In this document: piece after piece, positions 1 through 64,000 of the stretch
Layout: each line of letters starts with the position of its first letter
Position numbering within the stretch: the first letter of the stretch is position 1
Notes under the pieces: model-generated
The model's input: the letters and a program-made list of their open reading frames with translations, nothing else
What the model was told of the DNA's origin: nothing
The model's database searches: none
Origin: Zopfochytrium polystomum
Lineage: Eukaryota; Chytridiomycota; Chytridiomycetes; Chytridiales; Chytridiaceae
Reading direction: 5' to 3'
DNA: 64,000 nucleotides
NCBI GenBank assembly: GCA_025765615.1
Contig: JAIVFJ010000044.1
Span: forward strand, 310,001-374,000
Translations under genes and position numbers: made by a program

Positions 1-170
1 TCTGTAGCAGGAACTGCTGGGACAGCAGCAACTTTGTGCGCAAGTCGGACACGGACAGCAGCACTTGCTTGCTTACTGGCAAAATGCCCCTCCACATAGT
101 CCATCCATCTTGTAAAGTCGACAGGGTTGACTAGCTGACGGTGCAGGAGCTTCACACTTGGCTCGCTCAT
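1..170 (-). CDS. N-terminal part of an unrecognised protein, cut by the window edge
   Basis: An open frame starts at the ATG complementary to 168-170 and stays open to the left edge (56 codons). It begins MSEPSVKLLHRQ and contains DFTRWMDYVEGHF, then an Ala/Val-rich stretch. I recognise no family. The ATG choice is plausible because the region upstream on the minus strand (171-560) has no long frame and is rich in CGATCG-type words like other 5' regions here. Whether it is a real gene depends on sequence outside the window. Confidence 0.4.
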   Translation of the reverse strand, partial: MSEPSVKLLHRQLVNPVDFTRWMDYVEGHFASKQASAAVRVRLAHKVAAVPAVPAT

Positions 171-631
171 CGCGTTAGGGGAGAACGAAGGTAACAGCTG
201 GAACAAGAGAAGTTAAAATGAGTGTTCCACAGCACTTTCAACTGAAGCTGGTGAATCGATCACTCAGAGTTCGATGGGGTACAGTCACTTGGTGGGAAGA
301 AATTGACAGTGATTGTGTGGAATTCGGTGTCGACGGCGTTGAGACCGATCGCAATTGTGAAGGTTGGCAGTGGCTGTTTAGCTGACTGGTGAAGACGATC
401 GCTTTCTCGACACGGTGGACAGCTTCAGTTCGATTCCTCGATCGACAATCGCTCGATCGCTTTTTGGGTAGCCTCCTTTAACGGTGGAGAACTATCCCTC
501 GTAAGGTGTTGGAATCCGACAGTGTCGAGTGTGATCTCGACGACGATGTGATCGCGATCTTGGGTCGCTCGTGTGGTCGCAGGAAAGGGCGTGACAAGTC
601 AAGTTTTTTTTTCTGTTGATTCTTCCATTTT
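171..631. other. Intergenic region without a recognisable gene
   Basis: No frame with family resemblance on either strand. The base composition is balanced and the sequence is rich in TCGATCG words. A single TTAGGG at about 174 is isolated and likely chance. It probably contains the 5' region of the minus-strand gene at the left edge. Confidence 0.4.
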
Positions 632-754
632 CTCTCGCGAGGGCATATTCCAACAGAAACCGATTTTTTCAGGGCTGAGATTCCAGATGGGAGATCCTTT
701 TTGCACTTTTAGCTTCAGGTGTTGCCAGAGATTCTCAATCGGGTTTAGGTCTGT
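632..754 (-). pseudogene. Tc1/mariner transposase C-terminal remnant
   Basis: Read on the minus strand, the segment encodes TDLNPIENLWQHLKLKVQKG followed by a stretch ending in CWNMP. This matches the Tc1/mariner signature around the third catalytic acid (family pattern: SPDLNPIENLW, then LK, then W..IP). The first catalytic acids and both terminal inverted repeats are absent, and the match stops abruptly at about 755, next to the gag remnant. It is a short dead fragment of a cut-and-paste transposon. Confidence 0.65.
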
Positions 755-898
755 GTTATGAACCAGACTCTGAACCCTCTGACAATGACATGGACATCAG
801 ACTTGGCAGATCATCATCACTCCCCGTAGCCTCTTGTCCTGTCTAGCCCTGTTCCTGACATCATAATTCACCTCCCTCATATCCTGCACTCTGCCATC

Positions 899-1195
899 AT
901 GTCCAACCAAAACCACTTCCATGATGAGACCACTGTCCAAGCCTTGATAGAGCAATTCCAAGCCCTTGCAAGGCAGACCCACCAAATCCAAGAACAACTC
1001 CTCCAACAGCAACACCAGCTTCAAGCCCAGCTAAAGCAAGAGAGCCAAAGGTTCCCAGCCCAGACAAGTACACTGGACTAGCCAAGGACCTTAGAACTTC
1101 ATGGCCACTGTGGAGAATGTCATCCTTCTCCAACCTTCAAGATTCCCAAATGATCAAGTCAAGGTCCTCTTCACAAGCACTCTCCTGTCTGTCTT
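899..1195 (+). pseudogene. Ty3-type retrotransposon gag remnant, frameshifted and truncated
   Basis: An ATG at 899 opens a Gln-rich N-terminus (MSNQNHFHDETTVQALIEQF) that stops at 1081. Another frame then gives PDKYTGLAKDLRT, and a third frame from 1101 gives MATVENVILLQPSRFP and NDQVKVLFTSTLLS. This series resembles the fungal Ty3/gypsy Gag region with its P.RFP.D..KV.F..SLL block. At least two frame changes separate the pieces. Similarity ends near 1195, where the sequence becomes AT-rich, so the virus-like island or a rearrangement cut the element here. No LTR, protease or RT is visible. Confidence 0.55.
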
Positions 1196-1829
1196 CAATT
1201 GGTTTTCTCCGCACATTAATTCCGAAAGTTCTGGAAGATCCTCCGGATTTGGTAATTTTGTTTGTTTAGTTTTCCAGCATTCCAATTTTACTGGTAATCT
1301 TTCTATTAATATTTCTTCATCACTGTTTCCACAATTTAATTCTATCAATTTTGGATGCTCTCTTATGTTTTTACCTTATTTCCCATACATGAAAGTTTTT
1401 TCAGATTTGGTAGGCTTGGCAGTTCCATTATTTTATTGTTATCGCACTTTAACATGTTCATTACAAGACTATCATGCAAGTCCTCAATCTCGTTATCTTC
1501 ACACTGTATTGTTGTTGCATTTGGAAGTCTGGGTAATTTTTTTAAAGTTGTGCGTCGACATTTAAAGGACGTTACATTTGGAAGTACAGGAATGCTTTCT
1601 AACTCTAAGTTTTCATTCCACTTTCCTGTAAGTGTTATGTTTTTCACATAATAATTTTTCATGTACAATTTGTAAACTTTTTCCAGATCTTTTTCTACTT
1701 TTTTCACACCGTTATATACATAAATGAAACTAAAGCTTTTTTGGATATTGACATATTTGATAAACTATCTATATCATAATTGTCTATACAATATTCCATT
1801 ATTCTTTCTATTATTTCTTCTGTGTTCAT
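1196..1829 (-). pseudogene. Leucine-rich-repeat protein pseudogene of the AT-rich island
   Basis: The frame starts at the ATG complementary to 1827-1829 (MNTEEIIERIMEYC), changes frame near 1710, runs as a 114-codon frame, and changes frame again near 1365. The central part has repeats of about 20 residues of the form LP.LP....L.C..N (for example ELPSLPNLKKLSCMGNKV). That is an LRR pattern common in proteins of large DNA viruses and protists. The second frame change lies in a run of A on the coding strand, so a homopolymer sequencing error is possible. The gene is cut at the junction with the gag remnant. No catalytic role can be inferred. Confidence 0.55.
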
Positions 1830-2361
1830 TCACATTTATTGCTTTTCTTTTTTTTTTCAATATTTCTTCTTATCGGTCCGCAAATTTATTCACTTTGCAA
1901 ATATATTATATGATTTTTTTTTAGAATTTTTTCCTATATTATTCAGCACTCTGTCCAAAATATCTTGTCTGATAACATTTTTTTCTTTTTCTATTTCAAT
2001 TAAAATTACATCACATTTTGTATCACATTTTTTTCTTATTTTTACTGTCTGAAAATTATATCACGTCTGAAAAAATTCTTACCTTTAATTTTTTTTTACC
2101 CTCTTCCAGAATTTTTATAAAAAACCCATCAGGTTTCCAAAAATTTTCAGGCAAAACCATATTTTTCAGACAGAAAAAAAAATATATATTTGTGATATAA
2201 ACATCGTCTCAGCTCTATTCCCTTTTGAATATTAATCAAGCATGTTTTTAGGTTTTTTTCAGACATGACGATAACTTTTCAGACAGACTTTTTATGATAT
2301 AAAAATTATCTTGTAGAAATTATATTTATATAAAAAACAAGTATTATTCCACTAACATTTT
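1830..2361. other. AT-rich spacer with repeated CTGAAAA motif and a short ORF remnant
   Basis: This region lies between the LRR and PrimPol/helicase pseudogenes. On the minus strand about 2045-1896 there is a stop-free run containing KKCDTKCDVILIEIEKEK without an ATG, probably a decayed gene. The word CTGAAAA occurs about seven times between 2047 and 2370, in both orientations. One copy overlaps the stop codon of the PrimPol/helicase gene (GTCTGAAAA). It could be a viral promoter or processing signal, but this is not shown. Confidence 0.4.
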
Positions 2362-4729
2362 TCAGACCGAATCAGAAATGTCCTCTACATCTATTTCTTC
2401 TTTGAATTTTAATCCCTTCCAACCCTTCTTTTTTATGTTTGAAGTTGGTGTTTGTCTTAAACTGTCGATAGTTGACCAGTCCTTTTCTGGACATTTTCCA
2501 CCAAACTTTTCTCTGAACTTTTTCTCCAGTATTTTTATCAACTCTTTTTCTTCTGTCTTTGTCAATATCTTTCCTAATTCCTCCCCCCATTTTGAACTTA
2601 TGTCCTTGAAAAATATTCTATCATTATCACTTTCACCTTCTTCTATTGTTTTGTGCTTATCTTTACCTTTTCTGGTTCTGGAACGTCTATTGACAAATAA
2701 TCGATTAATATTTTCATGAATCCTTGTCGCCAAGACACATCTTGTTCCATTTTTGTGTTCAGATTTTTATCTACTTTATATTCATTTGCTCCAGATGGGT
2801 TTTCCACAAACCTACTATGAAAATTGATCACGTTTATTCTTCTCCAGATCGCTTTTTCTTCCGCTGGAACTTCAGGTAAAGTGTTACAAGCCATGAATAG
2901 TTTTGCTTCAACTTTTATTGTTTCGTGAGATTTAAAAAGCGCTCTTACACTAATTCTATCATTACCTGTTATTTTTTTCACAATTTGTGGATTTATCTTA
3001 TCCTTTGATCCAGTTTCACTCATATAAACAAATCTTTTGTTCTTTAATTTCACTAAATGAGATGTAGCAGCTCCTGGGTCTCCTGTTGGTCTTGTGATTA
3101 AGGTTGACTCAGTTCCATCTGCAAATTCACCTAACGTATACATCATCAATTCCATAAGCTGTGTTTTTCCATTTGATCCTTCAGATCCTATCATAAATAC
3201 CATTGTGTCTTTCTTAATGTTAGGAGTTAAACTATCACTTAGTCTTTTGATCATATAGTCTCTCACACTTTTCGTTGGTAACACTTCTTCTAAAAATTTC
3301 CACACTTTGCTTGTGTCAATATTCGGATCATAATCATATCCTAAGTTGAAATTGTAATAGTCTTCTTTTACAGATTTCCTAAATTCTTTTTCTTCAATGT
3401 GGTATGTTCCATTTGTAAATGGTAGTAAATTCTTATTTTTATTTAAATTGGTGTAAAATAATTTTTCTTTATCTGATAATTCCTTTTCCAAAATTTTTCT
3501 TATGGCTTCTAAATGACTATTTGTTCCCATTTGTATGATTTTTTTTCCATTCTTTTTTTCATATGTAAATCATCACATTCATCTCTTATACTTGTATAAA
3601 TATTTGTAGTCTTCACTATTTCATCCCATTTAAAATCTCCTCTATCGTCTACTTTCCAACCATTTTTATCGAAATAGTACCACTTGTCTGAACGAATATA
3701 ATTGCCTTTTACAAAATTTTTAACAAGATATGCAGTTTCATACTCTGTTAAATAACCATTTTCAACTTAATTCTGGATCAATTGTTTTTAATCCTGTTTT
3801 AAGTGGTTTCTCTATAATTGTTTTTACTTCATCAGTAAAATTCTCATATTTTATTTCTCTATATTCCATTCCCTCTTTTTCACAGGAAGTGTCATGACAT
3901 TTTCTTCTCAAGTGTGACTTTGTTAATGTAAAGAACTGATGTTGACTGTTGTGATCATATGGTTTTGATATTCCTTTATTTAATTTATTGTAATAAAAGC
4001 ATCTCTTGATTTTGGTTGGAATAACAATAATATTCTTATTTTCATCCAAAAACATTTTTTCAATGTCATCTTCAGCTGTATCAAACTTTTCTCCGAGCAG
4101 ATCTTTAATATGATTCTCTTCTTCATTGGCCAAGTATATTCTATTCCCGTCACTTTCATTTGCAAGTGTTCCAGCCTCTGAAATAGTATCTGTGTCTCTT
4201 TTATTATTTTGATTTGGTGCAAGACTCATTATTTTATTAATTTCTTCAACAGAAATTTCTCTTAACGGTACTTTTTATTATTTTGTAACCTTCTCCTTCA
4301 TAACAACAACGTCTGTCTGTCAAAATGTCTATATGTATGTTATGATTGTTTATGAGTTTGATTCTCTCATCATATGCATAATATATGTGATGCCCTTTTG
4401 AAACTGTTTCGGTAATAAGTGTTTCTTCTTCATCCAAAGGTCTTATATTTTCCTCAAACCACTTTTTTGCAGTATAAGCTTCATCTTTTCTATCCAGATC
4501 CACTACAATTATTTTGTTTTTTTTTCCTGTCAAAATGGCTATGTTTTTCTGATTGTTGTAAGTTGATGCTTGCAATTCTTGCCATTTTCCTGGTGGAGAT
4601 ACAGGGTTTTTTTTTTCCATTCTCATCCTGCTTAATTTCTATGCCATAATATATCCAACCGTTTTCGTGTGCTAGTTCTCTCATTTCTTTTAGGCTCGTC
4701 ATGTACTTTTCTTCTTGACACTGGTACAT
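2362..4729 (-). pseudogene. PrimPol/superfamily-3 helicase (D5-like) pseudogene, viral origin
   Basis: The frames on the minus strand line up as one gene of about 790 codons. The N-terminal part (from 4729) has primase-polymerase motifs: VVDLDRKD (metal-binding DxD), KGHHIYYAY (His motif) and IDILTDRR. A Cys/His-containing segment (RRKCHDTSCEK) follows. The C-terminal part (3530-2640) has an SF3 helicase: Walker A GSEGSNGKTQ, Walker B-like FVYMSETG, and motif C FMACNTLPEVP. Fused primase-helicases of this kind start genome replication in nucleocytoplasmic large DNA viruses and occur in Polinton-like viruses. The frame changes at least five times (near 4615, 4275, 3765, 3540 and 2650), mostly in A runs. 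It is either dead or badly called in homopolymers. The AT-rich composition differs sharply from the flanks. Confidence 0.75.
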
Positions 4730-4796
4730 ATTATTTTTTTTTCAATTTTCTGCGATTATACTAAAAAAAATTCTTCTACACTAAAATTAATAGCAT

Positions 4797-5040
4797 ATGA
4801 GTTCATTTCCTCTTGAAGACTCTATCAAAACTCTTTCCAAGTCTGATTTTATTAGACTTTATCTCGCAGTTACAAATGAATTTCAGCATCTTAAATCGCA
4901 AAATATCCAAGACTCGTCACTAACCTTATTTACAATGTTCGTAATCCTGATATAACGCGCAAGTCCTCCAGTAATTATAGGAAAAAAAAGCGTCAAGAAC
5001 AACAACAAGATTCATTACCACAACTTCTCGACTGTGTTTG
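4797..5040 (+). pseudogene. Possible small broken gene, function unknown
   Basis: An ATG at 4797 opens 52 codons (MSSFPLEDSIKTLSKSDFIR) ending at a TAA near 4953. A shifted frame from about 4940 continues with a basic Gln/Lys-rich tail (KKKRQEQQQDSLPQLL) to a TGA near 5040. The two parts would form a protein of about 80 residues if one frame change is allowed. It is divergent from the minus-strand virus-like gene. No family is recognised, and the call rests only on reading-frame continuity. Confidence 0.3.
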
Positions 5041-5517
5041 AATTTTTTCTATTCTATTGACAAATATCGTCACAACTGCCAATAGAATTCTCATATATAT
5101 TTTTGACCATAAATATCTGTGAGAACTTTAACTAACATTTTCAATCACATTTCGTCGTTTGACTTGCTTTCTATTGTTCTTTTTGTTTTATTACATAGTC
5201 CACATCCTTATCATATGCATTGCAAATTCTGTTGATGCTTCGTTGGCCTTAAATCTCTTCCTGTCTAAAAATTGTATAGTCCATTCTTGAATGCAAATAA
5301 CACAGGATTTGCATCAAATTTCACTTACACTACATAATTTTTTTAATTCTATGTTGTCGCCCATTCCCGACACACACTTGTCAAGCTCGATGTCACGCTC
5401 ATTCAGAAAGAACGATTACATATTACTATTTTTTCTCTATTTTTCAACTTTCCCAAACATAATATATGAATTTTTTCATATATTATTCTCGCTTTTTTAA
5501 AAAGTTAACCATAAAAA
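5041..5517. other. AT-rich region without recognised genes; one 27-bp-type motif
   Basis: No convincing frame. At about 5375-5415 the sequence contains ACTTGTCAAGCTCG and CATTCAGAAAGAACGA, the two halves of the 27-bp repeat unit found at 6913-7130. The motif family therefore also flanks the 3' side of the 189-codon gene. Confidence 0.4.
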
Positions 5518-6087
5518 TTAAGAATGTTTTTCCAGAACTTTTCTAACTTCAGTGTCCAGATAATCATCAAGACGTCGTTCAACCTGTTCTTGCAACTCTG
5601 CAAGTGATTTGAACTCTGGTGGTTTTGAAAATAATTCGTCCAACTTCGGACGATTGAACGAGTTGTATGTTTGACATAGAGTCGCTGTATCCCAGCCAAA
5701 GAATTTGCCGATTACAAAGCATTTTCCTCCTAGATCCATTCGAAATACTGGTTGGATGAATAGACGAGCTGCCTTAAAATGATCAACGTCGTGCTGAAAT
5801 CCGTTCTTGGAGATCGATTCCAAAAACTTTGCTGCTTCATTGTGGCCAGTTTGAAAAGAATATTCAAGTGGAGGCAGAGATCGCCCTTGTTCGAGTCCTT
5901 CTTGAAAACGCTCATTTTTTTCTTTTTCGAGCGACTCCGAACCATATCGACAGGTAGCATAACCACCAATCCATCCCAGAAGAAATGGAATAGATGATAC
6001 AGGCTGTTTGTTGATCATCGTTTTTAACACATTTGAAGCGCCTGGGAAATTCAGTTTTTTCTTATTTGGTATTTCCTTCGATAGCAC
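5518..6087 (-). CDS. Unrecognised protein gene, probably a terminal exon
   Basis: The open frame covers 189 codons on the minus strand and ends in RKVLEKHS. Its first codon is GTG, and just upstream on the coding strand lies TATATATGTAG, a credible 3' splice site. The frame may therefore be a last exon whose first exon lies above 6098, or translation may start at an internal ATG about 24 codons in (MINKQPVSSIPF). A short hydrophobic patch (IPFLLGWIGGYA) precedes a charged helical segment. The C-terminal third is Glu/Lys-rich and probably coiled. I recognise no domain. Composition resembles the flanking cellular DNA rather than the viral island. Confidence 0.5.
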   Translation of the reverse strand: MLSKEIPNKKKLNFPGASNVLKTMINKQPVSSIPFLLGWIGGYATCRYGSESLEKEKNERFQEGLEQGRSLPPLEYSFQTGHNEAAKFLESISKNGFQHDVDHFKAARLFIQPVFRMDLGGKCFVIGKFFGWDTATLCQTYNSFNRPKLDELFSKPPEFKSLAELQEQVERRLDDYLDTEVRKVLEKHS

Positions 6088-6469
6088 CTACATATATAGT
6101 GAAAAGTTTATCTTTTTTTAGCAATAATCATTTCATTTTCTAGAACTAAGGCGCAAAATTCTAGAAACATGACCTGCGACAAGTCATTCATTTCGAACAC
6201 TGTCAGGGAATGAAATATACATTTACTGAAAGAAGACTTTCTAGAACTTCTATGAATAAAAAGCTCTAGAAATAGAAAGAATGCCTTGACACGCTGTTCT
6301 GAAAGGATGCCTTGACGGGCTCGCAAAACATGTCAGAAAGGACGCCTTGTCACACAGTTCTGAAAGGATGACATGTCAAACAAATTTTTAAAGAAAAAAC
6401 AAAAGAAAAAAATGAACGAACCCGCCGTCCCATCACTCTCGTGATCCTTCCAAACGAACCCTTACCTGC
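6088..6469 (+). repeat. Diverged 27-bp-type repeats upstream of the 189-codon gene
   Basis: Between 6265 and 6385 the words TTCTGAAAGGATG, GCCTTGACGGGCTCG, CAGAAAGGACGCCTTGTCAC and TTCTGAAAGGATGACATGTC form imperfect copies of the unit seen in perfect form at 6913-7040. The rest is AT-rich with no supported gene. Confidence 0.45.
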
Positions 6470-6890
6470 TCTTACATCTAAGCGGATCTCTCAATCGATC
6501 GCTTAGATCTTTCCAAAATCCCTGTGTCGATTTCCTTCATCGCCGATACATCATTTCTTTGTTCCAACCTAATCCCAGGGTAGAATCACAATCCTCAATC
6601 TCTCTCGATTTCTCTCGATCTCTCGCTCACATCGCAGATCGATCCTTCCACGCTCTTTCCAAACATATCCCTGTGACCATTTCCTCTCGATCGTTCTCTA
6701 AATCTCTCAATTATTCCAACTGAAACCCAGTGTTATAATTGCAAACCCATCTCTCTCAACCTCTCTCAATCTCTCTCAATCTCTTGCACATCGACACTTC
6801 GTATTGAAACTGATTGATTAACCCCCTGTTACCATTTTCTTCATTGCCTCTCAACATCTCGCGGTGGGAGGGTGATCGATCGCATCAATC
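6470..6890 (+). repeat. Imperfect repeats of about 150 bp rich in CTCTCGATC
   Basis: Three related stretches begin near 6513 (TTCCAAAATCCCTGTG), 6657 (TTCCAAACATATCCCTGTG) and 6815 (AACCCCCTGTTACC). Each is followed by a TTCCTTCAT/TTTCCTCTC-type run and a CTCTCAAT-rich tail. Spacing is about 145-160 bp. No gene is supported. Confidence 0.45.
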
Positions 6891-6912
6891 AATTGGAATA
6901 GGGTGAGCCGGC

Positions 6913-7130
6913 ATTCTGAAAGAACGACTTGTCAAGCTCGTTCTGAAAGAACGACTTGTCAAGCTCGTTCTGAAAGGACGCCTTGTCACACACATTCAGA
7001 AAGAACGACTTGTCACACTCGTTTCGAAAGGTTGCCTTGTCAAGCTCATTATGAAGGATGCCTTGTCAAGCTTTATCTGAAAGGAAGCTCGCAAAACATG
7101 CCACCCTCATTCAGAAAGAACGAACCGTTC
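6913..7130 (+). repeat. 27-bp near-palindromic tandem repeat, array 1
   Basis: About seven units of a 27-bp motif with halves TTCTGAAAGAACGACTTG and TCAAGCTCG. The first two are perfect, and later ones diverge. Within two joined units AGAACGA and TCGTTCT pair around CTTG-T-CAAG, so single strands could form a hairpin of 7+4 bp with one bulged C. The array ends about 475 bp before the ATG of the 444-aa gene, a position that would suit regulatory sites. Confidence 0.7.
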
Positions 7131-7605
7131 TGAAACTGTGCATGTGTCTCATTATATCGTTGGTTGAGTGTCTTGTTATATGGTATGGTATGGTTAATCA
7201 GTGTATCCTGTGTCTGTTTTGATCCCATTGTGGCATTCTTTGTCTCAATTAAACAATCCAGCTTTCCCTGTCCCTTCTCCTTTCAACAGCTTCAACAAAT
7301 GGAGACAAATTTTTCTTCTCTGCTGTGGCCTGTACCTTCCTCTTTCAACAGCAAATGGATGCAAAACAATCTCTGATCAAGCCCCTTCCGACAGACAGCA
7401 AGTGCAGAGTAATTTTTCTTTTCCTTTTTTTATATTCTTTTATTGCATCGACTATGTAAACCCCAACCGACCCCCCACCAACCTGTTCAACTGCCAGTAA
7501 CACCCCCCTGGCCCCCTATGAACACCTCGGTCTGCTGGCAGCTGTCATATCCAGCCTTCCCGTCGAAGCAGCAGGATCCGCAAACCTTTCCTGTTGCTGT
7601 ACACC
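7131..7605 (+). other. 5' flank of the 444-aa gene
   Basis: No coding frame is supported. Pyrimidine-rich tracts lead toward the ATG at 7606, as in many fungal and protist promoters. No TATA box could be fixed. In the third copy a C run near 44760 is one base longer. Confidence 0.4.
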
Positions 7606-9290
7606 ATGTCCACCGATGACGTTAGAAAGTTGCCTTCAGCTGGTCGCGGCATGGAAAACGATCACAATCTTGAGGTGCGTTTAACAAACTACACCATCTT
7701 CCGCGCCATTCCCTCGTGTTGTTTCAAGCCCACCTCGTCCTCTCCCTCTGTGGAACAACATTTCTAACCGCCCACCATCTTTTGCAGCTGAACGAACTCG
7801 TCAATAACTTTTTCGTTTCGCTCGTCAAGGACTGTTCTATCGTTGAAGTCCAGACTATCATGAACCACTTTAATTCCAATTCCGATCGGAAACCCTACAT
7901 ACAGCAAATTATGGAGATAATCAATGACAACCTCCAGAACTCACTTGTAATCACATCGGCTGCCAACAGTCTGAAGAAAAAGCTTGTTATGGGCAATGCC
8001 CTTAACCCGAAAGAACCGGGGCTAGAAGATCTCAAGGGAAAAAAATGGAAAGTTTGGAACACGATCAGAGATCATCGTGAAATTACTATGGGGAGATTGA
8101 TATCGGTTCTGGACGCTTCACTTGCTGGATTTAACGTTAAGTGTATAAAAGGTATGTTCCTGTCGTACCACTGATGCTTTCGCTCACTGACACTCTTTTT
8201 TTCTTCTGTTGAAAAGCTGGTCTTGTGGAAAAGTTTGAAAATGCAGTATATGCAGTGACCGACAAAATTGAGGGTTGGTTGGTACACCCGAAAGAGAGGG
8301 TAAGGCAGTCTTTCCGGATTCATGATGATAATAAAAACATTGCTAACTTTCCAGAATATACCATATGCTACGTACGGCAAGGCCAAGAAGGCCTTGGACG
8401 ACTATAAGAAAAAAATTGAAAACTCCTTGATGGACGCCGAGAATGTCGTCTGCACAAAAAATCGAGAGTGCGCAAAGTTCTTGGTGGATAGCCTGAGTGC
8501 GGAAGATTTCCCTGGGGGTTTCCGCGAGGCTGAACTGAAATCTCTGAAGGATTATGTGACAGCTCTCCCTAAAGCGGACCAGGAAGTCGCCAATAAGATT
8601 CTCGATCAGGTCACGCTCGTCGATCCCACCCCGATTGATGCTGGTCCCTTCTTCAAATTCGGTTTACGATCTTTTCCCGAAGTACGTTTCCTGAATTTTA
8701 GTCTTATTCTGTCCATAATCCTTTGTTAACTCAACATTTTCAGCTCGTTCGTGCTAAAAGAGCTGCTGATGTGAAAAGAGCTGCTGGTGGTTCCGGTTCT
8801 GCTAAGTCTTCATTCCAAAGCGGAAGTCGAGTGCAAGGATTCCGTGCAAGCTCCAAACCGAGCGGATCAAGTGGAACAGTAGGCAGCAAAGGCATTGACT
8901 CTAAAAAGCTTTTCGAACAAACAAAAGCACACCAAGGTCAGTCCCTGATTTTCTTGACTTTTGGAATTAAATCTTTTTGTACCCCTTGCAGACAGAATTC
9001 TCAAAATATTAATTGAGAAGCAGCCAAAGAAAGCCGCAACACTTCGCAAGTTGGCAAACGATGCATTAACGTCCTGGAAGCAAAACTGGAATACTTTTGT
9101 CGCGCACTTGAATAATCTACGTCGAAGCATATCCAAGGCATCTGTTTCGATGAAAGATCCAGTCAAACGAGAAAAGGCCGTTCCCAACGCCAAGGCAAAA
9201 GCAGCGCCTCCAAGAAGAATGACCGCTGCCAATAAGCCTGCTGTAAAGACTGGAAAGACCGCAAAGACTAGGAAGGCTCGATCAAAGTGA
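7606..9290 (+). CDS. Spliced gene for an unrecognised 444-aa basic protein, copy 1
   Basis: Six exons fit one frame: 7606-7674, 7788-8151, 8217-8299, 8355-8681, 8744-8936 and 8992-9290. Every intron is GT-AG. Introns 1 and 3 have CTAAC before the acceptor, and phases agree across each joint. Intron lengths are 113, 65, 55, 62 and 55 nt. The start is the ATG at 7606 (MSTDDVRKLPSAGRG). The protein is mostly helical and charged for about 290 residues (for example KAKKALDDYKKKIENS). A Ser/Gly-rich linker follows (SGSAKSSFQSGSR), then a helical segment, and finally a Lys/Ala/Pro tail (KAKAAPPRR to KTARKSK-like) reminiscent of linker-histone tails. That suggests nucleic-acid binding but is only a compositional hint. 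No family is recognised. It is the only intact host-like gene in the duplicated block. Confidence 0.75.
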
Positions 9291-9386
9291 AAAAACAGTA
9301 TTGTCAACAGTAATGGGTGCGGAGTGGAGTGGTGGGAAGTCGTGAAGGGGTTGTGAAAAAAGAAAAGAAATTTCATCGTGCCTGAC

Positions 9387-10290
9387 ATGTCAACTCAATC
9401 GTCGATGACCCCCCGACTGTTTTGCCTTGCCGACGACGTGCTGATTACAGTCTGCCGCTTCCTGACGCTTTCTGATCTCGTAAGCCTGTCTCACTGCTGC
9501 ACCCTTGCCCGATCGGTTGTCGCAGGCCGCGTCGTCAATGCATTGCTGCTTCGCCCACTTCTCCACATAACCCAAGCTTTAGCCACGGAAGCCAGCCGCC
9601 ACCACTGGGACAATCGATCAGCTGAGCCTGGTCCTTTCTCATTCTCAGCGCTGCATTGATTTGCGCTGCACGTTCGATATACGGGGCTTGGACTTCAATG
9701 ATGCCGTAACAGCCATAAAGTCTATCCCCACCCTATTTCCAATCGAATGTCTCGTGAGCAAGTTTGATGAACTTGGAGAACCACTTCTTGACCATCTTGT
9801 CACAGATGCTGTGAATGCATACTGTGGGGATGGAACCGTGAAGCCGGGATTTACTATTGCACTGGTACCTTTTGACATACGATTTGCATTCTGGAAAGAC
9901 TTGATGGAGACACCAAAGACCCGTCCTGATATGTACTTGCTCACCTGCAGTTTTGACCCAGTTCAGGCTGAAGCTGCATTCAACTACTTGGAATATCGTA
10001 TTCGGCTCTTTACTGAAAGCTATGATATGGTCGAGAATGAAGCAATGGAAAAAAACCAAGAAAGCTATGACAGCGATTGTGAATATTACGATAATGAGCC
10101 GGTCGAAGCGATGAAACAGAAACCATGGTTGCCATCAGTGCTGGTCGAAGCCCTTGTATCCCTTCTTCCAGCACTTGCTGCTTGCTCGATGGAAATGGTC
10201 CGGCAAGCTTGGGAACACATCTGTGTGCTTGTGTTTACTGCCAAAGCATCATTTCCGCACGCTCATATCGTTCCTGATTGGGTGTCTGGG
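9387..10290 (+). pseudogene. F-box-like protein gene truncated by telomere repeats, copy 1
   Basis: From the ATG at 9387 the frame encodes LADDVLITVCRFLTLSDLVS, which fits the F-box pattern (LP.D.L..I..fL...DL). This frame stops at 9659. A second frame resumes at 9649 after the acceptor-like CATTCTCAG, and the strong donor GTAAGC at 9480 is in the right phase, so an intron 9480-9648 is likely. Exon 2 encodes FDIRGLDFNDAVTAIKSIPT and an acidic Asp/Tyr-rich segment, then runs straight into TTAGGG at 10291 without a stop. The 3' end is therefore lost. F-box proteins recruit substrates to SCF ubiquitin ligases. The substrate-binding part is not recognisable. Confidence 0.55.
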
Positions 10291-10302
10291 TTAGGGTTAG
10301 GG
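10291..10302 (+). repeat. Interstitial telomere repeat, two TTAGGG units
   Basis: TTAGGGTTAGGG is joined directly to the broken F-box-like gene and followed by a run of G. It looks like a healed break that was later covered by more DNA. Confidence 0.85.
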
Positions 10303-11552
10303 GGGGGACAAAAACTTGCGCAATTTCCGTGGTGCCTTTGGTGGTCGTTGTCACCGGGGCGGCGCCGATGCGTCGACGTGCAGGTGAGATTCCGTGCAGG
10401 AGAGCGCTTTTGCCCCCGTTGGCGATCCCGGCCACGGCGAACGTGTGGTGATCGCCCTGGTGCGTATCTGCGTCGTGTCAATCGCTGTGGGATGCGATCC
10501 CCCTTGCTGGCCCATGAAAATAGCAGTAGTGGGACAGCGATTGAGCGCCAACGATCGCCTCTCCGGTGCGTCGATCTCCCTCCCTCGGGCTTGCGTGCGT
10601 CTTTGGAGGGGGTCCCGACCACCCCCCTTAACCCCCCCATCGGTCCTTGAGTGGGTGGGCGGTATCGCTGCCCATCCGCTCTCGCTTCCTCCGTCTCGAT
10701 CGGAACCCCTCGACCTCACGATTGCCTTCGTACCATCTGCAAGAGGTTGCCCATCGTCGATCTCGTACTTCGCAGGAACGGTCGAGAGGGGGTTGAGTCC
10801 CCCCTCCCGATCCTCCCCGCCCTGTCACGGTTTTCCTCGATGCTCCGCCTTCTGATGCCGCTGCTTTCTGTCGACGGTTTTGGGCAAGCAAGTGCTTCGC
10901 CCAACGCAAATGGTCCAGTGGGGAGCGCCATCTGGCGCGACCCCTTTGGCCGAAGGATGTGGCCACGCCTTGCAGCGCCGCCACTCGGTTTTCGGATATC
11001 GTCTCGTAACGAGTCTCTGTTTCTTCTTGTTTCCGTTCTGTTCTAATGCTTACTTATCCCTGTTGATTTTTTTCCAGGGATAAGCCTCTGATTTTTGCCT
11101 CTTTTTATTTCGCTTTCACTTCGAACCGCCCCTGTTGATTAGTCCGGGGGCTCCCGCATATGTTTTCGCTTTTTCGCTTTTTCTTCGATTTTTGCCTCTT
11201 CCTCGATCTTTGCTCATTCTTCGATCTCTGCTTTTTCTTCGAATTTTGCATTACCCTTCGATTTATGCTTTTCTTTCTTCGATCTGGCCCCCCTCGTTGA
11301 GGGGGGGCCTTACGCATTCCCACCCCCCCCGAAAGGGGGGGGCCGGGCCTCATAGTTTCCGTTGCTGGTTGTTCTTCGTTGGGTGTTAGTGTGGGTTTTT
11401 TCAAGGTTCGCCCTTTTTTCCCTCACGCCCGCACTCGGCGTATTCGGGCCTAGAAGCAGGTCTCTAACTGTTGTTTCCACTTCATCATTGGGCCGGTGAG
11501 GGTGGATTCGATCACCAAAACAGTTGTAGTAGATAATAAATTTCTTGAGGAG
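10303..11552. other. GC-rich spacer with hairpins, bounded by TTAGGG on both sides, copy 1
   Basis: Several frames of 70-150 codons exist on both strands, but none has protein-like composition or a recognised domain, so none is called. Three hairpins are visible: CTTATCCCTG (11053-11062) pairs with CAGGGATAAG (11075-11084), GGCCCCCCTC (11286-11295) pairs with the G-rich arm ending at 11309, and C8/G8 arms lie at 11322-11342. Between 11160 and 11285 a degenerate TTCGATTTTTGCC-type unit repeats. The end, ATAATAAATTTCTTGAGGAG, meets TTAGGG much as the non-LTR 3' ends do. This could be the 3' part of a third retroelement family, which is not proven. Confidence 0.4.
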
Positions 11553-11564
11553 TTAGGGTTAGGG
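11553..11564 (+). repeat. Interstitial telomere repeat, two TTAGGG units
   Basis: TTAGGGTTAGGG sits exactly at the 5' end of the tRNA-like leader of the non-LTR element. Confidence 0.85.
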
Positions 11565-11574
11565 AGGAGCCCAG

Positions 11575-11633
11575 TAGCTCAGTTGGTTAACACCTCTGGG
11601 TTTGCTGGTGAGGGGCGCCGGTTCGATCCCGGC
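11575..11633 (+). promoter_or_regulatory. tRNA-like Pol III internal promoter in the element leader
   Basis: The A box TAGCTCAGTTGG (11575-11586) matches the TRGCNNAGYNGG consensus, and the B box GGTTCGATCCC (11620-11630) fits GGTTCGANNCC. The B box sits in a perfect T-arm: GCCGG, loop TTCGATC, CCGGC (11617-11633). No proper acceptor or anticodon stem forms, so it is tRNA-derived rather than a tRNA gene. A second T-arm-like hairpin (GAGGG TTCAACT CCCTC) lies at 11948-11964. Another hairpin, GTACCTGG/CCAGGTAC, lies near 11753-11776. Confidence 0.65.
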
Positions 11634-11973
11634 AAAGGTACGAGGGGAAGAGCGTCTAAAAACCATCCGATAAGGACACCCCGACCCTCCTCTGGTAGCC
11701 CCTGGTGGTTAGTACGGTGAAAGCCGTGCGAGGTAGCTCAAATAACGGGAAGGTACCTGGCACGCTCCCCAGGTACTGGGCCGTCGCGGTTAAGTTGAGT
11801 GATGTCCTCCAATGACGGCTCCCCATAAGGACAGCTAAGGAGACTATACTGACCGGCGCGACTGATGAGAGCGGCTACCGGTGTGCTAAGCATGCTCAAG
11901 GTTTCACGGTGCCTAGTGAATAAAGTTGAGCCCCAGTTGGGGGGCCTGAGGGTTCAACTCCCTCCTAGGTACG

Positions 11974-12297
11974 GATGAGTGTGAACCCTGGAAACCCTCG
12001 CGCCTTCGATCAGGGGCTGAGGCTGAAGCTGCTGCTGTGCGTGCATATCTGAGCCGTATTGCTGGAATTCTGAACCACCCGACATTCCGTCCCTCTGTGC
12101 TGCTGGCAAAGTCTATCTGTGAATTTGTGCCCCGCCGGTTTGTGGCTGACCTGAAGGGGAAGCTTCGCGACCTGTCACACTTTCCCACCAAGGGGAAGGA
12201 GCCGGAGACGGGGGCAGAACCTTTAGAGACACCCAAGCCTCGTGGGGCTGAGGACACAGGAGCTTCCAGTGGTGCCGACGCTATGCTTGATGATTGA
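11974..12297 (+). pseudogene. C-terminal fragment of retrotransposon ORF1, copy A1
   Basis: The segment encodes about the last 107 residues of ORF1, from DECEPWKPSRLR to ADAMLDD. It joins the leader at 11974 in the same frame that is open from 11950, so the 193-codon deletion is in frame, but no ATG precedes it. The stop overlaps the ORF2 start by 8 nt. Confidence 0.7.
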
Positions 12298-15200
12298 TGG
12301 ACTTAGATTTGGATTTGTGAACTTGAACTGCTCGCTCTCAGGACATGTCAAGAACATAGACCAAGCATTTTCAGATATCCATTCAGACTATATTTTGTTG
12401 GCGGACACTGGGATCACTGTGGTGGAGAGTAACCCGTTGAGGGGATTGGTGGCTGACTCAAGGGGACCGGCGTTGGAGTTTGAGGAGCGGCTTGGGCATA
12501 AGGGCAAGAAGGGGGTATCCATTCATAAGGGCAGGAGGATGGAGGAGGACCTGGTGGTTCAGACATTGGAGAAGGACACAAAGGGGGAGTGGGTCATTGC
12601 GAGGATGTCAGAGATTATTATGGCAGTGGTGTACTTTGCACCCTCGACGGATTTGGAGGTGCTTCAGTCATTCTCAGCAACAGCAGACAGGATTGCAGGG
12701 GCTAATCCCCAGGCACCCTTTCTGATCATTGGAGATTTCAACACTTCACTGCAGGAGTACGGCTGTGCCCACTCGCAGCCCAGGCTGAGGGTGGACTGGT
12801 GGCGCGCTTGGATTGATGGTTCAGGATGGAGCAGGGTTGAGCCAGTTCGAGGCCAATGGACCACCTTCTCACCTAGAATTGCTGGCCCTGCAGGCAGGGG
12901 AGTCACTGACTTGCTCCTTGTGAATCGAGCTGGACTTGGAGCTGTGCATAACTTGGTTGTCCATGACGCACCTGAGGAACACTTGCCTTTCACAGACCAC
13001 AGGATGCTCACCTTTGAGCTTCGAACACACTTGACCATGAAGCCACCCTTTGAGAGGCTGAATGTGCGCAGGCTGATGCTGAGACAAGTCCAGTATGAGA
13101 AGAAACTTGCAGAGACCAGGAAGCCCTTGAGACAAGAGATTCACTCAGCGTGGAAGACTGTGAATGCGGCTGCTGTAGCCCAGGAGGAGTGGTCTTTTGA
13201 GCGCAGACGTGCCTGTGCAGACTCTGTATCTCAGTTGGTGGTGAAGTGGCTTGTGGACACTGGAATCCAAGTGGCTGGGAAGACCAAGTTTAGGGGTGGT
13301 GCAGGCGGCCCTGATGTCGAGGAGAAGCATTTGGAGGAGCTGAAGCGCCGGCGGGACTTGTCCCGCATGGAGGCTGAAGCCCACCCTGATGCTGATCCTG
13401 TCGGGCAGAAGGACGCCTGGGCAAAGTTCAGGCAGTGGAACCGGCTGACAAAGGTGGCCATCAAACGCTACAGGAAGAGGGTGTACTCTGCTGTGCAGGA
13501 CTTAGCTGTCAAGGACTTTGCTGCTGAAGCCAAGAGAATCAAGTGTCAGAAATCCAGAGTGGAGCGCACTCACTGTGCCCTTGACCCTCAGAAACTTCCA
13601 GATTATGCTGAGCACTTTAGGGGAACCATTGGCCATGAGCCAACTGGTACTGATGCCGTCAACCAGAATGTGTTAGCTGCCTGCAGTGCTGAACGACTCA
13701 TGGTGCCTCTGAAGCTTTCTGAAGTTGCCTGGATCAAGAAGAATGCTGTGGAAGAAGCCTGCAGGATTGCACCCCGGGGCAAAGCCCCAGGGGAGGATGC
13801 CCTGTTTGGCGAACTGGTGTGCATTGCCCCACATGTGGTGGCTCCTGTGTTGCAGAGATTCTTTCAGCTGCTTGCAGCCCTCCAGGTGGTTCCCACACTC
13901 TGGGGGATCGCGAATGTTGCCCTGGTGTACAAGAACAAGGGGGTGAACACTGATGTGGCAAACTACAGGCCAATCTCTCTGTGCTCAAGGTTGAGGCTGG
14001 TGTATGAGCGGGTGTTGGCCCCGCAGGTGGAAAGAGTGGTTGAAGGAATGATCCACCCTTCGCAGGGTGGGTTCAGGCGCCACAGGTCCACCATGGACCA
14101 GGCATTCACTCTGCATGAGCTTCAGCAACAGTACCCTGATCTGACTGTGGTGTACTTGGACATCAAGGCTGCCTATGATTGCACAAACAGGAATTATGTG
14201 TGGGAGTCCATCTGGAATGCCAAGAATGACAAGAGTCCTGAGTTTACCAGGAACCAGTTGCTGCCGATTCTCAGATCCTTGTTTGACTTTAATGCGTGCC
14301 AGCTTCTGGTCATGGGCCAGAAGTCTGATCAGATTCCAGTGACCCGGGGGTTTCTACAGGGAACTGTGCTGTCCCCAATGCTGTTCAATGTTGCCATCAA
14401 CTCGCTGCCTGAGGCGCTCTCCAGGGTGCCCCACAGCCAGTTGGAATGTGGTGGATTGAAGATCAACTCTCTGCTGTTTGCTGATGACTCTGCAGTGTTT
14501 GCAAGGAACAAGGCTGTCCTTCAGAATATGCTTGATGAAGTCCACAACTGGTCCCAGAGGCGGGGCATGACTTTTGCAGCACAGAAATGTGTTGTTGTTT
14601 CCAAGACAAGGAACCTGAGATTGCAGATGAATGGGGTGGTGCTCCCCCAGGAGAAGACCACACTGCAGCTGGGACTTGTGCGTGATTGCAACGGCATCGA
14701 CTTTGAGACGTCTCTGCAGATGAGGGTGAAGAAGACTGAGAAGATGCTTCAGTTTCTGAAATCTCGAGGGTTCAATGGCTGGGGATTCCGGCCTGTGAAT
14801 GCGTACAGGGTGTACATGTGCTTTCTGCGGCCCATGCTGGAGTATGGGTTTGCATTGAGGCCAAATTCAGAGGCCTTCTTGGCCCCGGCCCAGAAGGTCC
14901 AGGACATGTGTTTGCGCCAGGCTCTGTCTTTTGGGAAAACATCCAGCACTGTGGCAATGCATCTGATTTTTGGAGTTGTGCCGATGGTTGCACGCAACAA
15001 GATGCTGAACGCGAGATATTTCTACAGACTGCACCACATTCAGGACCAGAGAAACACCACTGCACACATGTACAGGCACATGGCTGAGCGGGGGAGGCGG
15101 GCTCCTGCAGGATCCCTTACCAGGCTCACTCTGTTCACACCGGATGTGGATCTATATTTTGGGTCGGTGCCACGGAAGGCCTTGGCACAGATTCCGTTTG

Positions 15201-16042
15201 TCAGACACAGGACTTATCCATATGACCTTGAAGTTACCAGATCTGAGCCCAAGAACATTGATGCTGTTGCTATGCAGAAGATGCACACTGTGTCACTTGA
15301 GAAGTATAAGGAAAAGGCCAACTTGACTGGAGTGGTGGCACCCCTGGTGGTCCCCCCTCACCGGGGGCCCTGCCAGGTGGTTCGTTCTGGTGCACTGTTT
15401 AACAGGAGGTGGTTGAGATGCCTTGTGGCTTGGATGGGTGGCCGTGTTGCCTATCACCAGGAGTGCAAGAAGTGTGATGCTGAGCTGGACAGGAACCATG
15501 CCTTGGAGTGTTCAGGTGTGCGCCGCCTCCTGGAGGCGGACCACCCTGAGTGCGTCCCAAGCGTGGAGCAGGCGAGGAGGAACATCACAGTGCTGGATCT
15601 GCTGCTGCAGACTCTGACTTTCTGGGCGCCCTACACAGCCAATGATGCAGATAAGATTCCTCAGGAGACGAGGGTGGCTTCAAAGAAACTGGGGATGAAG
15701 CTTGCTCGGCTGATTGCAAAGATTCGAGTGGAATGCGCCGGAATGAGGGACTTTGTGGATGCTTCAGAGACCACAGCAGAACAGGAGGCAGATTATTTGA
15801 TGGAAGCAGGGACAGTGGATGACAGGAGGGCGGATCTGAGGACTCGCATGCAGATGGCGCAGGTGCGGCGGCAAGCTAGAGAAGCTCTGCGTGCGCACTG
15901 GGATCCAGTGCGCAACAAGGGGTTTAGGGAATCGAGGAACAGGTGGCTGGCTAAGGAGACCCAGGGAGTGACGGGGAGGCCGGACAGATCCGGGTGGGTT
16001 GACTCTGATACAGAGAGCGGTGCTTCAGTGGGAGGTGGATGA
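12290..16042 (+). CDS. Non-LTR ORF2: APE endonuclease, reverse transcriptase, zinc knuckle (A1)
   Basis: A protein of 1250 residues that nicks target DNA and copies the element RNA there. The APE endonuclease spans about 1-245: VVYFAP, FLIIGDFN (148-151), TDLLLVN and TDHRMLTF (235-238). The usual catalytic Glu region reads LLADTG, with Asp at 39. The reverse transcriptase spans about 490-790: GKAPGEDALF, NYRPISL, YLDIKAAYD (D624), RGFLQGTVLSP and LLFADD (730-733). A C-terminal knuckle C1059-X2-C-X7-H-X3-C follows. There is no RNase H. The start is the ATG at 12290, which overlaps the ORF1 stop by 8 nt and suggests termination-reinitiation. A GTG-started extension to 12242 merely overlaps ORF1. 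The reading frame is intact. Confidence 0.9.
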   Translation: MIDGLRFGFVNLNCSLSGHVKNIDQAFSDIHSDYILLADTGITVVESNPLRGLVADSRGPALEFEERLGHKGKKGVSIHKGRRMEEDLVVQTLEKDTKGEWVIARMSEIIMAVVYFAPSTDLEVLQSFSATADRIAGANPQAPFLIIGDFNTSLQEYGCAHSQPRLRVDWWRAWIDGSGWSRVEPVRGQWTTFSPRIAGPAGRGVTDLLLVNRAGLGAVHNLVVHDAPEEHLPFTDHRMLTFELRTHLTMKPPFERLNVRRLMLRQVQYEKKLAETRKPLRQEIHSAWKTVNAAAVAQEEWSFERRRACADSVSQLVVKWLVDTGIQVAGKTKFRGGAGGPDVEEKHLEELKRRRDLSRMEAEAHPDADPVGQKDAWAKFRQWNRLTKVAIKRYRKRVYSAVQDLAVKDFAAEAKRIKCQKSRVERTHCALDPQKLPDYAEHFRGTIGHEPTGTDAVNQNVLAACSAERLMVPLKLSEVAWIKKNAVEEACRIAPRGKAPGEDALFGELVCIAPHVVAPVLQRFFQLLAALQVVPTLWGIANVALVYKNKGVNTDVANYRPISLCSRLRLVYERVLAPQVERVVEGMIHPSQGGFRRHRSTMDQAFTLHELQQQYPDLTVVYLDIKAAYDCTNRNYVWESIWNAKNDKSPEFTRNQLLPILRSLFDFNACQLLVMGQKSDQIPVTRGFLQGTVLSPMLFNVAINSLPEALSRVPHSQLECGGLKINSLLFADDSAVFARNKAVLQNMLDEVHNWSQRRGMTFAAQKCVVVSKTRNLRLQMNGVVLPQEKTTLQLGLVRDCNGIDFETSLQMRVKKTEKMLQFLKSRGFNGWGFRPVNAYRVYMCFLRPMLEYGFALRPNSEAFLAPAQKVQDMCLRQALSFGKTSSTVAMHLIFGVVPMVARNKMLNARYFYRLHHIQDQRNTTAHMYRHMAERGRRAPAGSLTRLTLFTPDVDLYFGSVPRKALAQIPFVRHRTYPYDLEVTRSEPKNIDAVAMQKMHTVSLEKYKEKANLTGVVAPLVVPPHRGPCQVVRSGALFNRRWLRCLVAWMGGRVAYHQECKKCDAELDRNHALECSGVRRLLEADHPECVPSVEQARRNITVLDLLLQTLTFWAPYTANDADKIPQETRVASKKLGMKLARLIAKIRVECAGMRDFVDASETTAEQEADYLMEAGTVDDRRADLRTRMQMAQVRRQAREALRAHWDPVRNKGFRESRNRWLAKETQGVTGRPDRSGWVDSDTESGASVGGG

Positions 16043-16331
16043 GTGTCTGGTTCTGTTGCCTCATCATTTGTTTTCCATTTGTTTTTTGTTGTGTTGACTT
16101 TATATTTTTAAGCTGTTGTCTGGTTTAGGTTTGTCTCTACTGCTCTTTCAGATTTCTTCTCTTCACCTTGGCCTCTTTGTTTTTCTTCCTCTTTGGCTTT
16201 CTCTCTCTTACATGTGCCTCTTCTGACCTCTCGGACTTTCTTTCTTCTCCCTCACATGCATGTACTTTTTTAACTTTCAAGCTGCAGATTCCTCACCTTC
16301 GGGTTGGAGCGAATAATACACTATTGAAAAG
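16043..16331 (+). other. Non-LTR 3' UTR with conserved terminal stem-loop (A1)
   Basis: A T-rich UTR ends in a hairpin at 16292-16309: CTCACC, loop TTCG, GGTTGGAG, with TG bulged on the 3' arm. The C(UUCG)G loop is a very stable tetraloop. GCGAATAATACACTATTGAAAAG then leads into TTAGGG. The same stem recurs in the divergent N2 element, which points to RT recognition of this 3' end. Confidence 0.65.
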
Positions 16332-16346
16332 TTAGGGTTAGGGTTA
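16332..16346 (+). repeat. Interstitial telomere repeat at the non-LTR/PLE boundary
   Basis: (TTAGGG)2TTA, directly followed by the truncated PLE leader (AGAAGGGGGGCGAC). Confidence 0.85.
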
Positions 16347-16778
16347 AGAAGGGGGGCGACAGGACGAAGAACTTGAAGGGGACCTCGACCCGACGCACGT
16401 GGGCGACGACGCTGTGTGACCGGTTGAAGGCTCAATGGCAGGGTGGGGCCAGAGCCTAGACTTGCCAGACTAGGTGGTGGTGTGGTGGTGGAGGAGAAGG
16501 GGCTTGCTTGCTTAAGAGAGGGAGGCCCCCCCTAGAAGGGTGACGGGGGCCTCGAGTGTTGGGCTTGTTGCTTGGTGTTTGAACTAGAGAAGTTTCTTGA
16601 CCAGAGGGACTTTATTCAGCGTGAGCTTTCGGCTGTTTTGGCAGCCTCTTCAGACGCTTGAGTGAACAAAGAAAAACCAAGGGTTAAGAAACTTCAAACC
16701 AAAGGGACCAACAAGGGTGATTGCAACACTTGGGGTTTGAAAGCAAGCAAGGGATAGGGGATCAAGGGTTGGTTGCAC

Positions 16779-16803
16779 TCACACACACACACACACACAC
16801 ACA
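16779..16803 (+). repeat. (AC)n microsatellite in the PLE leader fragment
   Basis: An uninterrupted AC/CA tract. Homologous tracts at about 22267 and 43303 differ in length by two bases. Confidence 0.85.
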
Positions 16804-16922
16804 AAGAAAGAATAAAAGACAGCATCATACCTCAAACCAAATGTCAAGGGCACAGGGGACACTTTTGGGTTTGGAAGAGTTTCTGGCAAGGAGAGGGGTG
16901 AAAGGGGGGGGCCCTGCCAGGC

Positions 16923-16930
16923 TTTATATA
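16923..16930 (-). promoter_or_regulatory. TATA box of the PLE promoter, left fragment
   Basis: The minus strand reads GGGTATATAAAGCCTGG, a textbook TATA box in a GC-rich setting, oriented toward the leader. Transcription would start near 16890-16900 and run left. Confidence 0.55.
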
Positions 16931-16996
16931 CCCCCAGCCCAAGGGGGTCAAGCCATGAAAGGAAATGGAATGAATGAAACAGCAAAAAAGGAAAAA

Positions 16997-17690
16997 GTGA
17001 TTCCAAAGGTGATACCAAAGGTGATTCCAAAGGAGGGGTGATTCCAAAGGTGATTCCAAAGGAAAGGTGATTCCAAAGGTGATACCAAAGGTGATTCCAA
17101 AGGAGAAGTGATACCAAAGGTGATTCCAAAGGAGAGGTGATTCCAAAGGTGATTCCAATGGTGATTCCAATGGTGATTCCAGTGGAGGGGTGATTCCAAA
17201 GGTGATTCCAAAGGAGAGGTGATTCCAAAGGTGATTCCAATGGAAGGGTGATTCCAAAGGTGGTTCCAATGGTGATTCCAATGGTGATTCCAAAGGGAAG
17301 GGTGATTCCAATGGTGATTCCAGTGGTGATTCCAAAGGTGATTCCAATGGAAGGGTGATTCCAAAGGTGATTCCAATGGTGATTCCAATGGTGATTCCAA
17401 AGGGAAGGGTGATTCCAATGGTGATTCCAGTGGTGATTCCAATGGTGATTCCAATGGAAAGGTGATTCCAAAGGTGATTCCAAAGGTGATTCCAGTGGTG
17501 ATTCCAATGGTGATTCCAATGGAAGGGTGATTCCAAAGGTGATTCCAAAGGTGATTCCAGTGGTGATTCCAGTGGTGATTCCAATGGTGATTCCAAAGGG
17601 AAGGGTGATTCCAATGGTGATTCCAGTGGTGATTCCAGTGGTGGTTCCAAAGGTGATTCCAAAGATTCCAAAGAGATTCCAACCAAAAAG
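16997..17690 (+). repeat. 12-bp minisatellite GTGATTCCAAAG, long form
   Basis: More than 50 units of GTGATTCCAAAG with variants ending AATG or AGTG, sometimes offset by short AAGG or GAGG inserts. Because 12 is a multiple of 3, long stop-free frames (ESPLESPL, GITIGIT, NHHWNHHW) exist on the minus strand. They are artefacts of the repeat. It lies just upstream of the TATA box, where tandem binding sites would be expected. Confidence 0.9.
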
Positions 17691-17767
17691 AGGAAGGGAT
17701 TCACCACAAAGGACCCCTCTGGGCGTCTGACACTGCCCAAAAAGGCAACTTCCATAAAAGGAAGGTG

Positions 17768-17850
17768 GTCACATGACCGCCATGTGACCAGTCACGTGAC
17801 CCCCATGTGACCAGATCACGTGATCCCCACGTGACCCAGATCACGTGACC
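17768..17850. promoter_or_regulatory. Cluster of seven E-box-like sites (CACGTG/CATGTG)
   Basis: In 83 bp there are four CACGTG cores, one CACATG and two CATGTG, most flanked by GT..AC or AT..AT (GTCACGTGAC, ATCACGTGAT). Such sites bind bHLH proteins; TCACGTGA is the classic Cbf1-type site. They lie between the minisatellite and degenerate telomere repeats. The density is far above chance; the binding factor is unknown. Confidence 0.6.
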
Positions 17851-17877
17851 CCCCTTCTAACGTGGCGCGAGGCGGAC

Positions 17878-17949
17878 GGTTAGAGGTTAGGGCGGTTAGG
17901 GTCAGGGTGGTTAGGGTCAGGGCCTTAGGGTTAGGGTTTAGGGTTAGGG
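17878..17949 (+). repeat. Degenerate interstitial telomere tract at the PLE 3' end
   Basis: Several TTAGGG units mixed with TTAGGGC, TCAGGG and TTTAGGG variants. The last TTAGGG (17944-17949) touches the antisense 3' end of the PLE. This is the product expected when a G-strand 3' end primes reverse transcription of PLE RNA. Confidence 0.8.
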
Positions 17950-18086
17950 CCAGTGGCGAAGGCGTCTAGAAAGAGGGGGTGTGGTGTGGAAGGGGCTGGA
18001 GGTTGAAAGGAAGCCAAGAGAGAGAGTGTGGTCGCAAAGTCCTTGGGATTGGTCCGTTCGAATAGCAAAGAAATGCTGGATCGTCT

Positions 18087-20309
18087 TCAAGAAGGCCGAT
18101 TGCTCTTGCGGCTGTCTTTGCGCTTTTTGGCAAAAGGCTGCCACTGACGCCAGGGATCTCGGTAAGGATCAGGGGGAGGACCCTTTGGCTTTGGTTTAGG
18201 GTCGAAGGGCGTCGGAGGCGGTGGTCTTGGAGGATCAAAGAGGTCCGGTGGCGGGCTCTGGGGCGTCACCGGGACTTTGGGGTCTCGAAGCTTTGTGAGG
18301 ATCGAGCCGACGGACGGGTTGCTGCGTAGCGCAAGGACCATTCTTGGCGGGTTTCTGTCCCAAATCTCATGGACTTGGTCCTCGTGGGTGTTGAGAACAG
18401 GTCCGATTTGAAGGGCCGAGACTTGGGGGGCGTGCCGGACGACAAAGGGGAGAACCTTGTCTTTGGGGCGGTCGGCGGGCGGGTGGAGCCACCGAGGCCT
18501 GTCTGCATAGCTGACTGAAGCAAAGATTGGCTCCAGGAACTTGCGTGGATAGCCCCGAGCTTGAAGTCGTTGGCGGAAAAGAGCTCGGGTGGCCAGGAAG
18601 GTTGATTCGGACGTTGAGTTGCGCACATACCGAATCAGTTCGCCGCGGATGAAGCCCCTCTTGAGGCTCGAGGGGTGGAACGAGGCCGGGCCAAGGTAGG
18701 CGTAGGTGTTGAGCGGTTTTTGGTAGGTGCTGAACACGAGGGAGGCTTCATCGCTGTCGTCGCTGGTGCGGCGTAAGTTGATGTCGAGGTCGAGGAAGGC
18801 GGCATGGGTGGTGCTGCGGTTGACTGTGAGTCGAAGTACACCGGGCCGTGAGGACGTGAGCAAGCCGTGAAGAAAGTCCACGTCGTCCGGTCCGCAGCAG
18901 AGGACCATGAAGAGGTCGTCAATGTACCTTCCGTACAGGGGGCAACGGATGCGTCTGTGCTGGTTGCTGATGATCCTGTAGACCCCGGGGACGGATTCAA
19001 AGACAGCGAACCCGTAGAGGTTTGCAATGACAACGGCCATGTTGGTGCCCATGGCCATGCCACCGCGCTGCCGGAAGACCGTTCCCTGAAAGCTGAAGGC
19101 GTTGGCGTCAAAAACCCACTGTATCAACTGAAGGATCTCGGGGCGGATGGTGTCTCTGCCGTGATCACGGAGCCAGGAGTTGAGGTTGTTGTTGAGAGAT
19201 CGAATGACGTCTGCCACATGCATGTTGCCGTAAAAGTTTTCCACATCCATGGTGACGAGCAGGCAGTTTTCTGCTGGGAGAACTGGCACTTGGGTCTCGG
19301 CGATCTGAACGAGATGCCGAGAGTCTTTCAGGATGAACGGGAGGCTGTCCACGATGGGCTGGAGCACCGCGCAGATAATGCGCGAAGCGTTGGTGGTGAT
19401 CCAGTTTGTCGAAGCGACGATGGGCCGAAGGGGGACAGCCAGGCCTGGACCGAGGTTGAGCATGTCGACGGGTTTGAGCTTGTGTATCTTGGGGAGGCAG
19501 TAAAAGTTCGGCACGGTGAACGACCTGAAGCCGTCGACAGAGTCTTGCAGAAGTTCCAGTTGCTGCCGAGTGAACCGGGAGCCATACTCCCTGACGAACT
19601 TGGTGACGAACGCCAGGTGTTTCCGGAAGAAGGCGGGAAGATCTGCTGGAGCCAGAACGGTGTAGTTGTCGCTCTGGAGGTGCTCGGTGACGAGTCTGTT
19701 GTAGTCGTCAGTGTCCAGGACGACCAAGCCGAGGTTCTTGTCTGCGGCTCGGAAGGTGAGGTTGCGCTGCTTGGCCAGCTTGTGGGCTAGGCGGAGCAGG
19801 GACCGGCCGCGTTGCTGTTTCTTGTACAGTGGCGAAGCCTTGTCCAGGGGCTTGCTTTTTTGACAGTCGTCAAGCCACTTGAAGCTGCCGGTCAGGGCGC
19901 GGCGGATGGAGCGCGCGATTTCAAAGACGGGGACAGGTACGTTGTCCGGGGGCGGGTAGGACTTGGGCGCGGTGAACAAGCGAGGGTCAAAGTCCGGGTC
20001 GTCGGGCGTGTTCTGGTGACGGAACTGGACCGACAGACGGTGGGTGAACGAGTGAAGGGCTTCATCGAGCTCGTCGTAGGTGAGCGGACGAGCGAAAGGG
20101 ATGTGCTTGGAGCCGTGGGTGAGAAGCCTTTGAGTCTGGGGCGAGAGGGTGGCTGAAGAAAGATTGAAGAAGAGAGGTTTCTTTGTAGGAGGAGAAGAGG
20201 AAGAAGTTGAATCCACAGGGCCGGCGGTCTTGGTTGAGAGACGATATGAGGGACGTGTTCTGCAAGAGACTGAGATGCAGATGTCGCGATGCTGCTGCAG
20301 CCACCTCAT
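18087..20309 (-). CDS. PLE reverse transcriptase ORF2 without GIY-YIG domain (P1)
   Basis: A 740-residue reverse transcriptase of the Penelope class. Motifs in order: ADKNLGLVVLD (189-199), LPKIHK (272-277), RPIVAS (295-300), catalytic MDVENFY (D355), RGGMAMGTNMA (415-425), catalytic YIDDLF (462-467), STYQKP (527-532), and HPSSLKRG and GELIRYVR (545-563). The PLE-type thumb/linker follows to about 675 (PFVVRHAP, LRSNPSVGSILTKL). Where other PLEs continue into GIY-YIG there is only a Pro-rich basic tail ending KKRKDSRKS. A nuclease-free enzyme must use existing 3' ends such as telomere tips. The ATG overlaps the ORF1 stop as ATGA, so reinitiation is likely. The frame is intact. Confidence 0.93.
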   Translation of the reverse strand: MRWLQQHRDICISVSCRTRPSYRLSTKTAGPVDSTSSSSPPTKKPLFFNLSSATLSPQTQRLLTHGSKHIPFARPLTYDELDEALHSFTHRLSVQFRHQNTPDDPDFDPRLFTAPKSYPPPDNVPVPVFEIARSIRRALTGSFKWLDDCQKSKPLDKASPLYKKQQRGRSLLRLAHKLAKQRNLTFRAADKNLGLVVLDTDDYNRLVTEHLQSDNYTVLAPADLPAFFRKHLAFVTKFVREYGSRFTRQQLELLQDSVDGFRSFTVPNFYCLPKIHKLKPVDMLNLGPGLAVPLRPIVASTNWITTNASRIICAVLQPIVDSLPFILKDSRHLVQIAETQVPVLPAENCLLVTMDVENFYGNMHVADVIRSLNNNLNSWLRDHGRDTIRPEILQLIQWVFDANAFSFQGTVFRQRGGMAMGTNMAVVIANLYGFAVFESVPGVYRIISNQHRRIRCPLYGRYIDDLFMVLCCGPDDVDFLHGLLTSSRPGVLRLTVNRSTTHAAFLDLDINLRRTSDDSDEASLVFSTYQKPLNTYAYLGPASFHPSSLKRGFIRGELIRYVRNSTSESTFLATRALFRQRLQARGYPRKFLEPIFASVSYADRPRWLHPPADRPKDKVLPFVVRHAPQVSALQIGPVLNTHEDQVHEIWDRNPPRMVLALRSNPSVGSILTKLRDPKVPVTPQSPPPDLFDPPRPPPPTPFDPKPKPKGPPPDPYRDPWRQWQPFAKKRKDSRKSNRPS

Positions 20310-20432
20310 TCTTGCCGGGTGGATTTTCTTCCTCTTTCTCCGCCGGATCCTTCGCCGCCTGAGACTGGTCGTTTGTTTGTCTCGCGACCTTGCCGTCGTC
20401 CCTGCTGCTGCTGCTGCTGCCGGCGCTGCAAG

Positions 20433-20465
<33 letters not shown>

Positions 20466-21787
20466 CCGCGGGGCTTTGATTGACGGTCGAAGGTGTGGGT
20501 GTTTTGTTTCTTGCCGCGGTTGTCCTTTTGGTTGTTGCCTCTGCCTGGTGTTGGAGATCTGCCGCGCGAGCGAGATTGGCTCTTGTTCTGGCCAGTAGAC
20601 CTGGACCGCCGGTCGACGGCTGGAGAACGTGACTCGCTTCGGCCTTGGCGCTGCTGATTTTTCTGTTGTGGGCGAGAGGCGTTGCGTTTGGACTTGAGAG
20701 GTTGTTTGCCCCGGGGTCTGGATGAAGACCGAGCTTGGGCCGTCTGTTCCTTGGGGCGACTCGATGAGGAGCGGTTTCTTGAGGAGCGACGGCCTTTTCC
20801 GTTTCCCAACAGAGTTTTGAGTTCTGCAAGTTGGCGGGCAAGCTCTGAGATCCTGTCGTCAGGAGGAGGAGGGTCCGTACTACTATTGCTAGACGTCAGC
20901 GCCGTGGTGACGGCGTTCGAATCCTGGCCTTGCAGCCCCTCTGGCTGTTGCTGCTGCTGCTGCTGCTGCCGAGTTGCTGCTTCTTGTTTGCTTTTGGCCT
21001 TGTCTGAAGCGCGCCGCAGTTTCCTATCAAGATGGGCTCTTTGGCGGTCAGTGAAGCTTGAGACAGTCCGGTTGTAGGCGTCTAGGAAGGCTGTGTGTCG
21101 AGGATTCTTGACGTGGTGTACGGCCAAGAGGGAGCGCACTTGATCGACATCGACCGCGGTCACGGCAGCAGCAGAAGAACCACGCGAGGAGGAGCCAACC
21201 CCCGTCGAAGGAAGGAGTCCAAGCGAGGACTGGAGCTGCTGGAGCATGTCTTGGTTGATGATGGTGTGCGCGTTGAGGTCAACAACGTCTGACAGGAATA
21301 GGCTGTAGGTGTTGCTGAAGAGGTGGTTGAGACGGTTGAAGTTTGCAGACTCCATCCCAACCAAGTGACGAGTGGCGAGCTGTTTGGCTTGGAGCTCGAT
21401 GTGCGCGAGGGCCGACTTGGGCAGGGTGATGCCAGAGACGGAGAACTTGACGTGAGAAGGAAAGACACCGGATCGGTATTCCTGGGCAAGCTTGAGCGCA
21501 CGCTGGTACGATTTATCCCGGGCAAAGTAGAGGCGAGCGAGGGACTGGGCGCGTTCTTCAGCCTTGGCAAGTTCTTGCTTTGAGACCGGTAAGGCAAAGG
21601 CAAGGGCCAGGTGGCGGCTGTAGACGGCGTCCATCACCGAAGAGCGAGGCGGAACTTGTGATTCTGCGAGGCCGTCGGTGTAGTCGGCGTACGTGCCTGG
21701 GGACCAGCTTTCAGGTAAGGCGTCTGGCACCTCGTACTCGGTGTCTGCGTCCATGGGGTCGTAGTGGAGGTCGTCGTCGACAGGCAT
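20306..21787 (-). CDS. PLE ORF1, coiled-coil RS-rich protein (P1, upstream ATG out of frame)
   Basis: A protein of 493 residues from the ATG complementary to 21785-21787. It has an acidic N-terminus (MPVDDDLHYDPMDADTEY), a helical region to about 265, polyQ (274-281), a short coiled coil (DDRISELARQLAELKTLL, about 310-328) and a long Arg/Ser/Gln-rich tail (333-493, with SRSRGRSPTPGRG). Such a tail suggests RNA binding, as ORF1 proteins do in retroelement particles. In copy P2 an ATG 11 codons earlier (MTPPDAPLSGS) is in frame. Here a G run near 21800-21806 is one base longer and puts that ATG out of frame. Confidence 0.85.
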
Positions 21788-22406
21788 GGAACCAGAGAGG
21801 GGGGGCGTCCGGTGGCGTCATCTTGAGTGAAGTTAGGAAGGGGGGGCGACAGGACGAAGAACTTGAAGGGGACCTCGACCCGACGCACGTGGGCGACGAC
21901 GCTGTGTGACCGGTTGAAGGCTCAATGGCAGGGTGGGGCCAGAGCCTAGACTTGCCAGACTAGGTGGTGGTGTGGTGGAGGAGAAGGGGCTTGCTTGCTT
22001 AAGAGAGGGAGGCCCCCCCCTATGAGGGTGACGGGGGCCTCGAGTGTTGGGCTTGTTGCTTGGTGTTTGAACTAGAGAAGTTTCTTGACCAGAGGGACTT
22101 TATTCAGCGTGAGCTTTCGGCTGTTTTGGCAGCCTCTTCAGACGCTTGAGTGAACAAAGAAAAACCAAGGGTTAAGAAACTTCAAACCAAAGGAACCAAC
22201 AAGGGTGATTGCAACACTTGGGGTTTGAAAGCAAGCAAGGGATAGGGGATCAAGGGTAGGTTGCACTCACACACACACACACACACAAAGAAAGATTAAA
22301 AGACAGCATCATACCTCAAACCAAATGTCAAGGGCACAGGGGACACTTTTGGGTTTGGAAGAGTTTCTGGCAAGGAGAGGGGTGAAAGGGGGGGGCCCTG
22401 CCAGGC
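21788..22406 (-). other. PLE 5' leader with a likely intron (P1)
   Basis: This lies between the TATA box and ORF1. On the minus strand, CCTAACTTCACTCAAG immediately precedes the ORF1 ATG of copy P2, a good branch site plus 3' splice site. A possible donor is TTTGAG|GTATGA near 22318. An intron of about 500 nt would contain the AC repeat. Introns in the 5' part are known for Penelope elements. Splicing here is inferred. Confidence 0.45.
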
Positions 22407-22414
22407 TTTATATA
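22407..22414 (-). promoter_or_regulatory. TATA box of the PLE promoter (P1)
   Basis: Minus strand TATATAAA in the same context as at 16923 (GGGTATATAAAGCCTGG). It lies about 590 nt upstream of ORF1 and just downstream of the 12-bp repeats. Confidence 0.55.
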
Positions 22415-22480
22415 CCCCCAGCCCAAGGGGGTCAAGCCATGGAAGGAAATGGAATGAATGAAACAGCAAAAAAGGAAAAA

Positions 22481-22720
22481 GTGATTCCAAAGGTGATACC
22501 AAAGGTGATTCCAAAGGAGGGGTGATTCCAAAGGTGATTCCAAAGGAAAGGTGATTCCAAAGGTGATACCAAAGGTGATTCCAAAGGAGAAGTGATTCCA
22601 AAGGTGATTCCAAAGGAGAGGTGATTCCAAAGGTGATTCCAATGGTGATTCCAATGGAAGGGTGATTCCAAAGGTGATTCCAAAGGAGAGGTGATTCCAA
22701 TGGTGATTCCAATGGTGATT
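22481..22720 (+). repeat. 12-bp minisatellite, short form, truncated at the A2 junction
   Basis: About 20 units of GTGATTCCAAAG/AATG. The last unit is broken (GTGATT|TCTTACATC), marking the rearrangement breakpoint with block A2. Confidence 0.9.
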
Positions 22721-23856
22721 TCTTACATCTAAGCGGATCTCTCAATCGATCGCTTAGATCTTTCCAAAATCCCTGTGTCGATTTCCTTCATCGCCGATAC
22801 ATCATTTCTTTGTTCCAACCTAATCCCAGGGTAGAATCACAATCCTCAATCTCTCTCGATTTCTCTCGATCTCTCGCTCACATCGCAGATCGATCCTTCC
22901 ACGCTCTTTCCAAACATATCCCTGTGACCATTTCCTCTCGATCGTTCTCTAAATCTCTCAATTATTCCAACTGAAACCCAGTGTTATAATTGCAAACCCA
23001 TCTCTCTCAACCTCTCTCAATCTCTCTCAATCTCTTGCACATCGACACTTCGTATTGAAACTGATTGATTAACCCCCTGTTACCATTTTCTTCATTGCCT
23101 CTCAACATCTCGCGGTGGGAGGGTGATCGATCGCATCAATCAATTGGAATAGGGTGAGCCGGCATTCTGAAAGAACGACTTGTCAAGCTCGTTCTGAAAG
23201 AACGACTTGTCAAGCTCGTTCTGAAAGGACGCCTTGTCACACACATTCAGAAAGAACGACTTGTCACACTCGTTTCGAAAGGTTGCCTTGTCAAGCTCAT
23301 TATGAAGGATGCCTTGTCAAGCTTTATCTGAAAGGAAGCTCGCAAAACATGCCACCCTCATTCAGAAAGAACGAACCGTTCTGAAACTGTGCATGTGTCT
23401 CATTATATCGTTGGTTGAGTGTCTTGTTATATGGTATGGTATGGTTAATCAGTGTATCCTGTGTCTGTTTTGATCCCATTGTGGCATTCTTTGTCTCAAT
23501 TAAACAATCCAGCTTTCCCTGTCCCTTCTCCTTTCAACAGCTTCAACAAATGGAGACAAATTTTTCTTCTCTGCTGTGGCCTGTACCTTCCTCTTTCAAC
23601 AGCAAATGGATGCAAAACAATCTCTGATCAAGCCCCTTCCGACAGACAGCAAGTGCAGAGTAATTTTTCTTTTCCTTTTTTTATATTCTTTTATTGCATC
23701 GACTATGTAAACCCCAACCGACCCCCCACCAACCTGTTCAACTGCCAGTAACACCCCCCTGGCCCCCTATGAACACCTCGGTCTGCTGGCAGCTGTCATA
23801 TCCAGCCTTCCCGTCGAAGCAGCAGGATCCGCAAACCTTTCCTGTTGCTGTACACC
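22721..23856 (+). repeat. 5' segment of block A2 (150-bp repeats, 27-bp array, gene 5' flank)
   Basis: I see no difference from 6470-7605. The 27-bp array lies at 23164-23381. No gene is supported here. Confidence 0.8.
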
Positions 23857-25541
23857 ATGTCCACCGATGACGTTAGAAAGTTGCCTTCAGCTGGTCGCGG
23901 CATGGAAAACGATCACAATCTTGAGGTGCGTTTAACAAACTACACCATCTTCCGCGCCATTCCCTCGTGTTGTTTCAAGCCCACCTCGTCCTCTCCCTCT
24001 GTGGAACAACATTTCTAACCGCCCACCATCTTTTGCAGCTGAACGAACTCGTCAATAACTTTTTCGTTTCGCTCGTCAAGGACTGTTCTATCGTTGAAGT
24101 CCAGACTATCATGAACCACTTTAATTCCAATTCCGATCGGAAACCCTACATACAGCAAATTATGGAGATAATCAATGACAACCTCCAGAACTCACTTGTA
24201 ATCACATCGGCTGCCAACAGTCTGAAGAAAAAGCTTGTTATGGGCAATGCCCTTAACCCGAAAGAACCGGGGCTAGAAGATCTCAAGGGAAAAAAATGGA
24301 AAGTTTGGAACACGATCAGAGATCATCGTGAAATTACTATGGGGAGATTGATATCGGTTCTGGACGCTTCACTTGCTGGATTTAACGTTAAGTGTATAAA
24401 AGGTATGTTCCTGTCGTACCACTGATGCTTTCGCTCACTGACACTCTTTTTTTCTTCTGTTGAAAAGCTGGTCTTGTGGAAAAGTTTGAAAATGCAGTAT
24501 ATGCAGTGACCGACAAAATTGAGGGTTGGTTGGTACACCCGAAAGAGAGGGTAAGGCAGTCTTTCCGGATTCATGATGATAATAAAAACATTGCTAACTT
24601 TCCAGAATATACCATATGCTACGTACGGCAAGGCCAAGAAGGCCTTGGACGACTATAAGAAAAAAATTGAAAACTCCTTGATGGACGCCGAGAATGTCGT
24701 CTGCACAAAAAATCGAGAGTGCGCAAAGTTCTTGGTGGATAGCCTGAGTGCGGAAGATTTCCCTGGGGGTTTCCGCGAGGCTGAACTGAAATCTCTGAAG
24801 GATTATGTGACAGCTCTCCCTAAAGCGGACCAGGAAGTCGCCAATAAGATTCTCGATCAGGTCACGCTCGTCGATCCCACCCCGATTGATGCTGGTCCCT
24901 TCTTCAAATTCGGTTTACGATCTTTTCCCGAAGTACGTTTCCTGAATTTTAGTCTTATTCTGTCCATAATCCTTTGTTAACTCAACATTTTCAGCTCGTT
25001 CGTGCTAAAAGAGCTGCTGATGTGAAAAGAGCTGCTGGTGGTTCCGGTTCTGCTAAGTCTTCATTCCAAAGCGGAAGTCGAGTGCAAGGATTCCGTGCAA
25101 GCTCCAAACCGAGCGGATCAAGTGGAACAGTAGGCAGCAAAGGCATTGACTCTAAAAAGCTTTTCGAACAAACAAAAGCACACCAAGGTCAGTCCCTGAT
25201 TTTCTTGACTTTTGGAATTAAATCTTTTTGTACCCCTTGCAGACAGAATTCTCAAAATATTAATTGAGAAGCAGCCAAAGAAAGCCGCAACACTTCGCAA
25301 GTTGGCAAACGATGCATTAACGTCCTGGAAGCAAAACTGGAATACTTTTGTCGCGCACTTGAATAATCTACGTCGAAGCATATCCAAGGCATCTGTTTCG
25401 ATGAAAGATCCAGTCAAACGAGAAAAGGCCGTTCCCAACGCCAAGGCAAAAGCAGCGCCTCCAAGAAGAATGACCGCTGCCAATAAGCCTGCTGTAAAGA
25501 CTGGAAAGACCGCAAAGACTAGGAAGGCTCGATCAAAGTGA
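23857..25541 (+). CDS. Spliced gene for the 444-aa basic protein, copy 2
   Basis: Exons 23857-23925, 24039-24402, 24468-24550, 24606-24932, 24995-25187 and 25243-25541. All splice sites and the reading frame are preserved, and the translated exons look identical to copy 1. It now lies downstream of a PLE promoter region on the opposite strand. Confidence 0.75.
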
Positions 25542-25637
25542 AAAAACAGTATTGTCAACAGTAATGGGTGCGGAGTGGAGTGGTGGGAAGTCGTGAAGGG
25601 GTTGTGAAAAAAGAAAAGAAATTTCATCGTGCCTGAC

Positions 25638-26541
25638 ATGTCAACTCAATCGTCGATGACCCCCCGACTGTTTTGCCTTGCCGACGACGTGCTGATTACA
25701 GTCTGCCGCTTCCTGACGCTTTCTGATCTCGTAAGCCTGTCTCACTGCTGCACCCTTGCCCGATCGGTTGTCGCAGGCCGCGTCGTCAATGCATTGCTGC
25801 TTCGCCCACTTCTCCACATAACCCAAGCTTTAGCCACGGAAGCCAGCCGCCACCACTGGGACAATCGATCAGCTGAGCCTGGTCCTTTCTCATTCTCAGC
25901 GCTGCATTGATTTGCGCTGCACGTTCGATATACGGGGCTTGGACTTCAATGATGCCGTAACAGCCATAAAGTCTATCCCCACCCTATTTCCAATCGAATG
26001 TCTCGTGAGCAAGTTTGATGAACTTGGAGAACCACTTCTTGACCATCTTGTCACAGATGCTGTGAATGCATACTGTGGGGATGGAACCGTGAAGCCGGGA
26101 TTTACTATTGCACTGGTACCTTTTGACATACGATTTGCATTCTGGAAAGACTTGATGGAGACACCAAAGACCCGTCCTGATATGTACTTGCTCACCTGCA
26201 GTTTTGACCCAGTTCAGGCTGAAGCTGCATTCAACTACTTGGAATATCGTATTCGGCTCTTTACTGAAAGCTATGATATGGTCGAGAATGAAGCAATGGA
26301 AAAAAACCAAGAAAGCTATGACAGCGATTGTGAATATTACGATAATGAGCCGGTCGAAGCGATGAAACAGAAACCATGGTTGCCATCAGTGCTGGTCGAA
26401 GCCCTTGTATCCCTTCTTCCAGCACTTGCTGCTTGCTCGATGGAAATGGTCCGGCAAGCTTGGGAACACATCTGTGTGCTTGTGTTTACTGCCAAAGCAT
26501 CATTTCCGCACGCTCATATCGTTCCTGATTGGGTGTCTGGG
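25638..26541 (+). pseudogene. Truncated F-box-like gene, copy 2
   Basis: The same two-exon fragment (likely intron 25731-25899) ending at TTAGGG in 26542. The truncation is shared by all copies, so it preceded the duplication. Confidence 0.55.
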
Positions 26542-26553
26542 TTAGGGTTAGGG
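26542..26553 (+). repeat. Interstitial telomere repeat, two TTAGGG units
   Basis: Counterpart of 10291-10302. Confidence 0.85.
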
Positions 26554-27803
26554 GGGGGACAAAAACTTGCGCAATTTCCGTGGTGCCTTTGGTGGTCGTT
26601 GTCACCGGGGCGGCGCCGATGCGTCGACGTGCAGGTGAGATTCCGTGCAGGAGAGCGCTTTTGCCCCCGTTGGCGATCCCGGCCACGGCGAACGTGTGGT
26701 GATCGCCCTGGTGCGTATCTGCGTCGTGTCAATCGCTGTGGGATGCGATCCCCCTTGCTGGCCCATGAAAATAGCAGTAGTGGGACAGCGATTGAGCGCC
26801 AACGATCGCCTCTCCGGTGCGTCGATCTCCCTCCCTCGGGCTTGCGTGCGTCTTTGGAGGGGGTCCCGACCACCCCCCTTAACCCCCCCATCGGTCCTTG
26901 AGTGGGTGGGCGGTATCGCTGCCCATCCGCTCTCGCTTCCTCCGTCTCGATCGGAACCCCTCGACCTCACGATTGCCTTCGTACCATCTGCAAGAGGTTG
27001 CCCATCGTCGATCTCGTACTTCGCAGGAACGGTCGAGAGGGGGTTGAGTCCCCCCTCCCGATCCTCCCCGCCCTGTCACGGTTTTCCTCGATGCTCCGCC
27101 TTCTGATGCCGCTGCTTTCTGTCGACGGTTTTGGGCAAGCAAGTGCTTCGCCCAACGCAAATGGTCCAGTGGGGAGCGCCATCTGGCGCGACCCCTTTGG
27201 CCGAAGGATGTGGCCACGCCTTGCAGCGCCGCCACTCGGTTTTCGGATATCGTCTCGTAACGAGTCTCTGTTTCTTCTTGTTTCCGTTCTGTTCTAATGC
27301 TTACTTATCCCTGTTGATTTTTTTCCAGGGATAAGCCTCTGATTTTTGCCTCTTTTTATTTCGCTTTCACTTCGAACCGCCCCTGTTGATTAGTCCGGGG
27401 GCTCCCGCATATGTTTTCGCTTTTTCGCTTTTTCTTCGATTTTTGCCTCTTCCTCGATCTTTGCTCATTCTTCGATCTCTGCTTTTTCTTCGAATTTTGC
27501 ATTACCCTTCGATTTATGCTTTTCTTTCTTCGATCTGGCCCCCCTCGTTGAGGGGGGGCCTTACGCATTCCCACCCCCCCCGAAAGGGGGGGGCCGGGCC
27601 TCATAGTTTCCGTTGCTGGTTGTTCTTCGTTGGGTGTTAGTGTGGGTTTTTTCAAGGTTCGCCCTTTTTTCCCTCACGCCCGCACTCGGCGTATTCGGGC
27701 CTAGAAGCAGGTCTCTAACTGTTGTTTCCACTTCATCATTGGGCCGGTGAGGGTGGATTCGATCACCAAAACAGTTGTAGTAGATAATAAATTTCTTGAG
27801 GAG
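26554..27803. other. GC-rich hairpin spacer, copy 2
   Basis: Counterpart of 10303-11552; the CTTATCCCTG hairpin lies at 27304-27335. No coding call. Confidence 0.4.
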
Positions 27804-27815
27804 TTAGGGTTAGGG
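27804..27815 (+). repeat. Interstitial telomere repeat, two TTAGGG units
   Basis: Precedes the tRNA-like leader of the A2 retrotransposon. Confidence 0.85.
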
Positions 27816-27825
27816 AGGAGCCCAG

Positions 27826-27884
27826 TAGCTCAGTTGGTTAACACCTCTGGGTTTGCTGGTGAGGGGCGCCGGTTCGATCCCGGC
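27826..27884 (+). promoter_or_regulatory. tRNA-like Pol III internal promoter (A2)
   Basis: A box 27826-27837, B box 27871-27881, with the same T-arm as in A1. Confidence 0.6.
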
Positions 27885-28224
27885 AAAGGTACGAGGGGAA
27901 GAGCGTCTAAAAACCATCCGATAAGGACACCCCGACCCTCCTCTGGTAGCCCCTGGTGGTTAGTACGGTGAAAGCCGTGCGAGGTAGCTCAAATAACGGG
28001 AAGGTACCTGGCACGCTCCCCAGGTACTGGGCCGTCGCGGTTAAGTTGAGTGATGTCCTCCAATGACGGCTCCCCATAAGGACAGCTAAGGAGACTATAC
28101 TGACCGGCGCGACTGATGAGAGCGGCTACCGGTGTGCTAAGCATGCTCAAGGTTTCACGGTGCCTAGTGAATAAAGTTGAGCCCCAGTTGGGGGGCCTGA
28201 GGGTTCAACTCCCTCCTAGGTACG

Positions 28225-28548
28225 GATGAGTGTGAACCCTGGAAACCCTCGCGCCTTCGATCAGGGGCTGAGGCTGAAGCTGCTGCTGTGCGTGCATATC
28301 TGAGCCGTATTGCTGGAATTCTGAACCACCCGACATTCCGTCCCTCTGTGCTGCTGGCAAAGTCTATCTGTGAATTTGTGCCCCGCCGGTTTGTGGCTGA
28401 CCTGAAGGGGAAGCTTCGCGACCTGTCACACTTTCCCACCAAGGGGAAGGAGCCGGAGACGGGGGCAGAACCTTTAGAGACACCCAAGCCTCGTGGGGCT
28501 GAGGACACAGGAGCTTCCAGTGGTGCCGACGCTATGCTTGATGATTGA
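28225..28548 (+). pseudogene. C-terminal fragment of ORF1 (A2)
   Basis: The same in-frame leader fusion and deletion as at 11974, identical as read. Confidence 0.7.
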
Positions 28549-31500
28549 TGGACTTAGATTTGGATTTGTGAACTTGAACTGCTCGCTCTCAGGACATGTC
28601 AAGAACATAGACCAAGCATTTTCAGATATCCATTCAGACTATATTTTGTTGGCGGACACTGGGATCACTGTGGTGGAGAGTAACCCGTTGAGGGGATTGG
28701 TGGCTGACTCAAGGGGACCGGCGTTGGAGTTTGAGGAGCGGCTTGGGCATAAGGGCAAGAAGGGGGTATCCATTCATAAGGGCAGGAGGATGGAGGAGGA
28801 CCTGGTGGTTCAGACATTGGAGAAGGACACAAAGGGGGAGTGGGTCATTGCGAGGATGTCAGAGATTATTATGGCAGTGGTGTACTTTGCACCCTCGACG
28901 GATTTGGAGGTGCTTCAGTCATTCTCAGCAACAGCAGACAGGATTGCAGGGGCTAATCCCCAGGCACCCTTTCTGATCATTGGAGATTTCAACACTTCAC
29001 TGCAGGAGTACGGCTGTGCCCACTCGCAGCCCAGGCTGAGGGTGGACTGGTGGCGCGCTTGGATTGATGGTTCAGGATGGAGCAGGGTTGAGCCAGTTCG
29101 AGGCCAATGGACCACCTTCTCACCTAGAATTGCTGGCCCTGCAGGCAGGGGAGTCACTGACTTGCTCCTTGTGAATCGAGCTGGACTTGGAGCTGTGCAT
29201 AACTTGGTTGTCCATGACGCACCTGAGGAACACTTGCCTTTCACAGACCACAGGATGCTCACCTTTGAGCTTCGAACACACTTGACCATGAAGCCACCCT
29301 TTGAGAGGCTGAATGTGCGCAGGCTGATGCTGAGACAAGTCCAGTATGAGAAGAAACTTGCAGAGACCAGGAAGCCCTTGAGACAAGAGATTCACTCAGC
29401 GTGGAAGACTGTGAATGCGGCTGCTGTAGCCCAGGAGGAGTGGTCTTTTGAGCGCAGACGTGCCTGTGCAGACTCTGTATCTCAGTTGGTGGTGAAGTGG
29501 CTTGTGGACACTGGAATCCAAGTGGCTGGGAAGACCAAGTTTAGGGGTGGTGCAGGCGGCCCTGATGTCGAGGAGAAGCATTTGGAGGAGCTGAAGCGCC
29601 GGCGGGACTTGTCCCGCATGGAGGCTGAAGCCCACCCTGATGCTGATCCTGTCGGGCAGAAGGACGCCTGGGCAAAGTTCAGGCAGTGGAACCGGCTGAC
29701 AAAGGTGGCCATCAAACGCTACAGGAAGAGGGTGTACTCTGCTGTGCAGGACTTAGCTGTCAAGGACTTTGCTGCTGAAGCCAAGAGAATCAAGTGTCAG
29801 AAATCCAGAGTGGAGCGCACTCACTGTGCCCTTGACCCTCAGAAACTTCCAGATTATGCTGAGCACTTTAGGGGAACCATTGGCCATGAGCCAACTGGTA
29901 CTGATGCCGTCAACCAGAATGTGTTAGCTGCCTGCAGTGCTGAACGACTCATGGTGCCTCTGAAGCTTTCTGAAGTTGCCTGGATCAAGAAGAATGCTGT
30001 GGAAGAAGCCTGCAGGATTGCACCCCGGGGCAAAGCCCCAGGGGAGGATGCCCTGTTTGGCGAACTGGTGTGCATTGCCCCACATGTGGTGGCTCCTGTG
30101 TTGCAGAGATTCTTTCAGCTGCTTGCAGCCCTCCAGGTGGTTCCCACACTCTGGGGGATCGCGAATGTTGCCCTGGTGTACAAGAACAAGGGGGTGAACA
30201 CTGATGTGGCAAACTACAGGCCAATCTCTCTGTGCTCAAGGTTGAGGCTGGTGTATGAGCGGGTGTTGGCCCCGCAGGTGGAAAGAGTGGTTGAAGGAAT
30301 GATCCACCCTTCGCAGGGTGGGTTCAGGCGCCACAGGTCCACCATGGACCAGGCATTCACTCTGCATGAGCTTCAGCAACAGTACCCTGATCTGACTGTG
30401 GTGTACTTGGACATCAAGGCTGCCTATGATTGCACAAACAGGAATTATGTGTGGGAGTCCATCTGGAATGCCAAGAATGACAAGAGTCCTGAGTTTACCA
30501 GGAACCAGTTGCTGCCGATTCTCAGATCCTTGTTTGACTTTAATGCGTGCCAGCTTCTGGTCATGGGCCAGAAGTCTGATCAGATTCCAGTGACTCGAGG
30601 GTTTCTACAGGGAACTGTGTTGTCCCCGATGCTGTTCAATGTTGCCATCAACTCGCTGCCTGAGGCGCTCTCCAGGGTGCCCCACAGCCAGTTGGAATGT
30701 GGTGGATTGAAGATCAACTCTCTGCTGTTTGCTGATGACTCTGCAGTGTTTGCAAGGAACAAGGCTGTCCTTCAGAAGATGCTTGATGAAGTCCACAACT
30801 GGTCCCAGAGGCGGGGCATGACCTTTGCAGCACAGAAATGTGTTGTTGTTTCCAAGACAAGGAACCTGAGATTGCAGATGAATGGGGTGGTGCTCCCCCA
30901 GGAGAAGACTACACTGCAGTTGGGACTTGTGCGTGATTGCAACGGCATTGACTTTGAGACGTCTCTGCAGATGAGGGTGAAGAAGACAGAGAAGATGCTT
31001 CAGTTTCTGAAATCTCGAGGGTTCAATGGCTGGGGATTCCGGCCTGTGAATGCGTACAGGGTGTACATGTGTTTCCTGCGACCCATGCTGGAGTATGGGT
31101 TTGCGTTGAGGCCAAATTCAGAGGCCTTCTTGGCCCCGGCCCAGAAGGTCCAGGACATGTGTTTGCGTCAGGCTTTATCTTTTGGGAAAACATCCAGCAC
31201 TGTGGCAATGCATCTGATCTTGGGAGTGGTGCCAATGGTTGCACGCAACAAGATGTTGAACGCGAGATATTTCTACAGACTGCACCACACTCAGGACCAG
31301 AGAAACACCACTGCACACATGTACAGGCACATGGTGGAGCGGGGGCGGCGGGCTCCTGCAGGATCCCTCACCAGGCTCACTCTGTTCACACCAGATGTGG
31401 ATCTCTATTTTGGGTCAGTGCCACGGAAGGCCTTGGCACAGATTCCGTTTGTCAGACACAGGACTTATCCGTATGACCTTGAAGTTACCAGATCTGAGCC

Positions 31501-32293
31501 CAAGAACATTGATGCTGTCGCTATGCAGAAGATGCACACTGTGTCACTTGAGAAGTATAAGGAAAAGGCCAACTTGACTGGAGTGGCAGCACCCCTGGTG
31601 GTCCCCCCTCACCGGGGGCCCTGCCAGGTGGTTCGTTCTGGTGCAATGTTTAACAGGAGATGGTTGAGATGCCTTGTGGCATGGATGGGTGGCCGTGTTG
31701 CCTACCACCAGAAGTGCAAGAAGTGTGATGCTGAGCTGGACAGAAACCATGCCTTGGAGTGTTCAGGTGTGCGCCGCCTCCTGGAGGCGGACCACCCTGA
31801 GTGCGTCCCAAGCGTGGAGCAGGCTAGGAGGAACATCACAGTGCTGGATCTGCTGCTGCAGACTCTGACTTTCTGGGCGCCCTACACAGCCAATGAAGCA
31901 GATAAGATCCCTCAGGAGACAAGGGTTGCTTCAAAGAAACTGGGGATGAAGCTTGCTCGGCTGATTGCAAAGATTCGAGTGGAATGCGCTGGAATGAGGG
32001 ACTTTGTGGATGCTTCAGAGACCACAGCAGAACAGGAGGCAGATTATTTGATGGAAGCAGGGACAGTGGATGATAGGAGGGCGGATCTGAGGACTCGCAT
32101 GCAGATGGCGCAGGTGCGGAGGCAAGCTAGGGAAGCTCTGCGTGCACACTGGGATCCAGTGCGCAACAAGGGGTTTAGGGAATCGAGGAGCAGGTGGCTG
32201 GCTAAGGAGACTCAGGGAGTGACGGGGAAGCCGGACAGATCCGGGTGGGTTGACTCTGATACAGAGAGTGGTGGTTCAGTGGGAGGTGGATGA
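28541..32293 (+). CDS. Non-LTR ORF2 (A2), 3' half of a distinct subtype
   Basis: An intact 1250-codon ORF2 with all APE, RT and knuckle motifs. It equals A1 up to about residue 680. Beyond that it has some ten substitutions, including N746K, F894L, I917T, A932V and E1058K next to the knuckle, and ends TESGGSVGGG. The clustering of changes in one half is the signature of the crossover described for A1. Confidence 0.9.
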   Translation: MIDGLRFGFVNLNCSLSGHVKNIDQAFSDIHSDYILLADTGITVVESNPLRGLVADSRGPALEFEERLGHKGKKGVSIHKGRRMEEDLVVQTLEKDTKGEWVIARMSEIIMAVVYFAPSTDLEVLQSFSATADRIAGANPQAPFLIIGDFNTSLQEYGCAHSQPRLRVDWWRAWIDGSGWSRVEPVRGQWTTFSPRIAGPAGRGVTDLLLVNRAGLGAVHNLVVHDAPEEHLPFTDHRMLTFELRTHLTMKPPFERLNVRRLMLRQVQYEKKLAETRKPLRQEIHSAWKTVNAAAVAQEEWSFERRRACADSVSQLVVKWLVDTGIQVAGKTKFRGGAGGPDVEEKHLEELKRRRDLSRMEAEAHPDADPVGQKDAWAKFRQWNRLTKVAIKRYRKRVYSAVQDLAVKDFAAEAKRIKCQKSRVERTHCALDPQKLPDYAEHFRGTIGHEPTGTDAVNQNVLAACSAERLMVPLKLSEVAWIKKNAVEEACRIAPRGKAPGEDALFGELVCIAPHVVAPVLQRFFQLLAALQVVPTLWGIANVALVYKNKGVNTDVANYRPISLCSRLRLVYERVLAPQVERVVEGMIHPSQGGFRRHRSTMDQAFTLHELQQQYPDLTVVYLDIKAAYDCTNRNYVWESIWNAKNDKSPEFTRNQLLPILRSLFDFNACQLLVMGQKSDQIPVTRGFLQGTVLSPMLFNVAINSLPEALSRVPHSQLECGGLKINSLLFADDSAVFARNKAVLQKMLDEVHNWSQRRGMTFAAQKCVVVSKTRNLRLQMNGVVLPQEKTTLQLGLVRDCNGIDFETSLQMRVKKTEKMLQFLKSRGFNGWGFRPVNAYRVYMCFLRPMLEYGFALRPNSEAFLAPAQKVQDMCLRQALSFGKTSSTVAMHLILGVVPMVARNKMLNARYFYRLHHTQDQRNTTAHMYRHMVERGRRAPAGSLTRLTLFTPDVDLYFGSVPRKALAQIPFVRHRTYPYDLEVTRSEPKNIDAVAMQKMHTVSLEKYKEKANLTGVAAPLVVPPHRGPCQVVRSGAMFNRRWLRCLVAWMGGRVAYHQKCKKCDAELDRNHALECSGVRRLLEADHPECVPSVEQARRNITVLDLLLQTLTFWAPYTANEADKIPQETRVASKKLGMKLARLIAKIRVECAGMRDFVDASETTAEQEADYLMEAGTVDDRRADLRTRMQMAQVRRQAREALRAHWDPVRNKGFRESRSRWLAKETQGVTGKPDRSGWVDSDTESGGSVGGG

Positions 32294-32582
32294 GTGTCTG
32301 TTTCTGTTGCCTCATCATTTGTTTTCCATTTGTTTTTTGTTGTGTTGATCTCATATTCTTAAGATGTTGTCTGGTTTAAGTTTGTTTCTACTGTTCTTTC
32401 AGATCTCTTCTTTTCACCTTGGCCTCTTTGATCTTCTTCTTCTTTGGCTTTCTCTCCCTCACTTGTGCCCCCTCTGACCTCTTGGACTTTCTTTCTTCTC
32501 CTTCACACGCATGTACCTTTTTAACTTTCAAGCTGCAGATTCCTCACCTTCGGGTTGGAGCGAATAATACACTATTGAAAAG
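32294..32582 (+). other. Non-LTR 3' UTR, A2 subtype
   Basis: About a dozen substitutions relative to A1, but the terminal stem-loop (32543-32560) and the ACACTATTGAAAAG end are unchanged. Confidence 0.65.
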
Positions 32583-32593
32583 TTAGGGTTAGG
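32583..32593 (+). repeat. Interstitial telomere repeat (TTAGGGTTAGG) at the A2/N1 joint
   Basis: One G shorter than the other joints; the next element starts with TTGCCGCAATGG. Confidence 0.85.
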
Positions 32594-32601
32594 TTGCCGC
32601 A

Positions 32602-33333
32602 ATGGCAGCTGCCCATGCTCCTGAACCGCTGTTTCCTAACAACTTCCGCAAGGCACTGAAGACAATTACCGACCCCAAGGTTGACACTGAGACCAAGCTC
32701 AAGCAGATCTTCAGACCCAGATCCTCCGTTGTCGAGGCGCGCCGCGCAGCGCCAGACTATGTCCCGCCTGCGTGGTCCCTTGACGGAGCGAAGTATGTTC
32801 CAGTCTATGTCAGACCCAATCTTTCAGATGTTGGCCGGGCTGCGCCCCGCCATAGTTTGAGACTGCTATTCACTGCTGCAAATGGATTCCCCCGAGTTCC
32901 TGAGATCTCCGTGATTGGCAAGCATGCATCGCTGATGGAATGCTGGGTTTTGGAATCTGAGACGGCCAAGTTTGTGGCAGCCTGTAAAAAGGCTGAGGTT
33001 GTGGTGGATGATGAGTGTGAACCCTGGAAACCCTCGCGCCTTCGATTGGGGGCTGAGGCTGAAGCTGCTGCTGCACGAGCCTTTGTGAGCCGCATTGCTG
33101 GAATTCTGAACCACCCGACATTCCGCCCATCTGTGCTGCTGGCAAAGTCTATCTGTGAATTTGTGCCCCGCCGGTTTGTGGCTGACCTGAAGGTGAAGCT
33201 TCGCGACCCGTCACACTTTCCCACCAAGGGGAAGGAGCCGGAGACGGAGGCAGAACCTTTGGAGACACCCAAGCCCCGTGGGGCTGAAGACACAGGAGCT
33301 TCCAGTGGTGCCGACGCTATGCTTGATGATTGA
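32602..33333 (+). CDS. Non-LTR ORF1, 243 residues (N1)
   Basis: From the ATG at 32602 (MAAAHAPEPLFPNNF). The protein has conserved blocks shared with the N4 family: VPVYVRPNLSDVGRA.PRHS, GFPRVPEISVIG, LMECWV, DDECEPWKPS and RIAGILNHP. A charged Glu/Pro-rich C-terminus follows. No CCHC knuckle or RRM is evident, unlike ORF1 of SART/TRAS-type elements. It is presumably the RNA-binding or packaging partner of ORF2, inferred from position only. Compared with N3 it has one change in the middle (SETAKF for SEKAKF). Confidence 0.8.
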   Translation: MAAAHAPEPLFPNNFRKALKTITDPKVDTETKLKQIFRPRSSVVEARRAAPDYVPPAWSLDGAKYVPVYVRPNLSDVGRAAPRHSLRLLFTAANGFPRVPEISVIGKHASLMECWVLESETAKFVAACKKAEVVVDDECEPWKPSRLRLGAEAEAAAARAFVSRIAGILNHPTFRPSVLLAKSICEFVPRRFVADLKVKLRDPSHFPTKGKEPETEAEPLETPKPRGAEDTGASSGADAMLDD

Positions 33334-36300
33334 TGAACTTAGATTTGGATTTGTGAACTTGAACTGCTCGCTCTCAGGGCATGTCAAGAACATCGACCAA
33401 GCATTTTCAGATTCAGATTATATTTTGTTGGCGGACACTGGGGTGTGCGTGGGGGAAAGTAATCCATTGAGGGGGATGGTGGCAGAGTCTCGTGGGCCCC
33501 CCCCGGAGTATGTGGTGCGCCAGGCGATCGGACACAAGGGGAAGAAGGGGGTGTCGATCCACAAGAGCAGGAGGATGGAGGAAGACCTGGTGGTTCAGAC
33601 TTTGGAGAAGGACACAAAGGGGGAGTGGGTCATTGCGAGGATGTCAGAGATTATTATGGCAGTGGTGTACTTTGCACCCTCGACGGATTTGGAGGTGCTT
33701 CAGTCATTCTCAGCAACAGCAGACAGGATTGCTGGGGCTAATCCCCAGGCACCCTTTCTGATCATTGGAGATTTCAACACTTCACTGCAGGAGTACGGCT
33801 GTGCCCACTCGCAGCCCAGGCTGAGGGTGGACTGGTGGCGCGCTTGGATTGATGGTTCAGGATGGAGCCGGGTTGAGCCAGTTCGGGGCCAGTGGACCAC
33901 CTTCTCACCTAGAATTGCTGGCCCTGCAGGCAGGGGAGTCACTGACTTGCTCCTTGTGAATCGAGCTGGACTTGGAGCTGTGCATAACTTGGTTGTCCAT
34001 GACGCACCTGAGGAATACCTGGCTTTCACAGACCACAGGATGCTCACCTTTGAGCTTCGAACACACTTGACCATGAAACCACCCTTTGAGAGACTGAATG
34101 TGCGCAGGCTGATGCTGAGACAAGTCCAGTATGAGAAGAAACTTGCAGAGACCAGGAAGCCCTTGAGACAAGAGATTCACTCAGCGTGGAAGACTGTGAA
34201 TGCGGCTGCTGTAGCCCAGGAGGAGTGGTCTTTTGAGCGCAGACGTGCCTGTGCAGACTCTGTATCTCAGTTGGTAGTGAAGTGGCTTGTGGACACTGGA
34301 GTCCAAGTGGCTGGGAAGACCAAGTTTAGTGGTGGTGCAGGCGGCCCTGATGTCGAGGAGAAGCATTTGGAGGAGCTGAAGCGCCGGCGGGACTCGTCCC
34401 GCATGGAGGCTGAAGCCCACCCTGATGCTGATCCTGTCGGGCAGAAGGACGCCTGGGCAAAGTTCAGGCAGTGGAACCGGCTGACAAAGGTGGCCATCAA
34501 ACGCTACAGGAAGAGGGTGTACTCTGCTGTGCAGGATTTAGCTGTCAAGGACTTTGCTGCTGAAGCCAAGAGAATCAAGTGTCAGAAATCCAGAGTGGAG
34601 CGCACTCACTGTGCCCTTGACCCTCAGAAACTTCCAGACTATGCTGCTCACTTTAGAGGAACCATTGGCCATGAACCGACTGGAACTGATGCCATCAACC
34701 AGGATGTCTTAGCTGCCTGCAGTACTGAACGGCCCATGGTGCCTCTGAAGCTATCTGAAGTTGCCTGGATCAAGAAGAATGCTGTGGAAGAGGCTTGCAA
34801 GATTGCACCCCGGGGCAAAGCCCCAGGGGAGGACGCCCTGTTTGGCGAACTGGTGTGCATTGCCCCACATGTGGTGGCTCCTGTGTTGCAGAGATTCTTC
34901 CAGTTGCTTGCAGCCCTCCAGGTGGTTCCCACACTCTGGGGGATCGCGAATGTTGCCCTGGTGTACAAGAACAAGGGGGTGAACACTGATGTGGCAAACT
35001 ACAGGCCAATCTCTCTGTGCTCAAGGCTGAGGCTGGTGTATGAGCGGGTGTTGGCCCCGCAGGTGGAAAGAGTGGTTGAAGGAATGATCCACCCCTCACA
35101 GGGTGGTTTCAGGCGCCACAGGTCCACCATGGACCAGGCATTCACTCTGCATGAGCTTCAGCAACAGTACCCTGATCTGACTGTGGTGTACTTGGACATC
35201 AAGGCTGCCTATGATTGCACAAACAGGAATTATGTGTGGGAGTCCATCTGGAATGCCAAGAATGACAAGAGTCCTGAGTTTACCAGGAACCAGTTGCTGC
35301 CGATTCTCAGATCCTTGTTTGACTTTAATGCGTGCCAGCTTCTGGTCATGGGCCAGAAGTCTGATCAGATTCCAGTGACCCGGGGGTTTCTACAGGGAAC
35401 TGTGCTGTCCCCAATGCTGTTCAATGTTGCCATCAACTCGCTGCCTGAGGCGCTCTCCAGGGTGCCCCACAGCCAGTTGGAATGTGGTGGATTGAAGATC
35501 AACTCTCTGCTGTTTGCTGATGACTCTGCAGTGTTTGCAAGGAACAAGGCTGTCCTTCAGAATATGCTTGATGAAGTCCACAACTGGTCCCAGAGGCGGG
35601 GCATGACTTTTGCAGCACAGAAATGTGTTGTTGTTTCCAAGACAAGGAACCTGAGATTGCAGATGAATGGGGTGGTGCTCCCCCAGGAGAAGACCACACT
35701 GCAGCTGGGACTTGTGCGTGATTGCAACGGCATCGACTTTGAGACGTCTCTGCAGATGAGGGTGAAGAAGACTGAGAAGATGCTTCAGTTTCTGAAATCT
35801 CGAGGGTTCAATGGCTGGGGATTCCGGCCTGTGAATGCGTACAGGGTGTACATGTGCTTTCTGCGGCCCATGCTGGAGTATGGGTTTGCATTGAGGCCAA
35901 ATTCAGAGGCCTTCTTGGCCCCGGCCCAGAAGGTCCAGGACATGTGTTTGCGCCAGGCTCTGTCTTTTGGGAAAACATCCAGCACTGTGGCAATGCATCT
36001 GATTTTTGGAGTTGTGCCGATGGTTGCACGCAACAAGATGCTGAACGCGAGATATTTCTACAGACTGCACCACATTCAGGACCAGAGAAACACCACTGCA
36101 CACATGTACAGGCACATGGCTGAGCGGGGGAGGCGGGCTCCTGCAGGATCCCTTACCAGGCTCACTCTGTTCACACCGGATGTGGATCTATATTTTGGGT
36201 CGGTGCCACGGAAGGCCTTGGCACAGATTCCGTTTGTCAGACACAGGACTTATCCATATGACCTTGAAGTTACCAGATCTGAGCCCAAGAACATTGATGC

Positions 36301-37078
36301 TGTTGCTATGCAGAAGATGCACACTGTGTCACTTGAGAAGTATAAGGAAAAGGCCAACTTGACTGGAGTGGTGGCACCCCTGGTGGTCCCCCCTCACCGG
36401 GGGCCCTGCCAGGTGGTTCGTTCTGGTGCACTGTTTAACAGGAGGTGGTTGAGATGCCTTGTGGCTTGGATGGGTGGCCGTGTTGCCTATCACCAGGAGT
36501 GCAAGAAGTGTGATGCTGAGCTGGACAGGAACCATGCCTTGGAGTGTTCAGGTGTGCGCCGCCTCCTGGAGGCGGACCACCCTGAGTGCGTCCCAAGCGT
36601 GGAGCAGGCGAGGAGGAACATCACAGTGCTGGATCTGCTGCTGCAGACTCTGACTTTCTGGGCGCCCTACACAGCCAATGATGCAGATAAGATTCCTCAG
36701 GAGACGAGGGTGGCTTCAAAGAAACTGGGGATGAAGCTTGCTCGGCTGATTGCAAAGATTCGAGTGGAATGCGCCGGAATGAGGGACTTTGTGGATGCTT
36801 CAGAGACCACAGCAGAACAGGAGGCAGATTATTTGATGGAAGCAGGGACAGTGGATGACAGGAGGGCGGATCTGAGGACTCGCATGCAGATGGCGCAGGT
36901 GCGGCGGCAAGCTAGAGAAGCTCTGCGTGCGCACTGGGATCCAGTGCGCAACAAGGGGTTTAGGGAATCGAGGAACAGGTGGCTGGCTAAGGAGACCCAG
37001 GGAGTGACGGGGAGGCCGGACAGATCCGGGTGGGTTGACTCTGATACAGAGAGCGGTGCTTCAGTGGGAGGTGGATGA
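33326..37078 (+). CDS. Non-LTR ORF2 (N1)
   Basis: An intact 1250-codon frame. Residues about 30-80 differ strongly from A copies (LLADTGVCVGESNPLRGMVA, then PPPEYVVRQAIGHKG). Scattered differences (DSSRM, AINQDVL, TERPMV) run to about residue 460. From the RT core to the C-terminus it matches A1. The start ATG again overlaps the ORF1 stop by 8 nt. Confidence 0.9.
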   Translation: MIDELRFGFVNLNCSLSGHVKNIDQAFSDSDYILLADTGVCVGESNPLRGMVAESRGPPPEYVVRQAIGHKGKKGVSIHKSRRMEEDLVVQTLEKDTKGEWVIARMSEIIMAVVYFAPSTDLEVLQSFSATADRIAGANPQAPFLIIGDFNTSLQEYGCAHSQPRLRVDWWRAWIDGSGWSRVEPVRGQWTTFSPRIAGPAGRGVTDLLLVNRAGLGAVHNLVVHDAPEEYLAFTDHRMLTFELRTHLTMKPPFERLNVRRLMLRQVQYEKKLAETRKPLRQEIHSAWKTVNAAAVAQEEWSFERRRACADSVSQLVVKWLVDTGVQVAGKTKFSGGAGGPDVEEKHLEELKRRRDSSRMEAEAHPDADPVGQKDAWAKFRQWNRLTKVAIKRYRKRVYSAVQDLAVKDFAAEAKRIKCQKSRVERTHCALDPQKLPDYAAHFRGTIGHEPTGTDAINQDVLAACSTERPMVPLKLSEVAWIKKNAVEEACKIAPRGKAPGEDALFGELVCIAPHVVAPVLQRFFQLLAALQVVPTLWGIANVALVYKNKGVNTDVANYRPISLCSRLRLVYERVLAPQVERVVEGMIHPSQGGFRRHRSTMDQAFTLHELQQQYPDLTVVYLDIKAAYDCTNRNYVWESIWNAKNDKSPEFTRNQLLPILRSLFDFNACQLLVMGQKSDQIPVTRGFLQGTVLSPMLFNVAINSLPEALSRVPHSQLECGGLKINSLLFADDSAVFARNKAVLQNMLDEVHNWSQRRGMTFAAQKCVVVSKTRNLRLQMNGVVLPQEKTTLQLGLVRDCNGIDFETSLQMRVKKTEKMLQFLKSRGFNGWGFRPVNAYRVYMCFLRPMLEYGFALRPNSEAFLAPAQKVQDMCLRQALSFGKTSSTVAMHLIFGVVPMVARNKMLNARYFYRLHHIQDQRNTTAHMYRHMAERGRRAPAGSLTRLTLFTPDVDLYFGSVPRKALAQIPFVRHRTYPYDLEVTRSEPKNIDAVAMQKMHTVSLEKYKEKANLTGVVAPLVVPPHRGPCQVVRSGALFNRRWLRCLVAWMGGRVAYHQECKKCDAELDRNHALECSGVRRLLEADHPECVPSVEQARRNITVLDLLLQTLTFWAPYTANDADKIPQETRVASKKLGMKLARLIAKIRVECAGMRDFVDASETTAEQEADYLMEAGTVDDRRADLRTRMQMAQVRRQAREALRAHWDPVRNKGFRESRNRWLAKETQGVTGRPDRSGWVDSDTESGASVGGG

Positions 37079-37367
37079 GTGTCTGGTTCTGTTGCCTCAT
37101 CATTTGTTTTCCATTTGTTTTTTGTTGTGTTGACTTTATATTTTTAAGCTGTTGTCTGGTTTAGGTTTGTCTCTACTGCTCTTTCAGATTTCTTCTCTTC
37201 ACCTTGGCCTCTTTGTTTTTCTTCCTCTTTGGCTTTCTCTCTCTTACATGTGCCTCTTCTGACCTCTCGGACTTTCTTTCTTCTCCCTCACATGCATGTA
37301 CTTTTTTAACTTTCAAGCTGCAGATTCCTCACCTTCGGGTTGGAGCGAATAATACACTATTGAAAAG
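37079..37367 (+). other. Non-LTR 3' UTR (N1)
   Basis: Same as A1; the stem-loop lies at 37328-37345. Confidence 0.65.
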
Positions 37368-37382
37368 TTAGGGTTAGGGTTA
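37368..37382 (+). repeat. Interstitial telomere repeat at the N1/PLE boundary
   Basis: (TTAGGG)2TTA, the same joint as at 16332. Confidence 0.85.
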
Positions 37383-37958
37383 AGAAGGGGGGCGACAGGA
37401 CGAAGAACTTGAAGGGGACCTCGACCCGACGCACGTGGGCGACGACGCTGTGTGACCGGTTGAAGGCTCAATGGCAGGGTGGGGCCAGAGCCTAGACTTG
37501 CCAGACTAGGTGGTGGTGTGGTGGTGGAGGAGAAGGGGCTTGCTTGCTTAAGAGAGGGAGGCCCCCCCTAGAAGGGTGACGGGGGCCTCGAGTGTTGGGC
37601 TTGTTGCTTGGTGTTTGAACTAGAGAAGTTTCTTGACCAGAGGGACTTTATTCAGCGTGAGCTTTCGGCTGTTTTGGCAGCCTCTTCAGACGCTTGAGTG
37701 AACAAAGAAAAACCAAGGGTTAAGAAACTTCAAACCAAAGGGACCAACAAGGGTGATTGCAACACTTGGGGTTTGAAAGCAAGCAAGGGATAGGGGATCA
37801 AGGGTTGGTTGCACTCACACACACACACACACACACACAAAGAAAGAATAAAAGACAGCATCATACCTCAAACCAAATGTCAAGGGCACAGGGGACACTT
37901 TTGGGTTTGGAAGAGTTTCTGGCAAGGAGAGGGGTGAAAGGGGGGGGCCCTGCCAGGC

Positions 37959-37966
37959 TTTATATA
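37959..37966 (-). promoter_or_regulatory. TATA box, PLE fragment left of P2
   Basis: TATATAAA on the minus strand in the same context as at 16923. Confidence 0.5.
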
Positions 37967-38032
37967 CCCCCAGCCCAAGGGGGTCAAGCCATGAAAGGAA
38001 ATGGAATGAATGAAACAGCAAAAAAGGAAAAA

Positions 38033-38726
38033 GTGATTCCAAAGGTGATACCAAAGGTGATTCCAAAGGAGGGGTGATTCCAAAGGTGATTCCAAAGGAA
38101 AGGTGATTCCAAAGGTGATACCAAAGGTGATTCCAAAGGAGAAGTGATACCAAAGGTGATTCCAAAGGAGAGGTGATTCCAAAGGTGATTCCAATGGTGA
38201 TTCCAATGGTGATTCCAGTGGAGGGGTGATTCCAAAGGTGATTCCAAAGGAGAGGTGATTCCAAAGGTGATTCCAATGGAAGGGTGATTCCAAAGGTGGT
38301 TCCAATGGTGATTCCAATGGTGATTCCAAAGGGAAGGGTGATTCCAATGGTGATTCCAGTGGTGATTCCAAAGGTGATTCCAATGGAAGGGTGATTCCAA
38401 AGGTGATTCCAATGGTGATTCCAATGGTGATTCCAAAGGGAAGGGTGATTCCAATGGTGATTCCAGTGGTGATTCCAATGGTGATTCCAATGGAAAGGTG
38501 ATTCCAAAGGTGATTCCAAAGGTGATTCCAGTGGTGATTCCAATGGTGATTCCAATGGAAGGGTGATTCCAAAGGTGATTCCAAAGGTGATTCCAGTGGT
38601 GATTCCAGTGGTGATTCCAATGGTGATTCCAAAGGGAAGGGTGATTCCAATGGTGATTCCAGTGGTGATTCCAGTGGTGGTTCCAAAGGTGATTCCAAAG
38701 ATTCCAAAGAGATTCCAACCAAAAAG
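38033..38726 (+). repeat. 12-bp minisatellite, long form (second copy)
   Basis: Unit order appears the same as at 16997-17690, so the array did not change length after the duplication. Confidence 0.9.
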
Positions 38727-38803
38727 AGGAAGGGATTCACCACAAAGGACCCCTCTGGGCGTCTGACACTGCCCAAAAAGGCAACTTCCATAAAAGGAAG
38801 GTG

Positions 38804-38886
38804 GTCACATGACCGCCATGTGACCAGTCACGTGACCCCCATGTGACCAGATCACGTGATCCCCACGTGACCCAGATCACGTGACC
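38804..38886. promoter_or_regulatory. E-box-like cluster, second copy
   Basis: The seven sites are preserved in order and spacing. Confidence 0.6.
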
Positions 38887-38913
38887 CCCCTTCTAACGTG
38901 GCGCGAGGCGGAC

Positions 38914-38985
38914 GGTTAGAGGTTAGGGCGGTTAGGGTCAGGGTGGTTAGGGTCAGGGCCTTAGGGTTAGGGTTTAGGGTTAGGG
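38914..38985 (+). repeat. Degenerate interstitial telomere tract at the P2 3' end
   Basis: The same variant order as at 17878-17949. Confidence 0.8.
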
Positions 38986-39123
38986 CCAGTGGCGAAGGCG
39001 TCTAGAAAGAGGGGGTGTGGTGTGGAAGGGGCTGGAGGTTGAAAGGGAGCCAAGAGAGAGAGTGCGGTCGCAAAGTCCTTGGGATTGGTCCGTTCGAATT
39101 AGCAAAGAAATGCTGGATCGTCT

Positions 39124-41346
39124 TCAAGAAGGCCGATTGCTCTTGCGGCTGTCTTTGCGCTTTTTGGCAAAAGGCTGCCACTGACGCCAGGGATCTCGGT
39201 AAGGATCAGGGGGAGGACCCTTTGGCTTTGGTTTAGGGTCGAAGGGCGTCGGAGGCGGTGGTCTTGGAGGATCAAAGAGGTCCGGTGGCGGGCTCTGGGG
39301 CGTCACCGGGACTTTGGGGTCTCGAAGCTTTGTGAGGATCGAGCCGACGGACGGGTTGCTGCGTAGCGCAAGGACCATTCTTGGCGGATTTCTGTCCCAA
39401 ATCTCATGGACTTGGTCCTCGTGGGTGTTGAGAACGGGTCCGATCTGAAGGGCCGAGACTTGGGGGGCGTGCCGGACGACAAAGGGGAGAACCTTGTCTT
39501 TGGGGCCGTCGGCGGGCGGGTGGAGCCACCGAGGCCTGTCTGCATAGCTGACTGAAGCGAAGATTGGCTCCAGGAACTTGCGTGGATAGCCCCGAGCTTG
39601 AAGTCGTTGGCGGAAAAGAGCTCGGGTGGCCAGGAAGGTTGATTCGGACGTTGAGTTGCGCACATACCGAATCAGTTCGCCGCGGATGAAGCCCCTCTTG
39701 AGGCTCGAGGGGTGGAACGAGGCCGGGCCAAGGTAGGCGTAGGTGTTGAGCGGTTTTTGGTAGGTGCTGAACACGAGGGAGGCTTCATCGCTGTCGTCGC
39801 TGGTGCGGCGTAAGTTAATGTCGAGGTCGAGGAAGGCGGCATGGGTGGTGCTGCGGTTGACTGTGAGTCGAAGTACACCGGGCCGTGAGGACGTGAGCAA
39901 GCCGTGAAGAAAGTCCACGTCGTCCGGTCCGCAGCAGAGGACCATGAAGAGGTCGTCAATGTACCTTCCGTACAGGGGGCAACGGATGCGTTTGTGCTGG
40001 TTGCTGATGATCCTGTAGACCCCGGGGACGGATTCAAAGACGGCGAACCCGTAGAGGTTTGCAATGACAACGGCCATGTTGGTGCCCATGGCCATGCCAC
40101 CGCGCTGCCGGAAGACCGTTCCCTGAAAGCTGAAGGCGTTGGCGTCAAAAACCCACTGTATCAACTGAAGGATCTCGGGGCGGATGATGTCTCTGCCGTG
40201 ATCACGGAGCCAGGAGTTGAGGTTGTTGTTGAGAGATCGAATGACGTCTGCCACATGCATGTTGCCGTAAAAGTTTTCCACATCCATGGTGACGAGCAGG
40301 CAGTTTTCTGCTGGGAGAACTGGCACTTGGGTCTCGGCGATCTGAACGAGATGTCGAGAGTCTTTCAGGATGAACGGGAGGCTGTCCACAATGGGCTGGA
40401 GCACCGCGCAGATAATGCGCGAAGCGTTGGTGGTGATCCAGTTTGTCGAAGCGACGATGGGCCGAAGGGGGACAGCCAGGCCTGGACCGAGGTTGAGCAT
40501 GTCGACGGGTTTGAGCTTGTGTATCTTGGGGAGGCAGTAAAAGGTCGGCACGGTGAACGACCTGAAGCCGTCGACAGAGTCTTGCAGAAGTTCCAGTTGC
40601 TGCCGAGTGAACCGGGAGCCATACTCCCTGACGAACTTGGTGACGAACGCCAGGTGTTTCCGGAAGAAGGCGGGAAGATCTGCTGGAGCCAGAACGGTGT
40701 AGTTGTCGCTCTGGAGGTGCTCGGTGACGAGTCTGTTGTAGTCGTCAGTGTCCAGGACGACCAAGCCGAGGTTCTTGTCTGCGGCTCGGAAGGTGAGGTT
40801 GCGCTGCTTGGCCAGCTTGTGGGCTAGGCGGAGCAGGGACCGGCCGCGTTGCTGTTTCTTGTACAGTGGCGAAGCCTTGTCCAGGGGCTTGCTTTTTTGA
40901 CAGTCGTCGAGCCACTTGAAGCTGCCGGTCAGGGCGCGGCGGATGGAGCGCGCGATTTCAAAGACGGGGACAGGTACGTTGTCCGGGGGCGGGTAGGACT
41001 TGGGCGCGGTGAACAGGCGAGGGTCAAAGTCCGGGTCGTCGGGCGTGTTCTGGTGACGGAACTGGACCGACAGACGGTGGGTGAACGAGTGAAGGGCTTC
41101 ATCGAGCTCGTCGTAGGTGAGCGGACGAGCGAAAGGGATGTGCTTGGAGCCGTGGGTGAGAAGCCTTTGAGTCTGGGGCGAGAGGGTGGCTGAAGAAAGA
41201 TTGAAGAAGAGAGGTTTCTTTGTAGGAGGAGAAGAGGAAGAAGTTGAATCCACAGGGCCGGCGGTCTTGGTTGAGAGACGATATGAGGGACGTGTTCTGC
41301 AAGAGACTGAGATGCAGATGTCGCGATGCTGCTGCAGCCACCTCAT
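39124..41346 (-). CDS. PLE reverse transcriptase ORF2 (P2)
   Basis: 740 residues, intact. Differences from P1 are N268T, T387I, R452K and R614G; none touches a catalytic motif. ATGA overlap with ORF1 is retained. Confidence 0.93.
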   Translation of the reverse strand: MRWLQQHRDICISVSCRTRPSYRLSTKTAGPVDSTSSSSPPTKKPLFFNLSSATLSPQTQRLLTHGSKHIPFARPLTYDELDEALHSFTHRLSVQFRHQNTPDDPDFDPRLFTAPKSYPPPDNVPVPVFEIARSIRRALTGSFKWLDDCQKSKPLDKASPLYKKQQRGRSLLRLAHKLAKQRNLTFRAADKNLGLVVLDTDDYNRLVTEHLQSDNYTVLAPADLPAFFRKHLAFVTKFVREYGSRFTRQQLELLQDSVDGFRSFTVPTFYCLPKIHKLKPVDMLNLGPGLAVPLRPIVASTNWITTNASRIICAVLQPIVDSLPFILKDSRHLVQIAETQVPVLPAENCLLVTMDVENFYGNMHVADVIRSLNNNLNSWLRDHGRDIIRPEILQLIQWVFDANAFSFQGTVFRQRGGMAMGTNMAVVIANLYGFAVFESVPGVYRIISNQHKRIRCPLYGRYIDDLFMVLCCGPDDVDFLHGLLTSSRPGVLRLTVNRSTTHAAFLDLDINLRRTSDDSDEASLVFSTYQKPLNTYAYLGPASFHPSSLKRGFIRGELIRYVRNSTSESTFLATRALFRQRLQARGYPRKFLEPIFASVSYADRPRWLHPPADGPKDKVLPFVVRHAPQVSALQIGPVLNTHEDQVHEIWDRNPPRMVLALRSNPSVGSILTKLRDPKVPVTPQSPPPDLFDPPRPPPPTPFDPKPKPKGPPPDPYRDPWRQWQPFAKKRKDSRKSNRPS

Positions 41347-41469
41347 TCTTGCCGGGTGGATTTTCTTCCTCTTTCTCCGCCGGATCCTTCGCCGCCTGAG
41401 ACTGGTCGTTTGTTTGTCTCGCGACCTTGCCGTCGTCCCTGCTGCTGCTGCTGCTGCCGGCGCTGCAAG

Positions 41470-41502
<33 letters not shown>

Positions 41503-42857
41503 CCGCGGGGCTTTGATTGACGGTCGAAGGTGTGGGTGTTTTGTTTCTTGCCGCGGTTGTCCTTTTGGTTGTTGCCTCTGCCTGGTGTTGGAGATCTGCC
41601 GCGCGAGCGAGATTGGCTCTTGTTCTGGCCAGTAGACCTGGACCGCCGGTCGACGGCTGGAGAACGTGACTCGCTTCGGCCTTGGCGCTGCTGATTTTTC
41701 TGTTGTGGGCGAGAGGCGTTGCGTTTGGACTTGAGAGGTTGTTTGCCCCGGGGTCTGGATGAAGACCGAGCTTGGGCCGTCTGTTCCTTGGGGCGACTCG
41801 ATGAGGAGCGGTTTCTTGAGGAGCGACGGCCTTTTCCGTTTCCCAACAGAGTTTTGAGTTCTGCAAGTTGGCGGGCAAGCTCTGAGATCCTGTCGTCAGG
41901 AGGAGGAGGGTCCGTACTACTATTGCTAGACGTCAGCGCCGTGGTGACGGCGTTCGAATCCTGGCCTTGCAGCCCCTCTGGCTGTTGCTGCTGCTGCTGC
42001 TGCTGCCGAGTTGCTGCTTCTTGTTTGCTTTTGGCCTTGTCTGAAGCGCGCCGCAGTTTCCTATCAAGATGGGCTCTTTGGCGGTCAGTGAAGCTTGAGA
42101 CAGTCCGGTTGTAGGCGTCTAGGAAGGCTGTGTGTCGAGGATTCTTGACGTGGTGTACGGCCAAGAGGGAGCGCACTTGATCGACATCGACCGCGGTCAC
42201 GGCAGCAGCAGAAGAACCACGCGAGGAGGAGCCAACCCCCGTCGAAGGAAGGAGTCCAAGCGAGGACTGGAGCTGCTGGAGCATGTCTTGGTTGATGATG
42301 GTGTGCGCGTTGAGGTCAACAACGTCTGACAGGAATAGGCTGTAGGTGTTGCTGAAGAGGTGGTTGAGACGGTTGAAGTTTGCAGACTCCATCCCAACCA
42401 AGTGACGAGTGGCGAGCTGTTTGGCTTGGAGCTCGATGTGCGCGAGGGCCGACTTGGGCAGGGTGATGCCAGAGACGGAGAACTTGACGTGAGAAGGAAA
42501 GACACCGGATCGGTATTCCTGGGCAAGCTTGAGCGCACGCTGGTACGATTTATCCCGGGCAAAGTAGAGGCGAGCGAGGGACTGGGCGCGTTCTTCAGCC
42601 TTGGCAAGTTCTTGCTTTGAGACCGGTAAGGCAAAGGCAAGGGCCAGGTGGCGGCTGTAGACGGCGTCCATCACCGAAGAGCGAGGCGGAACTTGTGATT
42701 CTGCGAGGCCGTCGGTGTAGTCGGCGTACGTGCCTGGGGACCAGCTTTCAGGTAAGGCGTCTGGCACCTCGTACTCGGTGTCTGCGTCCATGGGGTCGTA
42801 GTGGAGGTCGTCGTCGACAGGCATGGAACCAGAGAGGGGGGCGTCCGGTGGCGTCAT
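41343..42857 (-). CDS. PLE ORF1 (P2), 504 residues, full-length start
   Basis: Here the upstream ATG (MTPPDAPLSGSMPVDD) is in frame because the G run has six bases. It directly follows the acceptor-like CTCAAG, so this start probably represents the functional form, with P1 shortened by 11 residues. The rest of the protein appears the same as in P1. Confidence 0.87.
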
Positions 42858-43444
42858 CTTGAGTGAAGTTAGGAAGGGGGGGCGACAGGACGAAGAACTT
42901 GAAGGGGACCTCGACCCGACGCACGTGGGCGACGACGCTGTGTGACCGGTTGAAGGCTCAATGGCAGGGTGGGGCCAGAGCCTAGACTTGCCAGACTAGG
43001 TGGTGGTGTGGTGGAGGAGAAGGGGCTTGCTTGCTTAAGAGAGGGAGGCCCCCCCCTATGAGGGTGACGGGGGCCTCGAGTGTTGGGCTTGTTGCTTGGT
43101 GTTTGAACTAGAGAAGTTTCTTGACCAGAGGGACTTTATTCAGCGTGAGCTTTCGGCTGTTTTGGCAGCCTCTTCAGACGCTTGAGTGAACAAAGAAAAA
43201 CCAAGGGTTAAGAAACTTCAAACCAAAGGAACCAACAAGGGTGATTGCAACACTTGGGGTTTGAAAGCAAGCAAGGGATAGGGGATCAAGGGTAGGTTGC
43301 ACTCACACACACACACACACACACAAAGAAAGATTAAAAGACAGCATCATACCTCAAACCAAATGTCAAGGGCACAGGGGACACTTTTGGGTTTGGAAGA
43401 GTTTCTGGCAAGGAGAGGGGTGAAAGGGGGGGGCCCTGCCAGGC
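42858..43444 (-). other. PLE 5' leader (P2)
   Basis: As in P1, with the CCTAAC/CTCAAG putative branch site and acceptor retained. The AC tract (about 43303-43324) is two bases longer. Confidence 0.45.
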
Positions 43445-43452
43445 TTTATATA
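43445..43452 (-). promoter_or_regulatory. TATA box of the PLE promoter (P2)
   Basis: TATATAAA on the minus strand, same spacing as in P1. Confidence 0.55.
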
Positions 43453-43518
43453 CCCCCAGCCCAAGGGGGTCAAGCCATGGAAGGAAATGGAATGAATGAA
43501 ACAGCAAAAAAGGAAAAA

Positions 43519-43758
43519 GTGATTCCAAAGGTGATACCAAAGGTGATTCCAAAGGAGGGGTGATTCCAAAGGTGATTCCAAAGGAAAGGTGATTCCAAAG
43601 GTGATACCAAAGGTGATTCCAAAGGAGAAGTGATTCCAAAGGTGATTCCAAAGGAGAGGTGATTCCAAAGGTGATTCCAATGGTGATTCCAATGGAAGGG
43701 TGATTCCAAAGGTGATTCCAAAGGAGAGGTGATTCCAATGGTGATTCCAATGGTGATT
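43519..43758 (+). repeat. 12-bp minisatellite, short form, truncated at the A3 junction
   Basis: The same 240-bp array and the same breakpoint as at 22720, so both A/P joints descend from one event. Confidence 0.9.
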
Positions 43759-44895
43759 TCTTACATCTAAGCGGATCTCTCAATCGATCGCTTAGATCTT
43801 TCCAAAATCCCTGTGTCGATTTCCTTCATCGCCGATACATCATTTCTTTGTTCCAACCTAATCCCAGGGTAGAATCACAATCCTCAATCTCTCTCGATTT
43901 CTCTCGATCTCTCGCTCACATCGCAGATCGATCCTTCCACGCTCTTTCCAAACATATCCCTGTGACCATTTCCTCTCGATCGTTCTCTAAATCTCTCAAT
44001 TATTCCAACTGAAACCCAGTGTTATAATTGCAAACCCATCTCTCTCAACCTCTCTCAATCTCTCTCAATCTCTTGCACATCGACACTTCGTATTGAAACT
44101 GATTGATTAACCCCCTGTTACCATTTTCTTCATTGCCTCTCAACATCTCGCGGTGGGAGGGTGATCGATCGCATCAATCAATTGGAATAGGGTGAGCCGG
44201 CATTCTGAAAGAACGACTTGTCAAGCTCGTTCTGAAAGAACGACTTGTCAAGCTCGTTCTGAAAGGACGCCTTGTCACACACATTCAGAAAGAACGACTT
44301 GTCACACTCGTTTCGAAAGGTTGCCTTGTCAAGCTCATTATGAAGGATGCCTTGTCAAGCTTTATCTGAAAGGAAGCTCGCAAAACATGCCACCCTCATT
44401 CAGAAAGAACGAACCGTTCTGAAACTGTGCATGTGTCTCATTATATCGTTGGTTGAGTGTCTTGTTATATGGTATGGTATGGTTAATCAGTGTATCCTGT
44501 GTCTGTTTTGATCCCATTGTGGCATTCTTTGTCTCAATTAAACAATCCAGCTTTCCCTGTCCCTTCTCCTTTCAACAGCTTCAACAAATGGAGACAAATT
44601 TTTCTTCTCTGCTGTGGCCTGTACCTTCCTCTTTCAACAGCAAATGGATGCAAAACAATCTCTGATCAAGCCCCTTCCGACAGACAGCAAGTGCAGAGTA
44701 ATTTTTCTTTTCCTTTTTTTATATTCTTTTATTGCATCGACTATGTAAACCCCAACCGACCCCCCCACCAACCTGTTCAACTGCCAGTAACACCCCCCTG
44801 GCCCCCTATGAACACCTCGGTCTGCTGGCAGCTGTCATATCCAGCCTTCCCGTCGAAGCAGCAGGATCCGCAAACCTTTCCTGTTGCTGTACACC
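43759..44895 (+). repeat. 5' segment of block A3
   Basis: As 6470-7605 with one extra C in a C run near 44760. The 27-bp array lies at 44202-44419. Confidence 0.8.
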
Positions 44896-46580
44896 ATGTC
44901 CACCGATGACGTTAGAAAGTTGCCTTCAGCTGGTCGCGGCATGGAAAACGATCACAATCTTGAGGTGCGTTTAACAAACTACACCATCTTCCGCGCCATT
45001 CCCTCGTGTTGTTTCAAGCCCACCTCGTCCTCTCCCTCTGTGGAACAACATTTCTAACCGCCCACCATCTTTTGCAGCTGAACGAACTCGTCAATAACTT
45101 TTTCGTTTCGCTCGTCAAGGACTGTTCTATCGTTGAAGTCCAGACTATCATGAACCACTTTAATTCCAATTCCGATCGGAAACCCTACATACAGCAAATT
45201 ATGGAGATAATCAATGACAACCTCCAGAACTCACTTGTAATCACATCGGCTGCCAACAGTCTGAAGAAAAAGCTTGTTATGGGCAATGCCCTTAACCCGA
45301 AAGAACCGGGGCTAGAAGATCTCAAGGGAAAAAAATGGAAAGTTTGGAACACGATCAGAGATCATCGTGAAATTACTATGGGGAGATTGATATCGGTTCT
45401 GGACGCTTCACTTGCTGGATTTAACGTTAAGTGTATAAAAGGTATGTTCCTGTCGTACCACTGATGCTTTCGCTCACTGACACTCTTTTTTTCTTCTGTT
45501 GAAAAGCTGGTCTTGTGGAAAAGTTTGAAAATGCAGTATATGCAGTGACCGACAAAATTGAGGGTTGGTTGGTACACCCGAAAGAGAGGGTAAGGCAGTC
45601 TTTCCGGATTCATGATGATAATAAAAACATTGCTAACTTTCCAGAATATACCATATGCTACGTACGGCAAGGCCAAGAAGGCCTTGGACGACTATAAGAA
45701 AAAAATTGAAAACTCCTTGATGGACGCCGAGAATGTCGTCTGCACAAAAAATCGAGAGTGCGCAAAGTTCTTGGTGGATAGCCTGAGTGCGGAAGATTTC
45801 CCTGGGGGTTTCCGCGAGGCTGAACTGAAATCTCTGAAGGATTATGTGACAGCTCTCCCTAAAGCGGACCAGGAAGTCGCCAATAAGATTCTCGATCAGG
45901 TCACGCTCGTCGATCCCACCCCGATTGATGCTGGTCCCTTCTTCAAATTCGGTTTACGATCTTTTCCCGAAGTACGTTTCCTGAATTTTAGTCTTATTCT
46001 GTCCATAATCCTTTGTTAACTCAACATTTTCAGCTCGTTCGTGCTAAAAGAGCTGCTGATGTGAAAAGAGCTGCTGGTGGTTCCGGTTCTGCTAAGTCTT
46101 CATTCCAAAGCGGAAGTCGAGTGCAAGGATTCCGTGCAAGCTCCAAACCGAGCGGATCAAGTGGAACAGTAGGCAGCAAAGGCATTGACTCTAAAAAGCT
46201 TTTCGAACAAACAAAAGCACACCAAGGTCAGTCCCTGATTTTCTTGACTTTTGGAATTAAATCTTTTTGTACCCCTTGCAGACAGAATTCTCAAAATATT
46301 AATTGAGAAGCAGCCAAAGAAAGCCGCAACACTTCGCAAGTTGGCAAACGATGCATTAACGTCCTGGAAGCAAAACTGGAATACTTTTGTCGCGCACTTG
46401 AATAATCTACGTCGAAGCATATCCAAGGCATCTGTTTCGATGAAAGATCCAGTCAAACGAGAAAAGGCCGTTCCCAACGCCAAGGCAAAAGCAGCGCCTC
46501 CAAGAAGAATGACCGCTGCCAATAAGCCTGCTGTAAAGACTGGAAAGACCGCAAAGACTAGGAAGGCTCGATCAAAGTGA
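44896..46580 (+). CDS. Spliced gene for the 444-aa basic protein, copy 3
   Basis: Exons 44896-44964, 45078-45441, 45507-45589, 45645-45971, 46034-46226 and 46282-46580. Frame and splice sites are intact, and no coding change from copies 1 and 2 was seen. Confidence 0.75.
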
Positions 46581-46676
46581 AAAAACAGTATTGTCAACAG
46601 TAATGGGTGCGGAGTGGAGTGGTGGGAAGTCGTGAAGGGGTTGTGAAAAAAGAAAAGAAATTTCATCGTGCCTGAC

Positions 46677-47580
46677 ATGTCAACTCAATCGTCGATGACC
46701 CCCCGACTGTTTTGCCTTGCCGACGACGTGCTGATTACAGTCTGCCGCTTCCTGACGCTTTCTGATCTCGTAAGCCTGTCTCACTGCTGCACCCTTGCCC
46801 GATCGGTTGTCGCAGGCCGCGTCGTCAATGCATTGCTGCTTCGCCCACTTCTCCACATAACCCAAGCTTTAGCCACGGAAGCCAGCCGCCACCACTGGGA
46901 CAATCGATCAGCTGAGCCTGGTCCTTTCTCATTCTCAGCGCTGCATTGATTTGCGCTGCACGTTCGATATACGGGGCTTGGACTTCAATGATGCCGTAAC
47001 AGCCATAAAGTCTATCCCCACCCTATTTCCAATCGAATGTCTCGTGAGCAAGTTTGATGAACTTGGAGAACCACTTCTTGACCATCTTGTCACAGATGCT
47101 GTGAATGCATACTGTGGGGATGGAACCGTGAAGCCGGGATTTACTATTGCACTGGTACCTTTTGACATACGATTTGCATTCTGGAAAGACTTGATGGAGA
47201 CACCAAAGACCCGTCCTGATATGTACTTGCTCACCTGCAGTTTTGACCCAGTTCAGGCTGAAGCTGCATTCAACTACTTGGAATATCGTATTCGGCTCTT
47301 TACTGAAAGCTATGATATGGTCGAGAATGAAGCAATGGAAAAAAACCAAGAAAGCTATGACAGCGATTGTGAATATTACGATAATGAGCCGGTCGAAGCG
47401 ATGAAACAGAAACCATGGTTGCCATCAGTGCTGGTCGAAGCCCTTGTATCCCTTCTTCCAGCACTTGCTGCTTGCTCGATGGAAATGGTCCGGCAAGCTT
47501 GGGAACACATCTGTGTGCTTGTGTTTACTGCCAAAGCATCATTTCCGCACGCTCATATCGTTCCTGATTGGGTGTCTGGG
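46677..47580 (+). pseudogene. Truncated F-box-like gene, copy 3
   Basis: Same fragment and same TTAGGG truncation as copies 1 and 2. Confidence 0.55.
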
Positions 47581-47592
47581 TTAGGGTTAGGG
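47581..47592 (+). repeat. Interstitial telomere repeat, two TTAGGG units
   Basis: Counterpart of 10291-10302. Confidence 0.85.
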
Positions 47593-48842
47593 GGGGGACA
47601 AAAACTTGCGCAATTTCCGTGGTGCCTTTGGTGGTCGTTGTCACCGGGGCGGCGCCGATGCGTCGACGTGCAGGTGAGATTCCGTGCAGGAGAGCGCTTT
47701 TGCCCCCGTTGGCGATCCCGGCCACGGCGAACGTGTGGTGATCGCCCTGGTGCGTATCTGCGTCGTGTCAATCGCTGTGGGATGCGATCCCCCTTGCTGG
47801 CCCATGAAAATAGCAGTAGTGGGACAGCGATTGAGCGCCAACGATCGCCTCTCCGGTGCGTCGATCTCCCTCCCTCGGGCTTGCGTGCGTCTTTGGAGGG
47901 GGTCCCGACCACCCCCCTTAACCCCCCCATCGGTCCTTGAGTGGGTGGGCGGTATCGCTGCCCATCCGCTCTCGCTTCCTCCGTCTCGATCGGAACCCCT
48001 CGACCTCACGATTGCCTTCGTACCATCTGCAAGAGGTTGCCCATCGTCGATCTCGTACTTCGCAGGAACGGTCGAGAGGGGGTTGAGTCCCCCCTCCCGA
48101 TCCTCCCCGCCCTGTCACGGTTTTCCTCGATGCTCCGCCTTCTGATGCCGCTGCTTTCTGTCGACGGTTTTGGGCAAGCAAGTGCTTCGCCCAACGCAAA
48201 TGGTCCAGTGGGGAGCGCCATCTGGCGCGACCCCTTTGGCCGAAGGATGTGGCCACGCCTTGCAGCGCCGCCACTCGGTTTTCGGATATCGTCTCGTAAC
48301 GAGTCTCTGTTTCTTCTTGTTTCCGTTCTGTTCTAATGCTTACTTATCCCTGTTGATTTTTTTCCAGGGATAAGCCTCTGATTTTTGCCTCTTTTTATTT
48401 CGCTTTCACTTCGAACCGCCCCTGTTGATTAGTCCGGGGGCTCCCGCATATGTTTTCGCTTTTTCGCTTTTTCTTCGATTTTTGCCTCTTCCTCGATCTT
48501 TGCTCATTCTTCGATCTCTGCTTTTTCTTCGAATTTTGCATTACCCTTCGATTTATGCTTTTCTTTCTTCGATCTGGCCCCCCTCGTTGAGGGGGGGCCT
48601 TACGCATTCCCACCCCCCCCGAAAGGGGGGGGCCGGGCCTCATAGTTTCCGTTGCTGGTTGTTCTTCGTTGGGTGTTAGTGTGGGTTTTTTCAAGGTTCG
48701 CCCTTTTTTCCCTCACGCCCGCACTCGGCGTATTCGGGCCTAGAAGCAGGTCTCTAACTGTTGTTTCCACTTCATCATTGGGCCGGTGAGGGTGGATTCG
48801 ATCACCAAAACAGTTGTAGTAGATAATAAATTTCTTGAGGAG
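47593..48842. other. GC-rich hairpin spacer, copy 3
   Basis: Counterpart of 10303-11552; no coding call. Confidence 0.4.
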
Positions 48843-48854
48843 TTAGGGTTAGGG
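48843..48854 (+). repeat. Interstitial telomere repeat, two TTAGGG units
   Basis: Precedes the A3 leader. Confidence 0.85.
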
Positions 48855-48864
48855 AGGAGCCCAG

Positions 48865-48923
48865 TAGCTCAGTTGGTTAACACCTCTGGGTTTGCTGGTG
48901 AGGGGCGCCGGTTCGATCCCGGC
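48865..48923 (+). promoter_or_regulatory. tRNA-like Pol III internal promoter (A3)
   Basis: A box 48865-48876 and B box 48910-48920, unchanged. Confidence 0.6.
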
Positions 48924-49263
48924 AAAGGTACGAGGGGAAGAGCGTCTAAAAACCATCCGATAAGGACACCCCGACCCTCCTCTGGTAGCCCCTGGTGGTT
49001 AGTACGGTGAAAGCCGTGCGAGGTAGCTCAAATAACGGGAAGGTACCTGGCACGCTCCCCAGGTACTGGGCCGTCGCGGTTAAGTTGAGTGATGTCCTCC
49101 AATGACGGCTCCCCATAAGGACAGCTAAGGAGACTATACTGACCGGCGCGACTGATGAGAGCGGCTACCGGTGTGCTAAGCATGCTCAAGGTTTCACGGT
49201 GCCTAGTGAATAAAGTTGAGCCCCAGTTGGGGGGCCTGAGGGTTCAACTCCCTCCTAGGTACG

Positions 49264-49587
49264 GATGAGTGTGAACCCTGGAAACCCTCGCGCCTTCGAT
49301 CAGGGGCTGAGGCTGAAGCTGCTGCTGTGCGTGCATATCTGAGCCGTATTGCTGGAATTCTGAACCACCCGACATTCCGTCCCTCTGTGCTGCTGGCAAA
49401 GTCTATCTGTGAATTTGTGCCCCGCCGGTTTGTGGCTGACCTGAAGGGGAAGCTTCGCGACCTGTCACACTTTCCCACCAAGGGGAAGGAGTCGGAGACG
49501 GGGGCAGAACCTTTAGAGACACCCAAGCCTCGTGGGGCTGAGGACACAGGAGCTTCCAGTGGTGCCGACGCTATGCTTGATGATTGA
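49264..49587 (+). pseudogene. C-terminal fragment of ORF1 (A3)
   Basis: One substitution relative to A1 (KESETG for KEPETG). Confidence 0.7.
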
Positions 49588-52500
49588 TGGACTTAGATTT
49601 GGATTTGTGAACTTGAACTGCTCGCTCTCAGGACATGTCAAGAACATAGACCAAGCATTTTCAGATATCCATTCAGACTATATTTTGTTGGCGGACACTG
49701 GGATCACTGTGGTGGAGAGTAACCCGTTGAGGGGATTGGTGGCTGACTCAAGGGGACCGGCGTTGGAGTTTGAGGAGCGGCTTGGGCATAAGGGCAAGAA
49801 GGGGGTATCCATTCATAAGGGCAGGAGGATGGAGGAGGACCTGGTGGTTCAGACATTGGAGAAGGACACAAAGGGGGAGTGGGTCATTGCGAGGATGTCA
49901 GAGATTATCATGGCAGTGGTGTACTTTGCACCCTCGACGGATTTGGAGGTGCTTCAGTCATTCTCAGCAACAGCAGACAGGATTGCAGGGGCTAATCCCC
50001 AGGCACCCTTTCTGATCATTGGAGATTTCAACACTTCACTGCAGGAGTACGGCTGTGCCCACTCGCAGCCCAGGCTGAGGGTGGACTGGTGGCGCGCTTG
50101 GATTGATGGTTCAGGATGGAGCAGGGTTGAGCCAGTTCGAGGCCAATGGACCACCTTCTCACCTAGAATTGCTGGCCCTGCAGGCAGGGGAGTCACTGAC
50201 TTGCTCCTTGTGAATCGAGCTGGACTTGGAGCTGTGCATAACTTGGTTGTCCATGACGCACCTGAGGAACACTTGCCTTTCACAGACCACAGGATGCTCA
50301 CCTTTGAGCTTCGAACACACTTGACCATGAAGCCACCCTTTGAGAGGCTGAATGTGCGCAGGCTGATGCTGAGACAAGTCCAGTATGAGAAGAAACTTGC
50401 AGAGACCAGGAAGCCCTTGAGACAAGAGATTCACTCAGCGTGGAAGACTGTGAATGCGGCTGCTGTAGCCCAGGAGGAGTGGTCTTTTGAGCGCAGACGT
50501 GCCTGTGCAGACTCTGTATCTCAGTTGGTGGTGAAGTGGCTTGTGGACACTGGAATCCAAGTGGCTGGGAAGACCAAGTTTAGGGGTGGTGCAGGCGGCC
50601 CTGATGTCGAGGAGAAGCATTTGGAGGAGCTGAAGCGCCGGCGGGACTTGTCCCGCATGGAGGCTGAAGCCCACCCTGATGCTGATCCTGTCGGGCAGAA
50701 GGACGCCTGGGCAAAGTTCAGGCAGTGGAACCGGCTGACAAAGGTGGCCATCAAACGCTACAGGAAGAGGGTGTACTCTGCTGTGCAGGACTTAGCTGTC
50801 AAGGACTTTGCTGCTGAAGCCAAGAGAATCAAGTGTCAGAAATCCAGAGTGGAGCGCACTCACTGTGCCCTTGACCCTCAGAAACTTCCAGATTATGCTG
50901 AGCACTTTAGGGGAACCATTGGCCATGAGCCAACTGGTACTGATGCCGTCAACCAGAATGTGTTAGCTGCCTGCAGTGCTGAACGACTCATGGTGCCTCT
51001 GAAGCTTTCTGAAGTTGCCTGGATCAAGAAGAATGCTGTGGAAGAAGCCTGCAGGATTGCACCCCGGGGCAAAGCCCCAGGGGAGGATGCCCTGTTTGGC
51101 GAACTGGTGTGCATTGCCCCACATGTGGTGGCTCCTGTGTTGCAGAGATTCTTTCAGCTGCTTGCAGCCCTCCAGGTGGTTCCCACACTCTGGGGGATCG
51201 CGAATGTTGCCCTGGTGTACAAGAACAAGGGGGTGAACACTGATGTGGCAAACTACAGGCCAATCTCTCTGTGCTCAAGGTTGAGGCTGGTGTATGAGCG
51301 GGTGTTGGCCCCGCAGGTGGAAAGAGTGGTTGAAGGAATGATCCACCCTTCGCAGGGTGGGTTCAGGCGCCACAGGTCCACCATGGACCAGGCATTCACT
51401 CTGCATGAGCTTCAGCAACAGTACCCTGATCTGACTGTGGTGTACTTGGACATCAAGGCTGCCTATGATTGCACAAACAGGAATTATGTGTGGGAGTCCA
51501 TCTGGAATGCCAAGAATGACAAGAGTCCTGAGTTTACCAGGAACCAGTTGCTGCCGATTCTCAGATCCTTGTTTGACTTTAATGCGTGCCAGCTTCTGGT
51601 CATGGGCCAGAAGTCTGATCAGATTCCAGTGACCCGGGGGTTTCTACAGGGAACTGTGCTGTCCCCAATGCTGTTCAATGTTGCCATCAACTCGCTGCCT
51701 GAGGCGCTCTCCAGGGTGCCCCACAGCCAGTTGGAATGTGGTGGATTGAAGATCAACTCTCTGCTGTTTGCTGATGACTCTGCAGTGTTTGCAAGGAACA
51801 AGGCTGTCCTTCAGAATATGCTTGATGAAGTCCACAACTGGTCCCAGAGGCGGGGCATGACTTTTGCAGCACAGAAATGTGTTGTTGTTTCCAAGACAAG
51901 GAACCTGAGATTGCAGATGAATGGGGTGGTGCTCCCCCAGGAGAAGACCACACTGCAGCTGGGACTTGTGCGTGATTGCAACGGCATCGACTTTGAGACG
52001 TCTCTGCAGATGAGGGTGAAGAAGACTGAGAAGATGCTTCAGTTTCTGAAATCTCGAGGGTTCAATGGCTGGGGATTCCGGCCTGTGAATGCGTACAGGG
52101 TGTACATGTGCTTTCTGCGGCCCATGCTGGAGTATGGGTTTGCATTGAGGCCAAATTCAGAGGCCTTCTTGGCCCCGGCCCAGAAGGTCCAGGACATGTG
52201 TTTGCGCCAGGCTCTGTCTTTTGGGAAAACATCCAGCACTGTGGCAATGCATCTGATTTTTGGAGTTGTGCCGATGGTTGCACGCAACAAGATGCTGAAC
52301 GCGAGATATTTCTACAGACTGCACCACATTCAGGACCAGAGAAACACCACTGCACACATGTACAGGCACATGGCTGAGCGGGGGAGGCGGGCTCCTGCAG
52401 GATCCCTTACCAGGCTCACTCTGTTCACACCGGATGTGGATCTATATTTTGGGTCGGTGCCACGGAAGGCCTTGGCACAGATTCCGTTTGTCAGACACAG

Positions 52501-53332
52501 GACTTATCCATATGACCTTGAAGTTACCAGATCTGAGCCCAAGAACATTGATGCTGTTGCTATGCAGAAGATGCACACTGTGTCACTTGAGAAGTATAAG
52601 GAAAAGGCCAACTTGACTGGAGTGGTGGCACCCCTGGTGGTCCCCCCTCACCGGGGGCCCTGCCAGGTGGTTCGTTCTGGTGCACTGTTTAACAGGAGGT
52701 GGTTGAGATGCCTTGTGGCTTGGATGGGTGGCCGTGTTGCCTATCACCAGGAGTGCAAGAAGTGTGATGCTGAGCTGGACAGGAACCATGCCTTGGAGTG
52801 TTCAGGTGTGCGCCGCCTCCTGGAGGCGGACCACCCTGAGTGCGTCCCAAGCGTGGAGCAGGCGAGGAGGAACATCACAGTGCTGGATCTGCTGCTGCAG
52901 ACTCTGACTTTCTGGGCGCCCTACACAGCCAATGATGCAGATAAGATTCCTCAGGAGACGAGGGTGGCTTCAAAGAAACTGGGGATGAAGCTTGCTCGGC
53001 TGATTGCAAAGATTCGAGTGGAATGCGCCGGAATGAGGGACTTTGTGGATGCTTCAGAGACCACAGCAGAACAGGAGGCAGATTATTTGATGGAAGCAGG
53101 GACAGTGGATGACAGGAGGGCGGATCTGAGGACTCGCATGCAGATGGCGCAGGTGCGGCGGCAAGCTAGAGAAGCTCTGCGTGCGCACTGGGATCCAGTG
53201 CGCAACAAGGGGTTTAGGGAATCGAGGAACAGGTGGCTGGCTAAGGAGACCCAGGGAGTGACGGGGAGGCCGGACAGATCCGGGTGGGTTGACTCTGATA
53301 CAGAGAGCGGTGCTTCAGTGGGAGGTGGATGA
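49580..53332 (+). CDS. Non-LTR ORF2 (A3)
   Basis: Intact 1250 codons, with the same protein as A1 as far as read. A silent change lies near 49909 (ATTATC for ATTATT). Confidence 0.9.
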   Translation: MIDGLRFGFVNLNCSLSGHVKNIDQAFSDIHSDYILLADTGITVVESNPLRGLVADSRGPALEFEERLGHKGKKGVSIHKGRRMEEDLVVQTLEKDTKGEWVIARMSEIIMAVVYFAPSTDLEVLQSFSATADRIAGANPQAPFLIIGDFNTSLQEYGCAHSQPRLRVDWWRAWIDGSGWSRVEPVRGQWTTFSPRIAGPAGRGVTDLLLVNRAGLGAVHNLVVHDAPEEHLPFTDHRMLTFELRTHLTMKPPFERLNVRRLMLRQVQYEKKLAETRKPLRQEIHSAWKTVNAAAVAQEEWSFERRRACADSVSQLVVKWLVDTGIQVAGKTKFRGGAGGPDVEEKHLEELKRRRDLSRMEAEAHPDADPVGQKDAWAKFRQWNRLTKVAIKRYRKRVYSAVQDLAVKDFAAEAKRIKCQKSRVERTHCALDPQKLPDYAEHFRGTIGHEPTGTDAVNQNVLAACSAERLMVPLKLSEVAWIKKNAVEEACRIAPRGKAPGEDALFGELVCIAPHVVAPVLQRFFQLLAALQVVPTLWGIANVALVYKNKGVNTDVANYRPISLCSRLRLVYERVLAPQVERVVEGMIHPSQGGFRRHRSTMDQAFTLHELQQQYPDLTVVYLDIKAAYDCTNRNYVWESIWNAKNDKSPEFTRNQLLPILRSLFDFNACQLLVMGQKSDQIPVTRGFLQGTVLSPMLFNVAINSLPEALSRVPHSQLECGGLKINSLLFADDSAVFARNKAVLQNMLDEVHNWSQRRGMTFAAQKCVVVSKTRNLRLQMNGVVLPQEKTTLQLGLVRDCNGIDFETSLQMRVKKTEKMLQFLKSRGFNGWGFRPVNAYRVYMCFLRPMLEYGFALRPNSEAFLAPAQKVQDMCLRQALSFGKTSSTVAMHLIFGVVPMVARNKMLNARYFYRLHHIQDQRNTTAHMYRHMAERGRRAPAGSLTRLTLFTPDVDLYFGSVPRKALAQIPFVRHRTYPYDLEVTRSEPKNIDAVAMQKMHTVSLEKYKEKANLTGVVAPLVVPPHRGPCQVVRSGALFNRRWLRCLVAWMGGRVAYHQECKKCDAELDRNHALECSGVRRLLEADHPECVPSVEQARRNITVLDLLLQTLTFWAPYTANDADKIPQETRVASKKLGMKLARLIAKIRVECAGMRDFVDASETTAEQEADYLMEAGTVDDRRADLRTRMQMAQVRRQAREALRAHWDPVRNKGFRESRNRWLAKETQGVTGRPDRSGWVDSDTESGASVGGG

Positions 53333-53621
53333 GTGTCTGGTTCTGTTGCCTCATCATTTGTTTTCCATTTGTTTTTTGTTGTGTTGACTTTATATTTTTA
53401 AGCTGTTGTCTGGTTTAGGTTTGTCTCTACTGCTCTTTCAGATTTCTTCTCTTCACCTTGGCCTCTTTGTTTTTCTTCCTCTTTGGCTTTCTCTCTCTTA
53501 CATGTGCCTCTTCTGACCTCTCGGACTTTCTTTCTTCTCCCTCACATGCATGTACTTTTTTAACTTTCAAGCTGCAGATTCCTCACCTTCGGGTTGGAGC
53601 GAATAATACACTATTGAAAAG
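53333..53621 (+). other. Non-LTR 3' UTR (A3)
   Basis: Same as A1; stem-loop at 53582-53599. Confidence 0.65.
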
Positions 53622-53633
53622 TTAGGGTTAGGG
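53622..53633 (+). repeat. Interstitial telomere repeat at the A3/N2 joint
   Basis: Exactly two TTAGGG units. Confidence 0.85.
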
Positions 53634-53635
53634 TC

Positions 53636-55981
53636 CCTCTGAAGCAGTCTGAAGTCTCCTGGATTAAGAAGGTTCATGTTGAAGAAGCCTGCAAGAATGC
53701 CCCCAGGGGCAAAGCCCCTGGAGAAGACATGCTTTTTGGGGAGTTGGTCTCAATTGCTCCGCATTTGGTTGCTGCAGTCCTGCACAGATTCTTTCAGCTT
53801 GTGGCCTCTCTTCATGTGGTTCCATCTCTGTGGTCTGTGGCCAATGTGGCCTTGGTCTACAAGAACAAGGGGATCAACAGCGATGTTGCAAACTACAGAC
53901 CCATCTCCTTGTGCTCTAGGATGCGACTGGTGTTTGAGCAAGTGATTGCACCCCAGGTTGAGCGTGTGGTTGAAGGCATGATCCACAGGGCGCAGGGAGG
54001 TTTCAGAAGAAAGCGGTCCACCATGGACCAGGCCTACACTTTGCATGAGCTTCAGCAGCTGAACCCCCAGATGCATGTGGTGTATTTGGACATTAAGGCC
54101 GCGTATGACTGCACAAACAGGAGTCTGGTGTGGGACTCCATCTGGTTTGCCAAGAATGATAAGAGTCGTGACTTTACAAGGACTCAACTGCTGCCGATCC
54201 TCAGATCTTTGTTTGATTTCAATGCATGCCAGCTGCTGGTACTTGGGAACAAGTCTGCTCAGATCCAAGTGACAAGAGGATTTCTCCAAGGCACAGTCCT
54301 GTCACCCATGCTGTTCAATGTTGCCATCAACTCCTTGCCTCAGACGTTGGCCATGTCTTTCAGAGACCACATGCTGACATTTAATGCAACCTCGCTCAAC
54401 TCGCTGCTCTTTGCTGACGACTCCTCAGTATTTGCCAAGGATGCGACGGTACTTCAGAGAATGCTAGACAAGGTGTATGAGTGGTCCCTTAAGCGGGGGA
54501 TGACATTTGCTGCCACGAAGTGTGTTGCAGTTTCAGCCAAGAAGAATTTGAAGTTGAAGATGAATGGAGTGGAGATTCCCCAGGAGGAGTCTACTACCCA
54601 GTTGGGTCTTGTGCGCACCTGCAGGGGTATTGACTTTGAGGCCTCGCTGGCCATGAGACTGAGGAAAACAGAAAAGATGCTGGCCTTTCTGGCTGCTCGG
54701 GGTTTCAACGGCTGGGGCTTCAGGCCCGTGTGCTCTTACAGGGTTTACATGTGTTTCCTGAGACCAATGATGGAGTATGGGTTCGCACTGCGCCCCCTGA
54801 CTCACACACAGCTGAAGGATGCGCAGAAGTTGCAGGACAAGTGCCTGCGGCAGGCGCTGTCACTGGGGAAGACCTCCTCAGGGGCGGCCCTGCATCTGAT
54901 GTTTGGAGTGGTCCCTGTGGCAGCCAGGAACAGGATGCTGAACGCCAGATACTTTTTCAGACTGCACCACATTCAGGATGCTCGCAACACAACGGCTCAG
55001 ATGTACAGGCACATGGTGGAAAAGATTGCTTCAGGGGCCTCTGTGGGACAGTCCTTGACAAAGTTTTCGCTTGACTATACGGATATTCAGTATTTCTTGA
55101 ACTCTGTGAGGCGGCCCTCCTTTGTGGAGTCGCCACTTGTGGTTCCCACAACCAAGGCCTATGACATTGAGTTGCCAGTGGTGAGAACAAAGAACATTGA
55201 GGCTGCAGACATGCTGCTGATGCACAAGCGGGCTCTGGTGAGGTGTCAGCAGAAATCCTCCCCCACAGGGGTGGCTCAGGCTTTGGAAGTGCCCTCACAC
55301 ATGGGGCCATGCCAAGTTATTCGATCTGGTGCGGCATTTAACAGGAAGTGGCTCAGACACCTGCTGATGTGGATGGCTGGGATGGTAGCATTTCACCAAC
55401 AGTGTGCAAGGGCTGGCTGTGCAGAGAAGTGCACTAGGAGGCATGTTTTGGAGTGTTCAGGGGTTAAGGACAGGCTGGAGAGGCTGCATCCTGAGTTGAT
55501 TCCCACTGCAGAGCAACAGGATTTGAACATTTCAGCAGTAGATTTGGGCCTAAGGTCGCTGGTCTTTTGGGCCCCCTACAGTGCCAAAGCTGAGGGCAAG
55601 ATCTCTAAGGAGACTCGCATTACATCAAAGAAGATGGGAATGAAGCTGGCCAGGATGATCATGCAGATGCGCATTGAGTGTGGAGGACTTGCGAATTTCA
55701 CTGATGCTTCAGAGACAACAGCAGCAGAGGAGGCAGAGGTCGTGGTGGAGGCAGGTCGTGTGGACCGACAGGATATGAGCATTCAGGAACGGATGGCAGC
55801 AGCCAGGGTGCGCAAGCTTGCAAGGTCAGTCATCATCACCACCTACGATCCAGTACGGAACAAACAATGGCGGGAGTCAAGGGAGAAGTGGAAGAAGAAG
55901 GAAACTGAGGGTGTTGAGGGGACAGTGGACGGCAATGGGCATGTGGACTCTGATTCAGAGGAGGAGGCTGGAACTGGGTGA
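53636..55981 (+). CDS. Non-LTR ORF2, C-terminal 782 codons (RT and knuckle) of N2
   Basis: Open from the element edge, with the first internal ATG at 53729. RT motifs are complete: GKAPGEDMLFGEL, NYRPISLCSRM, YLDIKAAYD, RGFLQGTVLSP and SLLFADDSS. The C-terminal Cys/His region is spaced differently (CARAGCAEKCTRRHVLEC), with an extra Cys, from the first family's C-X2-C-X7-H-X3-C. The endonuclease is missing, so the fragment cannot act alone. It is clearly related to but distinct from the A/N1/N3 family. Confidence 0.85.
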   Translation, partial: PLKQSEVSWIKKVHVEEACKNAPRGKAPGEDMLFGELVSIAPHLVAAVLHRFFQLVASLHVVPSLWSVANVALVYKNKGINSDVANYRPISLCSRMRLVFEQVIAPQVERVVEGMIHRAQGGFRRKRSTMDQAYTLHELQQLNPQMHVVYLDIKAAYDCTNRSLVWDSIWFAKNDKSRDFTRTQLLPILRSLFDFNACQLLVLGNKSAQIQVTRGFLQGTVLSPMLFNVAINSLPQTLAMSFRDHMLTFNATSLNSLLFADDSSVFAKDATVLQRMLDKVYEWSLKRGMTFAATKCVAVSAKKNLKLKMNGVEIPQEESTTQLGLVRTCRGIDFEASLAMRLRKTEKMLAFLAARGFNGWGFRPVCSYRVYMCFLRPMMEYGFALRPLTHTQLKDAQKLQDKCLRQALSLGKTSSGAALHLMFGVVPVAARNRMLNARYFFRLHHIQDARNTTAQMYRHMVEKIASGASVGQSLTKFSLDYTDIQYFLNSVRRPSFVESPLVVPTTKAYDIELPVVRTKNIEAADMLLMHKRALVRCQQKSSPTGVAQALEVPSHMGPCQVIRSGAAFNRKWLRHLLMWMAGMVAFHQQCARAGCAEKCTRRHVLECSGVKDRLERLHPELIPTAEQQDLNISAVDLGLRSLVFWAPYSAKAEGKISKETRITSKKMGMKLARMIMQMRIECGGLANFTDASETTAAEEAEVVVEAGRVDRQDMSIQERMAAARVRKLARSVIITTYDPVRNKQWRESREKWKKKETEGVEGTVDGNGHVDSDSEEEAGTG

Positions 55982-56272
55982 CAGTTTGTGCAGTGTTTCA
56001 GGTGCAGTTCTTCGAACCTCATTTGTTATCTATTTGTTTTCTTGTTGTTTAATTTCATTCACCTCTGTGGATCTTCTCCTCTCTTTCTTTTCGATCTAGT
56101 TGCTGTCCTTTGTTCTTCTCTTCTGCCTTTTGATTCTCTACCTGGCACCTCGTTCTTGCCTCTGGACATGTTTCTCCTATTTCATATGTACGCACTTTTT
56201 AACTTTCAAAGTTGCAGATTCCTCACCCTCTCCCTCGGGGGCGGGTTGGAGCGAATAAATCCCGTTGAAAAG
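55982..56272 (+). other. 3' UTR of N2 with variant terminal stem-loop
   Basis: The stem at 56222-56251 reads CTCACCC ... GGGTTGGAG, with a longer GC-rich loop than in the first family. The basal CTC/GAG pairing, the TG bulge and the GCGAATAA that follows are retained. Confidence 0.65.
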
Positions 56273-56284
56273 TTAGGGTTAGGG
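56273..56284 (+). repeat. Interstitial telomere repeat at the N2/N3 joint
   Basis: Exactly two TTAGGG units. Confidence 0.85.
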
Positions 56285-56294
56285 AGGAGCCCAG

Positions 56295-56353
56295 TAGCTC
56301 AGTTGGTTAACACCTCTGAGTTTGCCGGTGAGGGGCGCCGGTTCGATCCCGGC
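56295..56353 (+). promoter_or_regulatory. tRNA-like Pol III internal promoter (N3)
   Basis: A box 56295-56306, B box 56340-56350. Between them two bases differ from A1 (CTCTGAGTTTGCCGGTG), but both boxes and the T-arm are unchanged. In the hairpin near 56470-56500 a loop base change keeps the GTACCTGG/CCAGGTAC stem. Confidence 0.65.
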
Positions 56354-56864
56354 AAAGGTCAGAGGGGAAGAGCGTCTAAAAACCATCCGATAAGGACACC
56401 CCGACCCTCCTCTGGTAGCCCCTGGTGGTTAGTACGGTGAAAGCCGTGCGAGGTAGCTCAAATAACGGGAAGGTACCTGGCACGCTACCCAGGTACTGGG
56501 CCGTCGCGGTTAAGTTGAGTGATGTCCTCCAATGACAGCTCCCCATAAGGACAGCTAAGGAGACTATACTGACCGGCGCGACTGATGAGAGCGGCTACCG
56601 GTGTGCTAAGCATGCTCAAGGTTTCACGGTGCCTAGTGAATAAAGTTGAGCCCCAGTTGGGGGGCCTGAGGGTTCAACTCCCTCCTAGGTACGGAGGAGG
56701 AGGAGGAGGAAGGAGATGAGGGGGACGACGCTGAGCGGCGGTCGGTCGGGAAGGTGGCGATACGAAAGGAGAGGCCCCGCCCCCCCTCCCGTACAGCAGT
56801 AACGCGCCAACCGAGCAGTGGTGGCTCTGCCGCTGCTCGCCGGCTTCCGCTAAGTTTTGCCGCA

Positions 56865-57596
56865 ATGGCAGCTGCCCATGCTCCTGAACCGCTGTTTCCT
56901 AACAACTTCCGCAAGGCACTGAAGACAATTACCGACCCCAAGGTTGACACTGAGACCAAGCTCAAGCAGATCTTCAGACCCAGATCCTCCGTTGTCGAGG
57001 CGCGCCGCGCAGCGCCAGACTATGTCCCGCCTGCGTGGTCCCTTGACGGAGCGAAGTATGTTCCAGTCTATGTCAGACCCAATCTTTCAGATGTTGGCCG
57101 GGCTGCGCCCCGCCATAGTTTGAGACTGCTATTCACTGCTGCAAATGGATTCCCCCGAGTTCCTGAGATCTCCGTGATTGGCAAGCATGCATCGCTGATG
57201 GAATGCTGGGTTTTGGAATCTGAGAAGGCCAAGTTTGTGGCAGCCTGTAAAAAGGCTGAGGTTGTGGTGGATGATGAGTGTGAACCCTGGAAACCCTCAC
57301 GCCTTCGATTGGGGGCTGAGGCTGAAGCTGCTGCTGCACGAGCCTTTGTGAGCCGCATTGCTGGAATTCTGAACCACCCGACATTCCGCCCATCTGTGCT
57401 GCTGGCAAAGTCTATCTGTGAATTTGTGCCCCGCCGGTTTGTGGCTGACCTGAAGGTGAAGCTTCGCGACCCGTCACACTTTCCCACCAAGGGGAAGGAG
57501 CCGGAGACGGAGGCAGAACCTTTGGAGACACCCAAGCCCCGTGGGGCTGAAGACACAGGAGCTTCCAGTGGTGCCGACGCTATGCTTGATGATTGA
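56865..57596 (+). CDS. Non-LTR ORF1, 243 residues with an open upstream extension (N3)
   Basis: The first ATG of the frame is 56865. The frame is nevertheless open from 56670 and encodes an Asp/Glu-rich then Arg/Pro-rich segment (EEEEEEGDEGDDAERR, RKERPRPPSR, LPLSFAAM). The part RRLPLSFAA resembles the start of N4 ORF1 (HPLSFAA). Translation may therefore begin at a non-ATG codon (GTG at 56754 or ACG at 56691), adding 37 or more residues. From MAAAH onward it equals N1 ORF1 except K for T in the middle. Confidence 0.8.
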   Translation: MAAAHAPEPLFPNNFRKALKTITDPKVDTETKLKQIFRPRSSVVEARRAAPDYVPPAWSLDGAKYVPVYVRPNLSDVGRAAPRHSLRLLFTAANGFPRVPEISVIGKHASLMECWVLESEKAKFVAACKKAEVVVDDECEPWKPSRLRLGAEAEAAAARAFVSRIAGILNHPTFRPSVLLAKSICEFVPRRFVADLKVKLRDPSHFPTKGKEPETEAEPLETPKPRGAEDTGASSGADAMLDD

Positions 57597-60500
57597 TGAA
57601 CTTAGATTTGGATTTGTGAACTTGAACTGCTCGCTCTCAGGGCATGTCAAGAACATCAACCAAGCATTTTCAGATTCAGATTATATTTTGTTGGCGGACA
57701 CTGGGGTGTGCGTGGGGGAAAGTAATCCATTGAGGGGGATGGTGGCAGAGTCTCGTGGGCCCCCCCCGGAGTATGTGGTGCGCCAGGCGATCGGACACAA
57801 GGGGAAGAAGGGGGTGTCGATCCACAAGAGCAGGAGGATGGAGGAAGACCTGGTGGTTCAGACTTTGGAGAAGGACACAAAGGGGGAGTGGGTCATTGCG
57901 AGGATGTCAGAGATTATTATGGCAGTGGTGTACTTTGCACCCTCGACGGATTTGGAGGTGCTTCAGTCATTCTCAGCAACAGCAGACAGGATTGCTGGGG
58001 CTAATCCCCAGGCACCCTTTCTGATCATTGGAGATTTCAACACTTCACTGCAGGAGTACGGCTGTGCCCACTCGCAGCCCAGGCTGAGGGTGGACTGGTG
58101 GCGCGCTTGGATTGATGGTTCAGGATGGAGCCGGGTTGAGCCAGTTCGGGGCCAGTGGACCACCTTCTCACCTAGAATTGCTGGCCCTGCAGGCAGGGGA
58201 GTCACTGACTTGCTCCTTGTGAATCGAGCTGGACTTGGAGCTGTGCATAACTTGGTTGTCCATGACGCACCTGAGGAATACCTGGCTTTCACAGACCACA
58301 GGATGCTCACCTTTGAGCTTCGAACACACTTGACCATGAAACCACCCTTTGAGAGACTGAATGTGCGCAGGCTGATGCTGAGACAAGTCCAGTATGAGAA
58401 GAAACTTGCAGAGACCAGGAAGCCCTTGAGACAAGAGATTCACTCAGCGTGGAAGACTGTGAATGCGGCTGCTGTAGCCCAGGAGGAGTGGTCTTTTGAG
58501 CGCAGACGTGCCTGTGCAGACTCTGTATCTCAGTTGGTAGTGAAGTGGCTTGTGGACACTGGAGTCCAAGTGGCTGGGAAGACCAAGTTTAGTGGTGGTG
58601 CAGGCGGCCCTGATGTCGAGGAGAAGCATTTGGAGGAGCTGAAGCGCCGGCGGGACTTGTCCCGCATGGAGGCTGAAGCCCACCCTGATGCTGATCCTGT
58701 CGGGCAGAAGGACGCCTGGGCAAAGTTCAGGCAGTGGAACCGGCTGACAAAGGTGGCCATCAAACGCTACAGGAAGAGGGTGTACTCTGCTGTGCAGGAT
58801 TTAGCTGTCAAGGACTTTGCTGCTGAAGCCAAGAGAATCAAGTGTCAGAAATCCAGAGTGGAGCGCACTCACTGTGCCCTTGACCCTCAGAAACTTCCAG
58901 ACTATGCTGCTCACTTTAGAGGAACCATTGGCCATGAACCGACTGGAACTGATGCCATCAACCAGGATGTCTTAGCTGCCTGCAGTACTGAACGGCCCAT
59001 GGTGCCTCTGAAGCTATCTGAAGTTGCCTGGATCAAGAAGAATGCTGTGGAAGAGGCTTGCAAGATTGCACCCCGGGGCAAAGCCCCAGGGGAGGATGCC
59101 CTGTTTGGCGAACTGGTGTGCATTGCCCCACATGTGGTGGCTCCTGTGTTGCAGAGATTCTTCCAGTTGCTTGCAGCCCTCCAGGTGGTTCCCACACTCT
59201 GGGGGATCGCGAATGTTGCCCTGGTGTACAAGAACAAGGGGGTGAACACTGATGTGGCAAACTACAGGCCAATCTCTCTGTGCTCAAGGCTGAGGCTGGT
59301 GTATGAGCGGGTGTTGGCCCCGCAGGTGGAAAGAGTGGTTGAAGGAATGATCCACCCCTCACAGGGTGGTTTCAGGCGCCACAGGTCCACCATGGACCAG
59401 GCATTCACTCTGCATGAGCTTCAGCAACAGTACCCTGATCTGACTGTGGTGTACTTGGACATCAAGGCTGCCTATGATTGCACAAACAGGAATTATGTGT
59501 GGGAGTCCATCTGGAATGCCAAGAATGACAAGAGCCCTGAGTTTACCAGGAACCAGTTGCTGCCGATTCTCAGATCCTTGTTTGACTTTAATGCGTGCCA
59601 GCTTCTGGTCATGGGCCAGAAGTCTGATCAGATTCCAGTGACCCGGGGGTTTCTACAGGGAACTGTGCTGTCCCCAATGCTGTTCAATGTTGCCATCAAC
59701 TCGCTGCCTGAGGCGCTCTCCAGGGTGCCCCACAGCCAGTTGGAATGTGGTGGATTGAAGATCAACTCTCTGCTGTTTGCTGATGACTCTGCAGTGTTTG
59801 CAAGGAACAAGGCTGTCCTTCAGAATATGCTTGATGACGTCCACAACTGGTCCCAGAGGCGGGGCATGACTTTTGCAGCACAGAAATGTGTTGTTGTTTC
59901 CAAGACAAGGAACCTGAGATTGCAGATGAATGGGGTGGTGCTCCCCCAGGAGAAGACTACACTGCAGTTGGGACTTGTGCGTGATTGCAATGGCATTGAC
60001 TTTGAGACGTCTCTGCAGATGAGGGTGAAGAAGACTGAGAAGATGCTTCAGTTTCTGAAATCTCGAGGGTTCAATGGCTGGGGATTCCGGCCTGTGAATG
60101 CGTACAGGGTGTACATGTGCTTTCTGCGGCCCATGCTGGAGTATGGGTTTGCATTGAGGCCAAATTCAGAGGCCTTCTTGGCCCCGGCCCAGAAGGTCCA
60201 GGACATGTGTTTGCGCCAGGCTCTGTCTTTTGGGAAAACATCCAGCACTGTGGCAATGCATCTGATTTTTGGAGTTGTGCCGATGGTTGCACGCAACAAG
60301 ATGCTGAACGCGAGATATTTCTACAGACTGCACCACATTCAGGACCAGAGAAACACCACTGCACACATGTACAGGCACATGGCTGAGCGGGGGAGGCGGG
60401 CTCCTGCAGGATCCCTTACCAGGCTCACTCTGTTCACACCGGATGTGGATCTATATTTTGGGTCGGTGCCACGGAAGGCCTTGGCACAGATTCCGTTTGT

Positions 60501-61341
60501 CAGACACAGGACTTATCCATATGACCTTGAAGTTACCAGATCTGAGCCCAAGAACATTGATGCTGTTGCTATGCAGAAGATGCACACTGTGTCACTTGAG
60601 AAGTATAAGGAAAAGGCCAACTTGACTGGAGTGGTGGCACCCCTGGTGGTCCCCCCTCACCGGGGGCCCTGCCAGGTGGTTCGTTCTGGTGCACTGTTTA
60701 ACAGGAGGTGGTTGAGATGCCTTGTGGCTTGGATGGGTGGCCGTGTTGCCTATCACCAGGAGTGCAAGAAGTGTGATGCTGAGCTGGACAGGAACCATGC
60801 CTTGGAGTGTTCAGGTGTGCGCCGCCTCCTGGAGGCGGACCACCCTGAGTGCGTCCCAAGCGTGGAGCAGGCGAGGAGGAACATCACAGTGCTGGATCTG
60901 CTGCTGCAGACTCTGACTTTCTGGGCGCCCTACACAGCCAATGATGCAGATAAGATTCCTCAGGAGACGAGGGTGGCTTCAAAGAAGCTGGGGATGAAGC
61001 TTGCTAGGCTGATTGCAAAGATTCGAGTGGAATGCGCCGGAATGAGGGACTTTGTGGATGCTTCAGAGACCACAGCAGAACAGGAGGCAGATTATTTGAT
61101 GGAAGCAGGGACAGTGGATGACAGGAGGGCGGATCTGAGGACTCGCATGCAGATGGCGCAGGTGCGGCGGCAAGCTAGAGAAGCTCTGCGTGCGCACTGG
61201 GATCCAGTGCGCAACAAGGGGTTTAGGGAATCGAGGAACAGGTGGCTGGCTAAGGAGACCCAGGGAGTGACGGGGAGGCCGGACAGATCCGGGTGGGTTG
61301 ACTCTGATACAGAGAGCGGTGCTTCAGTGGGAGGTGGATGA
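57589..61341 (+). CDS. Non-LTR ORF2 (N3)
   Basis: An intact 1250-codon frame. The N-terminal half is N1-type (INQAFSD for IDQAFSD, LSRM for SSRM), and the C-terminal half is A1/N1-type with LDDVHNW for LDEVHNW. Between 59958 and 59998 four silent changes occur, three of them shared with A2, which suggests a short conversion tract. Confidence 0.9.
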   Translation: MIDELRFGFVNLNCSLSGHVKNINQAFSDSDYILLADTGVCVGESNPLRGMVAESRGPPPEYVVRQAIGHKGKKGVSIHKSRRMEEDLVVQTLEKDTKGEWVIARMSEIIMAVVYFAPSTDLEVLQSFSATADRIAGANPQAPFLIIGDFNTSLQEYGCAHSQPRLRVDWWRAWIDGSGWSRVEPVRGQWTTFSPRIAGPAGRGVTDLLLVNRAGLGAVHNLVVHDAPEEYLAFTDHRMLTFELRTHLTMKPPFERLNVRRLMLRQVQYEKKLAETRKPLRQEIHSAWKTVNAAAVAQEEWSFERRRACADSVSQLVVKWLVDTGVQVAGKTKFSGGAGGPDVEEKHLEELKRRRDLSRMEAEAHPDADPVGQKDAWAKFRQWNRLTKVAIKRYRKRVYSAVQDLAVKDFAAEAKRIKCQKSRVERTHCALDPQKLPDYAAHFRGTIGHEPTGTDAINQDVLAACSTERPMVPLKLSEVAWIKKNAVEEACKIAPRGKAPGEDALFGELVCIAPHVVAPVLQRFFQLLAALQVVPTLWGIANVALVYKNKGVNTDVANYRPISLCSRLRLVYERVLAPQVERVVEGMIHPSQGGFRRHRSTMDQAFTLHELQQQYPDLTVVYLDIKAAYDCTNRNYVWESIWNAKNDKSPEFTRNQLLPILRSLFDFNACQLLVMGQKSDQIPVTRGFLQGTVLSPMLFNVAINSLPEALSRVPHSQLECGGLKINSLLFADDSAVFARNKAVLQNMLDDVHNWSQRRGMTFAAQKCVVVSKTRNLRLQMNGVVLPQEKTTLQLGLVRDCNGIDFETSLQMRVKKTEKMLQFLKSRGFNGWGFRPVNAYRVYMCFLRPMLEYGFALRPNSEAFLAPAQKVQDMCLRQALSFGKTSSTVAMHLIFGVVPMVARNKMLNARYFYRLHHIQDQRNTTAHMYRHMAERGRRAPAGSLTRLTLFTPDVDLYFGSVPRKALAQIPFVRHRTYPYDLEVTRSEPKNIDAVAMQKMHTVSLEKYKEKANLTGVVAPLVVPPHRGPCQVVRSGALFNRRWLRCLVAWMGGRVAYHQECKKCDAELDRNHALECSGVRRLLEADHPECVPSVEQARRNITVLDLLLQTLTFWAPYTANDADKIPQETRVASKKLGMKLARLIAKIRVECAGMRDFVDASETTAEQEADYLMEAGTVDDRRADLRTRMQMAQVRRQAREALRAHWDPVRNKGFRESRNRWLAKETQGVTGRPDRSGWVDSDTESGASVGGG

Positions 61342-61630
61342 GTGTCTGGTTCTGTTGCCTCATCATTTGTTTTCCATTTGTTTTTTGTTGTGTTGACTTT
61401 ATATTTTTAAGCTGTTGTCTGGTTTAAGTCTGTTTCTACTGTTCTTTCAGATCTCTTCTTTTCACCTTGGCCTCTTTGATCTTCTTCTTCTTTGGCTTTC
61501 TCTCCCTCACATGTGCCCCCTCTGACCTCTTGGACTTTCTTTCTTCTCCTTCATATGCATGTACTTTTTTAACTTTCAAGCTGCAGATTCCTCACCTTCG
61601 GGTTGGAGCGAATAATACACTATTGAAAAG
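61342..61630 (+). other. 3' UTR of N3, hybrid
   Basis: Starts like A1/N1 (GACTTTATATTTTTAAG) and switches to the A2 version after GTTGTCTGGTTTA (about 61420). Stem-loop at 61591-61608. Confidence 0.65.
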
Positions 61631-61642
61631 TTAGGGTTAGGG
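61631..61642 (+). repeat. Interstitial telomere repeat at the N3/N4 joint
   Basis: Exactly two TTAGGG units. The last G is the first base of the possible GTG start of N4 ORF1. Confidence 0.85.
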
Positions 61643-62379
61643 TGCACCCGCTAAGTTTCGCTGCAACTGTTGCGCTCAATGGTCCTAAGCCCATTCATCC
61701 CAGTCCATTTGTGAAAGGCATCTTTGTCACCGCCGATCCCAATGCCTCTGTTGAAGACAAGATTGCTCAGGTTTTGAGGCCGCGTCCCTCAGCCGTCGCG
61801 GCTCGGCGCTCAGCGCCAGGCTACGTCCGGCCTGAGTCGTCGCTGCCCGAGGCTAAGTTCGTTCCAGTGTACATCCGACCTAACCTTTCAGATGTGGGTC
61901 GGGCTAACCCCCGCCACAGCATGAGACTTGTGTTCAGACCTGAGAAGGGCTTCCCCAGAGTACCAGAAATTTCAGTCATTGGCCAGTATGCTGCTCTGAT
62001 GGAATGCTGGGTGTATGAGGGAGACAAGGAGAAGTTCATCAAGGCTTGTGCTGATGCTGAGATTGCCGTGGACACTGATTGTGAGCCCTGGATGCCCTCG
62101 AAGTTGAAGGATTCTCCTGAAGCTAGGGAAGCAGCTGTGCAGGCGTATATCCGCCGGGTTGCTGGGATCCTGAACCATCCATTCTTCAGACCACCACCAA
62201 ATGTTGCCAAGTCTATCTATGCATCTGTGCCAAAGAAGTTGGAGACACTCTTGAGGGGGAAGTTGAAGGATCTCTCTCTGTACCCATCTGCACCCTCTGG
62301 TGCGAAGGGGAAGGGGAGGGAAACTGAGACTGAACCCACTGCTGTGCGTGCAGGCGATGCTAATGCCATGGAAACATGA
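61642..62379 (+). CDS. Non-LTR ORF1, family 2 (N4)
   Basis: About 245 codons without an early ATG. The possible first codon is GTG, made from the telomere G and the first element bases. Shared blocks with family 1 ORF1: HPLSFAA, PNLSDVGRANPRHSMRL, GFPRVPEISVIG, LMECWV, CEPWMPS and RVAGILNHP. The lack of an ATG fits either 5' truncation or a non-AUG start as suspected for N3. Ends DANAMET; its TGA overlaps the ORF2 ATG (ATGA). Confidence 0.75.
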   Translation: MHPLSFAATVALNGPKPIHPSPFVKGIFVTADPNASVEDKIAQVLRPRPSAVAARRSAPGYVRPESSLPEAKFVPVYIRPNLSDVGRANPRHSMRLVFRPEKGFPRVPEISVIGQYAALMECWVYEGDKEKFIKACADAEIAVDTDCEPWMPSKLKDSPEAREAAVQAYIRRVAGILNHPFFRPPPNVAKSIYASVPKKLETLLRGKLKDLSLYPSAPSGAKGKGRETETEPTAVRAGDANAMET

Positions 62380-64000
62380 GCAAGTCATTGAGATTTGGAT
62401 TTTTGAATGCCCATGGATCCTTAGCTGGACATTCAGATCAAGTTCAGGAAATTTTTTCAGATTTTCAAGTAGACTATATGTTGTTTTCAGATATTGGAAT
62501 GTGGAGTTCTGACAGTATGAGTGCAGTTCGGGGTGTTGTTGCTGAGGCAAGGGGGGTGCCCCCTCCTTATCAACCTGGGCGGAATGTTGGAACAAGGGCA
62601 AAGAAAGGAGTTGCTGTTGTTGTGAGTGGGGACCTGGACAGAAATGCCCACCTGGTGGTGCAGACCCTGCACAGGTCCCCCAAGGGAGAATGGATCATTG
62701 TGAAGATGTCGGAGCTGATTGTTGGATTGACGTATTTTGCGCCGAGCACACCTCTGGAATCTCTGCAGGAATTCCAAGATCAAGTTAGTCAAGTTAGCAT
62801 CCTCCTGCCTGCAGCACCCTTTTTGATTATTGGAGACTTCAACATCTGGATGCGTGAATATGGATGCCGCACTTCTGCTCCTGCTGAACGTGTTTGCTGG
62901 CTGCAGGACTGGCTGCGACCTCCTTCCCAGTGGAGGAGGGTTGCGCCGGTTCGTGGCCAGTGGACCACAATGACAGAGGGAAGGGCTGGTGGACCTGGTG
63001 GACGGGGGGTCACTGATCTTGTGTTTGTCAACCAGCATGCTCTCCCCTTTGTTCAGAACCTGGTTGTCCATGATGACCCTGCAGAGTATGTTGGATTCTC
63101 AGATCACCGGCTGCTGACTTTCAACTTCAATGGGGATCTGACGACCAAGCCCCCGTTTGAGCGCCTGAATGTTCGTCGGCTCATGATGAGACAGACCAAG
63201 TATGCTAGCTGCCTTGAGAAGACCAGGAAACCCATCAGAGCCCAGATTCATTCAGTTTGGAAAGAAGTTGAAGCTGCCGCTGAGGCCGGAGAGCTCTGGA
63301 CTTTTGAGAGGCGCTTGGCTTGTGTGGATGCTGTTTCAGACTTGGTCATGCAGTGGCTCATGGACAATGCTGTTAAGGTGGCTGGGAAAGTTCGCTTTAG
63401 GGGTGGATCTGGAGGACCAGAGGTCCGGGAGAAGCATCTGGAGGAGCTAAAGCGCCGTCGCGTGGAGGCGCGAAGGGCTGCTGAGGCTCACCCAGATGAT
63501 GATCCTGTGGGGCAGAAGATGGCCTGGACTCAGTTTCGTCAGTGGAATAAGATTGTGAAGATTGCCATCAAGCGGTACAGGAAGCGTGTATATTCAGCTG
63601 TTCAGGACTCTGCTGTGCGCGACTTTGCTGGTGAGGCCAAGCGCATCAAGTGTCAGAAGGCACGTTCAGATAGGAGCCAGTGTGCCCTTGACCCCCAGAA
63701 GATGGGCCATTACGAAGTCCATTTCCGCACAACCATAGGCCATGAGCCAACTGGAACTGATGTCCCTGACGCCGTGGCTCTTGAAGAATCAGCAGTTACT
63801 GTGAACAAAGTCCCTCTGAAGCAGTCTGAAGTCTCCTGGATTAAGAAGGTTCATGTTGAAGAAGCCTGCAAGAATGCCCCCAGGGGCAAAGCCCCTGGAG
63901 AAGACATGCTTTTTGGGGAGTTGGTCTCAATTGCTCCGCATTTGGTTGCTGCAGTCCTGCACAGATTCTTTCAGCTTGTGGCCTCTCTTCATGTGGTTCC
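61643..64000 (+). mobile_element. Non-LTR retrotransposon of family 2 (N4), right end outside the window
   Basis: It contains ORF1 and the first 541 codons of ORF2, all open. No leader is present between the telomere repeat and ORF1. The last 190 bp read the same as the start of N2, identifying the family. Confidence 0.88.
62376..64000 (+). CDS. Non-LTR ORF2, family 2, N-terminal 541 codons (N4)
   Basis: Starts at the ATG at 62376 (MSKSLRFGFLNAHGSLAG) and stays open to the edge. APE endonuclease motifs: LTYFAPS, FLIIGDFN, TDLVFVN and a canonical FSDHRLLTF. The catalytic-Glu region reads MLFSDIG, again with Asp. The frame passes the linker (KPPFERLNVRRLMMRQ) and reaches the start of the RT (RGKAPGEDMLFGEL). 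The rest of the protein can be read from N2. Confidence 0.88.
   Translation, partial: MSKSLRFGFLNAHGSLAGHSDQVQEIFSDFQVDYMLFSDIGMWSSDSMSAVRGVVAEARGVPPPYQPGRNVGTRAKKGVAVVVSGDLDRNAHLVVQTLHRSPKGEWIIVKMSELIVGLTYFAPSTPLESLQEFQDQVSQVSILLPAAPFLIIGDFNIWMREYGCRTSAPAERVCWLQDWLRPPSQWRRVAPVRGQWTTMTEGRAGGPGGRGVTDLVFVNQHALPFVQNLVVHDDPAEYVGFSDHRLLTFNFNGDLTTKPPFERLNVRRLMMRQTKYASCLEKTRKPIRAQIHSVWKEVEAAAEAGELWTFERRLACVDAVSDLVMQWLMDNAVKVAGKVRFRGGSGGPEVREKHLEELKRRRVEARRAAEAHPDDDPVGQKMAWTQFRQWNKIVKIAIKRYRKRVYSAVQDSAVRDFAGEAKRIKCQKARSDRSQCALDPQKMGHYEVHFRTTIGHEPTGTDVPDAVALEESAVTVNKVPLKQSEVSWIKKVHVEEACKNAPRGKAPGEDMLFGELVSIAPHLVAAVLHRFFQLVASLHVV

What the first reader, a model, noticed from the sequence alone, without database searches (positions are those of the whole stretch)
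16332..22720. Two retroelement classes use the same TTAGGG but in opposite orientations
All seven non-LTR copies lie on the + strand with their 3' end touching TTAGGG, as expected if an APE nick on the C-strand primes copying. Both PLEs lie on the - strand with their 3' end touching the last TTAGGG on the + strand, as expected if the G-strand 3' end primes. The nuclease content of each element predicts its orientation. Two retroelement classes co-occupying one telomere is unusual and suggests complementary routes of chromosome-end growth.
Basis: partly seen in the sequence, partly recalled or inferred. Interest (0 to 1): 0.85.

Follow-up and report, generated by a model that had tools for sequence, protein, structure and literature searches.

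The report
Two jumping elements using telomere-like DNA
Near a chromosome end of what is probably a chytrid fungus, one kind of jumping element inserts again and again into a short telomere-like word that each insertion copies anew, while a second kind is joined to telomere ends in the opposite direction.

Summary
The window ends 2.8 kb before a contig end, with TTAGGG pointing outwards. It holds three near-identical blocks: both PLEs stem from one event, and two LINE copies are recombinants.

Genome-wide the orientation rule is strict in what I read. 94 of 94 LINE-type 3' junctions are followed on the sense strand by TTAGGGTTAG or a degenerate form. 30 of 30 PLE 3' ends read (of 34 found) abut TTAGG-like sequence on the other strand.

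The two classes use TTAGGG differently. The APE-type LINEs enter an 11-bp word, TTAGGGTTAGN, and duplicate it: the 11-mer is array-specific (58 of 62 within-array pairs identical; shuffle mean 17, maximum 35) and flanks single insertions. No end abuts three perfect repeats; many copies lie deep inside contigs. Each insertion re-creates its target, which explains the chains.

The PLE shows no GIY-YIG. It joins telomeric arrays, other PLEs or apparently broken ends by its 3' end; at one tip a truncated PLE carries a telomere array. This fits the known endonuclease-deficient PLE model. A telomerase domain is present. 'Complementary chromosome-end growth' is supported only for the PLE.

The parts
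6470..10290 (+). host-like part of block 1; the same sequence starts blocks 2 (22721) and 3 (43759)
   Evidence: self-comparison; no mismatch between block 1 and blocks 2 or 3
10291..10301 (+). 11-bp target word TTAGGGTTAGG between host-like DNA and element C
10303..11552 (+). element C, 1.25 kb, no Pfam match in the one ORF tested that overlaps it; copies at 26554-27803 and 47593-48842
11553..11563 (+). 11-bp word after C
11565..16331 (+). LINE A1; 5' part identical to A2, 3' part identical to A' (mosaic)
16332..16346 (+). TTAGGGTTAGGGTTA: 11-bp word plus 4 bases, between LINE A1 and PLE1
16347..21832 (-). PLE1, full unit up to its 5' end; its 3' end is at the left
17878..17949 (.). telomere-like tract embedded in the PLE; at C63 a telomere array and at C267 another PLE begin at the same point inside this tract
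18087..20858 (-). PLE reverse transcriptase ORF (stop to stop), YIDD box, no GIY-YIG match
21833..21837 (+). TTAGG between PLE1 and the next, truncated PLE copy
21838..22720 (-). 5'-truncated second PLE copy, joined without homology to block 2 at 22720/22721
27816..32582 (+). LINE A2
32583..32593 (+). 11-bp word between A2 and A'
32594..37367 (+). LINE A', 5'-truncated
37368..37382 (+). TTAGGGTTAGGGTTA between A' and PLE2
37383..43758 (-). PLE2 with the same truncated second copy; duplicate of PLE1
48855..53621 (+). LINE A3, 2 mismatches to A1, same mosaic
53622..53632 (+). 11-bp word between A3 and B'
53634..56272 (+). LINE B', 5'-truncated inside the ORF, RVT_1 kept
56273..56283 (+). 11-bp word between B' and A''
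56285..61630 (+). LINE A'', longest copy, with tRNA-like head
61631..61641 (+). 11-bp word between A'' and B''
61643..64000 (+). LINE B'' with APE-type endonuclease; runs off the window

Best explanation
Two different systems meet here. (1) The A/B LINEs, and the short C element probably moved by them, are sequence-specific. The APE endonuclease nicks the C-strand exactly 5' of the word TTAGGGTTAGN; reverse transcription starts there, so the element's 3' end always abuts TTAGGG. The other strand is cut 11 bp further on, so the 11-mer is duplicated. Each insertion leaves an intact target on both sides, and later copies land in it, giving head-to-tail chains of full and 5'-truncated copies. Full telomere arrays are not needed: short telomere stubs and chance look-alikes serve. 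(2) The PLE has no endonuclease. It is copied onto an exposed G-strand 3' end, so it lies with its 3' end against TTAGG, on the opposite strand. Repeated rounds give tandem PLEs, and a truncated PLE can be capped again by telomerase, for instance inside its own embedded telomere-like tract. In the window a PLE sits on a 15-bp telomere stub and the LINEs fill that stub between host DNA and PLE; the end was then tandemly duplicated and reshuffled by recombination between LINE copies. Shown: junction orientation, 11-bp sharing, mosaic copies, PLE at one tip, no GIY-YIG match. Inferred: nick positions, which LINE moves C, that the PLE came before the LINEs, the duplication route.
For: 94 of 94 LINE/C junctions read carry the word or a degenerate form in phase, 71 exactly TTAGGGTTAG. 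58 of 62 within-array pairs share the first 11 bases; shuffle mean 17.0, maximum 35 in 10,000; base 12 is free. Different families share an array's private variant (C102, C201, C321, C21). Six C copies whose left flank is no known element end have the same 11-12 bases on both sides (L049, L057, L062, L063, L071, L076); 21 of 30 C loci have the matching 9-mer upstream. No A/B/C end followed by three perfect repeats, while (TTAGGG)3 itself occurs 338 times. PLE: 30 of 30 contexts read in one orientation; 13 tandem PLE-PLE, 17 other. C63 tip: truncated PLE running into a TTAGGG array. GIY-YIG found in relatives P0009 and P0011 but not in the window's PLE ORFs. Telomerase_RBD on C88. A1 = A2 5' part + A' 3' part.
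Against: 4 of 62 within-array pairs differ (C88, C151). Array sharing could in part reflect recombination that copies spacers, although duplicate junctions were removed. 9 of 30 C loci show no matching 9-mer in the 1.5 kb held. No empty allele was found: block 1 looked like one but is a recombinant. The PLE in L031 and L035 abuts only one TTAGGG-like word, so the 'telomeric' label is weak there. That the PLE preceded the LINEs rests on the short stub only. The third PLE's 331 bases differ from PLE1 by 2 mismatches and 6 gap columns. The APE match of the A copies is below Pfam's cut-off.
Confidence: 0.8

Rival explanations
1. One reading: both classes insert into the telomere repeat array itself, on opposite strands, as two complementary ways of lengthening chromosome ends.
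For: Strict opposite orientation; 43 of 76 A/B ends lie within 30 kb of a contig end, where 16% of the bases lie, and 36 of these 43 point outward.
Against: No LINE end abuts three perfect repeats; 11-bp word private to each array, degenerate sites; 33 of 76 A/B ends further in, 14 of them outward; telomerase domain and TTAGGG caps present.
Confidence: 0.1
2. The (TTAGGG)2 spacer is carried by the LINE RNA as a 3' tail, and chains arise by template jumping between RNAs.
For: Constant 11-12-bp spacer between elements.
Against: Spacer variants follow the array, not the family, and stand on both sides of single insertions.
Confidence: 0.04
3. The three blocks, and hence the impression of many copies, are an assembly artefact of one repeat.
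For: No mismatch in the host-like and C parts of the three blocks; the contig ends inside the next PLE.
Against: Blocks differ in LINE content and in 78 positions of A1 against A2, in a clean mosaic pattern. Chains with the same spacers are found on many other contigs. It would not touch the junction evidence.
Confidence: 0.12

Closest known systems
Endonuclease-deficient Penelope-like elements (Athena of bdelloid rotifers; Coprina of fungi, the latter recalled)
   Same: No endonuclease domain, transposition at exposed chromosome 3' ends, telomeric repeats added to the truncated 5' end (PMC3846280 background passage); telomeric repeats embedded in Athena (PMC10088271 passage).
   Different: Closer kinship with Athena or Coprina not tested here; no hammerhead motif found.
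TRAS and SART of Bombyx mori
   Same: LINEs with an AP-like endonuclease (stated for SART1) and TTAGG specificity; the two families insert in opposite orientations (PMC7265360 introduction).
   Different: SART1 needs at least three TTAGG repeats (abstract) and those elements lie in telomeric arrays; here an 11-bp word suffices, no end abuts three perfect repeats, and the 3' end has no poly(A).
MoTeR (Pyricularia) and FoTeR (Fusarium)
   Same: Fungal LINEs bound to TTAGGG-type sequence (PMC12857005 passages).
   Different: Restriction-like endonuclease and 5' end toward the terminus; here APE-type and, near ends, 3' end mostly toward the terminus. FoTeR TSDs could not be identified (section 19).
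Hebe plus Athena in Adineta vaga
   Same: An APE LINE and two EN-deficient PLEs in one telomere, head to tail (PMC2861651 passages).
   Different: Hebe copies have 7-12-bp TSDs; the passages seen give no fixed target word. Here the two classes lie in opposite orientations.
Tx1-1_ACar of the anole
   Same: Named among elements inserted in telomeric repeats (PMC10088271 passage).
   Different: Clade and target details not compared here.

Membership tests
Endonuclease-deficient PLE | PLE-type reverse transcriptase | tested here: met
   23 protein matches down to E 4.8e-43, among them GIY-YIG-bearing PLE-like proteins P0009 and P0011; YIDD box (motif name recalled)
Endonuclease-deficient PLE | No GIY-YIG endonuclease | tested here: met
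   No match in four PLE ORFs of the window, while P0009 and P0011 match
Endonuclease-deficient PLE | 3' end joined to the G-strand of telomeric repeats | tested here: met
   17 non-tandem contexts of 30 read, all on the expected strand; two with a single TTAGGG-like word only
Endonuclease-deficient PLE | Truncated 5' end capped by telomeric repeats | tested here: met
   One case, C63
Endonuclease-deficient PLE | Falls with Athena/Coprina in an RT tree | not tested
   No named reference sequences gathered
Telomere-specific APE LINE (TRAS/SART type, R1 clade) | AP-type endonuclease plus RT | tested here: met
   Exo_endo_phos 32.5 bits (cut-off 24.5) in B'', 21.5-22.6 bits in A copies; RVT_1 in A and B copies
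Telomere-specific APE LINE (TRAS/SART type, R1 clade) | Insertion within telomeric repeat arrays | tested here: not met
   No A/B/C end followed by three perfect TTAGGG; many contig-internal copies
Telomere-specific APE LINE (TRAS/SART type, R1 clade) | R1 clade | tested here: inconclusive
   Best solved-structure matches are LINE-1 ORF2 (8.8e-20), R2 weaker (7.2e-10); endonuclease search gave only spurious hits; no tree
Telomere-specific APE LINE (TRAS/SART type, R1 clade) | Poly(A) 3' tail | tested here: not met
   A/B ends read ...TTGAAAAG and C ends ...TTGAGGAG directly before TTAGGG
MoTeR/FoTeR | 5' end toward the chromosome terminus | tested here: not met
   Near contig ends 36 of 43 A/B ends have the 3' end outward
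Sequence-specific LINE with TSD | Fixed target word duplicated at insertion | tested here: met
   11-bp sharing; no empty allele seen

The most novel reading that the evidence does not exclude
A two-step subtelomere economy: nuclease-free PLEs seal chromosome ends whose telomere has dwindled to two or three repeats, and the buried stub becomes the landing site of an APE LINE whose 11-bp target is renewed at each insertion, so that one lost telomere seeds an endlessly extendable LINE array. The LINE recognises the scar of telomere failure, not the telomere.
Probability: 0.3. Interest if true: 0.65.

Novelty: new variant of a known kind. Interest (0 to 1): 0.5.

Why it matters
In telomere-targeted LINEs the target duplication is hidden by the repeats; the FoTeR authors could not identify TSDs for that reason (PMC12857005 section 19). 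Here degenerate and array-private targets reveal it: 11 bp with a sharp word, TTAGGGTTAG. That makes the endonuclease's cut sites directly testable and explains LINE chains without template jumping. The genome also shows an apparently endonuclease-free PLE at a chromosome tip in an organism with a telomerase domain, and it warns that copies in one subtelomere are not independent observations.

Tried and rejected
(1) I first took block 1 (A|stub|PLE) as the empty site of block 2 (A|A'|stub|PLE). One search showed that A1 is a mosaic of A2 and A', so block 1 is more likely a recombination product; the argument was dropped. (2) RNA-tail or template-jumping origin of the spacers: rejected because variants follow the array, not the family. 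(3) Hammerhead or other known RNA: no Rfam match at gathering score in the window; three weak matches of unrelated families below it in 16300-22800. (4) tRNA gene at the LINE head: ARAGORN finds none, only A- and B-box words. (5) Clade of the LINE: solved-structure searches only, the endonuclease one giving spurious matches; no tree. (6) One search used a wrong gap length and found nothing; corrected. (7) Print: searches of the held library for chytrid + telomere + non-LTR + TTAGGG (3 papers), Zopfochytrium (7), Tx1-1_ACar (2), at least four of telomeric repeat / target site duplication / non-LTR retrotransposon / site-specific / SART1 (20, 15 listed) and at least three of telomeric repeat / Tx1 clade / target-specific / non-LTR (9) showed no description of these elements by title or start of abstract. 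One search (four terms) found no paper. Most subscription papers are not held.

Rows dropped: one row of 95 (C151:13964, a coordinate error of my script) before the count of 94; duplicate junction sequences, leaving 77 of 94. In one search the row L039 showed the wrong one of two matches; the right one is.
Full report
SETTING. The window is G000:C44:310001-374000 in an 80.16-Mb assembly of 761 contigs. C44 is 376,797 bases long, so the window stops 2.8 kb before the contig end. Of the contig ends that I fetched because they carry TTAGGG arrays, six right ends (C15, C20, C42, C49, C63, C76) end in TTAGGG on the + strand. So in the window + is taken as the G-strand and the right as the outer side. 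The best protein match is a Zopfochytrium polystomum gene model (85% identity over 17% of the LINE ORF), so the host is probably that chytrid or a relative; this is not proven.

WHAT IS IN THE WINDOW. Self-comparison shows a block beginning at 6470, 22721 and 43759. Each block reads: 3.8 kb of host-like DNA, TTAGGGTTAGGG, a 1.25-kb element C, TTAGGGTTAGGG, then one or more LINEs (A or B families) each followed by such a spacer, and finally TTAGGGTTAGGGTTA and a PLE on the other strand. Between block 1 and blocks 2 and 3 the host-like part and C show no mismatch; PLE1 and PLE2 are 99.75% identical. The junction of the truncated PLE copy with the next block is the same at 22720 and 43758 and shows no homology beyond a base or so. 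Over 5,352 alignment columns, LINE A1 has no mismatch to A2 in about the first 3,300 and none to A' in the rest; A3 shares this pattern. So the seven LINE copies stand for at most five insertions and the two PLEs for one.

THE LINES. The ORFs carry RVT_1 and an APE-type endonuclease match (32.5 bits in B'', over the cut-off of 24.5; 21.5-22.6 in A copies, under it). In the genome the A/B 3' end occurs 156 times and the C 3' end 52 times with up to three mismatches. I read 94 distinct junctions (64 A/B, 30 C). In all 94 a TTAGGGTTAG-like word follows in phase on the sense strand: 71 exactly so, the rest degenerate (for example ATAGGGTTAG, TTAGGGATAG, TTAGGATTAG, TTACAGTTAG, TCAAGGCTTAGG, TTAGTGGTAG). 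The pattern of a slightly looser A/B end plus TTAGGGTTAG has 134 matches (not nested in the 156). The A/B or C end word followed by three perfect repeats has none.

THE TARGET DUPLICATION. Junctions on one contig and strand no more than 16 kb apart were taken as an array. In 41 arrays (77 junctions after removing duplicated sequences) 58 of 62 within-array pairs have the same first 11 bases; shuffling spacers among arrays gives a mean of 17.0 and a maximum of 35 in 10,000. The four exceptions are in C88 and C151. Base 12 is free. Different families share an array's private variant (C102 TTAGGGTTAGT; C201 TTAGGGTTAGC; C321 TTAGGGATAGG; C21 ATAGGGTTAGG). Six C copies whose left flank is no known element end (L049, L057, L062, L063, L071, L076) have the same 11-12 bases on both sides; 21 of 30 C loci show the matching 9-mer upstream within the 1.5 kb held, nine do not. 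I read this as an 11-bp target site duplication in which each new copy lands in a duplication left by an earlier one. Bases A3 and T8 of the word are invariant in 41 of 41 arrays.

WHERE THE LINES LIE. Of 76 A/B ends on contigs of known length (80 typed of 100 listed of 156 found; four dropped for unknown length), 43 lie within 30 kb of a contig end (16% of the bases of those contigs) and 36 of these 43 point outward; of the 33 further in, 14 point outward. Copies of one array are not independent, and contig ends are not all chromosome ends. LINEs are enriched near ends but not confined to them, for example C19 at 285-287 kb of 534 kb.

THE PLE. The RT ORF has a YIDD box and a proline-rich tail. 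No GIY-YIG is found in four ORFs of the two copies, while two database relatives match it in the same call. The 3' end occurs 34 times. Of 30 contexts read, 13 are PLE-PLE tandem junctions with TTAGG between. The other 17 have TTAGGG-like words on the expected strand and none on the opposite strand in the 60 bases counted (L039 judged by eye). L023, L025 and L027 share one junction sequence, and L031 and L035 have just one such word, as after joining to a broken end. Random 60-mers from this contig have 0.15 such words per strand. On C63 two PLEs follow a degenerate telomere array; the outer one is cut inside its own embedded telomere-like tract and runs on as a TTAGGG array to the contig end. 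On C267 another PLE is attached at the same internal point. This is the behaviour described for endonuclease-deficient PLEs (PMC3846280 background passage). Two PLEs do not fit a simple end position: C16 (internal) and C25 (- strand at 468 kb, contig length not fetched).

TELOMERASE. Two exon-like Telomerase_RBD matches over the cut-off lie on C88. Only this domain was sought; activity is not shown. One contig end (C20) has a TTAGGG array directly on a LINE broken at an internal TTTAGGG. Retroelements are therefore read as additions to a telomerase system.

COMPARISON. Opposite orientation of two LINE families on one telomere repeat is known for TRAS and SART (PMC7265360 introduction). MoTeR1 and FoTeR point their 5' end to the terminus, and FoTeRs carry a restriction-like endonuclease domain (PMC12857005 passages). 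An APE LINE and EN-deficient PLEs on one telomere are known from Adineta (PMC2861651 passages). Adding internal sequence to failing ends, with tandem subtelomeric arrays, is described for Pyricularia (PMC8381367 passages) and would suit the blocks here. New, as far as the searches named above go, are the 11-bp word, its duplication as the engine of chains, and the contrast between word-seeking LINEs and end-joining PLEs.

HOW LIKELY. Junction orientation: shown for what was read. 11-bp TSD and self-renewing target: about 0.9. PLE as a nuclease-free element primed at G-strand ends: about 0.9. PLE before LINE in the window: about 0.6. Tandem growth of this end by break-induced copying: plausible, not tested.

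Noticed in passing
window 11565-11640, 27816-27890, 48855-48930, 56285-56360: The full-length A LINEs begin with a tRNA-like head: A-box TAGCTCAGTTGG at +10 and B-box GGTTCGATCCC at +55. These four are the only such pairs in the window on either strand; ARAGORN calls no tRNA. A Pol III-type promoter on a LINE would be unusual.
   Followed up: partly
G000:C16:472068-493256: LINE/C/PLE arrays face each other: + copies up to a PLE at 477858, then - copies from 481947, about 70-90 kb inside the contig. It could be a fused pair of chromosome ends or an assembly join.
   Followed up: no
L020 (G000:C16 near 477858): About 60 bases of LINE head run directly into TTAGGG repeats and then a PLE: a break healed by telomere repeats and then joined by a PLE.
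   Followed up: no
L015 (G000:C20 right end): A LINE is cut at an internal TTTAGGG, the site at 15923-15929 in the window copy, and continues as a telomere array.
   Followed up: partly
window 2643-3569 (-): ORF with D5_N and DUF5906 matches, primase-helicase-like as in large DNA viruses (naming recalled), just inside the block region.
   Followed up: no
window 22720/22721 and 43758/43759: The truncated PLE copy is joined to the start of the next block without homology, and the same join occurs twice; it could mark an end-joining or break-induced copying event.
   Followed up: partly
G000:C3:709074 and C218:95512; C15:1018 and C262:68226; C16:472094 and C226:97818: Pairs of contigs share identical junctions and following sequence: haplotype or segmental duplicates, so genome-wide counts overstate independent insertions.
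   Followed up: partly
G000 as a whole: (TTAGGG)3 occurs 336 times on + and 2 times on -; telomere arrays sit almost only at right contig ends, an oddity of the assembly.
   Followed up: no
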